A stretch of 64,000 nt of DNA from Owenia fusiformis. Lineage: Eukaryota > Annelida > Polychaeta > Sabellida > Oweniidae. The notes beneath the pieces are model-generated. The model made no database searches. It had not been told where the DNA came from and saw only the letters and a list, made by a program, of their open reading frames with translations. The DNA lies in assembly GCA_903813345.2 (NCBI GenBank), contig CAIIXF020000004.1:7087525-7151524 (forward strand). Direction: 5' to 3'. Below are positions 1 to 64,000 of the stretch, piece after piece; position 1 is the stretch's first letter; every line of letters begins with the position of its first letter. A program made the position numbers and the translations under genes.

Positions 1-1905
1 CAAATTAATAGGAGATCTAGAGAGTAATCTTAGTACAATGGGGAATGAAGTGTTTTTGTCAATCAAATAGTTTTTTTTTCACCTGACCATCCTTCCTGAG
101 TCAGGGGTCTCACTGTCTAAGTCTCGGTCAAATTTCTTAAAATAGTCAAAATTAATGAAAAGAACAGCCAAACTTCTAAGAAATTATAACTTTAAAATGG
201 AAATGGTCGCAAAGTTAAGAATAAGATAACAAATATTCTACTTTAAAAGTAAAGTGATTTAAAAAAAATAGTTTAGGAAAATGATTTCTAAAAGAATCAT
301 TGTAAATATTTGAATGAGATGTATTTTGATGGGGTCAATATCTTAAGATAAAGTCAATGTTCTTAATAGGGGGTCCCACACATTAAAGGCAATCCATCTT
401 TTTAACTTGTATATTTTACTTGTTTATCACTTTAACACAAATACCATGTGATTTATAACACATCTCACTGAAAGAAATCAGAAAGTGTGAAATTTGATGT
501 TTCAATAAGAGCATCCAATGGATAAAATACAAGAAAAGCGTGTGATTTTTAGTGAATAAAACCTCACAATAAAACATTGCTTTATTAAGGAAACTGGGAT
601 AGTTAAAGTGCACCCTTTTAAAGATCTAATTTTGTATCTTTAAAGAGAACTTGAATGTCTTCATTAACAGTTACTGTGAAAAAAATATTACTTAGGTACA
701 GGGCCAAGTTAGTTAAATTGCTATGAGTAAAAGTGGTAATCTTGAGTAACAAGAAAATCAAGTGAAAATGACACTAGAAAAATACGAAGGCCATAAGGCT
801 ATTTTGACAAAACTGATCTACTTTTTATGAAAATACCACAGAGAAAGACAATGAACAAACTACATGTAACTGCTTTTTTTCTGTTGGTTAGGTAACATAT
901 TAATGACGTCACAAATTAAAATATAATAAACACTGTGATGTGTGCCGTTTAGCTTTCTTGTCTGTTTAGTTGATAGGGCAATAAGTAACTGACGTCATAG
1001 TTTATGTTATATTACGTCATATCTTCATCACAAACACAACACATGACGTTGTGATCGTTGCTTTGATGATTTGCCATATAAGGTAATAATGGCGGACTTT
1101 TGGTCACGTGAATGGTCGACAGTCGGTCCATAGAACGAATGGCTCTGCCCACTTCGTGGGGGGCCTTCGTAAAAATGGTAACATTAAGGTACTGATGGTA
1201 CCAGTAAATAACATTGTGCAGTTACAACAATCTTTTCAAAAATGTTTTCGTTACACCAGTACCTTAAGCAAGGTGGAATTTGAACTAACAAGGACAAAAA
1301 AGTCCTAATAATCATATTTAACATAATAATAGCAAAAGAGATTTGAACCAGTGAGGAACAAAGTTTATAACAGAAATGCACTCAACATTCTAAATTGTCT
1401 CATCCAATCTTTGAGTGAAATGAGTGGAATCAGCAAGGAATAAAGTAACCAGACATATGACCAAAACTCTAAGTTATGCAGAAAAGCAGGAAAATCAGAC
1501 ACTTCATTCAAATTTCAGAGAGAAATGGATCAAAAAATCCATGAGCAGAGTGACATTTCGGTCACCTGTTGAGATATCAATGAAAGTATCTCATGTCAAG
1601 CTGCCTTGCGGTTAACCACAATCTCATATCTTTATTTACACAGTTTAGTTGAAAAAAGATATTGCAACATTAAATAATGAATATATCTATATGTGTCTAC
1701 ATTGAATCATGATAAATGCTATAAACCTCCCACTATCTTAAACTTTTCATTTTTAAGTACATAGGATGGTTAAGTCTTTGTAAAGTATGGTTTATGACCG
1801 GCCTCCACCCATTAAGCCCCTTGTTTGCCACCTGCACCCCCCCTTCCACCTAGTACAAAATGTATCTTCTTATCAATAGTTTGAATTCATACACTCCTCT
1901 AAGTC
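1..1905. other. No gene recognised
   Basis: AT-rich sequence without a convincing exon. All open frames are short and show no family similarity that I recognise. A locally CpG-richer patch around 900-1200 (TGACGTCA-like CRE motifs near 905, 990 and 1013, and an ATGGCGG motif near 1089) could be an old promoter or transposon end, but no gene could be attached to it. Confidence 0.5.
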
Positions 1906-2120
1906 TAATATTTCAATTCAGTGTTCTACACAGGATATTTTCTCAAGTGGGTGCAAAATTCTCATTTTCACAATTCAGGCCAAACTTGGTCCAAAATGTG
2001 CCAATTTTCCATGATTTTTCACATGTTCAAGTGGGTGCACATGGATTCTCAAGTGGGTGCATGCAATTTTTAAAATATCAGGTGGGTGCTACGCCCACTT
2101 GCTTTAATGCTGGGGAGATC
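1906..2120. repeat. Dispersed repeat with AGTGGGTGC motifs
   Basis: Contains several copies of AAGTGGGTGCA-like text and ends with GGTGGGTGCTACGCCCACTT and AATGCTGGGGAGA. Related copies occur at about 30169-30285, 34280-34410, 41850-41930, 53940-54030 and 55690-55890, some in the opposite orientation, so this is an interspersed family. The type of element is unknown. Confidence 0.6.
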
Positions 2121-2236
2121 ACTGTAATTACATTAGCAATTTCAATTTAAATATCTTTTAGTAAATTAGTAATCATGATACCATATTTTATATACAGTAC
2201 TGAGACTGAACTAGTAAAATAATTTTTTTTGTTGTT

Positions 2237-2400
2237 TAAAAACTACTTCTTATCTACCTTGCCCTGTCTCATTTACCTGAATGCTAATTCATTTTGACTT
2301 TGAAACCCACAATTTTACTGCCATTTGAAAACTACTTCTTATCTATCTTGCCCTGTCTCATTTATCTGAAATCTTAATTCATTTAGACTCATGAAACTCA
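2237..2400. repeat. Two-copy tandem repeat, about 90 bp
   Basis: The block beginning AAAACTACTTCTTATCTA and running through GCCCTGTCTCATTTA occurs twice, at about 2239 and 2327, with modest divergence. No coding potential is seen. Confidence 0.75.
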
Positions 2401-3644
2401 ACCTGATTTCAGAGTGCTCAGTCATCCTTTCTTCATCATGTGCCTTGATTTTATATCCTGCTGATTTCAAATATTAATCTTGACTCAAAAAATTTAAGTT
2501 TTTTACAATTCCTTTGGTTTCAACTTCTTGTTAACCTTGACTTAAAATAGATGCTTTTTACAATCAAAAACATTGTGGATTCAGATTCTAGAGAATGTTT
2601 ATGTTTTTTAAATAACCTAAGGTTGCATTGGTGAGCAATGGGGCCAACCTTTTCCTAAAATGTCCATCTGCTAGATCATGCTTATTTCACTCAAATTCTC
2701 TCTAAAATTTGAATAAAGTAATAGATTATTAGGCATTTTTATATAATTTAGAATCTTCACAACATGCCCATTTACTTTATTCCTTGCTGAATCCATACTT
2801 TTTCACTTTATTCTGCATTTCAAACATGACCCCTGTGATTCCATGCCAAACCATGCCAAACTCTAGAGATTTTATAATGGCCATTTTTCTGTCAAAATTA
2901 CAGAAAAATGGAGGAAAATTCCGGAGAAATAAACTTTACAAGTATGGAGCTGTCATTCTAAATCATAGAAGATGAACAGAAAATCAGCCAATTTATTCGG
3001 GTTTTTATGAAAAAATCAAGAAAAAAGCATGATTTCTAGAATATTTTCTATACAGGTTACTCACATACTTTAGCACTGTCATTTATCATCCCAGTTTCAC
3101 AAATCTTCACTATGTAACATATCTCAGGGATTTTCCCTAACAAACCCAAAGTTGTAAAATTCCTGACTAAAGCTTCCTTTAAAGTAGACATAGTACAGCA
3201 TTCTGGTTTTACAGGAGTCTTTTTATCTGATCTTTGAGATACTAAAGGGTGGGGATACAAGTAAACATACATAAAGAGGGACTCTAACAAATAAGAATGC
3301 ACCCAGCCCACACTCCCTAAGTCTCAATTTCAAAGTATGAGGAGATAAGGATTCCCAAAGGACTTGAAATGAAAACCTCTCTCATGAACATCTTATAGCT
3401 CTAGCATGATATAGCTATGGGGGTGCATTTGACAACTAATTTGGCAAATTTGAGATAGGAAAATAAAACTAAATCTGGGATAAAACAATATGCCCCAAAC
3501 AATAACATGAAGTCTGAGATAGGAAAATAAATGTAACCTTTTTATCTTCAAGATAAAATTACAAGAAATAATACTCTCTGTTGGTTGATATTAGGCTGCA
3601 GAGCTAAAACTTTTATTAGCCTGATACTAGACCCTTTGTTGTAT
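2401..3644. other. No gene recognised
   Basis: AT-rich intergenic sequence. Open frames here (for example 3057-3311 on minus) have no recognisable domain and no supporting splice context. Confidence 0.4.
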
Positions 3645-3650
3645 ACAGAT

Positions 3651-3893
3651 ACTGGCAGATCTGGGGCCCCTCCCCCCCCTTGGGTGGGTCCAGGGAAAAA
3701 AAAATGGGGCCCAAAATATTTTTAAATGTTTTTTTTAGGCCTTATTTTTCAAGTTTAAGCCAAACTATCAGGAAAATAGGCCTTAAATTCTCAAAATTTT
3801 CCACCTTTTGGTTTTAGGGGCCCAACATTTTTTTCCGCACCTCAGACTTCAAATATGAGCCCCCTCCTTTGTTGGTTCCTGGATCTGCACCTG
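3651..3893. mobile_element. MITE family B (CTGGCRGATC ends)
   Basis: The left end reads ACTGGCAGATCTGGGG and the right end GGATCTGCACCTG, forming imperfect terminal inverted repeats, with C-rich tracts inside each end and an AT-rich middle with GGCCTTA/TTTAGGCC motifs. ACAGAT flanks both sides (3645-3650 and 3894-3899), a possible target duplication. Other copies are at 7140-7340, 11294-11518, 11780-13284 (interrupted) and 23390-23545. The CAGGGGCGGATC-like end resembles hAT non-autonomous elements. Confidence 0.7.
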
Positions 3894-3899
3894 ACAGAT

Positions 3900-4974
3900 A
3901 TACAGGCCTGGGGGTCAGACGCATTCAAACTGAGAGTTGTTCAGATCAGAAATACCCTGCTTGCAGAGTCTAGTTATAAACTGCCTTCTACCTTGTATTA
4001 CAGTTTAGCAGCGCCAACCCATTTGAGAAGCGAAGTCGAACAAATGCAAAGGGTAGATCAGAAAGGTTTTTGAATATACAGGTTTTACTGTACATCATTC
4101 AAAGAAGAATAAAGGGCCAACTATATGGTAGGAACAAACAGCTGGATAATCTGATAAATAGCAGGAAATGTACTTTTGTATAGAAACAACCCTGAGTTCA
4201 ATGACTAAGTGTACTGCCCTCTGACAATGACCAACAATTTCGCAACTTGAACTCCAACCAATCAGAGAGTATTGAAGACCCACTAAAGTGATTTTCAATA
4301 TATTTAGATACTGTAAGCATAAAAAGAGTAACATACTCTAACTCTTTTAATTAATTCAAATGTTATTGTACAGTAGAGTGTAAGATGAAAATATCAATCT
4401 GGTAAAGGGTGATACAGGAAATGTTAAGATAGATGAACAACTAAAACAACTACACTGCAACAGAAAACATTACACCACCTGAATTCCCTTGTAATGACAC
4501 TAAACCCCCCCCCCCTCAGAGAATTATGTGGCCCCACCTGCACAGACAGAGGCATAACCACCCATCAACACAAGACAACAGCAATGAACCCTTTGGAAAA
4601 GCACGATAAACAGTAGTAGCTTGATACTCTGACATATATGAGTCTAATCTCGGATTGTATCCCTCCCAAAGAATTATTTCTATTTTAAAGAGGAAACTCC
4701 TGTGAAGGGTTGCCATACACCTGGTTGTTTCCTTCTTTTAGACTCAGAAATAAAGAGCAGCTTTGATGAATTATTGAGTATATTTTTGTTTACTATTGTT
4801 GTCTGTTGTGATTTATTATTGTAAAACCAGATGAGCTACCACCTGTGATTTCACTCTTCATTCAAACCTTGGAATAAAGTGATTTTCAACACATTTAGGT
4901 TGGGGCCCTGAACTGCGAAATAGTCTTAAGGGTTACTTTAGAATTAACCTCCTCTGTACTAAGGGTAGAATATG
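3900..4974. other. No gene recognised
   Basis: AT-rich intergenic sequence with a poly-C tract at about 4506-4516. No exon could be supported on either strand. Confidence 0.4.
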
Positions 4975-6852
4975 TCAGTATCCCTCCCTTAAACTTCTCT
5001 GAGCTATTTCTTGAGGCATTGCTAGAAACTGTATTGCACATACTCAGTCCCCCCTCACTCTTTTTTACGATCAGAGGAATAACATTGACTCTGTTCACTT
5101 TGAAACACACTTGTCTTCAAGCTATTTCAAGAGGCATTGCTAGAAACTGTATGGCACATACTCAGTCCCCCCTCACTCTCTTGTACTTTAAAATCAGAGG
5201 AATAACATTGACAGCTCTTTGTTCCCTATTAAATGCTCTATTCTTGAGCTATTCCTTGAAGCATTGCTAGAAACTGTATGGCACATACTCGGTCCCCCCT
5301 CACTCTCTTGTACTTTAAGATCAGAGTATTATCATTGACTCTGTTCACTTTGAAACACTCTATTCTGAGCTATTTCTAGAGGCATTGCTAGAAACTGTAT
5401 GGCACATTCTCAGTCTCCCCCTCACTCTCTTGTACTTTAAGATAAGAGGAATAACATTGCCTCTTTGTTCACTTTGAAACACTCTATTCTGAGCTATTTA
5501 TTGAGGCATTGCTAGAAACTGTATGGCACATACTCAGTCTCCCCCTCACTCTCTTGTACTTTAGGATCAAAGGAATATCATTGACTCTGTTCACTTTGAA
5601 ACACTCTATTCTGAGCTATTTCTCGAGGCATTGCTAGAAACTGTATGACACATACTCAGTCTCCCCCTCACTCTCTTGTACTTTAAGATCAGAGAAATAA
5701 CATCGACTCTTTGTTCACTTTGAAACACTCTATTCTGAACTATTTCTTGAGGCATTGCTAGAAACTGTATGGCACATACTCAGTCTCCCCCTCACTCTCT
5801 TGTACTTTAAAATCAGAGAAATAACATTGACTCTTTGTTCACTTTGAAACACTTAATTCTGAGCTATTTCTTGAGGCATTGCTAGAAACTGTATGGCACA
5901 TACTCAGTCCCCCCCTCACTCTCTTGTACTTTAAAATCAGAGGAATAACATTGACTCTTTCTTCACTTTGAAACACTTTATTCTGAGCTATTTCTTGAGG
6001 CATTGCTAGAAACTGTATGGCACATACTCAGTCTCCCCCTCACCCTCTTGTACTTTAAGATCAGAGAAATAACATTGACTCTTTGTTCACTTTGAAACAC
6101 TCTATTCTGAACTATTTCTTGAGGCATTGCTAGAAACTGTATGGCACATACTCAGTCTCCCCCTCACTCTCTTGTACTTTAAAATCAGAGAAATAACATT
6201 GACTCTTTGTTCACTTTGAAACACTTAATTCTGAGCTATTTCTTGAGGCATTGCTAGAAACTGTATGGCACATACTCAGTCTCCCCCTCACTCTCTTGTA
6301 CTTTAAAATCAGAGGAATAACATTGACTCTTTCTTCACTTTGAAACACTTTATTCTGAGCTATTTCTTGAGGCATTGCTAGAAACTGTATGGCACATACT
6401 CAGTCTCCCCCTCACTCTCTTGTACTTTAAAATCAGAGGAATAACATTGACTCTTTCTTCACTTTGAAACACTTTATTCTGAGCTATTTCTTGAGGCATT
6501 GCTAGAAACTGTATGGCACATACTCAGTCTCCCCCTCACCCTCTTGTACTTTAAAATCAGAGGAATAACATTGACTCTTTCTTCACTTTGAAACACTATA
6601 TTCTGAGCTATTTCTTGAGGCATTGCTAGAAACTGTATGGCAAATACTCAGTCTCCCCCTCACTCTCTTGTACTTTAAAATCAGAGAAATAACATTGACT
6701 CTTTCTTCACTTTGAAACACTATATTCTGAGCTATTTCTTGAGGCATTGCTAGAAACTGTATGGCACATACTCAGTCTCCCCCTCACTCTATTGTACTTT
6801 AAAATCAGAGGAATAACATTGACTCTTTGTTCACTTTGAAACACTCTACTTT
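4975..6852. repeat. 124-bp tandem satellite, 15 copies
   Basis: The word GCTAGAAACTGTATGGCACA recurs with small changes at 5021, 5139, 5266, 5387, 5511, 5632, 5756, 5881, 6005, 6129, 6253, 6376, 6501, 6625 and 6749, giving 15 copies with a period of 121-125 bp after the first three. Each unit carries a C-rich part (CTCAGTCTCCCCCTCACTC) and a TTTGAAACACT part. The first three copies are the most diverged; later copies are nearly identical, as expected if homogenisation acts on the inner and right part of the array. Confidence 0.97.
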
Positions 6853-7139
6853 GTTAGATCTTCAAGTGTTCCTACTTGATGGTTGATCTAATGGGAGACT
6901 GTATTGACAGCAACTTGAGATATCAACAACAAGAAGACAGATCCTTCAGGCCCCGCTCAAAATCTTAGAAATCGAAGGGGAATAGGTCAAGATGATGTAT
7001 GAAATCCCTGGTAAGTCAATATTTCTGTATAAACCCCTGAGCTTTCATGTTAGGTTGGATGATGATGTCAGAAAACTTGTATGAAACCTCAGTGGTTTAG
7101 TAAGGTTAACATTTTATTCAAGGGCTGATCTTTAAGAAA

Positions 7140-7340
7140 CAACAAGAGGGGTTAATTTTTCAAGTCTGAAAAATTTTAGGCCCCTAAAATAAAAAAGTAG
7201 GCCCATATTTTGTAAATTGAAAGGCCATTTTCTTGATAATTAGGCCTAAAATTTAAAAATAACAGGCCAAGTAATGCCCAAAAACGCCCACTAATTGGAC
7301 CCCTATAATACAAAATCTGCCCCCCAGATCTGCCAGTGTT
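7140..7340. mobile_element. MITE family B copy
   Basis: The right end reads CCCCCCAGATCTGCCAGTG (about 7319-7337). The body has the same GGCC(C/T)..AAAATTT text as the copies at 3651 and 11294, in opposite orientation to 3651. The left end is degraded. A poly-G run follows at 7354-7371. Confidence 0.6.
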
Positions 7341-7849
7341 ATTAGTCTTTTGTTGGGGGGGGGGGGGGGGTTATGTCAAGACATCATGAGACACCCCCTG
7401 GGGGTCAGGCCATCACATCCTTAGACTGCCTTCGAGGTCAACAATATATTCAGATAAGATTATTTTTGGCCCACATGTGCAGACTGAAGCATCTTCTCTA
7501 ACATATAAGATAATCTGACCAAAATGTCACCTTAGAATTATTACCTCAAGAAAACAATAATTAACTTAATGGCAAGTATATTTCAGGTTAAGTTAATCTA
7601 TTAGAGCTTTTGATCTCCCCCTTCAACACCACACCTGTGGAAGGTGCATAGAGTAAAGGGTCAAAATGTCAAAATGTCAATTTATCCAGACTACCTAAAA
7701 TACTGCCACAAGAGCTCTACCCTGAGTAAAATGCCTCTCTAATCTAAACATCTCTCAAAGTAAATGCCCTTTTCAGTCCCATTATTTCAATTTGCCATAG
7801 GCTCATATGTGACCACCTGCCAATCTGAACACTTTTGACCAGTCCTGGT

Positions 7850-8085
7850 CAGGCCCACAGCCAGGGGGGGTTCGCACAGTTTGGGCGAACCCCCCCCCCC
7901 CCCCCCCCCCCTCCCCCCCTCCTGGCCCAAAATTCTTTCAAAATCATGCAGTTTTTCACCATTTTGAGCACTTCTCAAGTGATTTTAGCCATATTTGGGC
8001 AAAAATTGTCAAATGTGTACCCCCTGAAATTTTTAAAAACTGAACCCCCCCTTGGCAAATCCTGGCTACCTGGTGGCAATCCGAC
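7850..8085. mobile_element. MITE family A (CAGGCCCATAGCCAGG ends)
   Basis: Starts CAGGCCCACAGCCAGGGGGG and ends near AATCCTGGCTACCTGG, matching the termini of the intact copy at 10336-10530. Internal landmarks shared with the other copies are TTCAAAATCATGCAGTTTTT and CACCATTTTGAGCACTT. It contains a poly-C run of about 32 nt (7890-7920), which produces proline- and glycine-rich spurious open frames. Confidence 0.75.
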
Positions 8086-9133
8086 TAGACATGTTTCCCT
8101 CAAGTGGAAAGGGTTCAAGAAACCCCACTGCATCCTTCGAACATGGCCTCCAGAACTCACCTGTGTTCGGAGGATACCCAATTCTTAAAATCGCGGATTC
8201 GGTAGTATTGAATCTCTAATAAAGATGGCGCGAAAGTTTTTCCTTATAAGGTCAAAATATTTCCCATGATGCAGTTCGCGGGGGAACAAAATTTTTCTAC
8301 CTTGTTTTTCCCCGTTGGTTTAACATGGGGATTTTCATACCCATTTTTCAAGCGATATTTTCGATCGAATCTCCATGCGATCGGAGAAAACAAACTATCA
8401 GAAACAATTAGTCTTTTAATAATCTTTATATAACATATATTTTTTTTCATTTTATTGGCTCCTAACGGGGTGAAAACAATGATTGAAAATGGGAGTATAT
8501 TCCGGAAGAGAAGAAGTCACGTGACTAGTCGCCATATTGGAAAAAGCAATTCCATTCGACTTTCAACACGTTCATGCCAATATTACCGCACTACAAACTG
8601 TAACATCGATGCAACAACTGGATAAAAGTACTCATCTTCATATTACATTATAGAGTTACGTTGAAAACCCACAAACAACTGAGCATTTGACCAAAGAAGA
8701 CACGTCGCTATTATCTAGGTCAAGTTTAGTGGTTCGAAAGCAAATCTTACATAGTCGTTTCCGAATTTTGTTGTTAATTGTATAATCTTTTATTGATTAA
8801 ATCTGGTATACTGACTATTAATTCAATGACAAAGAAGAAGAATTCCGATGGTGTCATTTTTTTTATTTAGCTTGCGGGTGTAAAAACAAAATTGCGTAAT
8901 TAATTTGATTTAGAACTTTCGGGTCTCACAAATAGCTACACGAAATGCATCGTTGAAAAATATTGACCAATCAAATTTTGTCCTTTTTGAGTACATATAT
9001 GCACCATATATGCGAACGTTCTGATTCAAAGAGCGAACAGCGAAATGGAGAATTGCTACCTGCTGATAGTGAAACCTCTGATTGCACTTAAAATATGATG
9101 TCCATTTCACTTTCACTTCTGATTGTACTTTAA

Positions 9134-9255
9134 CTCATTGCTGACCAACCCCAAGATACATATTTCGTCTATAACTTCATAATCATATCTGACCAACCAT
9201 CAAAATGGCAAGTCACCAGTAGAAAATCTCCAAAATAGCTTTGGCCAGCAATGAG
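9134..9255. mobile_element. Small TTAA-flanked MITE
   Basis: The left end CTCATTGCTGACC and right end GGCCAGCAATGAG are inverted repeats, and each is flanked by TTAA (9130-9133 and 9256-9259). TTAA duplication is typical of piggyBac and Kolobok elements. At about 120 bp it can only be non-autonomous. Confidence 0.75.
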
Positions 9256-9682
9256 TTAACACATGATGTTAATTTCACTTTTACTTTAATTAGATAATAT
9301 TATGAGCAATATGTAATAATCCACTGGGCCTACTGACTGAAGTGGATTAATCCCATCTTGGCAATTACTCCAATATAATATACCCCCCAGAGTCAGAATT
9401 AATTCTTGCATTTTGGGCCTAGAGTTGGAGAAACTTAAAAACTTTTGGCATTTCTGAATAACAAAGAGCAAGAACGTCATATCTCTATATAAAATTCCTT
9501 GGTAAATCCTCAGATTTTTTGTTATTGTATTTTTGTACCTTGAACAAAATGGATATATCTGCACAGGTAATCTACAATTAAAGGCAGATATGCATTTAGT
9601 CTCCAACTGGGAAAGTGTAAACCTGCCAACAATATGAGGTACTCTTTACAAGAGCTGTATTTCAGCTATATACTCTTTAGAT

Positions 9683-9802
9683 AGGCACAGCCGGGGGGAG
9701 GGGGGATGCGATGGGTACCCCCCTTTTTGGGCTCGTTTCGCTTGCAGTAATGCAAACCCAAAAAGTCGCACCCCTTGACATTTGCTGGCTATGCCCCTGT
9801 AT
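9683..9802. mobile_element. Diverged relative of MITE family A
   Basis: Begins near AGGCACAGCCGGGGGGAGG and ends TTGCTGGCTATGCCCCTGT, an inverted arrangement resembling family A. The interior (GGGCTCGTTTCGCTTGCAG) is different. Confidence 0.45.
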
Positions 9803-10335
9803 CTTATTAAACTATGTTGTCAGAAAATCATGACACTGCATATAAGCATCAAAACTGTAAAATCATCTGGAGAGGGTAGTCAGAGGATGGAGTGAAAATT
9901 GAAAGATGATACAGGGTAGCAATTAGGGAAACTTATGTAAGAGCAACTTCAGGGTGGTCAAGTTTTAAAATATATACCAAAATATAGTAAGGAGTTACCT
10001 AGTACTAAAAGTATAATAAAACCTGTATATCTGAACACCTCTCAATGTGAAAACTTCTCAATGTGAACACTTTCTTCATACCCTATTTGTAATCTGCCAT
10101 AGGTTTCATATTTGCATTTATTATTTCAACTGAGTATTTGTTTTTATTATTTGTATGTAATTGTTGAATATTTGTCTTGGGTTGAAAATTAGAATTGTTT
10201 CCACAAGATATGCTGTTTTGTTTATTGTGACACTGGCATGTTTTACATTGTGGTGTTTATTTTGGAGAACAAGTATTTGAATGTGGTTTAAGTGATTAAG
10301 CACCATAAGAATACATGTGATGAGAAAATATATGG

Positions 10336-10530
10336 CAGGCCCATAGCCAGGATTTGCCAAGGGGGGTTGACTTTTTGAAAAATTCCAGGGGGGGTTCACT
10401 TAGAGGAGATGGCCAAAATCAATTAAAAAGTGCTCAGAATGGTGAAAAAGTGCATGATTTTGAAATAATTTTTAGCCAGGGGGGGGGGGGGTTCGCTCTA
10501 ACCCATCGAACCCCCCTGGCTATGGGCCTG
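10336..10530. mobile_element. Intact MITE family A copy
   Basis: The left end CAGGCCCATAGCCAGG (10336-10351) and right end CCTGGCTATGGGCCTG (10515-10530) are perfect 16-bp inverted repeats, flanked on both sides by TATGG (10331-10335 and 10531-10535), the apparent target duplication. The 195-bp element has G-rich ends and no coding capacity. Copies at 7850, 38714 and 63330 are the same family. Confidence 0.88.
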
Positions 10531-10928
10531 TATGGGTTGCAATTTGATTTTTAATAAAAATGTAAAAATGGGGTTTGCTGTCAAAATCATGATTCCATAC
10601 TGAACCAAAATAAAATAAGGTTGCTGAAATACATATATGACCTACAGCTGTTTAAACATCAAATAATTCATTTTTTCACCACATGCAGGGCTACTAATTG
10701 AAAATACTATAATTAAATCAGGAAAAATAATAAAACAACCTTTTTATTCGTACTTATTGAACATGTTAAGTGTTTTTGGCATTATTTCATTTATATTTTT
10801 ATCATTTTTGCTATTACAAAACCATTTAGTACTCTGAACTTGTCAAATTGTCTGTCCAGTATGCCCCTTCTTCCATGGCCCACAAAATGTCCAATGTACA
10901 TATTTTCCCCATGTGTTACAGTAGTAAT

Positions 10929-11086
10929 GACTCACATTTGATCAGGACAACCATTTTGGGGACCATAGCTCCCCAAAATCCAGAGAAATATGCAGCACAA
11001 AATATAGGGATAAGCATGATTTTCTATTTCAATATTGTGAAGCTACAGTTGCAGTGCGGCCACCATGGAGCAAATGTGACTGAGAC
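10929..11086. mobile_element. MITE family C copy 1
   Basis: The left end GACTCACATTTGATC and right end GAGCAAATGTGACTGAGAC are inverted repeats. The interior (CCCAAAATCCAGAGAAATAT, ATTGTGAAG) matches the copy at 60361-60545. Both copies are preceded by TAAT. Confidence 0.75.
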
Positions 11087-11293
11087 TTTTAGACAAACAT
11101 TACATTATCCTCTCAACAGTAGCAAACAAGGGGAGAGGTCTTGTATTCCGATAACCCTCTGTTTAGTCTTAAATCTTCTATAAGTTCACCATCTGGCCAG
11201 CTCATGTCAAACAGCCATGATCAACTACCAAGATTGTAATAATAGATGATAAGGAGAGGGGTTCTATATGTTTGGTTAACCCTATCACCTGAT

Positions 11294-11518
11294 CACTGGC
11301 AGATCCAGGGGGATGGGCCCAGAACATTTTTTAAGCCAAAATTGTTTGGACTTTTGGGCATAACTTGGCCTTTTTGGACCTTATATTTTAAATTGAGGCC
11401 AAATTATCAAACATAGGCGTTAAATTTTTGGCCCAATTTTTGATTTCAGGAAATTTTTTCTATGCCTTGGAATGTAACCACCCCCCCCCCCCCTTCTTAG
11501 CTTCTTGATCTGCCAGTG
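11294..11518. mobile_element. MITE family B copy with intact ends
   Basis: Starts CACTGGCAGATCC and ends GATCTGCCAGTG, a clean 12-bp terminal inverted repeat. The interior is GGCC/AAATTTT-rich like the other family B copies, with a C-run at 11481-11493. No clear target duplication is visible. Confidence 0.75.
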
Positions 11519-11779
11519 CCACTATTTTATTCTGATATCTGTACTTTCTATTTTGAAATGTCTGATAGTACCTTCTAAAATCTGACAAATATAATAAATC
11601 TGTCTAATCTGATATAGTTTGTTCTTACTACAATATTTACCTTCTCATCTGACACCCTCTAATTTGAATACCCTCTGATACCCTCTGTTACCTCTGTTCT
11701 TATACCCTCTTTTTGATACCTCTATTCTACTCTGATGTGTTCCGATACCCTCTGTTTTGATACATTCTATTCTGATCTT

Positions 11780-13284
11780 ACTGGCGGATCCGTAGCACAG
11801 GGGCTTGTCTCGAGGCGTCGGGCAAGCCCTCCGATGAATCTACTGCTTATAATAGTATTAAGGGTGGTCGGTTTTGATGCTACCTGAAATTTGTAGAAAA
11901 TGATTGTTAGATATATCAAGTAAAAATATATGGAATCCTTTCAATAATCGACATGCTGATTCAAACAACACTATAGAGTAAACTTACCTAAAATGGTAGC
12001 AATCCATCCACTAGTTGCTGAGATGTGTGAAGAACATGTAAGGAAGTGATTAAATTTAATTGAAAATGCAAAACACGACAATTTTCACCCTCAAATTGTT
12101 AGCTCCAGAGTCGATTTCTTCCTCAAGACACGTCCACTGTTAAAAATCGGTAGTCCCTAGAGTTCTTTGTTTACTTAGGTTCATTTCCGTATATTATTTT
12201 TAACGAAGGACAGCCTATAACGACTGCTATACGCAAAATAGATGCATGAAATTATGTTTCGAAACTGAAAATGTGTTCCATGCGCAGTTGCGTTCAATCC
12301 AGCAATTTGATTAGTTCATATTATATGAACGCATGCGCAATGACCACATATTTTTCTAGATAGATGTCACTTGCGTTCATTATTTCACACCAGTCCATTC
12401 CCATGATGCACCTAATATTGCGGGAATATTTTCCTTTAGTGATAAAACAAATTACTCTCATTTTCGAAATATGTTTTCCGTTCCTTGGCAATAATCTTTC
12501 ATTTGGTACCGATCCAACCGCCGAAAAGTAATTCGAATCCTTCTGAATTGTGGGAATGAAGTACTTTCATTTTTGCGCATGCGCTGCGCATGCGCATAGA
12601 ACACGGGAAAGTCGCCATTTTTCAACTTTCAGTTTCGAAACTTAATTTCATGCATCTTTTTGCGTATAGCAGTCGTTATAGGCTGTCCTTCGTTAAAAAT
12701 AACATACGGGAATGAACCTAAGGAAACAAAGAACTCTAGGAACTACCAATTTTTAACAGTGGACGTGTCTTGGGGAAGAAATCGACTCTGGAGGTAATAA
12801 TTTGGCTGCAAAAAAATTCGGTACTTGCAGTGTAATCACTTCTTAACAAATTATTCAGATTTCTCAGCAACAAGTGGATGGATTGCTACCATTTTAGGTA
12901 AGTTTACTCTTTAGTGTTGTTTGAATCAGCATGTCGATTATTGAAAGGATTCCATATATTTTTACTTGATATATCTAACAATCATTTTCTACAAATTTCA
13001 GGTAGCATCAAAACCGACCACCCTTAATACTATTATAAGCAGTAGATTCATCGGAGGGCTTGCCCGACGCCTCGAGACAAGCCCCTGTGATCCGTAGGAG
13101 GAAAAAAAATGTTGAGCTCCAATAAGTGGGGCTTTTGGGGCATAACTGGGCCTTATTTTAATTTAAGACCAAATAATCAAGAAATCATGCCTTAAATTTT
13201 CAAAATTTGGGCCCTCTCTTTGGTTTAAGAGGCTCAAAATTTTATTTTCAGACCCCACTTGCTACTTTTCAGATCCGCCCCTGC
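11780..13284. mobile_element. MITE family B copy split by the foldback element
   Basis: The left end ACTGGCGGATCCG (11780) lies just before the foldback transposon. The rest of the MITE (TTTTGGGGCATAACTGGGCC ... CAGATCCGCCCCTGC) resumes just after it and ends near 13284. Removing the foldback and one ATCCGTAG copy restores a continuous family B element of about 200 bp. Confidence 0.85.
11796..13089. mobile_element. Foldback DNA transposon with long inverted repeats, 8-bp TSD
   Basis: Starts CACAGGGGCTTGTCTCGAGG and ends with its inverse, CCTCGAGACAAGCCCCTGTG. The arms stay complementary for about 470-480 bp each (roughly 11796-12275 and 12615-13089), separated by about 340 bp containing GCATGCGC palindromes. 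The exact 8-bp sequence ATCCGTAG lies on both sides (11788-11795 and 13090-13097), the expected target duplication of hAT-like or P-like transposases. No transposase open frame is present, so it is non-autonomous. It is inserted into a MITE family B copy. Confidence 0.93.
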
Positions 13285-13289
13285 ATACA

Positions 13290-14920
13290 TAATACTGCAT
13301 GTATAATAACTTCTGTTCTGATACCTTGTGTTGTTTTTACCTTCTGTTCCCCATCTGGTCTTGCCAAACATATCAAACAGACACATTCTACTACCAACAT
13401 TGTAAGTTAAACAAAAACTCACAAACCACATAACACTAACCACAAATAACATCCCTTCTGTCCAACCATTAAACAATATGGGCAGCCTTGGCTAACCAAT
13501 ATTCATTACGTACACACCAAGTTTTGTAGAGTAAAACATGTTTATCCAGACACCTTTCAAATCCAAACACCTCTCAATAAACACTCTCTTTCTCTGTCCC
13601 AATTTTTTCTGTCTTGAAATGTGCCCCCCCCCTTGGAGATGCCCCCCCCCCCCCCGTCCCTTGGGGACTTGATCATACTCATGAGTTCAAAGGTCACATG
13701 ACCCTGTTGACCTCTGGGTAAAATTCTCCTGTGTTAACTTTCCCAGGAAACAAGACAGAAGTGTTTATAGATGCAGCTATAAATCATGTTCTGTCTCTGG
13801 TTGATAGCCTGGAACATGTAGACAACTCTCTCACCCATAAACATCCCACATCATCAGAATAAACCCAAAGCCAGGAAAAATCATTCTTGTTTATGAGAGG
13901 TCACAAAGTGTGTGCATTTTTGACTAGCCCTGGAAATCATTGTTGTTTACTTTTTAAACTTCCCAAATAGAAATAGCAAAAAAAATTATACACTGAATGT
14001 AGAAATCTTTTATATCCATGGCTATCTCATTATTTAGGATTTACTATTGGACGTTCTATTCAATCTATTGGATGGATAAATATGGTACTGGAATAACATT
14101 TTGCTTGTATGCCTTTTAGTTCAGCATTTTCCATTTTTTGTTAGTATGGACCATGGTTTTTAAAAAGAAACGAGATTGGTCAAATTTTTACTAATAAAGC
14201 CTAGTGACCTGTGACAAAACTTTCTTTAAAATTGACAGGACCAACTTAAAAATCCTTCTTGTCATATTTCAAGCACACCCTCCCAGCCAAAATAGAATCC
14301 CATTGAAGCCGAAACCTTTTAAATCTTGATGGACCTCATTTAAAGCATCGTCATGATCTATCAAAATATTTCATATATCTGAAGGAATATATTGGTTTAA
14401 CAGTATGCATTTTAAGAGGACTTTACAAAATTCAAATGCATTTCAAGGATTCCATGAGTACATGTAAACCCAGCAAGTGCAACTTCATAAGTAATAAATT
14501 GCAAAAGTAATTGCATTAAATATTTCTCTATGGCTTCTGAAGTCCCAGATTAAATGTCATAATTCTAGACTATTGTTATAAGCCTAATAATTCTAGACTA
14601 GTCAAACATAAGCCAAGAAACTCTGCCAATAGTTAGGTCATAACTCCATCAAAGATACCATAATTTATACAATCTGTGCCAAATAAAACCATAACACAAT
14701 CACATTAAGAAAACAAAAATGAAACAAAATCCTAATAAATCTTGATTTCTTTGTAATTCTTGCCTCATACCGACCAGGAGTCTTAACTCTTATATTCATG
14801 AGTTTAATGGTTAGATGTTATTCCTGCAAATTACAGATATATGCTAGTATTGTTCACTGATCTACATAAAAGGGGGGGGGGTGAAGGGGCAATTATTATG
14901 GGATGAGGCTAAAAGAACAC
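13290..14920. other. No gene recognised
   Basis: AT-rich sequence with C-runs at 13625-13656 (two GCCCCCCCCCC-like stretches). No exon or element boundary could be supported. Confidence 0.4.
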
Positions 14921-14924
14921 CTCT

Positions 14925-15560
14925 ACATAATGAACACTGAACACCTCTGCCTGGGGAACACCTCTTATAAGCACACATAACACTAACATCTGTATAAGAT
15001 ACAGGCCTGTCAACTTGGGAACACCTAACATGAGTGACTTGGAAATGTTGAACACCTCCCCTCAAAATGTGGACACCTTGGTCCAAATCTGAACACCTTG
15101 ATCCAAATTTTGAACACCTTGGTTTAAATTTCATTACATCTTGCCAAATGTTGAACACCTCAAATTTTTCGCGATCGCTACGCTCGCGTTTAAAACATCC
15201 ATCAACGGGGGGGGGGGGGGGGGGGGGGGGGGGGAGGGACGAAAAATTTCGAACAGAATGCGTGACATATACGTAATTTGCGTGAAAAGTCCGAACGAAA
15301 TGCGTACATTTTTTTCCGGCGTTCGTATTTTTGCTGTGTAGACGATCTTTTTAGAAATTTTTCTACTGAAATATTTTTGCTTGACAATTACCAGGTAAAA
15401 TGCGTATTTGCGTGACATTTTCTGTCACGCAAAAATAACTGGCGTGACTTCAAATTCTTCAGCAAATGCGTGACAAATACGCAAATTGTGGGACAGTTGA
15501 CAGGCCTGAAGATAACATCTCTGTAGTGAACACCTACCTACAGTGAACACATTTTGTGGC
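14925..15560. repeat. Degenerate GAACACCTC repeat region with embedded TIR element
   Basis: GAACACCTC/TGAACACC words recur irregularly through 14925-15165 and 15525-15555. Inside, CAGGCCTGTCAACT (15002) and AGTTGACAGGCCTG (ends 15508) form inverted termini of a roughly 507-bp insertion. Its interior has unusual sequence: TTCGCGATCGCTACGCTCGCG, a G-run of about 24 at 15208-15232, and many AATGCGT words. No clear target duplication. Confidence 0.6.
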
Positions 15561-15629
15561 TCCATAGGTGTGCACTATACACAGGTTTTACTGTATTGTG
15601 AGAGAGGATAGGGTCAAATCCAGCCAACC

Positions 15630-16425
15630 CTACTATCACACCAAACTAGATCTCACTACATTCTCGAAAACGGGCTTCAACTGTGTACGAACGGACTGGA
15701 CCTACTAAGAACCGTTTGGGATCTATTTACAAACTTCATCGAACGTACTCGAATGGGTAGGTCCTCCAGAACTTAGAACATGCTCAAAATGTTATCGTGG
15801 TCAATACGTTCTACAATTAGAACGAATGACAACATACTAACGACGAGCTGGACGTACTACGAACGGAACCGTCGTACTTCAATCCTACTAGGGACGTTTT
15901 AACAACGAGTTGAACTGTCTGAGGACGTGTTGAGAACGAGGTAGAACTAATTGCAAACGGGTTTAAACTGATTAAGAACGTATTTAACACTGCTTATGAA
16001 CGAGTTAGCAAAAATATAGCTATCACACCAAATAAGTTGCCACTGCGTTCTTCAAAACTGGTTTTAAACTGTGTGCGAACGGAATGAACGTAGCTGCAAC
16101 TTTCTAAGGTATATTTACGAACTTTATGAACGTTCTCAGACGGGAATGTGATTTTAGAATTTTGAATCGATTCAAATTTCGATGGCGACCATACAGTTCT
16201 GTAATCAGGTCATGTTGACCTTCTAGACTAAGGGACGCGTTCTACGACGTTGCACACCGACATGGTGAGACCTGAACGAACTGCGAACGAGATGGACGTA
16301 TTGAAGACTGTTTAAGAACGAAGAAGCTAATTATTTCCCGACCACAGCCAGATTGAGACCGTTTTACGAAGTTTTCGTAGGACTGGCAAGAACGGGTAAG
16401 AACTAGTTTGATAGGGGAGTTAGGC
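15630..16425. repeat. Diverged tandem duplication of GAACG-rich sequence
   Basis: Two units of roughly 380 bp, starting near CTATCACACCAAACTAG (about 15640) and CTATCACACCAAATAAG (about 16020), align along much of their length but are quite diverged. Both are saturated with GAACG/CGAAC words spaced about 15-25 bp and are richer in CpG than the surroundings. No long open frame runs through them. Confidence 0.6.
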
Positions 16426-17099
16426 ATCTAAGATCTGGATAGGGGGATAGGTCAAATCTGGGCAAATATGGCATGGAGTATTGGCCAAGTAAGTCTAAGG
16501 TCAGGGTCAGCCTCTTAGGTAAGGGGTTGAACATTGAGAGTTCCACATAATCTACTATCTCTCAAATGAGTCAGATAAGGAGAGACTGATAAATCAGATT
16601 CTTTTTGGAGTTTGGGGCAGGACTGCTTGGCATGGCAACCAACAGGGCAGGTAAAGATGTGTCCGAATCACCCAAGTTCATGTTAACAAGTTATTTGTGT
16701 GGTTTTTTAAGATAGAACACCATCCAATAACATGACTTTATGATTGTATTACAAATGTCAGCACTTGAAAATGTCTCAATATGTTGTTATAAATACTTGA
16801 GATTTATGTGGAGAAGTAACTAAATACCTAAATATAGTTTACATGGTCCCTACCCCCTCCAATGTTGTCAACCTACCAACATTCAACAATAAAAAGTTGG
16901 ATGGCACATGTCTTGGCAAGTTTTTGACATCCGAATGTAAAAATGTCGTCTAATTCTTCTATCTTTTGGATTATATAAATATGCTCTTTGGAAGTTTAAA
17001 ATAACAAAAATCTTTCTTTGTAGATTCAGTTTTTGAGACAAAGTATTGGTTACCAAAGAAAAGTATCTCTAGATTCCCTAAAATGTCACACTTAAAAAT

Positions 17100-17445
17100 G
17101 AGAACATCTCCATGTGAATATATATCAAAATGAGAACACATAAAACGTGAAAATATTAATATCATGAAGCTCTCAAAATGAAAACACTTCTAAAACACCA
17201 AAAATAATGCTTAATAGCCAAACACATCAAAATGAGAAGACCACCAAATTGAATCACCTCAGAATAAGAACACCTTTAAAACTAAACACCTAAATACAGA
17301 ATTAGAATACCTTTATATCTAAACACTTAGAATAAGAACACCATAAAATCTAAATACCACAAAATGAGAATACCACAAAATCTAAATAATACCTAAAAAA
17401 TTAGATTACCACCATTTAGCTAAATACTAAAAATATGAACACTGG
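17100..17445. repeat. Degenerate AAAATGAGAACACC repeat
   Basis: Short words such as AATAAGAACACC, AAACACCTAAA and CAAAATGAGAA recur every 15-25 bp with much variation, a low-complexity tandem array. It resembles the GAACACC region at 14925-15560. Confidence 0.6.
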
Positions 17446-18136
17446 GTGTGTTTTACAACTCAAACAGTACAGTTACTTTTAGTGCACAGCAAGGGAGGCT
17501 AATCTCCAGTTACAAGTGCTTAAGAGCATTATTGCAATCTTAGGCAATAAAAATTCCTTTTACTTTTCCATGATAAAAGAAGATACTGCCTAACATTACT
17601 AGCTGAGTTCAGCCAAGAGTTAAATTGGAAAATAGGTTTATATTGCCCTAAAGTTAAGTTCACATCCACAAATTCGGTCAAACCCAACTGATATTTCATT
17701 TCAATCACTGTCTCAATTAACATATGAAATATTCTTTGTTGTGTTTTTTTATGTTATGTTTTTAAGCTGTAAGAATTAAGGTGGAAAAAACATTTTATTG
17801 AAGTACATTTTAGAGTAGGCCAGCATTGCCTCTAGAAATCACTTATCAAGTTTAACACTCTGATTTATTTCCTCTCTTATTGTATGAGACTTCTCCAGTA
17901 ACATTGAACTGGGGAGTAGAAATTCAAATCTAAACATGTATGTATCAACCCATCCCATATTTTGATTTTGTTTCTTTAAAAGTAAGCTTCATCTACACCT
18001 ATTTACTGTGACTTGAAGCTTAAGGCAAATCATATCAAACAAATTTACTTTAAACTTCACTATCTTGTGATCTCCCATTCATATTTGTTGTAAAACCTTT
18101 GTTAAAAGTGGAATCCCATTGGTACCTCAAAAAAGT

Positions 18137-20401
18137 CAGGGCTCTTGCCAGGCTTTTAGACTGTGGCACAGCACCACAGCCTATTTAGTTCTCACCACAC
18201 CCTATTGGCAAATCATGATTGTTTCCACAGTCTAAACTTGACTGAATATACAATAATAGCATGTAAAAATGATAAAATATATAAATATGATTTATCACGA
18301 TTGAATGGCTATCCATGTTTAAACGTAAACCATGATACCATGGTATACCATGGTTTACCATGGTCTATCATGATCGGCAATGAAATTACCATAAACTCTG
18401 ACCATGGTGGCAATGATGTTTTTTTGGTCAATTTTTGACCATGGTATATCATGTTATACCATGTTTCATGGTATTTCATGTCCAAAGTTTGCCATCAAAT
18501 ACCATGGTATTTCATTGCCATGTTCCTGACCATCATTTACCATGGTATTACCATGGTATATCATGGTTGATTGCATTTCATTGCATTTCATTGTAAGATG
18601 TGACAATCAAATACCATGGTATTTCAATGCCATGTTCCTGACCATAATTTACCATGGTATATCATGGTTGATGGCATTTCATTATAAGATGTGACAATCA
18701 AATACCATGGTCATACCATGGTATTTCATTGCCATGTTCCTGACCATCATTTACCATGGTATTACCATTGTATATCATGGTTGATGGTATTTCATTGTAC
18801 AATTTGACAATCAAATGTCATGGTCATACCATGATATTTTATTGTTATGTACCTGACCATCATTTACCATGGTATTACTATTGTATATCATGGTTGATGA
18901 CATTTCATGGCATTTCATTGTACCGTGTGACAACCAATTACAATGGTCATACCATGTCATTTCATTACCCAAATCATAACTCTCATTTATCATGGTTTTA
19001 TCATTGCATTTCATGGTTGGTGGTATTTCATGGCATTTTATTGTCAAACCTGACCATCAAATACTATGGTCACACCATGGTATTTCATTGTCATAATCAT
19101 AACTATCATTTATCATGGCATATCATTGCATTTGGTGGTTGATTGTATTTCATAGCATTTCATTGTCAAACCTGACCATCAAATACCATGGTTATACCAT
19201 GGTATTTTATTGCTAAAAAGAACTCTACAAGAGTCTCAAGTCTAAAATTGGTCAGAGTTGAAATGGATCATGAAATGCAATCAAATACCACGTTTAACCA
19301 TGAAATGCAATGAAATACAATGACTGATCATGATATGCAATGATCTTTCTTGCAATGCAGTGAAATACAATGAAAGGCCATGTTCAAAAAGTATTTTTTA
19401 CATGAAATATCTTTATTAATAAATGTTGATTAGATAACCAAATTATTATAATTAGTGATTTTGATATTCATCAAAATCACAACTTTATATACTTTTGTTC
19501 CTTTATTTAATAAATTAATTTCTATTATGAATAATTAAGTAAATAACCCTAGAAACAATTTTTTTTTGTTAAACAAATATGCTTTACTTTTTTTTGACTG
19601 TTGTCGGTTAAATAGGAGATCAACTTAGTATTTTGTAAGTCAAACCTCCAGTCTTCGATTAAACATGACCGTACTCCATTGCATTTGATGGTTTTCAACC
19701 ATGAAATATTGCAAAATAGCAGTATTTTTAAATGCAAAATTTTAAGTATAGTTTCCACAGTATACCATAGGAGATCGTGATAATTAATTGGCTCCATTGC
19801 ATATCATGGTTAAATGTCTAGACCATGATATCACTGCATTTGATGGTATTTTACCATGAAATACTGTGAAACGGTGGTATTTTTTAGATACAAAATTACA
19901 TGTTAATTGACCATGGTATACCATGGTATATCATGATCGTTAAATGGCACCATTGCATTTCATGGCAGGAGCGTTTTTTTAACATGGAGTTTCCCATTGA
20001 AAAAATACTGCCGTTTCACAGTATTTCATGGTCAGAAACCATCAAATGCAACGATATCATGGTCAAGAAACCATCAAATGCAATGATATCATGGCCGAGA
20101 ACTTGACCATGATATCATTGCATTTGATGGTTTCTGACCATGAAATACTGCGAAACGGCAGTATTTTTTCAATGGAAAACTCCATGTTAAAAACGCACTG
20201 TTAACAATGAAATGCAATGGTGCCATTTAACGTTCATGATCGGCCATGGTATTACCATGGTATTTCATTGCATTTCATGGCCATATACCATGGTATATCA
20301 TGGTCATACCATGGTATACCATGGTATGGCCATGGTCCATTTCAACATGGTTGCTGAAGATGTCTGCACCACACCCTAAATATTTCCTGGTGAGAGCCCT
20401 G
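18137..20401. mobile_element. 2.3-kb TIR element filled with CATGG-rich satellite
   Basis: The ends CAGGGCTCTTGCCAGG (18137) and CCTGGTGAGAGCCCTG (ends 20401) are inverted repeats; the left flank AGT and right flank ACT extend the symmetry. Next to both ends is GCACAGCACCACAGCC/GCACCACACCC text. The interior is almost wholly made of ATACCATGGTAT, TTTCATTGCATT and GACCATCATTTACC words, partly as irregular units of about 90-125 bp (18600-19200) and partly as a hairpin at 19930-20240. No transposase frame and no clear target duplication. Confidence 0.7.
19930..20240. repeat. About 310-bp imperfect palindrome
   Basis: TCGTTAAATGGCACCATTGC (from 19937) pairs with GCAATGGTGCCATTTAACG (ends 20232). 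The arms continue through AACATGGAGTTT/AAACTCCATGTT and ACTGCCGTTTCACAG/CTGCGAAACGGCAGT to a centre near 20090. The transcript would fold into one long hairpin. It lies inside the 18137-20401 element. Confidence 0.85.
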
Positions 20402-20404
20402 ACT

Positions 20405-21350
20405 GCTAAAAGTGTTACTGTTATACTTCAGGAAGTGTTCTACTTTCAAAGGTTGATTGGTAACAGGACATTCAAAGTGTTCAACTATGGAGGTGTCACT
20501 TAAGCTCTTTTAGCCATATTGTATATGGGGTAATAAGGATAATAAAGGTAATAAGGGTAATAGGAGTAATATGGTCCTTTTGGGCTGTTCAAATACAACA
20601 TTTGTACCAGCCAAACAGCATGGTGCAAAGATACACAAAATTAAAATAACTCAAGTTTATACTGTTCTCTTACATTCAAAGTACAAGTGAATCTCTCATA
20701 CAAATGTCAAAGAAAGAAACTGACATTTCTATGGTTCAAGTAATCAAATCAATCATAAAATAGAATCTGAGTAATAATGCTGTTATTGTTCTTAGTCAAG
20801 TGAAAACTCTTTCATGAGAAGATGTAGTAAACAAGACATTAACATGCAAAATGTCACCACCTGCCATTTGTTACTAATGCTGAACGCTGAACTCTGAATG
20901 CCAACCATCAAACATTGTCAACAAAAAAGTTGTGGTAGCATAATAAAGGAATTATAAAAGTGTTATTTTCTCGTTAGTTGAAAATCAATAAATCTGTAAA
21001 CAATTTTGTGAGAAATATGGATCTTTCAAATATGAAATTAATTTCTTTTTCTAGATCCTTAGCCAGGTATAATTTTCTAGATAGTATGGACTATGTCTAG
21101 TCAGGTCCAAAAACATTATTTACATATTATGTGCCATTTTGACTTTTCAAGCAGTAATCTGAAACTTCGGAAGCTTTGTTCATATTTTCTGAAGTGTTAA
21201 ACGGCTTAAGATCAATCTACCTGAGAATATAAAGTACATTACCCTTTACAAAAAAATGATTTCAATTGTACTCTTTCAATGAGAGATTAAATTAGGAAGT
21301 GTTCAGATATACAGATTTCACCTACATTTAGTCTACATATGAAATCAGCA
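20405..21350. other. No gene recognised
   Basis: AT-rich sequence. The text CATGCAAAATGTCACCACCTG (20853-20873) also occurs, slightly changed, at about 30970-30991, so part of this stretch is a dispersed repeat. Confidence 0.4.
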
Positions 21351-21352
21351 TA

Positions 21353-22132
21353 CCGTATTCTCTGTAATTACCGCCCACTCTCTAATAAACGCCCACCCCG
21401 CTTCACAAAGTTCAAGAAACATCGAGGAATCAACAAGAATTGAAGAATATATCAGGAAAAAAATATTTCTCAAAATCCAGGAGCGGGCGATAATAGAGTA
21501 CTTACCCTAAAACTGCTGTAAACACGACGCGTTTTGTAATTCTATGCATCCTCTCGATACATATCTATCGATGGGTGCTTCCCACACCATACCATGCTAA
21601 TATTGTCTCCAAATAGTCCATAATGAATGAAGGAATTGCTCTTTATCGGCATTCAGAAATTTCAAAAGCTACTGCGCAGATGTTCTGCGCATGTCAAGGT
21701 CATGAACTTTCTGGTTTCTTTTTAATGTTTCTCGACTTTTACACGACTTTTGCACGAATAATGATGATCTCTCATCAAATTAGAAATAATGTATAACTTT
21801 AGATCGATATCCAGCAGTCTCTAGTGGAAATATTGAAGGTAATCGGCGATAATGACAAAGTGGGCGTGCCGGAAATAAATTAGACATAGACGGGTCTTCA
21901 ACCACTGTCAATATTGTCTAAGCGATCTTTACCGTATTCTCTCCAATAACAGCACTTGTCATATTATTATAAAAATATGTTGAAGAAAATGCATTCTTGT
22001 CAAGAAAAATTGCCATACATGAAATTCCTCGGGATTTCTGATTTCTTTCATACATGGGCGCTTATTAGAATGGTCTAAATAATGTATTTTCAATTTTCTA
22101 AACGCCCTGGGCGCTAATTACAGAGAATACGG
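21353..22132. mobile_element. TIR element with TA flanks
   Basis: CCGTATTCTCTGTAATTACC (21353) and its inverse GCTAATTACAGAGAATACGG (ends 22132) form terminal repeats of about 25 bp flanked by TA on both sides, as for Tc1/mariner-type insertions. A further CCGTATTCTCTCCAATAACA at about 21933 suggests a nested or duplicated end. No transposase frame in about 780 bp. Confidence 0.8.
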
Positions 22133-22599
22133 TATACTAAATCAGGAAAACACGACAAGTTAAAGTATATTTTCTGTAGTAGCTGATGTTAATTTCTAAT
22201 TCAAACCTCCATGAAAGCCCATCAAAGTTACTATTGAGATTGTTAAGATCAGCTATAGTCAGATATGTATGTAGATAAATAGCAGATATCCATTGGAAAT
22301 TATACAAATCCCCAGAATAGTCAGAGGGAGGTATAGCTAATTTAAGATAATTAAGGGTAAAATACAAGAATCTGCCTGGGGTGTGCACAAACAACACTTC
22401 ACTTTGTATATTCTTATATATATATATCTTTTATTGACTCTTTAGATGTCATATCAATGACATATTAGTCACTAAGGTAGAGCAGTTCTTCCCATTGTCG
22501 AGTTGAAGAACTGGTATCTTTATCCTGGCTAGAACCATAGACAATTCTAGCCAGCGCCAGCCTTTTATCGAGTTAGCAGCACTCTAGTAATCGCCGGTA

Positions 22600-22744
22600 C
22601 AGGTCAGCAGTCATAGGTCAAAGACAAATCACAAGAAGTGCTGTGACCTGGGTTTGAACCCAAGACCTCTACTTTTTCAGCCTGAAGCCAGACTTCCTGC
22701 TTTTCAGACCAATGCCTTAACCACTAGGCCAACCCGGCGACCCG
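22600..22744 (-). mobile_element. tRNA-derived SINE
   Basis: On the minus strand the head reads GGGTTGGCCTAGTGGTTAAG. A-box TGGCCTAGTGG (22721-22731) and B-box GGTTCAAACCC (22650-22660) match the RNA polymerase III internal promoter of tRNA genes. The arms do not fold into a complete cloverleaf with an acceptor stem, so this is a SINE head rather than a functional tRNA. Confidence 0.8.
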
Positions 22745-23236
22745 CCTGTCTGGCTCTTGTCTACTTTGTGAATTTGTTTTGTGTTAGCGAAGAAGATGGG
22801 GGAGGGGGGGGGGGGTGCACAGCAGTGTAGGTCCTAAGGGCTGGTCCGCTGGTCAATATTAGGTTACTTTTGAAATGGACCAGTCTTACAAGTGTGACTA
22901 ACTTCCTTTCAAAATAACATGCTTCAGGGGTATGGTGTACAGTAAAGGCATTAAGGAAGGCAGATTAGAAATAATGAACAGTGATCTCAAAGTATTTTAG
23001 TATTGGTTCAAGACTTTGTGCATCAGTGTATGTCACAGGATTTGAAACCTGCTGGTCAAAATGGCAATCAGACCAGTTGCAATCTAGTGAAAAAATCAAC
23101 TGGTCCATTTCAAAAGTAACCTAATATTGACCAGCGGACCAGCCCTTAGGACCTACACTGCTGTGCACCCCCCCCCCTCCCCCATCTTCTTCGCTAACAC
23201 AAAACAAATTCACAAAGTAGACAAGAGCCAGACAGG
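22745..23236. mobile_element. Foldback element with about 147-bp arms
   Basis: CCTGTCTGGCTCTTGTCTAC (22745) is inverted at 23217-23236. The arms stay complementary through GCTGGTCCGCTGGTCAATAT and end near 22891 and 23090, leaving a spacer of about 200 bp. Each arm has a G- or C-run (22800-22815; 23168-23184). It starts exactly where the SINE head ends. No open frame. Confidence 0.88.
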
Positions 23237-23389
23237 CTATTGAAGCAAGACTAAGTTTTTTCTCCCCAAGCAGGATAAGCAATCTTGATTTTACTGACTA
23301 TCTCAATATCTTATATTTTAGTGGTGTGCAATGTTTTTTCAACAGGGTGATATGTGAATTTCAAGTTTCAAGAGGGTACAACACTCAGG

Positions 23390-23545
23390 CACTGGCGGAT
23401 CTGGGGGGGGGGCAGAATTAAGGCTTTATTTTTTTCATTTCAGGCCAAATTTTGAAGAAAATGGGCCTCAAAATTTCAAAAATTTTTTCTCTGACCTGAA
23501 ATTTGCCCCCCCCCCCCCCCTTGTTGGTTCCCAGATCCGCCCCTG
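23390..23545. mobile_element. MITE family B copy
   Basis: CACTGGCGGATCTGGGGG at the left and CCCAGATCCGCCCCTG at the right are inverted; CTCAGG lies on both sides (23384-23389 and 23546-23551). The interior carries the family's GGCTTTATTTTT/CAGGCCAAATTTT text. Confidence 0.8.
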
Positions 23546-23633
23546 CTCAGGTACTCGAATACTGGAGAGTTCAATCAGATCCTTGGTTCTCACACAGGAT
23601 TCCCACAAATCCATCTGCCTCCCATATTTCTTC

Positions 23634-23732
23634 ATCACCAAGACAACTTTGGATTGTTTCACCTTATCACCAAGACAACTTTGGATTGTTTCACCTTATC
23701 ACCAAGACAACTTTGGATTGTTTCACCTTAAC
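23634..23732. repeat. 32-bp tandem repeat, three copies
   Basis: The unit containing CACCAAGACAACTTTGGATT followed by GTTTCACCTTAT is present three times, almost without change. No function is apparent. Confidence 0.95.
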
Positions 23733-24431
23733 TTTCACAAGTGAAGTGGATGTTTCAGTCAAGCTCAAGACTTTAGATAACAGAAAATCTCAAAAACAAC
23801 TTCATTGAGGCTCTGTAAATCTTTAAGATTTGTGTTCCACGATATACAATTAAGATCTTCTGAATATAGATATCTTACTTTAATGTTATCTCTCTAATTA
23901 ATGAGGCTGTGATAACCCCAGCTTAGCTCTAGTCTAGTTTATTTGAACCTTATTTCTAACTTGATATTATCTGCAAATTATCAAATTCTCAATTATTCAT
24001 TGACTTATGACTTTGAAACTAAACACTTTCTGGATTACTTCTTAGAACATCTGGCCAATTAAAGCTACCCCCCCCCCCTCTACAGGAGCATATCCTGGAG
24101 AGGGTCACAGAACAGTAGTTTTCCTGCTTCCTGATTTCTAAAGGGATAATGAGATATCTAGATACTCTTTACTAAGAACATATGCTAGTGCAATTTGAGA
24201 GATTAGGTGGAAAATTATGATTCTCAGAAGAATGGTTACTTAGTTCAGATTCACTTCTAAAATCTTCATAACTTCATTCCTGCAACTATGTAGTTTATAC
24301 TGAATTTTATACAAATATATGGCTTATATTGTAGTTTGGTCAGTACCCAATTGTAAGGAATGGGATAAACCAAAACAAAAATTTTCTATTAACTATTGTT
24401 ACTGAGACATCATCCCTATAAAAATGCTTAC

Positions 24432-24888
24432 CTGCAAAAAACTGAAAGACTCCCAAAACACGAGTTGTAGTTCTACTTATAAACTCTCGACAACAGCATC
24501 CTAGCATAGAAGCAAATGATATAAGAATGGTTAATCCAGCACCAGTCCCGACAACCACAGTTACAATCTTCCAATATAGGCCTGGGATATCCCAGAATGT
24601 TGTATAGCGTCCACATTCTTTTACGACGGAAAGTTCATCATTGTTGGAATATGATAGGTAGTTGCAGCGCCTGAATGTCCCGAGGTAGACTGGAGTATTG
24701 TTGTGCATGTGTCCTTCTAACCAATATGGCATGAAATATCCCACGCATGACGCTAGCATACTCATGAATGATAATATGCTCCATAGTACACCGATACAGC
24801 TTAAACCAGCGTATGTTTTCTTTTGGGGCATGTCATAGTCTTTATTAGCAACATGGGGTTGTTCATGGTCAAGCAACGAGCTATCCAT
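24432..24888 (-). CDS. LHFPL-family tetraspan protein, first coding exon (partial gene)
   Basis: The exon encodes 152 residues plus one base from an ATG at 24888 and ends at a good donor (TTTGCAG|GTAAGC). LHFPL (lipoma HMGIC fusion partner-like) proteins are four-pass membrane proteins of the claudin/PMP22 superfamily; some members are auxiliary subunits of hair-cell or synaptic channel complexes. Seen here: a charged cytoplasmic N-terminus (1-30), TM1 about 31-53, the extracellular loop with PYWLEG (54-59), LGTFRRC (69-75) and ECGRYTTF (91-98) as in the family, TM2 about 107-130, a CCC motif (131-133), then the start of TM3 (GVFQFFAG). The family identity is inferred from this order of motifs. 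The remaining third of the protein (rest of TM3, second loop, TM4) must be in further exons at lower coordinates, which I could not find. Which LHFPL paralogue it is cannot be said. Confidence 0.85.
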
Positions 24889-26380
24889 CTTTTACGGTTT
24901 TCAAAATGGATAATTTTAAGTTTATATTGAATCAGCGGCACATCATGAGTATGAGCTTAACATGTAGATATGGTCTTTGTGATTTATCCATTCATTCCTA
25001 GGAGTTGGTAGTAAGTTTGTCAACCTGCTAAGATCTGAAAAATGTTACAAATGAACTGAATTTTCATTCATCATCTTAAGTCCATGCAATTTTTCCACTT
25101 ACAGATTGAGGAGCATTGTCATGAGAATTGGGATAACTTCAAGGCTTGTTAAAAGAATGGATTCACGAGAGGACATAGGGGTAATCTTGGACACAGGGCA
25201 TTGTCGGACGATCTTCAACTTTGTATTAGATACATCATATTATCGATGTGGTTCTATATATTGTAAAAAGTCTAACAATGCCCCAGATTTTCACCTGATA
25301 CCAAGGGTAAATTGTCTGGGAATAACCCGTGGCCGAGAATGCCTCTATCTCCTCTAATGGACTGCAACCGAGAATGTTTATATCATGGAGTCTCTCACTC
25401 CGAGGCGACGATGAGTAGAAAACCTGTACAAACTCAAGAATTTCACATTGTTTTGATACAAAGACTGTAAAAATTAAAATCAAATTAGAATGATGAGAAA
25501 AAACAAAAATCCAAGTGGATTGACTTGAAGTGACTTTAGTCTACTGTGTGTCCATCAATAATTTTGCAATTTTGCCGTGAACACTGAAATTCTAAATTCT
25601 TCAAATCACCTGAAGTCAATCATTGACTCAATGACGTTCCTGACTTACCATATTAATTAGCTTTCCATTTGCCTTGATAGAACTAAGAGATTGTACCAAT
25701 TTATCCCATAATACGATGAAGATCAAACTTTTTGTGGGACCAAAAACTTTTGCAAACTTCACAACAATGGAGGTCAGGTCGAAGGTAAACAAATCAGCCA
25801 ATCAGATTTCGTCATTAGAAACACACAGCAGGTGCGACATCTTTAAATCAAATGAAAAATATTTGCTAACATCTACCTACCTCACTGTCAAGACTGAATT
25901 TTGCTCAAGTAATAGTTGGACAAATTGCAGAAGTTATATAAATGATAAAAAGTGCTCATAAATCTTCATAACATTACCCTTTTCTAAGATAAACATGCAT
26001 GAGATCTATATGTAGGCTATAAAAAGGCTCAATGTCACCAATCGAAACACCATGCCATAAATCGAAAAAACAGCGGAGGTCTGCACAAACTGAACTGATA
26101 TATGAATTCTAAATAGTGTAAGATGGGATTATCACCCCAAAATGGTATGTTGTTCTTGTTTTTTCAAGAGTTACAAATCGTTATACTGTCAAGTAGAAAT
26201 AATCAAAATAAAAGTGACTTGAGGAGTTTGTTTAGACAGCTCCATCCCCCACATCACTGTTTATTTTAGTTACAATTAAAAGAAATAACGTTTTCTGTAG
26301 TCTTATAAATTCCTTTGGGACTTGACCATTATGTATAAATGCATGTATCCACAAAAAAATTCTCATCATGCAAATCTACA
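24889..26380. other. LHFPL upstream region; no other gene recognised
   Basis: Sequence 5' of the LHFPL exon. It should hold the 5' UTR and promoter, but no TATA box or CpG-rich block stands out. Open frames at 25106-25961 have no recognisable domain. Confidence 0.35.
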
Positions 26381-26384
26381 TGTA

Positions 26385-26621
26385 CAGTTGGGGACAAAAA
26401 TAAATGACAGGTCGTTTTTCGATCACCATTTCCTAATTATGGTGGTCTGAAAGCCCATAATTTCCAATATTGTCTAGATACATATCCCTTAAAATTTGTA
26501 TATTTTACATTTTGTATAATTTCATCCACTGATTTATGGCCTCTTGTAAATTCTCTTATTTTTAACATGGGAAATCCTCACTTCAGCAAATCCACTTGTC
26601 ATTTATTTATGTCCCCAACTG
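26385..26621. mobile_element. Mariner-like MITE with about 27-bp TIRs
   Basis: CAGTTGGGGACAAAAATAAA (26385) is inverted as TTTATTTATGTCCCCAACTG (ends 26621), continuing through ATGACA/TGTCAT. TA lies directly outside both ends (26383-26384 and 26622-26623). At 237 bp it is non-autonomous. The TA target and TIR style suggest a Tc1/mariner transposase. Confidence 0.9.
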
Positions 26622-27024
26622 TACAATACTACTACATCTACATTGTACAGGTGCATGAAAAACAAAAAATAAACAACAAATACATGTGTAAGTATTGGTA
26701 TCACTTTATTTGAATAGTAACTGTTTTTGTTTCACATTAAACAGGAACATGAAACCAAATATCATATACATGATATACAGGTTGAGCCAAAGAAACATCC
26801 ATATTATTCAGTGTATTCATTTGGCCATACATATGTTACATTTTTAATAATGCATATACTGTACTTAGAAATATTTTTCATATCTAGAAATGCACGAATC
26901 GCTACCCAAGATTCACTTTTGCTAATATTCACAAGACGGGATAAAAAAAACTCAATTTTTTCAACGAGAAAGACACTTTAAGTCTAAATGAAAAAATACA
27001 GTTCTAAAGATAATATTCCATGAA

Positions 27025-27857
27025 CACAGGCTGGTATCGAAAGATTTGTCCGCTGTGACGGAGCATGCTATTTTTCATAAAAAACACTAAGAATGCTTCA
27101 CGATTTATTTTTTAACTCATATGTTTCGTTATATCAAAGATAATTACTTACTCCATGCAATGGATATATCATTTGCTTGTAACCTTCACTTCTGTTTGAA
27201 GTCCAATAACGCTAGGAGCAAAATCTATTGAAAACGGCGCTAGAGTATCAAACTCTAAAATGTACCATTTCTTTTTTAACTTTTTAATGGCATGATATAG
27301 TGACACGATAATATTAACATATGTTTTAAGTATAACTCTGACTGTATTAATGAGATATTAATGCATTGGGTCTTTTTAATTTTTTTAATAAAAAATAATA
27401 TTAATATTTTTTGTCCGCTGTGAGGGAGCATTTTCACAGTTCACATTTGCAACTGCTCCGTCACAGCGGACAAAAAAATTAAACATTATTTTTTATAAAA
27501 GAATTAAAAAGACCAAATACATCAACATCTCATTTATACCTTCATAGTTATGCTGAAACCATGTGTAAATATTATCGTGTCACTATATCGTGCCATTAGA
27601 AAGTTAAACAAGAAATGGTACATTTTGAAGTATGATACTCCGGCGCCATTTTCAATAGCTTTTCTTCCCAGCGTAATTGGACTTCAAACAAAAGTGAAAG
27701 TTACCCGCAAATGGTATATCCATTGCATGGAGTAAGTAATTTTGTATGGTATAACGAAACATATGAGTTAAAAAATAAATCGTGAAGTATTCTTTGTGTT
27801 TTTATGAAAAATAGCATGCTCCGTCACAGCGGACAAATATTTCAATACCAGCCTGTG
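27025..27857. mobile_element. 833-bp near-complete palindromic element, 5-bp TSD
   Basis: Starts CACAGGCTGGTAT and ends ATACCAGCCTGTG, flanked by ATGAA on both sides (27020-27024 and 27858-27862). The arms pair almost throughout. TTTGTCCGCTGTGACGGAGC occurs near the outer end of the left arm (27048), and related copies sit at the centre (27412 and, inverted, 27451-27471) and at the right end. The loop is only about 20-25 bp, so a transcript would form a stem of about 400 bp. There is no long reading frame in either arm. Confidence 0.9.
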
Positions 27858-28039
27858 ATGAAGCAACAATTTTACACTGATATTTTGCAGAACCTGATTG
27901 ACAAAAAGATGGCAACTCCGCGGATTATCAAATCCCAATGAACAAAATATCAATTACCAAATTCCAATCAATTATACTCATTACTTTGATTAAAATTGAA
28001 AAAATTAGATTTTAGAATTGTGAATTCCTGCAAAGCAGC

Positions 28040-28705
28040 CATTTTGAATTTTCTGAGATACAAATCTGAAAAATAATACCATAATTGTGATCTACTCCAA
28101 AATTCCTCCAATTTGAGTATAATACAGCCATACTTTGAAGGGATCGAAAAATTATTGCGAAATCGTACATTAGACGGCCATTTTGAATTTTACGAGGCTC
28201 GAATCAGAAAAAAGATACAATATCTGCAATCTACTCCTAATTGCCTTTCATTTGAGTATAATAAAGCTATACTTCAGAAAGATCTAAAAATTAGCGAAAA
28301 TTTCTGTTTTCCTGTCCCCCCATACATGGCCCCTGGGGGTCAGGATGAAAAACACGGAATATATGTGAAATAGATAAATGTTGTGAATATACTACCAAAA
28401 TTTCAAACAATAATATAAATTACTTTGGTATAGAATGAAAAATTTATGAATTTTGCGAAAAAGTCCCGTCATTTTTAAAGCGGCGGCCATCTTGAAATAT
28501 TTTTTTTTGCGTAAAACTATTCACCAAGTTACATCTTTCCGCTAAATATGAAAAAAATCTGTCAACTAGTATTTGAGTTATCTTCCAGACAGACGGATTG
28601 ACTGACTGACTGACTGACTGACTGACTGACGGACTGACGGACAGACGGACGGACGGAGGGCTTCACTATATCCCTACCGAACTTCGTTCGTTGGGATAAA
28701 TATCA
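28040..28705. repeat. Dispersed repeat ending in a GACT/GACG microsatellite
   Basis: Contains repeated GCGGCCATTTTGAATTTT-like blocks about 110 bp apart (28035, 28160 and 28480), then AAAATCTGTCAACTAGTATT and GAGTTATCTTCCAGACAG, a (GACT)n/(GACG)n run at 28590-28660, and CCTACCGAACTTCGTTCGT. A related block is at about 57995-58130. This looks like an interspersed element with a 3' microsatellite tail. Confidence 0.6.
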
Positions 28706-29088
28706 GCATACGATGAAGAAATCTATTTCCATATCGAGATAAATTGGGAGACAGGAATTTGTATGCATACCCATCTTAACTGTTAGTGTTACTGCTATAG
28801 AAACAATTATGCGATTGATTATGGAACTGATTGCTTCATCCCCTGTGAAAAATTATTGAAATTCATGCATTTTAAAAAAGTTGTACCGAAATAAAAAATA
28901 TGGAGATATTTTGGCCCACCATGTTCTACATTATACATTCATTAAGGTAGGTTGAGTAGAATGACTAGTTTGGTTAACCTGAAATACATTCTGACCAGCT
29001 TGATTATAATGCTTTTGTGGCATAATAATAGGCTATTTCATTGGTGTTTTTTATCCATACACATAAGATCCATAACATAACCACCATA

Positions 29089-29416
29089 CAGGGTGACAAT
29101 ACACTTTTGACAACGTAACATTTTGTAACGACAGGAAAATTTCCCAATTTTTTATAGACCTGTCCTATAGACATGTAAGTTTTGTGTGGTGAACGTTTTA
29201 TTTTGATATACCACCATAATGAGAGCATTGGCCAATAGTTGGTGATGTGCTCAAACTATTGATCTGTGCTGACATTATGGAGGTATATGATTATAAAACT
29301 TATGCAACACAAAACTTACATGTCTGAAGGACAGGTCTATGAAAAAAATGGGAAATTTTCCTATGTTAGAAAATGCTAAGCTATCAAAAGTGTAAATGCT
29401 TTTCTGGACCACCCTG
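29089..29416. mobile_element. Mariner-like MITE (CAGGGTG ends)
   Basis: CAGGGTG at the left and CACCCTG at the right are flanked by TA (29087-29088 and 29417-29418). The inner arms pair extensively: AATTTCCCA...AGACCTGTCCT...GACATGTAAGTTTTGTG inverted at about 29300-29365, making a long hairpin. Isolated related ends (ACAGGGTGNNCCAAAA) occur at 32058, 47220, 51214 and 55360. Confidence 0.85.
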
Positions 29417-30168
29417 TAATAATCAATGGTGTTCCTAGCAGTTTCCTAGCTCTGCCTCCACTTCAATAATAAATTTGAACATCTAAAAAATATAACATCA
29501 AGTGTACATGTTTTTGATCCATATTACAACACATATTTTGTTGTTGATCTGGTTGGCACATCTCAGAATACATCATTACTGAACAACCTTTTTTAACAAA
29601 CAATCTTTTCAAATGAACAACCTTCAAAATGCCACTGACTGACAAATAAGTCTCCAATAAACAGAAGGATTGGCTTTAATTTGAATTGGAATGACACCCT
29701 GGGAGTCAATCCTCCTTTCAACAATCTCTAACAAACAACTCTCTAATGTTCAACCTTCTTTAATGAATAATAAAGCCTTCATCATATCTAAAACTTCTTT
29801 CACGGATATCTCTGAAGAACAGTCAATTCCTATGAACATGTCTCTCTTAAAAACACACTAGAAGAACTACAAGAATCCAAATATAGAGGATTTACAGTGA
29901 GGGTCACATTAAACTAAATATATAAACTAAGTATATGAATATGTATACCCCTCTATACATTGTAACTGCAAATGCCTTGAAAAAATGATTGAAACTAAAA
30001 GTATTGTATGGCCCCAGTATCGAATGACTTAGTGCACCAATAACTGGTATTGCATTGCTGATGTAGCCCTACATACATTAGGCTCATTATAAATGCTCTG
30101 ATCTCCCTTGCATTGCTGTACCAACTTGAGAATTCAATAATAGGCTTGTTGCCTTGTAACTACCTGAA

Positions 30169-30285
30169 AATCCATTTGCACCCACTTAAAAATGAAAAAA
30201 ACATGAAAAATAGGCATATTTTGACTAAATTGTGAAAATCAGAATTTTGCACAAACTGAGGAGAACACTAAAATTGTGGTTGGAG
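30169..30285. repeat. Dispersed AGTGGGTGC-family repeat, inverted copy
   Basis: TCCATTTGCACCCACTT and ATGAAAAATAGGCATATTTTG match the copies at 34280-34410 and 55690-55890. Confidence 0.6.
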
Positions 30286-30640
30286 TTTCAAAAAACTCTA
30301 TACTATACTGTTCTTTTAAAAATGCTAAATGCAAACTGATTCTCAAAAATTGCAAATAATTACTAAATTTTCAGTGAAAATACATGTAACTCACTTGAAA
30401 AATGATTTTTGATACAGTTCTACATGTATGTAGCAGGACTAAAGAATCCTTCATTACATGCTTATCTCTTATTTTGCATGTATAAGTACTGTATAACTTT
30501 CTTGTCTCTATCAGACATGTCAGAAGACTAATGACCTGGTATTGGTATGACATCAATATACAAGTTTAAATTTATGACACCAATATACAATCACAGGGCA
30601 ACAATTTGCCAAATTATGACATCCATTTCAACAATAAATC

Positions 30641-30872
30641 TCATCTCAATACACCACCCTGCTCTTCCCAAGGTATCCCATAATGCACTTCATGCGGTAA
30701 TGCCCAACGACGTGGGTAGAATGTATGTTGATCAGAATAGTTAGATAGGTTCACTATTGATGACATATAGAGGTCTGCTAGTCTATGTAAGCGACGGAAG
30801 AAGTATGTTGGGTTGTGGTATGTTCTGAATACACTGCCAAATTGTGGGTTGAATACTTCCTTCGAGAAATTC
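30641..30872 (-). CDS. NT5DC-like exon 14 (terminal)
   Basis: Encodes [20 protein letters not shown], then TFYPRR and the C-terminus, ending GGVLR before TGA at 30643-30641. Acceptor TTCTTCCAG. Its 5' part and acceptor have a diverged copy 199 bp upstream. Confidence 0.95.
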
Positions 30873-33800
30873 CTGGAAGAACACATACATGTATATTGTC
30901 TATGTGCTAATGGCATAAATAATGGAGAAGAGTCGAGAGGAGGGGAAATAACAAGAAACAAAGCATTCGCATGCAAAATTTCACCACCTGCCATTTGTTA
31001 CAGACAACGAACACAAAAAGTTCTGAATACTGCTGCCAAATTGTGGGTTGAATACTTCCTTGGAGAAATTCCTGAAAGAAAAAAGATGTCATGGTGGTTA
31101 TATGTTCAAATCGAGGAAAGAGTGAAAGGGGAGAGCCAACATAACTCCTAAAATCCCCCTATCTAGGCACCTACTCCCCCACCCCAGAGACTTACTGCCT
31201 CACCCCTAGGGAACTACCTTAAAACATCCCTCTCTAAGAAACTTATCAATATAACCAATAGGAACCTCCTACCTCCCCCCCCGGAGATATACTCCCCTAA
31301 CCCCAGAGAATTACTCCCCCACCCCAAGGGACTCACCTTAAATCATCCCTCTCTTTCATCCAGACATGTAGCACCTCTTGAGATTCTGAGTCATCGTAGA
31401 TCTACAATGATAGATCATCATGTTTTCAACATTTATATGGTTTATAGGGTCTGAAGTGATTTGTATTAACCTTGCATTGATATTGATGAATAATTTCAGA
31501 TTTGTGTATACTTTTATCATGTTAACAATGAGAGGTGTTTTATTATCTTTAATATAATAGCAAAGATGTTCTCGTTTGCATGATTAAATACATGTAGAGT
31601 TTATGTCTGTAGATCTTTGTGTGTGTGGGAATATATAAGCGCAAATGCCAAAAGGATAGAAATGTCAGTTGTGCTTCCTCTGGTGAGTTCGCGCATTAAC
31701 ATCAGCTGCCTCTAGTCAGATCGACTGACAAAACAACCTTTTTAGGGGTTGTCGAGTTGGCCGAGAGGGCTTGAGCGCCGGCACGTTCGAGCTAGGCCAT
31801 TGGGCGCCGTAACCACGGGGTTGCGAATTCGAGACGCGTGTGCTCCTTGTGTTTATTCATTTGAAATTTTATTAAAAATTGATATCACAATTCGTACCTG
31901 AAGCCTCTCTATTAAGTTCTGTAGTGTGATCATCCATGCCATTGAAGTCTTGAATGATATGGAGTTTTGGATTGAAATCTCATTCTCTAGTTCAGGAATG
32001 ATAGCACCTGTTCGCCAGCCATGTCTTAGCCCTGGATCCTGCAGTGGAAATATGTTGTACAGGGTGTTCCAAAAAACAAAAGGAATCCATTATAAATTAT
32101 GATGAAATTATTATAGATATAGAAGGCTCCACTTCTTGGGAAAACAACATATCAGTGTCAATATAAACATCAGAACTGTTTTTGATGTTTTTTTTAAAAA
32201 TCATGAATTCTTAGAAATTTAAAATAAATTCATTTAGTCTAATTGAAATGACTAATTAAAGTTCATGTTAACAAAAGAAGTTAATTTATTAACTTACAGC
32301 TAAGTCACTGTATACATGGTCCCCACAGTATAACACCTGAGATCCAATCCAACCTGTCATTCCACTGAATAGAGACACATTACCCTGTAATAACATAAAA
32401 TAACATTAAGTTCAAGTTCAAGCTGTCACCGGGGATTTTTGCTTGAAGAGGGTACAAAATTCGGAATTTTAACAATACTGACAAAATACCAATTTTTAAA
32501 AATTTTCTATTATTCAAGCAGTTGGAAATCATGGATTATCACAAAGCATACTTTTTAAAAATTTTCTATTATTCAAGCAGGTGGAAATCATGGATTTTCA
32601 CAAAGCATACTTTCAAAATTTTAAATTAAATTGATACATTATTTGCTCAAGGATGATGACTCAGATTTACTAGAATTTCACACGTAGCTTGGCAAGGTGT
32701 GTCCGATTCCAGCCAATCCAAACAGAGTATTCAAATGATGAACAGTGTGTGAAATATCAATAACACATGCATGGTCACTAGTTAAACAGTTGTCATGGTG
32801 ATGAATGGATTTTTCACATTGGATTTGATGACTTGCCAACTTGACTCTTGAAAAAAGTTTCATTGAAAATGTGTTCTTTCAGTGATTTTGTTCCTTTTAG
32901 ATGATTTTATCGAAAAAGCATTGCAATGTGTGAGAAGAATTAAAGCCCAAGACTCAATGCATTGTAGCTGCTTCATTCCACTCAGGCGTTGTTTCCTAAA
33001 CTTTGCATTCCCGCTGCGAAGTCATGCAAAGGTTTGGAAACAACACCTCATGGTATGATTCAGCAAACAATGCATTGAGTCTTGGGCTTAAATCCTTTAA
33101 TAATTGCTTTAAAAACATGTGTAAATCAATAAGTTAAATCAAAGAAGTAATGAATTATGAGATACATAATCAGAAAGGAAATGAACTTTCGTGTAACTGT
33201 GTTAGAAAAATTTTCAAAACCACAAGAATAAAATACATATTAATCAGTAGCATGTATCCAACATACCTCTTGGTATATTTTTCCTTTTTGTAATGATGAC
33301 ACTCTGTCCCACGTCCGCATACCTGTCTCCTTCTCATATATTCTAAATGGCCGAGACTTCTGATGAAAGAACTTAGGTTTTCTAGCGTTGACTATACACA
33401 CATCAAACAAATCCATCCAATCAGGGCCAATCATATATGTCATTCCCTTGTCCCTGAAATACAAAGTGTAAGCCCCATATATAATAGCTAATCATATATG
33501 TCATTCCCTTGTCCCTGAAATACAAAGAATAAGCCCCATATATAATAGCTAATAATATATGTCATTCTCGTGTCCCTGAAATACAAAGTGTAAGCCCCAT
33601 AGATAATAGCTAATCATATACATGTACTGTATGTCTTTGCCTTGTCTCTGAAATGCAAAGTGTAAACCCCATAGATAAAACAGCTTATCACATTTGTCTC
33701 TGAAACTTGTTAGAATATGTAGAAATTCATGTAATTTTGAGAGATATTAGATACAGTGTATTCACTTCACAGAATGAAGGTTAAGCATCTTTCCATAGGA

Positions 33801-36800
33801 TAGCAGACAACTATCTACATATACAGAGGGTACCAAACTAGCACTCAAAAATAAGTAAGAAATTGCCTTGCATGCATGCTGTGAAAAATCGGATATTTTC
33901 AAGACACACAGTCATAAATATCGCACTTTTATTTACCCAGAATGCACATTCTAATCAGATGTTGGCACTGAGTTTGCTCTTGCTTCTGTAAAAATATCAA
34001 GTTGAACGGATAACCAGGATGGATAATTAGCAGGAGTTTGTCATGGGAGCAAAAAATGAGTTCACAAGTAGTACTAATATCCCAGGAGTAATAATCTACT
34101 ACATCATAGCACCCTCACTTACACAAATGGGAATCCACTGTTACTAAGCAAGAAAAGTTTTTTCCCTGCAGCTGCCAAATTCTGTAAGAGTTCCGCAACC
34201 TCTGGGCCTTTCTCAATATACACATCTGAAAAACATTTTGAAGCATTTTCTGCATTTCAACATGATAATATACCAGTGATTTCCCCAACAAAGTAAGTGG
34301 GTGCAGCACCCAACTGTTCACCCACTTTCACCCACCTGAAAACTCATTTCCACCCACTTGAAAATGAGAAAAATCATGAAAATGAGCATATTTTGACGAT
34401 TACTCATATACTGTAAAAACACAGTGGAAACAACCCCCCCCAGAACAACCCTATACATGTATCAATATTAAATGTTCTATCATCTATTAAAAAGAAAACA
34501 GGCCTAAGTGAATTACATACAGTATCAATATTAGGTAATTTAGTCTATCATGTGTTAACTCACCTAAGTTTTCCATTATTTTCTGATGCAGAAGTCCAGA
34601 GGTGTGAATACCTTGAACTGCATTCTGAAATATAATGTATATGTAATGTATCTAATGTATATGCAATGTATCTAATGTATATGTAATGTATGTAGTATAT
34701 GTAATGTATCTAATGTATATGTAATGTATGTAGTATATGTAATGTATCTAATGTATATGTAAATGAATATGCTCAGTTAGAGGCTCCACCAAACTGTTAC
34801 TCTGATTTTTTCAAATTTAAATTGCACTACACTTTTCAACATTCAGTAAAAAGTGCAATACATGTTATTTTATGAATATTGAAATTTTCAAATTCAAACT
34901 TACAGAAACGTTTTACACTTCATATGAAACGATAGTAAACACAAGTTATTCAGAGTTGATATGCCAAACTGATGAGTTAATATGTTAAATAGATGAGGAA
35001 TCTTAAAAAGGCATCAGTTTATTAAAATAAAAATGTCATATCAGATTTGTCAATACCTTCAATCCTCACACACAAAAAGTGACATATGATACTCTACCCG
35101 ATCGCCTATTCATTTTCTACTTACTCTGACATCATAGAAGACGTACTCTGGGTCATAAGCAATGTTCTTCTCATTGAAGTACTGTAAAGAAAGAATAATG
35201 AGAAATGAGTCCAGTCAAGAGCCCCTCACTAAAACAATCCACAGTCCCTCCCCAAAACAATCCAAGGTCCCTCCCCAAAACAATCCAAGGTCCCTCCCCA
35301 AAACAATCCAAGGTCCCTCCCCAAAACAATCCACTGTCCTCCCCAAAACAGTCTACAGTCCTTCCCCAATACAATCCACAGTCCTCCCCAACATAATCCA
35401 AAATCCCTCCCCGAAACAATCCACAGTCCCTCTCCAAATATTTTACAGTCACTGAAATGTTAATTGAACCTCTATAAGTAAAACTACCAAATTTAAACTT
35501 CCATGGAACTAAGAGTGTTAATCACAAACACAGGTATACTGTACTAGCATGAACTTATTGTTATTTATTCGCCATTCGAAGTTTACATGAGACCCCCTCA
35601 CCCGAGAAAGGGGTGGAAATTTTGGCAAAATGAATTGAACTGTCAATTTACCCAGCCTGAGAGCAAAAATAGCTAGTCAAAATCCTTTGAATGGTGCATT
35701 AGTGTAAATATAGTTTTACCTGTGTTATATTAGATAGAAGGGTCACCTCAGGCAAGGCAAATAGATCCATAAGCTGGTGCATTGCATTCTGAAATACAAA
35801 TATACAATATAGAGTCATGTATTGCATTCTGAAATACAAATATGCAATATAGAGTCATGTATTGCATTCTGAAATACAAATATGCAATATAGAGTAATGT
35901 ATTGCATTCTGAAATACAAATATGCAATATAGAGTCATGTATTGCATTCTGAAATACAAATATGCAATACAAGTATAGAGTCACGCATTGAGAAAAATTA
36001 GCAAGTTAATAAAGTAAAAGTATGAGAGGACCGTTTTATTGTATCAATGGTTCAATACATATCAAGGATAGACCTACCTTGCCGAAGAAGGGACTGACAT
36101 ACTCAACAGACACATGTGTCCCTCCATATAGTTCTATCACTTCAGAATATTCCACTGGTTCTAGACCTCTACAATACAAGGGTACACATTTCTAATAAAT
36201 ATATCATATACTATTGTATTGTCTCTTTATGTTTTACACAACACTATTAACCTCTTGACTAGAGATTTCTTGTCACCTCAGAAATGAGCTTGAAACCCAG
36301 AGGGACGAGAAAATCTGTCACAACATTTTCACAAAAATTGCTCTTATTTGAACAATTGTCATCAAAGGACGATTCTCGGTTTGGAGAACAATCTCCTGGG
36401 CTAATAATTTTTTTCATGAAAAATATAGAAATATTACCCAAATTAAACTTTGAATATTCAAAAGAGAACATTTAAATCCACAAAATGTAAAAATAACAAA
36501 TTGGTCTGAAGCAGGGATAATGCTCAATTAGATCGATTCAATAAAATACAAGTCTCGATTTGGGGAAAGAAGTTCAATAGTGTACTGCACTAATGTTTTT
36601 TTTGCGAAAAATCTAGAAATATTACCCAAACTAAATTATGACTATTCAAAAGAAGACATTCAAATCTATATTATGTGAAAAAAATCAAATTTGTCCGAAG
36701 CAGGGATAATGCTCATTTAGATTGATGAACTTCGTTCTCCAAACCGAGAATCGTCCTTTACACCAAAATTTTTTAAAACATGTAGAAATGATCTCTGCCA

Positions 36801-39800
36801 TCTAATTTTACTAAGTTGAGCATTTTAACTTGTATAGGTATGTAGTAAAATGTCAAAAGGTGGCAAATATGAAACATTCTCTGGTTTCAACCAATTTTAG
36901 AGCCTGGGATTCAAGAGGTTAAGACAAACATTTTAGCATATAAGTGAATGTAAATATATTATTCAATGCAGGATGAAGATTCAAGGTAGCCTTAAACAAT
37001 ATATAACCTGAGGAAAAATATAACATTTATCTGAATGGAAAATAAAATTAATATGATATCCGAGGGAAAAATATGATATCTGAGAGGGGAATATGATATC
37101 TGAAGGAGGAATATGATATCTGAGGGGAATAAGGTATCTGAAGGGGAAATTTCATATATGGGGGAGCGAAATGATATCTAAGGGAAAGATATGATATCCT
37201 ACCTGTATACTGTCCCTGGTTGTATGTTGTGGAAAGCATCAATTTTCATTAGCAATCCCTGAAAGAAAGATAGTGATCATCATGTCTACATAAATGTGAT
37301 ATATACTCTCATGAATACCTAGCCTTAATATAAACTCATGAGATATCTGAAGATGAGGACGAGGACAATTCAGACTTTGTGTGCAAAACCTTTCAGAATT
37401 CAAACTGACTCTTTTATGTCATAATGGTCTTTCTGATGTCTTACTGATTCTTTTTGTGTCATACTGATAGTTCTAATATCATACTGACCTTTCTGATGTC
37501 ATAATGGATCCCCCTGACAGCAAATCCAGGGTTGTACTCCAGACCAAGTATTGCTTTAGGGTACTGAAAGTACAAGTTTACAACAGATATAGACCAGTGT
37601 TTTTGGGTGATAATTAACATGGGGTATTGTTCAATTTATATCAACATTAGAATGTAAAATCAAACTTCCATTGCAGTTAGGCAGGCACACAAATAAAAAG
37701 AAAAAGGCAAAAAGGACTGTTAAAACTTTTTTTAACATTTTAATTTACTATAACTTGCAAAACTCTTCAAGACTATTGAATTTTTACTGTTTCACTATTT
37801 GTATTTTCATTTTTCAAATATTTATGTGTAAATAAACAAATATATTCAAATAAATATACAAATACAGTCTATCTAACATTTTATTTGTTGTTGCCATATC
37901 TATGTTTGTGAATTATGTTTTTATACTCATTGCTTGTATATTTTGTAGCTCATTAATTCAAATGATTTTGTTACCACATATTTCTTGAATTTATCTGTTT
38001 GCACACTGATGTGCATCTCAAAGTCATCAAAAGTATTTGATTGGGATATACAATTTTAGTATTTAAACAATCAATTTAAAGGGTTGCAGTTTATTTGCTT
38101 ATTTTGATATTCACTATATTCAATGACTCATCTTATTGAATATTACTTATGAATATTGTAGCAGGTCTGACGCTATACAAAACAACAGGCAAAACAAATT
38201 GCTTGTAATGTTTGTTACTTATGTAACCTCTGTACAGCGTACAAGGTTCAGTAACCTACAGAAAGTAAATAAGGCATTGCTTGCTAAAAAAAGACCATAT
38301 CAATGAACTAAGCAGTGAATTGATGGATTCTCTACCTAAACTTAACAACAGTTATGAGCTCATAGGCCAATTTATTCAGCAATTCGACAAGAAGGTTAAG
38401 ATGTGAAATATCTTAGGTAAATGAAACATACCACAATAGACAATATTACAATATTAACTGATGAAACCATGTACCAAGAATTATATCAGTATTGTTGTTA
38501 AAATCAATTTAAATCAGATCTTCGCAATAGTCTGCTTTTGTGTAAATCTGTGTTTAGCTTTAAGTTACAAACAATGATTTTCTTGCTACCTCAGTGAGAG
38601 GATTTCTTGTGCTTCCAATTCACATGGCCATCAGCACAAGTGCAAGAAAAATAGAACATCATGTTAAACTTTTCTATTACATCCTAGACTCAATGATGTG
38701 TGACTATGAGTGACAGGTCTGACCCCCCCCCCACCCCCCGGGCAAAAATTCTTTCAAAATCATGCAGTTTTTCACCATTCTGAGCACTTTTTAAGTGTAT
38801 TTGGTCATTTTTGGACCAAAATTGTCAGAAGTGAACCCCCCCTGGAATTTTTCAAATCCTGGCAAATCCTGGCTATGGACCCGAGTGACCAGATATAAGA
38901 GTAGACTGTTACTCCACATGTGCCCTCCCCCAAACTCTGCATTATACACTTACTGCTTACGTTTCATACCTCTCTACCTAAATTCAGCCTATATTTTAGA
39001 GTATCTCTTGGTTTATATATTGGATATTGATAAAAGGAAGCTTTTTAAATAAACAATAGACTAGATGCGAGTAGAAATAATCTTGATTTACATCATTTCA
39101 TATTCAAAATTTAGTCAAAGTGATATCATATTTTCTTGTGTTGGACAGATAATGTTATCTTTTAGCCTACCTGACATATTTTAAATTGTATAATTATATC
39201 AGACACAGAAGGGTAATATAAAAATTGGTCCACTTTAACTGATCAATATTCAAGTTTAATGGAACTATCTTATATACCATCATATTAATAAACCTGAATG
39301 AGCCACCTGGTGGTGAAAATGGTAACTAAATACTCGCATCTGAGTTATTTTGAAAATATAGTTTGTCAACATTTGGATGGGCAGAGGAAATAATCCAGAA
39401 TTCAAATTCCTATTTTTATGTAAAAAAATTAACCTAGAGGTTCATTTTCACATGAAGATAGATTCAACTTTGAATTCTGGGATATTCCCCACCTCCTGTT
39501 TCAGGGCTGACTTTTTCAGACACTTACTTTTAGCTGGTTCACTAGGGCCTCCCTGCCAAGCTGGTAAATGAGGAAATGAAGCTCATCCCTGTATGACGCC
39601 AACGTGTAGTCATAATCAAAGCCATAGACGTTGATGTCACCGAGACTGAGCTCATTGTTAGAGAAAATAGAAAGTGGGTCAACGTTGGGGGCAGCGGGAC
39701 GTGCTGGAAAATAAAGCATGAGTGATTAAGTAATATTATAGAGAATATAAACTGAGTGCTGGTTAATATTAAGGGGGGGGGCTGATTAGTCCATTTTTAA

Positions 39801-42800
39801 ATAAAACTGAGCAAAACACAAAATAAAAAGTGGGTCACATTGGGGGGAAAGATGTGCTGGAAAATAAAGCAATATGCAATAATGTAAGTGAAACATTATT
39901 TGAGAATTGAGAAGATAACAGTCGGGTCACATTAAGTATGGTGGGGCATGGATTATAGCTGACAATTGTTAAGTCTAGAAATATACTAGGTCAACAATAA
40001 GGGCGTTGGGGCATGTTGGAAAATAAAGCAATAGAGGAAGGTTAATTAGGTGATAAAAGCTAGATTAACAAGATTACATTTTAATAATTCATGGAAAAGA
40101 AATTATTTACCACTATACAATTCCATAAAATCAATTCCACATAAGCTTAGAACATGCGAATTATTAGGCAACCAATCCATCACCTCATCCTTTTTAATTG
40201 TATCCCTAAATACCTTAGGCCCTGATTCTTCAAGAAGTATGATGAAACATGTTCAATTCACAAATATTCACCAAAGATTCAAGATTCTGACATTTCACGA
40301 ATCAATTCCCTCGATCAGGGGGGGGGGGAATTAGGAAACAAGGAAACTAATAAAATCTCAATTAATAATCTAAGTAAATAAAGCACCTTTTATGAAAAAA
40401 TGAAAGATTTAGGCCATGTTTGGAATGAGTTATGTTCATCCGACATGGTAATCAAAATGGTGAGCAACAAAACTGTATATAATATTTGTCCTTTTCAGAA
40501 GCTAGCAATTTCTACTGCCTTTGGGCCTCTCAAGGTATGAAGAAACTTACAGTAAATAGATTTTCTCATCAATCAGTTATATCTGTATTAGTGTACACTC
40601 TTAAAATAGCTGCATGATAATTTATGTTATTTTTGCGTTTGTTTAAAATACCTGACTTGCATTCAAGTTCAAGCAACTGCATATAATTAATATGTAGTTT
40701 TCAAACTTTTGTGAATGGATGTTGAATGGATTTTTTCTTCAACATGTATTGTAATGACTTCAGTATGAATGAAATGTCCCTTGGTCTTCTGGTCTTGGAT
40801 TGTGATATTGGTTCTTGAATGGTGGGGGAAAGGGGGTATTAGACATAGTTTCTTTTCACGTAAGATCATTGTTTTGGGCTATATGGGGTTTGTTTTTCTT
40901 GACTGGTATGCACTTAGAAATTGCTTTTTCTTGCCAAGTTCCATTACAACTTTTGGTCCTTTCCCTTTGGCACTAGTGCTTATATATTTCAAACAAACTT
41001 TAAAAGTATTTTTTAATTTACACATGAGATACAGCTGATGAGATATAGAGGATACATGAAGAGGGAGGGGGAGGAGTCATGCAAGACTATATGGATTTTG
41101 GAACTAATCACTGAAAGATGAAGTGGATGGATTATTTAGATTCAAGATATGTAATTAAAAATGTGATTAAATTGTTGTATAACTGAGAATATATCAATTT
41201 TCTACTTCAAAATACAAGATGTAAACAACATAAATAAAAATCCAAAGTTCAAAGAACATACTACAGTTCATTACCATTAAGTATGAAGAGTCTCTAGAGA
41301 TCATGTGACAAAATCAAATTAATAGTGAGATCTTGAAAATGTTTTGGTGAGAGGATCATTAGGATGAGATTAAAAAAATTACAATTATTTACACATTCTA
41401 CATACTGCTATCGTTTTTCACAACTCAATAAATGATCATTTGTAGCTATTTATATCTTAGATTTAAGAATTGTTATTCATTTTAACTTAACATAAAAGTT
41501 GTGGAAACCTGTCCAACTAAATAAATTGACATTGATAATGATACAATGATAATTGGTAATGAAAACAATGATAATTGACTGGACTTGTCCAAAGAAACAA
41601 AAAACAATGAAAACAACAAGAAATACATGAGGGTTTTGTTATGGAAGATTTTGGAGGGTATATCCTGAGGGCAAAATAGATGTCTTCCTAGGGTCCGGAG
41701 GATCCGAGGTAAGATATCATATTTCAAAACCAAGCATCACATAACTAATTTATCCTAAAACATGTGGGGTCTTCAGACATGCATATCCAGCTTTGTTTTC
41801 TTTTAAGTGTTTTCATTATAATTATTTTCGAGAAGTCTATCAACATATTTTGACCAATTTTAGTCTGAATTGTGAAACTGAGAATTTTGCACCCACTTAA
41901 GAGAAAATCCTGTGGAGAACACTGTGATAGTTAGCAGAACTTGTAAATGTTGGACAATATTCTTAAGTCAATAGCATTAACAAAGGTGAGAAATGTCAAA
42001 AGAATCTGATGAAAATCAATATCACCCACTTACAGTGAACTGTTTCTTACAGATAAGTAAATACATTTAAGTCAACAAAGCTGAAATACATGTATCTAGA
42101 GCAGTAGGCTTAAAACAAGACTGTTGAATACAGTAAATGCACAATCAATTTTGTCCCATCCTCTGACTGTCCGCCTATAAAAATAAATGATCGATTTTCT
42201 GTAGAGGGTCTGAGAATAGCCTAGGGTGGGACAAATTCTGGTTGTTCGATATTGACCAGCAAAGATAGTAGGACTGAAAATTGTTTGCAATGACTTTAGA
42301 TAATAGATCTAAGGCAATCATTTTGTTAAAGTGTTTATACACAGTAACACTCTATGCTTCTACAAATGGCACAAGAGGAGGGAAAGCCCCAGAGATTTAG
42401 AGATAACAGACATACATGTAATTACGTCTCGTGCTAATACCACGTTCGTTTGTTCAGATTTTCGACTAGTTTCAAAAACCTACGTTTCCATGTGATATTT
42501 TAACCGATGTAGGCATATTCTGCAAATCTTATCTTGATGTGAAATAAGCTACATGTATCATATCAGTTATAATGCCAGAAATAACATAATATTATTTGAA
42601 GCGTATTTAGAAAATTTTGAGGCTGACATTTTGTTTGCCAATTTTGATCAGAGACGTATGTCATCTCAATACAGCTTTACATTATAAGCATGTAATCTTT
42701 GAACTCTGGAGTACACATACAGTGCAGTACACTGTAAACTGTAGGTCAAAACTCAACTGACCTTACTCACGTCGAGAGCTACTATGTTAGATTTTGAAAG

Positions 42801-43533
42801 TATAGCTCTCCATCGTGAGGATCTCCCAGCTGAAGAATTGTGACATCTAAATTTGATCGGCGCCAGTCAGCGGCTTGCTGTTTGTCTCAAACTGTAGCCT
42901 ACATATGGGCTCATATGTGTCTACTTTCCCCGTGCATGTAGGATCGCGGATGTGCTTCTATGGCGATCAGGAGTTCTAATCGTTTTTTGTTCGATACCCA
43001 TTTCCAATATGGCGGTTAAACGGAAATGCTATCGACGCATGCGCAACTTGGGAAACGTCAAGCCGCCATATTGAATATACCTGGCCAAAACTTTTGACAC
43101 GACCAATAAAATGAAGTCCTGATCGATACATAGGGCAGTGAGACGTTCTATAGTTGAGCTGAATGAAAGATGGCGATGTAGGATACATTTTCAGGTATAT
43201 AATGTGCAACATGAGTCAGCTGAATTCCCTGAAATTTTCTTTGAAGTCAGGATTCTTAAGCTGTTGATTCTAGCGATAGAGAGCTATACTTTCAAAATCT
43301 AAGAAGCTCTCGACGGGAGTAAAACTGACCTTCTTCTAAGGCTAGAGACTCGAGTAAAACTGACCTTTCACTGCAGCCTTTGCTCTGTTATATTCATTCC
43401 ATAGCATCTGTTTGGATTCTCCAAGTGACGAGCCCAGTGATCCTACATATCTGTAGTTGTGTGTTATCCTACTAATATTGTGAAATTGGCTTAAATACAG
43501 ACATCGTCTGCATATTCTTGAAAGTGTGGCCAT
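30641..43533 (-). CDS. NT5DC2/NT5DC3-like 5'-nucleotidase domain protein, complete 14-exon gene
   Basis: HAD-superfamily protein of the cytosolic-5'-nucleotidase-like NT5DC group. Joined coding parts on minus: 43533-43365, 39703-39528, 37563-37489, 37258-37203, 36168-36078, 35788-35720, 35181-35125, 34624-34564, 34225-34123, 33453-33267, 32384-32298, 32038-31898, 31401-31337, 30872-30641. All introns are GT/AG, all junctions keep frame, and the total is 1569 nt = 522 aa, close to vertebrate NT5DC2/3. The nucleophile motif GFDYDYTLA is at 84-92 (catalytic Asp86/Asp88), FLLSNS (276-281) is HAD motif II and GDHVYSD (369-375) motif [12 protein letters not shown] and TFYPRR near the C-terminus are family hallmarks. 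The N-terminus ([11 protein letters not shown]...) is Arg-rich without acidic residues, so mitochondrial import is plausible. An in-frame ATG at 43599 is less likely as start. Substrate is unknown for the family. Paralogue (2, 3 or 4) not resolved. Confidence 0.96.
31010..31085 (-). pseudogene. Partial duplicate of NT5DC-like exon 14 start
   Basis: On minus, CTTTCAG|GAATTTCTCCAAGG followed by AAGTATTCAACCCACAATTT repeats the acceptor and first coding bases of exon 14 (30872 downward) at a spacing of 199 bp. The copy loses the frame of the real exon after NPQFGS and has no downstream coding match, so it is a decoy or dead exon fragment inside intron 13. Confidence 0.8.
31337..31401 (-). CDS. 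NT5DC-like exon 13
   Basis: Encodes [20 protein letters not shown] then L and two bases of Arg. Acceptor CATTGTAG, donor TTAAG|GTGAGT. Confidence 0.93.
31751..31850 (+). mobile_element. tRNA-like SINE head
   Basis: GTCGAGTTGGCCGAGAGGGC resembles a tRNA-Ser/Leu 5' half with A-box TGGCCGAGAGG. GGGTTGCGAATTCGAG (31817-31832) resembles a B-box with an extra base. The acceptor stem does not close. It lies in intron 12 of the NT5DC-like gene, on the opposite strand. Confidence 0.6.
31898..32038 (-). CDS. NT5DC-like exon 12
   Basis: 47 codons starting [20 protein letters not shown], which is near-invariant in the family. Acceptor CACTGCAG, donor CAG|GTACGA. Confidence 0.95.
32298..32384 (-). CDS. 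NT5DC-like exon 11
   Basis: 29 codons. Contains [13 protein letters not shown] with HAD motif IV. Acceptor ATTACAG, donor GCT|GTAAGT. Confidence 0.95.
32490..32612. repeat. Two-copy 64-bp tandem repeat in intron 10
   Basis: TTTTTAAAAATTTTCTATTATTC...GGAAATCATGGATT.TCACAAAGCATAC occurs twice in a row. Confidence 0.9.
32945..33087. mobile_element. Palindromic MITE with TTAAA flanks
   Basis: GCCCAAGACTCAATGCATTG is inverted at the other end (CAATGCATTGAGTCTTGGGC), and pairing continues inward through GTTGTTTCC/GGAAACAAC. TTAAA lies on both sides (32940-32944 and 33088-33092). 143 bp, in intron 10 of the NT5DC-like gene. Confidence 0.9.
33267..33453 (-). CDS. NT5DC-like exon 10
   Basis: Encodes [20 protein letters not shown] through the Lys-rich [12 protein letters not shown] segment to GKIYQE. 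Acceptor TTTGTATTTCAG (the same 12-mer as exon 6), donor GAG|GTATGT. The acceptor and exon start are copied in a 61-bp repeat. Confidence 0.95.
33430..33705. repeat. 61-bp minisatellite spanning the exon 10 acceptor
   Basis: The word CCCTGAAATACAAAG (minus: the acceptor TTTGTATTTCAG plus exon start) occurs at 33452, 33513 and 33574, with weaker copies near 33646 and 33698. The first is the real acceptor; the next two also copy about 24 nt of exon sequence. Confidence 0.95.
34123..34225 (-). CDS. NT5DC-like exon 9
   Basis: Residues 252-285 plus two bases. Ends [16 protein letters not shown] motif II. Acceptor TTTTCAG, donor TTTGT|GTAAGT. Confidence 0.95.
34280..34410. repeat. Dispersed AGTGGGTGC-family repeat
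   Basis: AAGTGGGTGCAGCACCCAACT, then CACCCACTTGAAAATGAGAA and ATCATGAAAATGAGCATATT. In intron 8 of the NT5DC-like gene. Confidence 0.65.
34564..34624 (-). CDS. NT5DC-like exon 8
   Basis: Encodes [20 protein letters not shown] plus one base. Donor TTAG|GTGAGT. The acceptor is fronted by an ATGTATATGTA-rich tandem repeat. Confidence 0.93.
34628..34762. repeat. Tandem repeat before the exon 8 acceptor
   Basis: ATGTATATGTAATGTATCTA-type units of about 21-29 bp start 4 bp upstream of the exon 8 acceptor and run about 130 bp into intron 7. Confidence 0.9.
35125..35181 (-). CDS. NT5DC-like exon 7
   Basis: 19 codons: [19 protein letters not shown]. Donor AGA|GTAAGT. A 23-bp minisatellite starts about 40 bp upstream of its acceptor. 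Confidence 0.93.
35215..35452. repeat. 23-bp minisatellite, about 10 copies
   Basis: The unit CAATCCAAGGTCCCTCCCCA plus AAA repeats with variation through intron 6, ending about 40 bp before the exon 7 acceptor. On minus it is G-rich (GGGGAGGGAC), so G-run splicing elements are repeated as well. Confidence 0.95.
35720..35788 (-). CDS. NT5DC-like exon 6
   Basis: Encodes [18 protein letters not shown] then SNITQ. Acceptor TTTGTATTTCAG, donor CAG|GTAAAA. The acceptor and the first 8 nt of the exon belong to a 40-bp tandem repeat. Confidence 0.95.
35781..35978. repeat. 40-bp minisatellite spanning the exon 6 acceptor
   Basis: ATTGCATTCTGAAATACAAA is found at 35781, 35821, 35861, 35901 and 35941, exactly 40 bp apart. 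On minus each copy is a full acceptor TTTGTATTTCAG followed by the first bases of exon 6 (AATGCAAT). Only the copy at 35781 leads into the exon. Confidence 0.97.
36078..36168 (-). CDS. NT5DC-like exon 5
   Basis: Encodes [17 protein letters not shown] then [13 protein letters not shown]. Acceptor ATTGTAG, donor AAG|GTAGGT. Confidence 0.95.
36251..36918. mobile_element. TTAA-flanked TIR element in intron 4
   Basis: CCTCTTGA at the left and TCAAGAGG at the right, each next to TTAA (36247-36250 and 36919-36922), as for piggyBac-type insertions. Inside, GGACGATTCTCGGTTTGGAG (36369) is inverted at about 36732-36757, and ATATAGAAATATTACCCAAA-type text occurs twice. No transposase frame. Confidence 0.8.
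37045..37200. repeat. GATATC minisatellite abutting the exon 4 donor
   Basis: Units of about 21-24 bp such as AATATGATATCTGAGAGGGG repeat seven or so times and run directly into the donor (minus: GTAGGATATCATATC), so intron position +4 onward is repeat sequence. Confidence 0.9.
37203..37258 (-). CDS. NT5DC-like exon 4
   Basis: Encodes [18 protein letters not shown] plus two bases of Arg. Donor AG|GTAGGA. The donor runs straight into a GATATCATAT minisatellite (37045-37200). Confidence 0.95.
37489..37563 (-). CDS. NT5DC-like exon 3
   Basis: 25 codons: [14 protein letters not shown] then [11 protein letters not shown], a strongly conserved family segment. Acceptor CTTTCAG, donor AAG|GTCAGT. 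Confidence 0.95.
38714..38882. mobile_element. MITE family A copy in intron 2
   Basis: Starts CAGGTCTGACCCCCCC and ends CCTGGCTATGGACCC, flanked by GAGTGA (38708-38713 and 38883-38888). Internal TTCAAAATCATGCAGTTTTT matches the copy at 7850. Confidence 0.8.
39528..39703 (-). CDS. NT5DC-like exon 2
   Basis: Residues 57-115, including the DYDYT nucleophile motif. Acceptor TTTTCCAG, donor AAA|GTAAGT. Degenerate copies of its 5' end and acceptor lie upstream in the intron (39825-39875 and 39985-40030). Confidence 0.95.
39730..40035. repeat. Intronic copies of the exon 2 acceptor region
   Basis: AAAGTGGGTCACATTGGGGG then GATGTGCTGGAAAATAAAGC (39828-39869) copies the start of exon 2 and its acceptor (CTTTATTTTCCAG on minus). 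A more decayed copy is at 39988-40030, where CAG has become CAA. Confidence 0.85.
40036..42762. other. Intron 1 of the NT5DC-like gene; no exon recognised
   Basis: AT-rich intron sequence with a decayed AGTGGGTGC-family fragment near 41850-41930. Open frames at 40050-40334 and 40769-41038 have no recognisable domain or splice support. Confidence 0.45.
42763..43325. mobile_element. TIR element in intron 1
   Basis: ACGTCGAGAGCTACTATGTT then AGATTTTGAAAGTATAGCTC at the left is inverted at 43266-43322 (GAGCTATACTTTCAAAATCT, AGCTCTCGACGGGAGT), giving terminal repeats of about 55-60 bp. The interior contains ATATGGCGGTTAAACGG and GCCGCCATATTG, another inverted pair. No coding capacity. Confidence 0.8.
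43365..43533 (-). CDS. NT5DC-like exon 1
   Basis: Residues 1-56 plus one base. Contains the probable targeting sequence and the [16 protein letters not shown] segment. Donor AAAG|GTCAGT. The donor region AAAACTGACC is repeated 35 bp downstream in the intron (43323-43332). Confidence 0.85.
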
Positions 43534-43795
43534 CTCACATTTTTGGATTTTTAATTCTGTTATCTTATGTGTCAGCAAATGCGAGTTGAAAATAAACACG
43601 GATATTATATAATCATGATATTTATTAACTGTTTTGCTTTTTATTAGCTTTCTTTTAACGTTTCAATGATAATCTATGTAATGATAATTATCATTAAGAG
43701 TTATTTATATATGATATAATATATTTTTCAATTTGAGTTTGCTTACAATTCTATTTTACGACAACTATCTCAAGTCAGACGTTTGCAAATCAGAA
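43534..43795. promoter_or_regulatory. Presumed bidirectional promoter of NT5DC-like and MMGT1
   Basis: Only 262 bp separate the two start codons, which point away from each other. Both 5' UTRs and the core promoters should lie here. The sequence is AT-rich with no clear TATA box at a proper distance for either side and no CpG island. Inferred from geometry only. Confidence 0.6.
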
Positions 43796-43874
43796 ATGTC
43801 TTCTTCAATTCACAAGTTTTTCGTGATTTCTGGCCTGTTAGCACTACTGCACGCCGCTTATTCCGCTGCTCAAC
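43796..43874 (+). CDS. MMGT1: MMGT1 exon 1
   Basis: 26 codons plus one base, MSSSIHKFFVISGLLALLHA then AYSAAQ. Donor CAAC|GTAAGT. The ATG at 43796 is the first in the open frame before TM1. Confidence 0.93.
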
Positions 43875-46800
43875 GTAAGTCTACCACTTGATTTATGATA
43901 TAATTGTCAAATTTGAGTTCTAACTATGATACTTACTACGAAATATAAGTCTAAACTAAAATTCTCATTTTTCGATTTTTTCCATTGATTGATTTTCATT
44001 CACAGTTCTTTGGTCACATTAGTGCCTTACGGTAATGCCGGGTTGTCGGCAGCGGCAGTAGATACTCTCAATTGCCGGTAATAAAATCCATTGCCGATAA
44101 TCACCATGCTGCTGCAACATGATGATTGGCATTGCGATCCATTGTCAAATTTACGAAACAATGTTCGTTTAAGAATATTTTATCAATCATGTATATTTCA
44201 ATCTCCACATTAGAAGAGCTAATCTGTCAATCAACTGCAAAGGATTCGTAAAAGGCGGGAGGATAAGCAAAACCCCACCCACTTCTGTCAATCATCTCCC
44301 ATGCCGCGAGATTAACAAATCACGTGACGTGATATTTCGGTGAAGTAAAAACAAAAACAAATAGTTTGATCAATTTTGATCGAATTCACTCTATATTATC
44401 ATTCAAAGACTTCCTAACAATACACAATCACACACGAGATACACGATGATACAATATATCCACTGTAGTTGATGTGAGCGGGAAATCAAGCTGAGAAATC
44501 GGCTTCGTTAAGGATTTTTCGAAATATTTTAGTTTCACATTCAGGTTTTTCCCTGGGATTTTAGGAACATTATCAGTATCAACGATTATCGGTAACGGTA
44601 AGGTAATGGAGGTGAAATTTACCAGCAGTGAGATCCATTACCGTTGCAAGCACTAGGTCACATGTTTGGTTGTTGTTATTCACCTTTTTAATTGGTTTAC
44701 TAAATTTACAATAATTGGTCTGTCTATTTCATCATCCAATAATGGTGAGCCTATGAAGTCGCCCCACTCTTGCCTTTGCCTTGAAAGTTTCAACAATTTT
44801 TGATCGAATGAAACTGCGTTTTGTTTGAAATAATCATTGAAAGCCCGTAAACTAATGTAGCCCTTAGGACGTTGAGTTGGTCAAAGTTTGGCCAAAGTGG
44901 TCGAGCATCAGTTGTGTGAGCGGAGGGTCCTGGATTTGATTCCTGCATGGATGAGCGTGCCCAGGGTAGTTACATTAATGTCAGAAGTGGAATTGCCCTT
45001 GCGAATCAGTTACTAGGTGTCAATGGTGTGACGACTCTCGATAGCAAGTGGCTTCTACAGTCTTGGCTGTAGTGGCTAACCCTGCACTCATAAGCGTCAG
45101 AGAGTGTCTGAAAGGGTTCTGAGGTCGATTCCCGCATGGGGCATCGGATTTTGCACACTCCCTTTCTGGTCTAGTATCTGACTCGTAACACGTAACAGTT
45201 CCCAGGATAAGCGTGTCCAGGGTCGTTACACTAGATTTGAATTTTCTAAGTGCGTTATATGACTTCCTTGTGCTCACAATAACTCTGTCACTACTTGTAT
45301 TGTTTTGATACACAACCGCGTCATTGGTTGACTCATTAACTGAGTAACAAATTATCCTATATATGAGGTGCAGAATATTGGGATTATCCCAATATCCTAC
45401 ATATATATTTTTGAATCTACCTGAGGGATGGAAGGTAGATCTCTAGAGGGATAAACCCCATTTTCAAACCAACTATATATATTCCTATTTATGCATGTAT
45501 TTTTTCAACATTTTTTTCAAAATATTTTTGTCTTAATAAAGATGCATTATGCCATAGGTTTCTCCCCCAGACAATCAATGATGTCCTATTGTTATTGCTC
45601 ATATGATATCTCACATACCATGGATATATCTTGAGAATAACTTTTGGGTATATTATTGCCGAAATATTGGAAATAATCAACAGAACAACCAAACTCCAGA
45701 ATTAAACACAATCGATTCCTCGGCTAGTGAGGGGAATCCCCATTGAGTCACACAAGCACCCACAAGCGCACCAGGCAGCCAATCAGGTTTATGATAAACA
45801 AATTCAACAACCAATCAGATAACAGGAGGACTTTCCTGGTATATTCAAACTTCACATTGAATTAATTTCTTCGAAAATAATTAGCACTATCGCAAAATTA
45901 ATACTGAAAGAGGGGGATTTGGGACTTCTTCTTTGGTAAGTAGATGGGTATATATGTGGTGAAACTCAATATGCAAAAAGTCCAGAAGGGTCTTGATTGT
46001 GTTATCCTATTGCATAGAGCCTCTTTAATTTTTTACAATTTTGGGGAAATTTAAAAAAAAACATTTTTTACAATTACCCAAAATAATGCCAGTGAACAGG
46101 CGATATGGTGAGAGATATGGTGGTTCTGGATATGAAAACCTCAAAATCAGGATACAGGTCATATCTTACTAACTCCCTAAAAATCTACTGGGCATATGAT
46201 GAATACTGTCATTATTCCCAATAAGTTTCCCCATTGCTTTCATTCATTTTGCCTGTTTTCAGAAAATTTTAGCAAACCCCCACATTCACAGACTTCTTGA
46301 CAAGTCTTTCCTTAATTTGTTCAGCTTATGTGCTTGCTGTTTCAGATAGGACATATGTACGACTCACAGAGCAAGAATTCACAGTCCTTCCAGCTGATGT
46401 AAGTACTCAAGATTCTAATTACATTTATTTGGGACTTTTTTGTCAATAATTGATGTCAAGTTAAAGGAAGGTGTGCATTTTAGAGTATGGTATGCTGGCG
46501 CTCTTTTCAGTATACGATTTCACTCGAAGTAATGATAGACTTCAAACAGGAGTGGATGGTACAAACTTATGATATCTGAATGTCCTGAAAATTATTGTAC
46601 ATGATGCGTAGTATTTTAAGGAACAGTTTACAGCCATAGACTTCAAACAGGAGTGGATGGTACAAACTAATGATATCTGAATGATTGTCCTGAAAATTAT
46701 TGTACATGATGCATAGTATTTTAAGGAACAGTTTACTCCTCCATAGGAGACATCCATTTGTTTGAGGGATGGTGTCTAATTATCAGCAGTTAGGGAAAAC

Positions 46801-47651
46801 AGCATTTATTTTATAGATTGACCCCCTCATGATTTTACCCCCCACCCCCTCATGGTTTTACCCCCTTCCCTCATTTAACAAAATTAAAATGTTGATAATT
46901 GCCTTTAACTTGAATATTTAAACATATCAACACTATCCATTAAAACAAAACAATAATTTACCCCCTCCCTTAAACTTAGTTATTCAACAACTGTTGATAA
47001 ATGGACACCATCCCTTATCTATCTGACTATTGACTCTGCTTTTTTAGACCACCAGTAATTTCTCATTATTCAATAATTATTTTTTCAGATTTTACTACAG
47101 TGCCTAGCAGGTCTCATTCTTACCATATATGGAGTTGTAAATGTAGCGGGATCATTCCGAGACATAAGAGCTGCCGGGGATACAGAAAACAAGTAAGAGA
47201 CGCATTGCACTATAGTAGTTTTTTGGATCACCCTGTATAAAGTAATCAAACCAGTTTCTACATTGTTTACTCTTGCTGTGGCTCAATGCTTCTATTCAAG
47301 CAAGCTACCTGGCTGGATAAACCTCATACTGATTCTATTTTACATTTCTTTTTATCTGAGTAACATTTAAAAAAAAATTTGGTAGTAGTCTTTGTTGAAA
47401 TAAAGTATGCAACTTGTTTTATATTTACTTTTTATTTAATTTAAACAATATATCAACACAATATTCTACCACTGAACAAAACAATTCAGAATCATAAAAA
47501 ATATAAAAATCTGTGTTAAATTTCCAGAACTTGGGAGACGTCACAAAATAGGCCATCATTCTATATATTTAACCATAGAGGGCGACACCTGTTTGGTGGG
47601 GACTATGATGATAGTGAATGTGACACACAGGATTATATTGAGGATCAATGA
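43796..47651 (+). CDS. MMGT1: MMGT1/EMC5, ER membrane protein complex subunit 5, complete 4-exon gene
   Basis: MMGT1 (EMC5, TMEM32) is a small subunit of the ER membrane protein complex, which inserts transmembrane segments and tail-anchored proteins; it was also described as a membrane magnesium transporter. Joined exons: 43796-43874, 46346-46398, 47089-47192, 47528-47651. Total 360 nt = 119 aa plus stop, compared with 131 in human. Seen: TM1 about 8-25 (FFVISGLLALLHAAYSAAQ), the HRTYVRLTEQE loop (27-37), TM2 about 45-65 (ILLQCLAGLILTIYGVVNVA), then the cytosolic tail with RPSFYIFNHRGR (87-98), a family signature, and an acidic C-terminus. All introns are GT/AG and all junctions keep frame. 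The shorter C-terminal tail is the main difference from vertebrates. It is head to head with the NT5DC-like gene. Confidence 0.96.
44020..44655. mobile_element. Non-autonomous hAT-like element, 8-bp TSD, in MMGT1 intron 1
   Basis: Starts TAGTGCCTTACGGTAATG and ends CATTACCGTTGCAAGCACTA (imperfect inverted repeats), flanked on both sides by GGTCACAT (44012-44019 and 44656-44663), an exact 8-bp duplication as made by hAT transposases. 636 bp with repeated GGTAATG/CATTACCG words and no transposase frame. Confidence 0.92.
44865..45000 (+). mobile_element. tRNA-derived SINE copy 1
   Basis: GTTTGGCCAAAGTGGTCGAGC resembles a tRNA A-box, GGATTTGATTCCTGCATGG a B-box, followed by GAGCGTGCCCAGGGTAGTTA. 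The same tail motif follows the second copy. Confidence 0.65.
45030..45245 (+). mobile_element. tRNA-derived SINE copy 2
   Basis: GTAGTGGCTAACCCTGCACT, then GGTTCTGAGGTCGATTCCCG as B-box, then AAGCGTGTCCAGGGTCGTTA. Similar to copy 1 in layout and tail. In MMGT1 intron 1. Confidence 0.65.
46346..46398 (+). CDS. MMGT1: MMGT1 exon 2
   Basis: Encodes (H)RTYVRLTEQEFTVLPAD. Acceptor GCTGTTTCAG, donor GAT|GTAAGT. Confidence 0.95.
46478..46745. repeat. Tandem duplication of about 110 bp next to a palindrome-element relic
   Basis: GACTTCAAACAGGAGTGGAT then GGTACAAACT.ATGATATCTG occurs at 46537 and 46651, and both copies run to GTATTTTAAGGAACAGTTTAC. The segment 46478-46552 also resembles the arms of the 27025-27857 palindrome (CATTTT..AGTATG.TA..C.GGCGC and GACTTCAAACA). 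Confidence 0.8.
47089..47192 (+). CDS. MMGT1: MMGT1 exon 3
   Basis: Encodes TM2 and GSFRDIRAAGDTEN plus two bases of Lys. Acceptor TTTTTTCAG, donor AACAA|GTAAGA. Confidence 0.95.
47528..47651 (+). CDS. MMGT1: MMGT1 exon 4 (terminal)
   Basis: Encodes TWETSQNRPSFYIFNHRGRH and an acidic tail ending DYIEDQ, stop TGA 47649-47651. Acceptor AATTTCCAG. Confidence 0.95.
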
Positions 47652-48348
47652 TAGTACCTTGAAAGAACCACAAACGCTGCATAAGAAGTGAATGGATTTA
47701 GATATAAATTGAAAATAATATGGCAACAGAAGAATTAAATTGATGCCAATCTTGATGAAGTGATCCTCAAAATTCATTAGAAATCGACATAATTGTAATA
47801 AAACAAGAAACAATTTTAACAGATGTAAAATAATGGAATTACCAAGTGAAAGAAGGACAAATATAACCTCACTTCTAGTGCATGGAATAAGCATCAGTTC
47901 TATCCTGGATGAATCTACTGACTCCATATAAATTGCAAAGCTAAGTAACAATGCATGATTTTAGCAGCAGTCTTTTCCTGGATGAATTGGCTGATTGAAT
48001 ATAAGATTAAAAAGCTCAACATTCAGTAAGAAAATGTGGTATGGCCCATACCATATGGGTCTCTATAGTTGTACCATATCCTCGGATACTATTATCCTGA
48101 ACCAAAATCACGAAAGTTATGATGGTCGGAAAGAAAACAGTGTCTGAATACAAGTCTATGTATATCTTAGGCCAGGAAAAAATATAAACTTAAAAAGACA
48201 TTCTTTGTTAGCCTCCAGTCACTGCTACTAAACTGTATATATTGAACAAGATTCAGAAGAATGTGACGTGCAATTTTCACTTTTTTATTTGTCTGATAAT
48301 GTAAATGTACAGAAACCACATGCTACATATGCATGGTTTTTTGGTTAA

Positions 48349-48354
48349 AATAAA
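48349..48354 (+). promoter_or_regulatory. Candidate poly(A) signal of MMGT1
   Basis: AATAAA about 700 nt after the stop codon. No closer perfect AATAAA was noticed. Position is plausible but unproven. Confidence 0.35.
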
Positions 48355-48788
48355 TGTTTGTAAAATGAAAAGTTAAATGTTTTGTCAACTGTATCAAATG
48401 CTGTGTTCTTGGTTGGTCAGTTTTCACAGAATTGTGATTGAGAAAACTTTCTTGACATTTTGTAAAATTGTCATTAAGACTGACACTCTAAGCTTTTAGG
48501 TATTGCCACAGTCATTCAAGTATAGCCACAATGCAAACTGCATTAACTCTTAAACTATGATTTTGAGGAGGATAGGGTATAGCACAAGAATAGGGTGTTG
48601 AGCAAGAATAGAGTGTGGCTTGGGGATAGGTTGTGGCTCAAGGAAAGGGTGTAGCGCAATATACTAACCCCTTTTTGATGACTCAAAAATTTAATGAAAT
48701 CCCAACTGATAACTTCAGCATATATTTAGAATAAGTGAGTAGCTCCCATAATTTGGTATTACTTAGTATCAGGGGATTGCCCTACATA
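48355..48788. other. No gene recognised
   Basis: Between MMGT1 and the 73-bp array. Contains a GAATAGGGTGT/GGATAGGTTGTGG short repeat at 48570-48650. The segment GAGTAGCTCCCATAATT (48739) recurs at about 62448. Confidence 0.4.
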
Positions 48789-49255
48789 CCTTATATGGAT
48801 CTATCACATGATATTCAAAATGGGGGACAACATTAAGTTGCATTCCTATATGGTCCTATAAGCCTTATATGGATCTATCACATGACATTCAAAATGGCGG
48901 ACAACAGTAGTTGGATTCCTATTTGGTCCTATAAGCCTTATATGGATCTATCACATGACATTCAAAATGGGGGACAACAGTAAGTTGGATTCCTATTTGG
49001 TCATATAAGCCTTATATGGATCTATCACATGACATTCAAAATGGCGGACAACAGTAGTTGGATTCCTATTTGGTCCTATAAGCCTTATATGGATCTATCA
49101 CATGACATTCAAAATGGGGGACAACAGTAAGTTGGATTCCTATTTGGTCATATAAGCCTTATATGGATCTATCACATGACATTCAAAATGGGGGACAACA
49201 GTAAGTTGGATTCCTATTTGGTCTTTTTAAAAGCCTTATATGGATCTATCACAAG
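48789..49255. repeat. 73/74-bp tandem array, 7 copies, alternating types
   Basis: CCTTATATGGATCTATCACA occurs at 48789, 48863, 48936, 49010, 49083, 49157 and 49233. Units alternate between a form with GGGGGACAACAGTAAGTTGG and a form with GGCGGACAACAGTAGTTGG in copies 1-5, showing that a dimer was the unit of amplification. Confidence 0.95.
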
Positions 49256-49919
49256 GATTCTGCTGGACACAATACCAACACTGAACTTTGGGAGATCCCC
49301 CCCCCCCCGACATACATTGGCAAACTGATCTGAAATCCTTATGTCAGACTAACATGTCACAATCTTGTCGGCAACTTGCCACAATCAAATTGGGCAACAG
49401 AGTATCGAATTCGAATAACGGCTTCTAATCCTCCTTGGTTCTTTATGGAACAGTATTACATACCTAGCGAAGCATTTGTATGGAAGTCAATGGGAAAGTT
49501 AGCAAGCTATATCCACCAATATTGCCCGATTACCCCGATATAGCCCGCTTACCTCGTTTTGATATTAGATTTCTTTAATAACCATGATAATATCATGACG
49601 TCACGTCATTGATACAAAGTAACCATGGGAACAAAGGCATGTAATACATCAGTTATGTCACTATGACGTGAAATATGCCTTCGTTCTTGCCCAAATATAG
49701 AGCCTCCCAAGGTCGGCCTATATTGGGAGAACTCAGGCATATTTCACGTCATAGTGACATAACCTCTAAAAGTTGTTCAAAATTTTCAAAGTAAGGTTGT
49801 TTTTGGCGTCAATATTTCAACTGACATCCATATGTGACATCATGCTGACATCCGAATCAACAATATTACAAAACAGTAGTACAGAATACAGATCACAGAA
49901 TATAAAATATATTATTAAG

Positions 49920-50083
49920 TACAGTAATACCTGTATAAGTGGAACACTTTTGGTACTTCTAAACTATTCCATTCATATAGTTTCATCTAACATGAATTCA
50001 GTTGGTCTTGGTTCTCTGGAAAGTGTTTGACTAACATAGGTGTTCCACTTCTAGAGGTGTTCCACTTTACAGGTTCCACTGTA
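49920..50083. mobile_element. Small TIR repeat (TACAGTAATACCTGTATAAG)
   Basis: TACAGTAATACCTGTATAAG followed by TGGAACAC is inverted at the right as GTTCCACTTTACAGGTTCCACTGTA. A related fragment is near 57260-57330 (GTAAGTGGAACACTTTTCAA), and looser relatives at 10020 and 15580. Confidence 0.6.
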
Positions 50084-50454
50084 GTGTAGTGGCTTCTGTA
50101 TTTTGTGTATTTGCAGAAATGATACTCATCTCTGAATAATGCATTTAAAAACTAAAATAAAACAAAAACAAAACATACATGTATTATTTATCATTGGTTA
50201 TTTTATTATATTCAATGTTGAAAACTCGTTGAAAATGAAAACTAAAACATAAAATACAAATTTTACTAAAATTACATTTTGATGAAAAGTACACAAAATC
50301 AACATACAATAATGGTCTATAGTTCAGGGTTCATGACTCAGGTTGAAAACATGATTTCTTCAATTAAACATTCAGTGAATTGTCCAATACTTGAGAAAAT
50401 ATGAGCTTGAGATATGCCTTACCTTTAAGGTGGAAGAAAAGCTATTGATATACA

Positions 50455-51085
50455 TGTACCATTTGAAAGATGAGATGGTCAGCTTTATGCACCATTTGAA
50501 AGGTGAGATGGTCAGCTTTAAAAACCATTTGAAAGGAGAGATGGCCAGCTGTATACACCATTTGAATGGTGAGATGCTCAGCTTTATATACCATTTGAAA
50601 GGTGAGATGGTCAGCTTTATACACCATTTGAAAGGTGAGATGGTCAGCTGTATACACCATTTGAAAGGTGAGATAGTCAGTATTAAACACCATTTGAAAG
50701 GTGAGATGGTCAGCTGTATACACCATTTGAAAGGTGAGATAGTCAGCTTTATACACCATTTGAAAGGTGAGATAGTCAGCTTTATCAATTTGAAAGGTGA
50801 GATGGTCAGCTTTATACACCATTTGAAAGGTGAGATGGTCAGCTTTATACACCATTTGAAAGGTGAGATGGTCAGCTGTATACACCATTTGAAAGGTGAG
50901 ATAGTCAGCTTTATACACCATTTGAAAGGTGAGATAGTCAGCTTTATCAATTTGAAAGGTGAGATGGTCAGCTTTATACACCATTTGAAAGGTGAGATGG
51001 TCAGCTTTATACACCATTTGAAAGGTGAGAATGTCAGCTGTATACACCATTTGAAAGGTGAGATAGTCAGCTTTATCAATTTGAC
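50455..51085. repeat. 33-bp tandem array, about 19 copies
   Basis: The unit CACCATTTGAAAGGTGAGAT plus (G/A)GTCAGCTTTATA repeats from 50455 to 51085. Some units are 30 bp (TTTATCAATTTGAAAGG). Because all unit lengths are multiples of three, frames stay open for 228-246 codons on both strands. The predicted 11-residue repeats (HHLKGEMVSFI on plus, WCIKLTISPFK on minus) are most simply a by-product. Confidence 0.97.
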
Positions 51086-51089
51086 CACA

Positions 51090-52020
51090 ACATACAATAC
51101 AGCATTCTTCATTTAACCATTTCATCATCAGGGAGTAAATTAGTAAATGACAGCAACTGGAATCTATTTTTATTGAAGGACATGACCCAACAAAGAGTCA
51201 AAAATAATCAATTTTACAGGGTGACCAAAAATGCAACCCTTAATCCCTAAGTCGTAGATGCAATATAAGCATACCTCCCTTTGCTTCAATAAACCCAGGG
51301 AAAACCAAAAGGGTTACACCCAAATTGAGAGTAATTCCAAAATTGATTAGTAAGGGAGCATTTCAAAAGATCGATATCGGAAGATTAACTGTACATGTAT
51401 TTGCACAGTTAGTGAGGGAATGGGGTCATTGGTCTTAAAAGTTAATGTTCCGACCATTCCCGGGAATTTTCTTAGTGCATGCTCTTTTTGTCCAGTGCAC
51501 TTTTGGTATAAAAAAAAATGTACACAACAAAAGTAAAATTATTCAAAACATGAGCGGCTATTCAATTGTTTTCATTTTCAATAGTGAGACTGATTTCAAA
51601 ATTGACGATAAACTTGTCCAGTATTAAATCTACTGCTGATACAGAAATACAGATTTGAGTTGTAATAGAAATGACTACATTACATGTTATGTTAGATATA
51701 CTAGTAATGTGACTTCCGAAACAACACATATCAACATTTCTCAAACACAATATGAAGGAGAGGGAGGGGGTCACAGATTAACAGTGCAAATACAGTTAAT
51801 AATCCTACATTGAACTTTTGAGATGCTCCCTAATTCACCCTTACTGGCAAGTTGTCAAACACCTTATTAATTGCAAACTAATACTACAAAGTTACTTTAG
51901 AACTTTTCATGCTTTTCTCATGATTTTTATGTGACGATTGTGTACTTAAATGAATCTCATGATACAACATCCAAATATAAACATACAAAAATTTAATATT
52001 CTACTTATAACCGGATAATT
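51090..52020. other. No gene recognised
   Basis: AT-rich. One isolated TTTACAGGGTGACCAAAAAT (51213) resembles a mariner-like MITE end. Confidence 0.4.
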
Positions 52021-52029
52021 GTGGTGCAA

Positions 52030-53670
52030 CCATTGTACAATTCTAGTACATGTACAGAGATTGTACCATTCTAGGTATTGTACATTTTAGAATACTAGTA
52101 CAGTTGATGTTTCATTTTAATCAACCAATGTACAATTCTTTGCAACCATTTAACCATTCTAGTGCAATCTCTGTACTAATCTAGTACAACTACTAGTATT
52201 GAGCCATTTCTAGTTCAGCCATCCTCCTAGTAAGCAGGTATCAAGAATCCGTACCTCCTTCTTCCCCCTGCTTTAACCAATTTAGAAGCGCCCGATTATA
52301 CTGAATCAGGTGATCTGATTATGCGCAATTACGTATACATGATTTCTGTCGCAGTGTTGCGACAGCCAATCAGATTGCGAGTTCTTAATCGGGGAAATGC
52401 TAACAGTTTATTGCAGGGGGTAAAAAGAAAGAAAATTTTCTGGATTTTGAAGCCCTGTGATCAGAGGATGAGTTCAGCCTCCTTTCTATTCTTGTACAGT
52501 CATTTTACCATTTGTAGCTCACATACAGCCCCAGAACCATTCTAGTGCTGTCGATGTACCATTTTAATACAGCTTATGCACCAATCCAGTACAAACAGTG
52601 TGCCATACTAGAGCAGTTGAAGTACCATTTCAATACAGAGAATGTACCATTTTAGTACAACCATTGACCATTCTAGTACCATATTAGTACATTCAATATA
52701 CTATTTTAATACTGAATACAACCAACATGACCAATGTGCCATTCTAGTACAGCCATTGTACCAACGATTTTAGTACAGATGTCGTACCATTTTAATAAAG
52801 CCAATGTACCATTCTAGTGCAATCATTATACCATATTAGTACAGATGATGTACCATTTTAATACAGCCAATGTACCATTCTAGTGCAATCATTATACCAT
52901 ATTAGTACAGATGATGTACCATTTTAATACAGCCAATGTACCATTCTAGTGCAATCATTATACCATATTAGTACAGATGATGTACCATTTTAATACAGCC
53001 AATGTACCATTCTAGTGCAATCATTATACCATATTAGTACAGATGATGTACCATTTTAATACAGCCAATGTACCATTCTAGTGCAATCATTATACCATAT
53101 TAGTACAGATGATGTACCATTTTAATACAGCCAATGTACCATTCTAGTGCAATCATTATACCATATTAGTACAGATGATGTACCATTTTAATACAGCCAA
53201 TGTACCATTCTAGTGCAATCATTATACCATATTAGTACAGATGATGTACCATTTTAATACAGCCAATGTACCATTCTAGTGCAATCATTATACCATATTA
53301 GTACAGATGATGTACCATTTTAATACAGCCAATGTACCATTCTAGTGCAATCATTATACCATATTAGTACAGATGATGTACCATTTTAATACAGCCAATG
53401 TACCATTCTAGTGCAATCATTATACCATATTAGTACAGATGATGTACCATTTTAAAACAGCCAATGTACCATTCTAGTATAGGCACTATTATTTATACCA
53501 TTCTAGTACACTGTATCATTCTAGTTCAAACATTGTACCATTCTAGTATAAACATTGTACCATGCAGTCAATTAACCATTTTATTCAACCAATGTACCAT
53601 TCCAGTACATTCATTTTCTAGTAAAGCAGATGTACCATTTTAATGCAGCTAATGTACCATTCCAGTATAT
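52030..53670. repeat. 22-bp satellite with a 66-bp higher-order core
   Basis: Words like GTACCATTCTAGTACAACCA recur about every 22 bp across the region, in diverged form at the edges. In the core, GTGCAATCATTATACC occurs 10 times at exactly 66-bp spacing (first 52817, last 53411). Each 66-bp unit is three 22-bp variants in fixed order. The array is interrupted by a dispersed repeat at 52216-52465. Confidence 0.95.
52216..52465. repeat. Dispersed repeat, copy 1 of an inverted pair
   Basis: GCCATCCTCCTAGTAAGCAG ... CCTTCTTCCCCCTGCTTTAA ... GATTTTGAAGCCCTGTGATC. The same text in reverse complement is at 57372-57608, inside the SLC25 gene. No TIR is evident. Confidence 0.85.
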
Positions 53671-53939
53671 AATTGTTAAGTCACTTAATACTTATTCCAT
53701 CCAATTTAAAAGTTTGGACGAACAATCCAATTTTCAGGAATTTCGAGTGTCAAGTTCTTTGTTTAAACTTTTCATCCAATTCTCTGTGTATATCAACTCT
53801 CTACTTTCTACCAGGAACAAGCCTAATACATGTATGTCCAGCCTGCTGACACACTGCTATCAGAGCTGGGACACTCTGCACTGACACACTGCAGCTAAGA
53901 CACACTGTATTTTCATTGCAGCCACGGCACTGATTTCTG

Positions 53940-54030
53940 CCGAAATTATCAAAAGGGTGCAAATAGATTTTCAAGGGGTGCAAATAGATTTTCAATAGGG
54001 TGCATTTCATTGCTCCAATGCTGGGAAGAT
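53940..54030. repeat. AGTGGGTGC-family fragment
   Basis: AGGGGTGCAAATAGATTTTCA occurs twice, followed by CCAATGCTGGGAAGAT as at the end of the copy at 1906-2120. Confidence 0.55.
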
Positions 54031-54629
54031 TATGCATTGATATTGAATTCAGTTGCAATAAGGTTGAGTTGTCTTGTCTCATTATTGCATACTGCAGTTA
54101 TTTGTCTGTCTGTGTGTCTCTCCACCATCTGGTTCCCATAGCAATTTTATGTTGTTACTCGTAGAGACTTCAGTTGAAATGCACTTCACTTGCTTCCTCA
54201 AGATTTGTGTGTCTGTATGATGTCTCCTGGTTGCTATAGTGACTGTGACTTCTGACTATGAAGAAATGCATTATGGGAAGCCACTGCTACAAATTCAGCC
54301 TTTTCATTTGTTCATAGGTTATAAAAAACTGGAAACTGTTAAGGATTATTTTGCATAATTTAAGTATTTCTTTTTAACATAACAAAATCTTACAAACTCC
54401 TCCCAGCTTTTGCTCCACCAAAAAATATGGGATATACTGGCCAGATCGATACATACATTGATACATACGTACATCTGGCAAATATATCCTGGTGTCTTGC
54501 GAATACCAAGGGGTGGCAGTTTTTTTCTTTTGAAAAGGTATATCATGCTAATTTTTAAGAAAGCCCATGGAAAACTTTTAAGTATGTTTTGAACCTTAAA
54601 ATCCCATTGGGGGAAGTTCATAAACAACT

Positions 54630-54797
54630 TTATACACATAAAATGATAAAATTGACTCTATGATAAAAATACTTTGAAAATGTATCAAATAATTGTTTTG
54701 TGTAACGAAAGGATACTATAATATTCCAAGGTCCTAGTCTAACCCAGTTTGGTATAAAACCTTTATATAACGCTGCAACACCTTCTGTCCGCACAGT
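54630..54797 (-). CDS. SLC25A30-like exon 8 (terminal)
   Basis: Encodes [18 protein letters not shown] and VRLGPWNII to the C-terminus; stop TAA 54632-54630. Acceptor TTTTTGCAG. The last 20 or so residues ([13 protein letters not shown]) are unlike vertebrate ends. Confidence 0.92.
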
Positions 54798-57700
54798 CTG
54801 CAAAAATAATACCATATATGGTAATCACAATGCTATAAATCACCCAGACAACAGTGATTTCAAGCGTCATTCAACACTATTAGTGTGTCAAACAATATCT
54901 TAATATGTCATACAATACATACACACTTCAATTTGACATGCATTTGTTGTAGGTATAAGTGTATTTGTTCAAGTGTCATACAATATTTTCATGTGTAAAA
55001 CAATATTTCCATGTATAATACAATATATGCATATTTTCATGTGTCATACAATAATGCTTCCATGTGATTTACAATATATGCATTCATACAATAATTAGAT
55101 GGGTCAATTAACGTATTGAGCAAGTATGTATTGCAGGAGAGGCACCCTGAGGTAATGTGTCACAGAATACTTCCCTGTGTTGTACAATATATATTAATAA
55201 TAAATTATGGACGCTGGTTGACAGACATTATAATAAATATGAACTTATGATATACCAAATTAAAGATAAGTAAATTCCCTATCCACTGGTATATAATATG
55301 ACATGTTTTCATAAAAAAGATCAATACATGTATTTGTTTTTGAAATACGAGTGTCCCATTTTTTGGACCACCCTGTATATTATACAATACTTAATGCGTC
55401 AAACAATATCCATGTATTATACAATATTTGCATGTCATACAATACTTACATGTGTCAAACAATATCCATGTATTATACAATATTTGCATGTCATACAATA
55501 CTTACATGTGTCATACAATGTAATGAGCTAGTATATATTGCTGGTGAAGCACCCTGAGATGTTGTCTTCATCAAGTTTTGTTGATTCATGAGCCTTGTTT
55601 TGACGACGTCTACTGGATTGGAACATATTGCACCTAGTAGACCTGCTATAAAACTGGATCTGGAAGTTGAACGAAAGGAATAATGTAACAAAGCTCCCTA
55701 TTAAAGCAAGTGGGTGCTGCACCCATTTGAGATTTTAATGCTTGCACCCAACTGAAAATCCATTTGCACCCGCTTGAAATGAGAAAAAAATCATGAAAAA
55801 TCAGTCTATTTTAACTTTTGGTCTAAATTATGAAAATAAGAGTTATGCCCATCTTGAGGAAAAATCTTGGGGAGTTTTAGTTCTTGCAAATGATTCAAAT
55901 ACTAACAATATGGTACAGGCACTGTTGGTAACACAGAAAAGGTTGCTATAACAATAGTATTTCATTCTTATGTCCCAAGTAAAACAAAAATATATAATCA
56001 CACGGTACTAACTTCGACCGTTAATTTGAATTTTTGACCTACCGGATGTTTGAAAATCAAGGATTACGAGTCTCGTACTGCACCGTTTTTCTTCAAACTT
56101 GTTCCATTCAAAGCATAACAAAAATCCCTTTCTGTTGGTGCATTATTCTCTTAAACAGAGTCCCTACTTCCAGCGGCATTTTGGTCCCCAGCTGTAAGAA
56201 GGCCTTCTAACAGCTGGGGACCAAAACGGCGCTAGAACAAGGGACTCTTTACAATAAAGTAATGCACCGACAGAAAGACAATTTTGTTTTGCTTTTAATG
56301 GTAACGTTTGAAGAAAAACGGTGCAGTATGAGACTCGCATTCCTTGATTTTCAAGCATCTGGTAGGTCAAAAATTCAAATTAACGGTCGAAGTTAGGACC
56401 GCGTGATAATATGTCTTCTATAAAATTATATAAATTAATAAGTGGTAATTTCGCCCAATCGTTTGATTTATGCCTATTGATTAATTTTGCCAGGTTTGAA
56501 AATTAAATGTCGGAAATAATATCTTTATAATGCTATCCCATGGGAAGTTTCTTGTCATAAGGAAAATCAAAATTAGGAAAATGATAAAATTTGGCCATTC
56601 GGCAAATTAACCACTCTGATTAAATGCCACTTATACAGCAATATATAGGGAAATAATTTATAGTATAATAAATAGTTATTATTTGAAAAACTGACTTACA
56701 TAAAATGAGTGTACATATTGTCTCCTAGTAAGCCATGGTTTATGATGTGTTTTTTCGTAATATCATAAGCAGGTAACTCAACACCGACAACAATGGCTGC
56801 CCTATTTGCTGTGGGTCCCACACCCTAAAATATATCAAACGTTAATTGATTTAGGAAATATATCAAACGTTAATTGATTTAGGAAATATATCAAATGTTA
56901 ATTGATTTAGGAAATATATCAAATGTTAATTGATTTAGGAAATATATCAAATGTTAATTGATTTAGAAAATATATCAAATGTTAATTGATTTAGGAAATA
57001 TATCAAATGTTAATTGATTTAGGAAATATATCAAATGTTAATTGATTTAGGAAACATATTAAAAGCTAATTGATTTCTGAAATAGATATGTATTGTGTAA
57101 GTATAATAAAACAGATATGGAAATAGAATAATTAATATATTCACTTTTGTTTTACTTGTTAGTTCTTTGTATGTTTATGCAAATAAAATAATGCTAACGA
57201 AACAAACAAACAAACAAACAACATTTACAGCACTTTTACGATTCCCAATTGACTTAATGTTAAGTGAACTTCTGTAAGTGGAACACTTTTCAATTGGAAA
57301 ACTTCACTTTTTAGAGTTACCAAATGTATACGATTTTCTATGTTGTTTTTGTTAAGTTAGTACAAAGTCATCCTCCTATCACAGGGCTTCAAAATCCAGA
57401 ATATCTTCTTTCTTTTTACCTCCTGCGATAAGCTTTTAGCATTTCCCCGATTTGATTCGCTGTCGTAACATTGCAACAGCAATCATGTATACCTCATTGG
57501 CGCACAATTAGATCATATGATTCAGTTTTATCGGGCGCTTCCAAATTGGTTATAGCAGGGGGAAAGAAGGAGGTATGGATTCTGGACACCTGCCTAGGAG
57601 GATGGTGCAAAGTGTTTCAAGCAAATGTTAACCACTTACCCTCCATAGGCCTCTTACTCCTTCATTCCTATATATATGTCCAAAGGCTTGGATGAGCCCC

Positions 57701-60316
57701 ATCTTCTTAAAGCTCTCATTTTGAGCTTGGAATCGTACCTGAAGTAGCACATTAAAAATAAATTTTCACAATGAAATTATTGGGTCCTTTAAGGTCATTC
57801 TTAAATTTTAATTCTCATAAACGATTCAATTCTCATAAAAAAGAAACTTGAACAAAAATGCAATATTCTATCAAAATCGGCATTGACTGGGAGAAATTCC
57901 ATTTTTAAACTTATATGCCAGTGGGATGCCAAAAAGTCTACTTGGCAATATTTGGAAAACAGAATTTTGATATATTTTATATATATTTTTTACGAAAAAT
58001 GGTGGCCATTTTGAATTGAGTGGCCATATTGAAAATTCCCCCTAGAGCAGAAGTCCTCAGCCCATAAGGCATAAGCCTATCAAATCAAATTCGTCAACCT
58101 GTATTTGAGTTAGGGCCCATCTCGGTTATAAGGCCTCCATTTTAAATGGATTCGATTGGGAGTCTAGTCTTCCAAAGTATTCATATTGTTTTTCTTACCT
58201 TCAAGACATCTGTAGGATTAGCTATACAGCTTGATACTATACCGGCTATTACGCCACACACCATATTTGGTAATAACTTTTCATCTAGAAATAAAAAGTA
58301 AAACAATTCACATTATATTTTGAACACCCCTCAAATTCCCACAGAATTGTTTTCTGCAAATAAGAGGATTCTGTGCGGGAAAGGGCCAGTTGTGTATAAA
58401 TTCTTAAAGATTTCTTGACAAAAATGTTGGAATATTAAAAAATGTATGTTTTGAATATATATTTTGAATATTGAGCTTTAGGATATAATAGTACAATAAC
58501 GTCATTTCTAAGGGCAATATAGTGAAATATATATATTGCTCATAGAAATGACGTTATTAGTATTATTACCACCGTTAACGACCAGGGCTGAAATAGCAAG
58601 AAAATCTTACGCACTGAACGATATCTAATTTCCCGGGGAAAAGTTGCCGGTCCAGAATATATTCTAGACCGGTCCATATGGACCACCACTATGATGTCAC
58701 ACATTTCTCAGGTCGATAATCGATATAGTAAAATGAACGCCTTCTAAACTAGCACTAAAACCCCTAGAACTGGCCCGGCAAGGTGGTAATAATGTCGATT
58801 ATGCATGAAATTCTGTACAAATTCATCACAATTCAAGTTTCTGCAACTTTGTGAGCTACTATAAGCTAATTCAATCTGCGCTCAGTTGAAATGGCACAAT
58901 GACAGATGTAATTGTAAAACATTTAAGAAATTGATTCAAAAAGTTTTTATTTTCAAATGTCTAAGAATCATTGTGCTTCTACATTAGGCTAGATAACAGT
59001 CTTATGGCATATACTGCATATTATATGGCATTACAAAATAAGTTAACAGCACGATGTTGTTCCTTCATGGTTACCTTTTGGATCTTTGCATATTGCCCTC
59101 TTGAGAGTATGATATATTCCTATCTTTATAGTGCCATATGTTGCTTGACGTAACACTGCGGGTTTTAACCTACAAAAACAACATGAATGGGTGTCATACC
59201 AAAAAAATACCAAAAGTAACACTGTCTGTTTTTTTGTTTTTTAACATTTACTTCAAGAATAAAACATATATACATTTATACATAGGCCAAATTACATTGT
59301 TTACTTTCTATACAGTAACACTGTATAACTGTATAACAAATACAGTAAACTCACCCAGAAATATATAAAGCTTTAAAGTCAGATTAATAATTCGATTGAG
59401 TACTTTGAATCTAAAAATTAGCAATCAAAGGACCACATTGCAATAGTATATGCAAAATTAGAAACATTCACATTCTGTTTTGTAGTTTGGCTGTCATATG
59501 TGTGGCCTCTTATATTTTGACGCTTCTCTGCCATGCTTTGTTCGAAAAAATAACATGGCTGAAACTCCCTAAATTACAAAAGGCCACAGCTTTGCTGCAC
59601 ATTATACCTAACAATCTGAAATAAACAAAAGTTAGGCCTTATAGATATGTTTTTATTTTTCATATACTTTTGCAACATTGTCATTTGATTGCTTATTTTT
59701 TATATTCAAAGTACTAAATAGAATTTTGAATCAGACTTTAACTCCTTCTTTACTACCAATTCTATACATAGCATGGAACATGCCCCGGTATTTCAACTCT
59801 CAAATACAGTAAACTCACCCAGAATATAAAGCTTTAACTCCTTCTTCACTCCCAATTCTATAAATAGCATGGAACATGCCCCGGTATTTCAACTCTGTGT
59901 GCTTCACATTAAGTTTCTGGCCTTGAATCTGAAGCCGTGTCTTGCTTGTGTCAATCGGGAAAGTCCCTGGAAAATGTAAAGGTGTAAGTGAAACAAAGGT
60001 ACTATTCTCATATGACCCATTATATGCCCCCTCTGAAAAACTTAAAGTGTACAACTGTAAGATGAAATCTCATTAAGAATGTACATATCAAATGATTTTT
60101 TTTATCCCATCGTCGATGGAACCAAACAAAGCCATCTTTTTGGGATATGCGAAGTATTTATTGGTATTTGGAACTACCTATGTCATCCATTTCATGTAAA
60201 TTATCTTTCCAAGAATATATTAATAATAATTAAAAAATAAATCAAAAGAAGTACTCACCACATTCTGCTATTACAGATGACAGGCCACCATAGACAAATG
60301 GTCGCCAATCATTCAT
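54630..60316 (-). CDS. Mitochondrial carrier of SLC25A14/SLC25A30 (UCP5/UCP6-like) type, complete 8-exon gene
   Basis: SLC25 carriers are inner mitochondrial membrane transporters with three repeats of about 100 residues. Joined exons on minus: 60316-60259, 59966-59819, 59169-59075, 58284-58199, 57738-57640, 56824-56700, 55659-55506, 54797-54630; 933 nt = 310 aa plus stop. All introns are GT/AG and all junctions keep frame. The signature PxDxxK is present three times: PIDTSK (23-28), PTDVLK (124-129) and PVDVVK (219-224). [10 protein letters not shown]-like, [23 protein letters not shown] and [19 protein letters not shown] segments place it with the KMCP1/BMCP1 group (human 291-325 aa). Human members have been linked to transport of inorganic sulfur anions and phosphate; the substrate here is not shown. 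The start ATG at 60316 gives the short N-terminus usual in SLC25A30. Several junctions carry local tandem duplications. Confidence 0.95.
54850..55505. repeat. TCATACAATAT-rich tandem sequence running into the exon 7 donor
   Basis: Loose units with TGTGTCATACAATA words from 54890 to 55120, then a tighter array from 55380: ATACAATACTTACATGTGTC occurs at 55437 and 55493, 56 bp apart, the last being the real donor (minus CACAT|GTAAGT). The copy at 55437 is a complete duplicate donor. A mariner-like end (GGACCACCCTGTATA) lies at 55363. Confidence 0.85.
55506..55659 (-). CDS. SLC25A30-like exon 7
   Basis: Carries the third PxDxxK motif ([16 protein letters not shown]). Acceptor CTTCCAG, donor CAT|GTAAGT, chosen because it keeps frame and the exact spacing to exon 8 expected from the family. 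The donor region is tandemly copied in the intron. Confidence 0.92.
55690..55890. repeat. AGTGGGTGC-family dispersed repeat
   Basis: CAAGTGGGTGCTGCACCCAT, then CACCCGCTTGAAATGAG and GAGGAAAAATCTTGGGGAG. In intron 6 of the SLC25 gene. Confidence 0.65.
55995..56410. mobile_element. About 415-bp palindromic element in intron 6
   Basis: The two halves are inverted copies: ACTTCGACCGTTAATTTGAA and GTGCACCGTTTTTCTTCAAA-type text on the left reappear reversed on the right. The centre is near GAAGGCCTTC (56200-56209), flanked by CCAGCTGT/ACAGCTGG. A transcript would form a stem of about 200 bp. Confidence 0.9.
56700..56824 (-). CDS. SLC25A30-like exon 6
   Basis: Encodes [20 protein letters not shown] then [21 protein letters not shown]. 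Acceptor TATATTTTAG, donor TTTTAT|GTAAGT. The acceptor is directly preceded by a 28-bp tandem array. Confidence 0.95.
56825..57070. repeat. 28-bp minisatellite at the exon 6 acceptor
   Basis: AGGAAATATATCAAATGTTA plus ATTGATTT repeats about 8 times with exact 28-bp spacing, beginning at the acceptor itself: on minus the pyrimidine/branch region ACGTTTGATATATTTTAG is the last, modified unit. Confidence 0.95.
57372..57608. repeat. Dispersed repeat, copy 2 of an inverted pair
   Basis: Reverse complement of 52216-52465 (CTTCAAAATCCAGAATATCT ... GCAGGGGGAAAGAAGGAGGT ... CTAGGAGGATGG). It ends about 30 bp from exon 5 of the SLC25 gene. Confidence 0.85.
57640..57738 (-). CDS. SLC25A30-like exon 5
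   Basis: 33 codons, [20 protein letters not shown] then [13 protein letters not shown]. Acceptor TACTTCAG, donor AGG|GTAAGT. Confidence 0.95.
58199..58284 (-). CDS. SLC25A30-like exon 4
   Basis: Encodes the helix [20 protein letters not shown] with the second PxDxxK motif. Acceptor ATTTCTAG, donor AAG|GTAAGA. Confidence 0.95.
58490..58800. mobile_element. Inverted-repeat sequences in intron 3
   Basis: AATAACGTCATTTCTA (58496) is inverted as TAGAAATGACGTTATT (58541-58556) around a short AT-rich loop. Directly after, TATTACCACC (58561) and GGTGGTAATA (ends about 58793) form a second, wider inverted pair. Probably one or two small MITEs. Confidence 0.6.
59075..59169 (-). CDS. SLC25A30-like exon 3
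   Basis: Encodes [20 protein letters not shown] then [11 protein letters not shown]. Acceptor TTTTTGTAG, donor AAAAG|GTAACC. Confidence 0.95.
59339..59376 (-). pseudogene. Downstream half of a duplicated exon 2 fragment with donor
   Basis: Minus TTAAAGCTTTATATATTTCT then GG|GTGAGTTTACTG copies the last bases and donor of exon 2 (59819). It was separated from its other half (59738-59806) by the TTAA-flanked MITE at 59377-59737. Confidence 0.85.
59377..59737. mobile_element. TTAA-flanked MITE family D copy 1
   Basis: AGTCAGATTAATAATTCGAT and its imperfect inverse AATAGAATTTTGAATCAGACT bound the element, with AGTACTTTGAA.ATAAAA continuing each terminal repeat (over 60 bp). TTAA on both sides (59373-59376 and 59738-59741). 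A second copy in opposite orientation starts at 63641. Confidence 0.9.
59738..59806 (-). pseudogene. Upstream half of the duplicated exon 2 fragment
   Basis: Minus GAGTTGAAATACCGGGGCAT through GAAGGAGTTAA copies exon 2 ([17 protein letters not shown]) with few changes. It starts 13 bp after the real donor. Together with 59339-59376 the frame of the copy was intact before the MITE inserted. Confidence 0.88.
59819..59966 (-). CDS. SLC25A30-like exon 2
   Basis: Encodes [20 protein letters not shown] through [20 protein letters not shown] to LYSG; the first PxDxxK motif. Acceptor TTTTCCAG, donor TCTGG|GTGAGT. Confidence 0.95.
60259..60316 (-). CDS. SLC25A30-like exon 1
   Basis: Encodes [19 protein letters not shown] plus one base. 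Start ATG 60316-60314; upstream text (TTTCAGATTGACAA) looks like an acceptor just before the ATG, so a further non-coding 5' exon is likely. Donor TGTG|GTGAGT. Confidence 0.92.
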
Positions 60317-60360
60317 TTGTCAATCTGAAAACAAAAAACATTTCTGAATTATAAACTAAT

Positions 60361-60545
60361 GCCTCGTTACATTTGATCTATGGCAACTGTCCGTACGGTG
60401 GCTGTAGCTTCCCAAAATTGAGAGAAATATTCAGCGCTGCATAAAATAAAGGGATTAGCAGTATGATATGGATTTTTTAATCAATTTTGTGAAGTTACGC
60501 TGCCCTATAGCCGCCATAGACCCATAGAGCAAATGTGACCGAGGC
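60361..60545. mobile_element. MITE family C copy 2
   Basis: GCCTCGTTACATTTGATCTA and GAGCAAATGTGACCGAGGC are inverted ends. The interior ATTGAGAGAAATATTCAGCG and TTTTGTGAAG matches copy 1 at 10929-11086. It lies just upstream of the first coding exon of the SLC25 gene. Confidence 0.8.
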
Positions 60546-63329
60546 TTAACTTAATGACACGCAGCATGCCAAGTCCTCTCTCATGCATTATGGTAGGAGT
60601 GTTTGTTTAGACCAACCAACTTGAACAGAATGACAGGTTTGCCACTATATATTAAACCATACATAAAATTATGTAAATGAAGAAATATTGCAATAAAAAA
60701 ATTAAACCACCAGAGGTCAGGCAGGTGCAGCGTTGTTTGAAAGAGAGGTTGCACCTGTTAAAATGTAAAACTACTCTACTATTAAGCTTAAAATATACTT
60801 TATTATAATCAATACAATAAAAACCTACATGTGCTATATCATTTCATGCTCAGATATATGTTTTAATAACATTTAGGTCACTGAAAATTATTGAACACAT
60901 CATATTTGCATTTAAAACATACGCTGTAATATCCAAACTTACCTAAATTTTGCCACCTCCTTTTAAAATTTTGCAATTTATTCAATGACTGAGTTTTACC
61001 ACAGGTATTTCTTATGCTTAGTGAACATACAATTATGAGTTGTCAGATTTTCATTCGAGGTCCTCAATTTGATATGACAATTTGCCAGAAAACAGCATCT
61101 AAGGATATTAACAAAATTTGAGTATGTATGCACAAGTAACATAGTGAAAGAGCCAAAAATTATTTAACAACACAGAAAGTAAAAGAAAACATTTCAGTTA
61201 CACCTGTTTAAAGGAAAACAAACCCCAACTGTCCCGAACCATGATCTAACATGAAAAGAAACAATGCCTAATACCCACCATTCAAGTAGTACCATTATCA
61301 CAATCCTATACCACAACACCAAGGACATTTCATTCATACTGTTTGGACTTGCTGACCTTGAAATCAAGATGGCTGCCGAAAGGTTAATCTAAGCTTACCA
61401 TGTCACATGTGTAAAATTTGAAGTAATTCTGTTAAGTGGTTTTCCTGGAATTGGAATGACAAGATTCGATACCTAGTTTTATCTGTTTAGTTATGACTCT
61501 TAGATTGTGCTTTGAAATTACACTGAAAAACCAGTTATGTCATCTAAATATTAAAGCATTAATAATCTTGTCAGTTGTATGAAAATGTAAAAATAAAAGA
61601 TGCCCAAATATTGAAAAGGTGATTCATCAATGAGCCAATCAAATGGGTGAGCCGAGCATCCACTAATTACGTATAGTGTAAATGACATTGCCTAACTGCC
61701 TTCTTACATGTGACCAAAGGCAGCAGTGACAATTTGTGAAATGAAGACAGACAGGAAAATATACCAGAAATTCAGTCTAAATACATTTCTGATACAAGAA
61801 AGACCTAAAGTTTCCAGTCCCAGGGTTCGAACTTAACTTTCTCGCCTGGTATTGAAAATAGTTACCTGAGATTTTTTCTAGGTAACTAAATAGCAAAGTA
61901 AGGTAGTTGTTATTACCGCTTGAAATTGTTATTACCGCGATAAAACAAAATTTTACTTGACACTTTATAAAATAAACAAGTCTATTGATCTGTTGATCTA
62001 TTATCAATTTTATTCCATGATAACTTTAGAAACTTAAGGTCTTGTTTTAAAAAATAGTACTAAAAACATATATCTATCATGTCTAGCTCAGCTAGGGCCG
62101 AGGGCCTGGACAAGGCGTGGTACTCAGATCTTTACAAATAGCCAGTAGTGCGCAAAATTCAGTTTTAATTTTAATAGATCAGATGGGAGAACATTACAGG
62201 CTATAAAGCCCCCACCCCTCCTAAACTTGTTGATGATGATGATGATGATTAGTCATGTGATCAGACATGATCAGATCAAACTATAATTGACCAATCATGT
62301 GGTATAAACATTCAAATTCAAATTTCCCACCATAAACATCCCTAAGTGAAAGGTCAGGCTGATAAATTTATGCAAATAGCTGTTGTTTTTTCGAGTTTCC
62401 CTTCCCAAGATTTTAATTTCTTATTTCAAATCTGCATCAGGAGGAGTGAGTAGCTCCCATAATTCTTTCATATTCTATCGTATTCGGGGATTCCCCATTA
62501 CATCATCTCTTGCATCATCTCCAATCAAATTGCAGGATTCGATCACGTGAACAATCATGGGCACATGCTCTCTCAGTGCTGCGCATGCGCAGAGTTAAAT
62601 TTTAAATCGTGAGAATGGCGTTTACATCAGTTCAACATCGTCATTTCAAACCTACGGTAATACTATTGAAGTTACTCGATCCATACTTGTAGAGAATACT
62701 CATAAAACTACAGTGAACATTTGGAGATCCATTTCAACGGAAAATTGAGGCCTGTTTATAAAAAAAATTTTCGAACGTGCTAATATGATAGGGCATCTTT
62801 GGGAAATCTCCCCCCCTGAATCTGCATGGTAAAATGGGAATTGCAAATTTTATTGAAGGGGGTGAAACCAATTTAGTACTAGAGTAATATTTTTCTCAAT
62901 AGATGTCTCCCTTTTTCATACAGGAAGTTAGGCTAGCAACTTCAAAACATTTCTTAACAATACGGTGATTTTAACTCAAAATTGCCGGTTTTTAAGACTT
63001 TATTTTAGGAAAATAAGAATCTGTATGGTAAGTGAACACTTTATCTTATGTTTTGAGAAGTTGCAGCTTTCAGCTTAAGTGAAAATGGATGAAAAGTGTC
63101 AAAGAAAAAAAAATCAAAAATATTTTATCACGGCAATGTCGGCATATTTTCATTTGAGAAGTTGAGTTGACGATCATTTAGAGTTCTTCCCATAAAGCAG
63201 GTAACTATTTTCGTTGCTTGGGCATGTTGCTAGGTAACGATTTTGGAAAATTAAGGAACGAATCGTTACTTCCGCAACTATCTTAATTTTAAAATGAACC
63301 CCTGCTTTACTGGTCTATGACTGACACAT
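60546..63329. other. Upstream of the SLC25 gene; no gene firmly recognised
   Basis: AT-rich with a (GAT)n run at 62232-62250. GAGTAGCTCCCATAATT (62448) recurs from 48739. A short open segment ATGGCGTTTACATCAGTTCA (62615) followed by ACG|GTAATAC could be a first exon on plus, but nothing downstream supports it. Confidence 0.4.
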
Positions 63330-63458
63330 CCTTGCCCGTAGCCAGCCTTCACCAAAGGGAGGTTTTTTCCAGGGGGAGCTTTCTGATAGTTTTGGCTAAA
63401 ATATCATTTGAAAAGTGCTTGGAATGGTGAAAAACTGCTCCCCCTGGCTATGAGCCTG
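63330..63458. mobile_element. MITE family A, diverged copy
   Basis: CTTGCCCGTAGCCAGCC at the left and CCCCTGGCTATGAGCCTG at the right; internal AAAAGTGCTTGGAATGGTGA matches the family interior. Shorter than the 10336 copy. Confidence 0.65.
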
Positions 63459-63640
63459 ACACCCTTGCTGATTGGTCAAAATACATCATTTGATTGAGAG
63501 TTAACAGAAACAACAACAAAATGGCTGATTCAAAATTTTGTACAACAATTCGATCAGTATAATGTTAATTTCTAGCACATCTTCATTGATAAAAACATCA
63601 CATCAACTTCTGGTATTCAGAAACTACACTAAAATTTTAA

Positions 63641-64000
63641 ATGTTTGGAACTACTTTGAAAAAATAAGCAATAAGATTTAAATATAAGCAATCAAATGCC
63701 TATATTGCAACAGTATATGAAAAATGGAAACATATGTACAATTCCTAACTTTTGTATGCATAATGTGCAGCAAAGCTGTGGCCTTGTGTAATATAGGGAG
63801 TTTCAGCCATGTTAATTTTTTCGAAAATAACATGGCAGAGAAGTATCAAAATATAAGGAGCCACAGATATGAGAGCTAAACTGCAATACAAACTAAAATA
63901 TATGAAAGTTAGGATTTGTATAAATGTTTCTTTTTTTACATATTCTGTTTCAATATGGTCCTTTATTGCTTATTTTTTAGATTCAAAGTAGTTTCAAACA
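63641..64000. mobile_element. TTAA-flanked MITE family D copy 2, runs to window end
   Basis: TGTTTGGAACTACTTTGAA (from 63642) and TTCAAAGTAGTTTCAAACA (ends 64000) are inverted. TTAA precedes it (63637-63640). The interior is the reverse complement of 59377-59737 (CAGCAAAGCTGTGGCCTTGT, ATAACATGGCAGAGAAG). The right TTAA would lie beyond the window. Confidence 0.8.

Follow-up and report, generated by a model that had tools for sequence, protein, structure and literature searches.

Junction-spanning minisatellites, termed mirages, were described in amphioxus, where they occur in Adh3, the globins BflGb6 and BflGb9, TnC and PGBD5 (PMC3087553, PMC3902484). According to the accessible parts of these papers, they are minisatellite-like repeats over donor or acceptor borders, with units of 10 to ~160 bp, many of which carry an AG or GT. 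The accessible part of the globin paper adds that duplication can affect both borders, that splice signals are present in many units, that the length varies and that splicing is regular in the genes tested there; for amphioxus globins, a gain of introns through tandem duplication was proposed (PMC3087553). The repeats presented here match these structures, as a first, sequence-only reading of this DNA had supposed. They differ in apparently belonging to a non-cephalochordate and in being known from sequence alone; the present analysis also estimates their frequency and tests whether junctions are preferred. Minisatellite arrays also lie at exon-intron boundaries in human segmental duplications, as internal tandem repeats; in the part of that report available, they are variable, occur in recent paralogues and form novel introns, whereas here there was no sign that arrays had made introns (PMC2812944). 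For the earthworm, the accessible part of one paper describes minisatellites within an intron (PMC12783039). In the literature searched, outside which most subscription papers fall, no protostome had previously been described as having minisatellites across splice junctions. Intron gain by tandem duplication is reportedly treated in Rogers 1989, Zhuo 2007, and Gao and Lynch 2009. Duplicated segments carry splice sites in that model as well as here, whereas the present sequences show no sign of an intron created by duplication.

The window, meaning the whole stretch of 64,000 nucleotides that was analysed (G000:C4:7087525-7151524), comes from an assembly of 498 Mb in 525 contigs. Twelve contigs of chromosome size total ~477 of the 498 Mb. 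A cluster of four mir-2 matches, three of them over the cut-off, was found at G000:C3:15959502-15964738; mir-2 is a protostome family, and the cluster points to a protostome. Together with the twelve large contigs it indicates a non-cephalochordate, and amphioxus was set aside as the source. Searches for GFP (PF01353) and COX1 gave no match; the GFP result weighs little, as its controls were silent as well. A search of the 64-kb window against Rfam gave no match. Two genes of the window were spliced by script, and every junction context had to be unique:

30641..43533, minus strand: NT5DC-like gene (5'-nucleotidase family), spliced model with 14 coding exons; PF05761, E 3.8e-152
54287..60316, minus strand: SLC25A30/14-like mitochondrial carrier gene, spliced model with 9 coding exons; PF00153

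The NT5DC-like protein has 522 aa and matches PF05761 in a single stretch (profile positions 1-459 of 460); the SLC25 carrier has 295 aa and matches PF00153 in three stretches. Since the matches are continuous in both genes, the reading frames probably hold across the junctions, 42 in the two genes together. The SLC25 exon 8 donor (window 54716/54717) was very weak, at -0.8 bits, yet the frame runs on into exon 9.

Repeats at these junctions were recorded in two ways. Tandem Repeats Finder (TRF) arrays were counted at a period of at least 9 and a score of at least 50. By local alignment, 50 nt around each junction were compared with 800 bp on either side, and a copy had to span the junction with a score of at least 16. 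The features found, from the NT5DC-like gene to the SLC25 gene, were:

30827..31080, minus strand: NT5DC exon 14 acceptor and a copy 199 bp upstream, by local alignment; absent from the TRF list
31235..31354, minus strand: NT5DC exon 13 donor, copied downstream in diverged form, by local alignment
33429..33620, minus strand: 61-bp array over the NT5DC exon 10 acceptor (33453/33454); unit including 25 nt of exon, two strong decoy acceptors
34633..34762, minus strand: 20/38-bp array, 8 bp upstream of the NT5DC exon 8 acceptor; best local copy without the junction
35223..35438, minus strand: 23-bp array, 41 bp upstream of the NT5DC exon 7 acceptor; no junction copy found
35781..35969, minus strand: 40-bp array over the NT5DC exon 6 acceptor (35788/35789); exon part of 8 nt, with four acceptor decoys at 10.7 bits
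37050..37198, minus strand: 20-bp array, 4 bp downstream of the NT5DC exon 4 donor; best local copy without the junction
37400..37506, minus strand: 20/40-bp array over the NT5DC exon 3 donor (37488/37489), by TRF; absent from the sequence-only reading
39680..39871, minus strand: NT5DC exon 2 acceptor, copied upstream in diverged form, by local alignment; a further copy near 40.0 kb by eye
43332..43367, minus strand: NT5DC exon 1 donor, copied downstream over 21 nt, below the cut-off
55382..55519, minus strand: 56-bp array over the SLC25 exon 7 donor (55505/55506); with one decoy donor of equal score
56828..57084, minus strand: 28-bp array, 3 bp upstream of the SLC25 exon 6 acceptor; best local copy without the junction
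59337..59895, minus strand: end of SLC25 exon 2 with its donor, and a downstream copy split by a fold-back insertion

TRF arrays crossed 4 of the 42 junctions, two donors (exon 3 and SLC25 exon 7) and two acceptors (exons 6 and 10), so that tandem repeats lie over both types of exon-intron border; another four junctions had an array at 3-10 bp, which makes 8/42 crossed or no more than 10 bp away. A junction-spanning local copy was likewise present at 8/42, namely at the acceptors of exons 2, 6, 10 and 14 and the donors of exons 3, 13, SLC25 exon 2 and SLC25 exon 7. Those of exons 2, 13, 14 and SLC25 exon 2 were absent from the TRF list. The similarity of the copies was far above chance, as a reversed-sequence null reached a score of at least 17 in 0.05% of cases, counted over 1914 test windows that were taken from the sample loci introduced below. 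The element that splits the SLC25 exon 2 donor copy (window 59362-59752) is MITE-like, with long imperfect inverted repeats whose arms are ~80% complementary.

Eleven junctions had been named at the outset as lying in or next to local repeats. This list proved largely right. Three of them were crossed by a TRF array, three had one at 3-8 bp and three had a local copy that is absent from the TRF list. The three abutting arrays, at the donor of exon 4 and the acceptors of exon 8 and SLC25 exon 6, gave best copies without the junction. The weaker items were the exon 1 donor, whose 21-nt copy ~35 bp downstream fell just below the cut-off (score 16.6) and started too close to the junction for the spanning test, and the exon 7 acceptor, which is 41 bp from its array and showed no copy. 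The exon 3 donor (crossed) and the exon 13 donor (copied) had been overlooked, and the interval given for the pattern did not include exon 14 or the SLC25 gene. In structure, these are mirages: repeat units contain an exon end with its splice site, often accompanied by strong decoy sites, and many but not all units keep the AG or GT signal. By reading the sequence, each window unit was found to hold either an acceptor alone or a donor alone. Splicing of the genes may be regular; in the used copy, both the frame and the profile match run on unbroken.

The sequence-only reading had further proposed that repeats favour junctions over random intron positions, which did not hold up. When the same arrays were circularly shifted around each gene, 2.44 crossings were expected in the NT5DC-like gene against 3 observed (P 0.43), and 1.34 in the SLC25 gene against 1 observed (P 0.77). 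Junction-spanning copies, at 8/42 junctions (19%), were no more frequent than copies at intron points within 300 bp (20.2%, n 917); the figure was 8.3% at exon points (n 120) and only 5.0% at intron points deeper than 300 bp. Clustering of copies near exons is real in these two genes and speaks against the explanation preferred below, although it is reversed in the genome sample, where the gradient runs the opposite way. The impression of a junction preference arose because the arrays of the two genes sit in short-intron parts. Array coverage was 12.6% in the window and 7.1% in the sample, and copied junctions at a score of at least 17 were more frequent in the window (10/42) than in the sample (15/364; Fisher P 5e-5). 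This excess, which also speaks against the explanation preferred below, is matched by the local array density. Elsewhere in the window, dense arrays based on a palindromic motif, ACCATGGT, were seen at 18325-20336, and a 124-bp unit repeated 15 times with 93% identity at 4998-6848, distant from both genes.

For the genome sample, introns between adjacent exon matches of six families (PF00118, PF00225, PF00227, PF00153, PF00063 and PF08393) were collected. It comprised 105 stretches from ~85 genes and 228,390 bp, with 187 introns, 182 of them called, and hence 364 junctions; the GC content of the first 68 loci was 35%. Calling looked for GT-AG junctions and drew on reading frame, position in the profile and a splice matrix trained with the set itself. 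The sample is restricted to conserved domains, and introns >6 kb or with profile gaps >16 were left out. The first four family searches contributed 301 of 358 match rows; those left out were 17 of the 18 copies of a kinesin array, many-stop rows, single-exon genes and, among the carriers, genes lacking introns and additional single matches. Further searches contributed 80 of 92 rows (12 alternative myosin exons were left out) and, in another, 79 of 80. The kinesin locus, L018, was known as an array before its stretch was retrieved, and that stretch was lengthened, so counts are also given without it. None of the listed arrays covers a junction of the five uncalled introns of the 187; the closest arrays are 18 and 39 bp away. 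Beside a myosin gene, at G000:C9:37986009-37994334 (minus strand), a single exon of the myosin head (profile ~18-84) was matched twelve times, by diverged and irregularly spaced sequences that look like a set of mutually exclusive exons.

Arrays crossed 10 of the 364 sample junctions, whereas 18.9 ± 3.8 crossings were expected from 3,000 circular shifts (P(sim<=obs) = 0.011). Without L018, 9/362 were crossed against 17.4 expected, and two further score cut-offs also gave fewer crossings than expected; an initial analysis of 101 introns (7/202 junctions crossed, 12.2 expected) had shown no enrichment either. The crossed junctions, four donors and six acceptors, came from ~10 of the 85 genes in the 105 stretches, and the pattern is therefore not restricted to the two window genes. 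Array coverage was 1.7% in exons, 2.75% at junctions, 5.6% in introns at 30-300 bp and 12.3% deeper in introns. The ratio of junction to 30-300 bp intron coverage was 0.49 (bootstrap CI over loci 0.26-0.79), and 0.40 without L018 and L068. Junction-spanning local copies were present at 13/364 junctions (3.6%), compared with 6.0-14.7% of intron points (6.0% at 30-100 bp) and 2.3% of exon points. Arrays showed no significant preference for the acceptor half of an intron (24 vs 15 introns, P 0.20). Arrays in the sample are not drawn to junctions but thinned there.

Tandem arrays are hard to assemble, and an artefact of assembly or gene models, with arrays or used copies misplaced, would also be in line with two sample calls: the automatic kinesin call took the wrong copy, and the call at L068 is doubtful (acceptor of 1.0 bits). 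Against this, frames and profile matches are unbroken in both window genes and 182/187 sample introns had consistent splice sites, which leaves an artefact with a minimal probability. Protein searches with the two window genes returned the window copy and distant relatives, and no second haplotype of an array-crossed locus. Two carrier-gene stretches that are ~95% identical (G000:C483:308305-311420 and C2:17735625-17738800) are probably two haplotypes in the assembly; a 10-bp unit differs between them by one copy, and no array there was long enough for a haplotype comparison.

Repeat formation might instead be targeted to junctions, with transcription, R-loops or RNA-templated repair duplicating splice sites. 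The high rate in the two window genes compared with the sample (the Fisher test above) would suit such targeting, as would two dynein heavy chain paralogues, L100 and L105, with arrays of 39 and 121 bp units at the same homologous donor. A process blind to exon borders explains this shared donor only as a coincidence, which counts against the explanation that we prefer. However, arrays were not denser at junctions than in nearby intron in the sample, where junctions were depleted, and in the two window genes junctions were affected at the local intron rate. What the sequence-only reading had named as speaking against itself, namely arrays no closer to splice sites than expected at random, is what the sample gave, with junctions even depleted. 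With the preference gone, the mechanism that it had put forward has nothing left to explain; a splicing-coupled mechanism is unnecessary, and we consider junction targeting very improbable.

Another possibility is that the arrays created the introns, by tandem duplication of exon pieces bearing splice sites. Such a model starts from duplicated splice sites, as presented in the accessible part of the amphioxus globin paper (PMC3087553). The crossed introns shared their position with a paralogue as often as others did, though (4/10 vs 58/172 uncrossed introns, counting paralogues of the same genome only), and so do not look newer; moreover, a window unit holds one kind of site, acceptor or donor, but never both. 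We therefore think it unlikely that intron gain accounts for these arrays.

Decoy sites were classed as strong when their score reached two thirds or more of that of the used site. They were present at 3/4 crossed window junctions and 7/10 crossed sample junctions (L008, L010, L024, L035, L045, L105 and L107). At NT5DC exon 6, four decoy acceptors reached 10.7 bits, compared with 11.5 for the used acceptor; at exon 10, decoy acceptors of 12.8 and 14.3 bits accompanied a used one of 12.8, and at SLC25 exon 7 one decoy donor scored the same as the used donor. Crossing arrays of the sample included between 3 and 97 nt of exon, with the kinesin array as the exception. The used copy was the one adjoining the exon body, which follows largely from how a junction is defined. 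The exon pieces of decoys were compared with the used copy for 7 of the 10 crossed sample junctions and for window exon 10, exon 14 and SLC25 exon 2. In gapped alignment, 17 synonymous and 34 nonsynonymous changes were counted, with 22% synonymous expected (P 0.06); the decoy exon pieces are near neutral, with possible slight constraint. An ungapped count (29 synonymous, 69 nonsynonymous) was dropped, being inflated by indels, mainly at L045.

The kinesin array belongs to the locus L018 (G000:C2:23266100-23270025, minus strand), which we take to be KIF4-like. It has 18 head-to-tail units of 159 bp, 97% identical, each consisting of 34 nt of intron end with the acceptor and 125 nt of exon. The last copy runs on in frame into NKPVVNRDP and then a donor of 5.6 bits. 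A reading as 18 whole exons with 33-34-nt spacers was ruled out by this in-frame continuation and the better donor, which make L018 an acceptor mirage. In the automatic call the first copy had been taken for the one with the used acceptor, which makes no difference to how many junctions count as crossed. Ten variant sites in the exon part comprised eight synonymous and two nonsynonymous ones, where 22% synonymous would be expected (P 1.6e-4). This suggests, for one locus, that the units are young copies of a translated exon edge or have been homogenised with it. Such a synonymous excess is unlike neutral decay, the pooled decoys lean slightly the same way, and both count against our preferred explanation.

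These kinesin copies, varying mostly at synonymous sites, and the many decoys as strong as the used site might point to an active role in splicing, in which decoys serve as alternative sites and arrays are regulated or tolerated as functional. Units of 40, 61 and 56 bp, however, shift the frame, decoy exon pieces of the other genes are near neutral expectation, and the published mirages splice regularly in the tested genes, as stated in the accessible part of that paper (PMC3087553). An active role has, in our judgement, a low probability.

Taking the observed structures, the frame-consistent copy, the decoys and the lack of junction enrichment in the sample together, we consider it probable that mirage-type minisatellites here come from a border-blind array process, whose units by chance include an exon end and its splice site. 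Array formation would ignore exon-intron borders and might proceed by replication slippage or unequal exchange. Arrays build up in introns and are rare in exons, with borders about half as dense as nearby intron, presumably through selection against exon damage. The copy attached to the exon body would be the one that is spliced, since the conserved reading frame runs on from it, and splicing would probably proceed correctly in the cell; the remaining copies would become intron, often retaining strong decoy splice sites. The two window genes would look special through lying in an array-rich stretch with arrays in short-intron parts.

As a wider and tentative proposal, to which we give somewhat less than an even chance, an exon-blind minisatellite process in a protostome duplicated the splice site at ~3-4% of junctions (13/364 sampled) and left strong decoys beside the used site; in some arrays, such as the kinesin one, the functional exon copy seems to have served as the source of new units. 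The analysis sets junction-spanning arrays, which are real and already published for amphioxus, apart from the unsupported idea of junction targeting, and they are now seen, with a frequency estimate, in an apparent protostome. If the sample is representative, an 'exon-body-proximal copy' rule for the spliceosome would apply at thousands of junctions, and the genome would offer a natural experiment in how the spliceosome chooses among near-identical sites.
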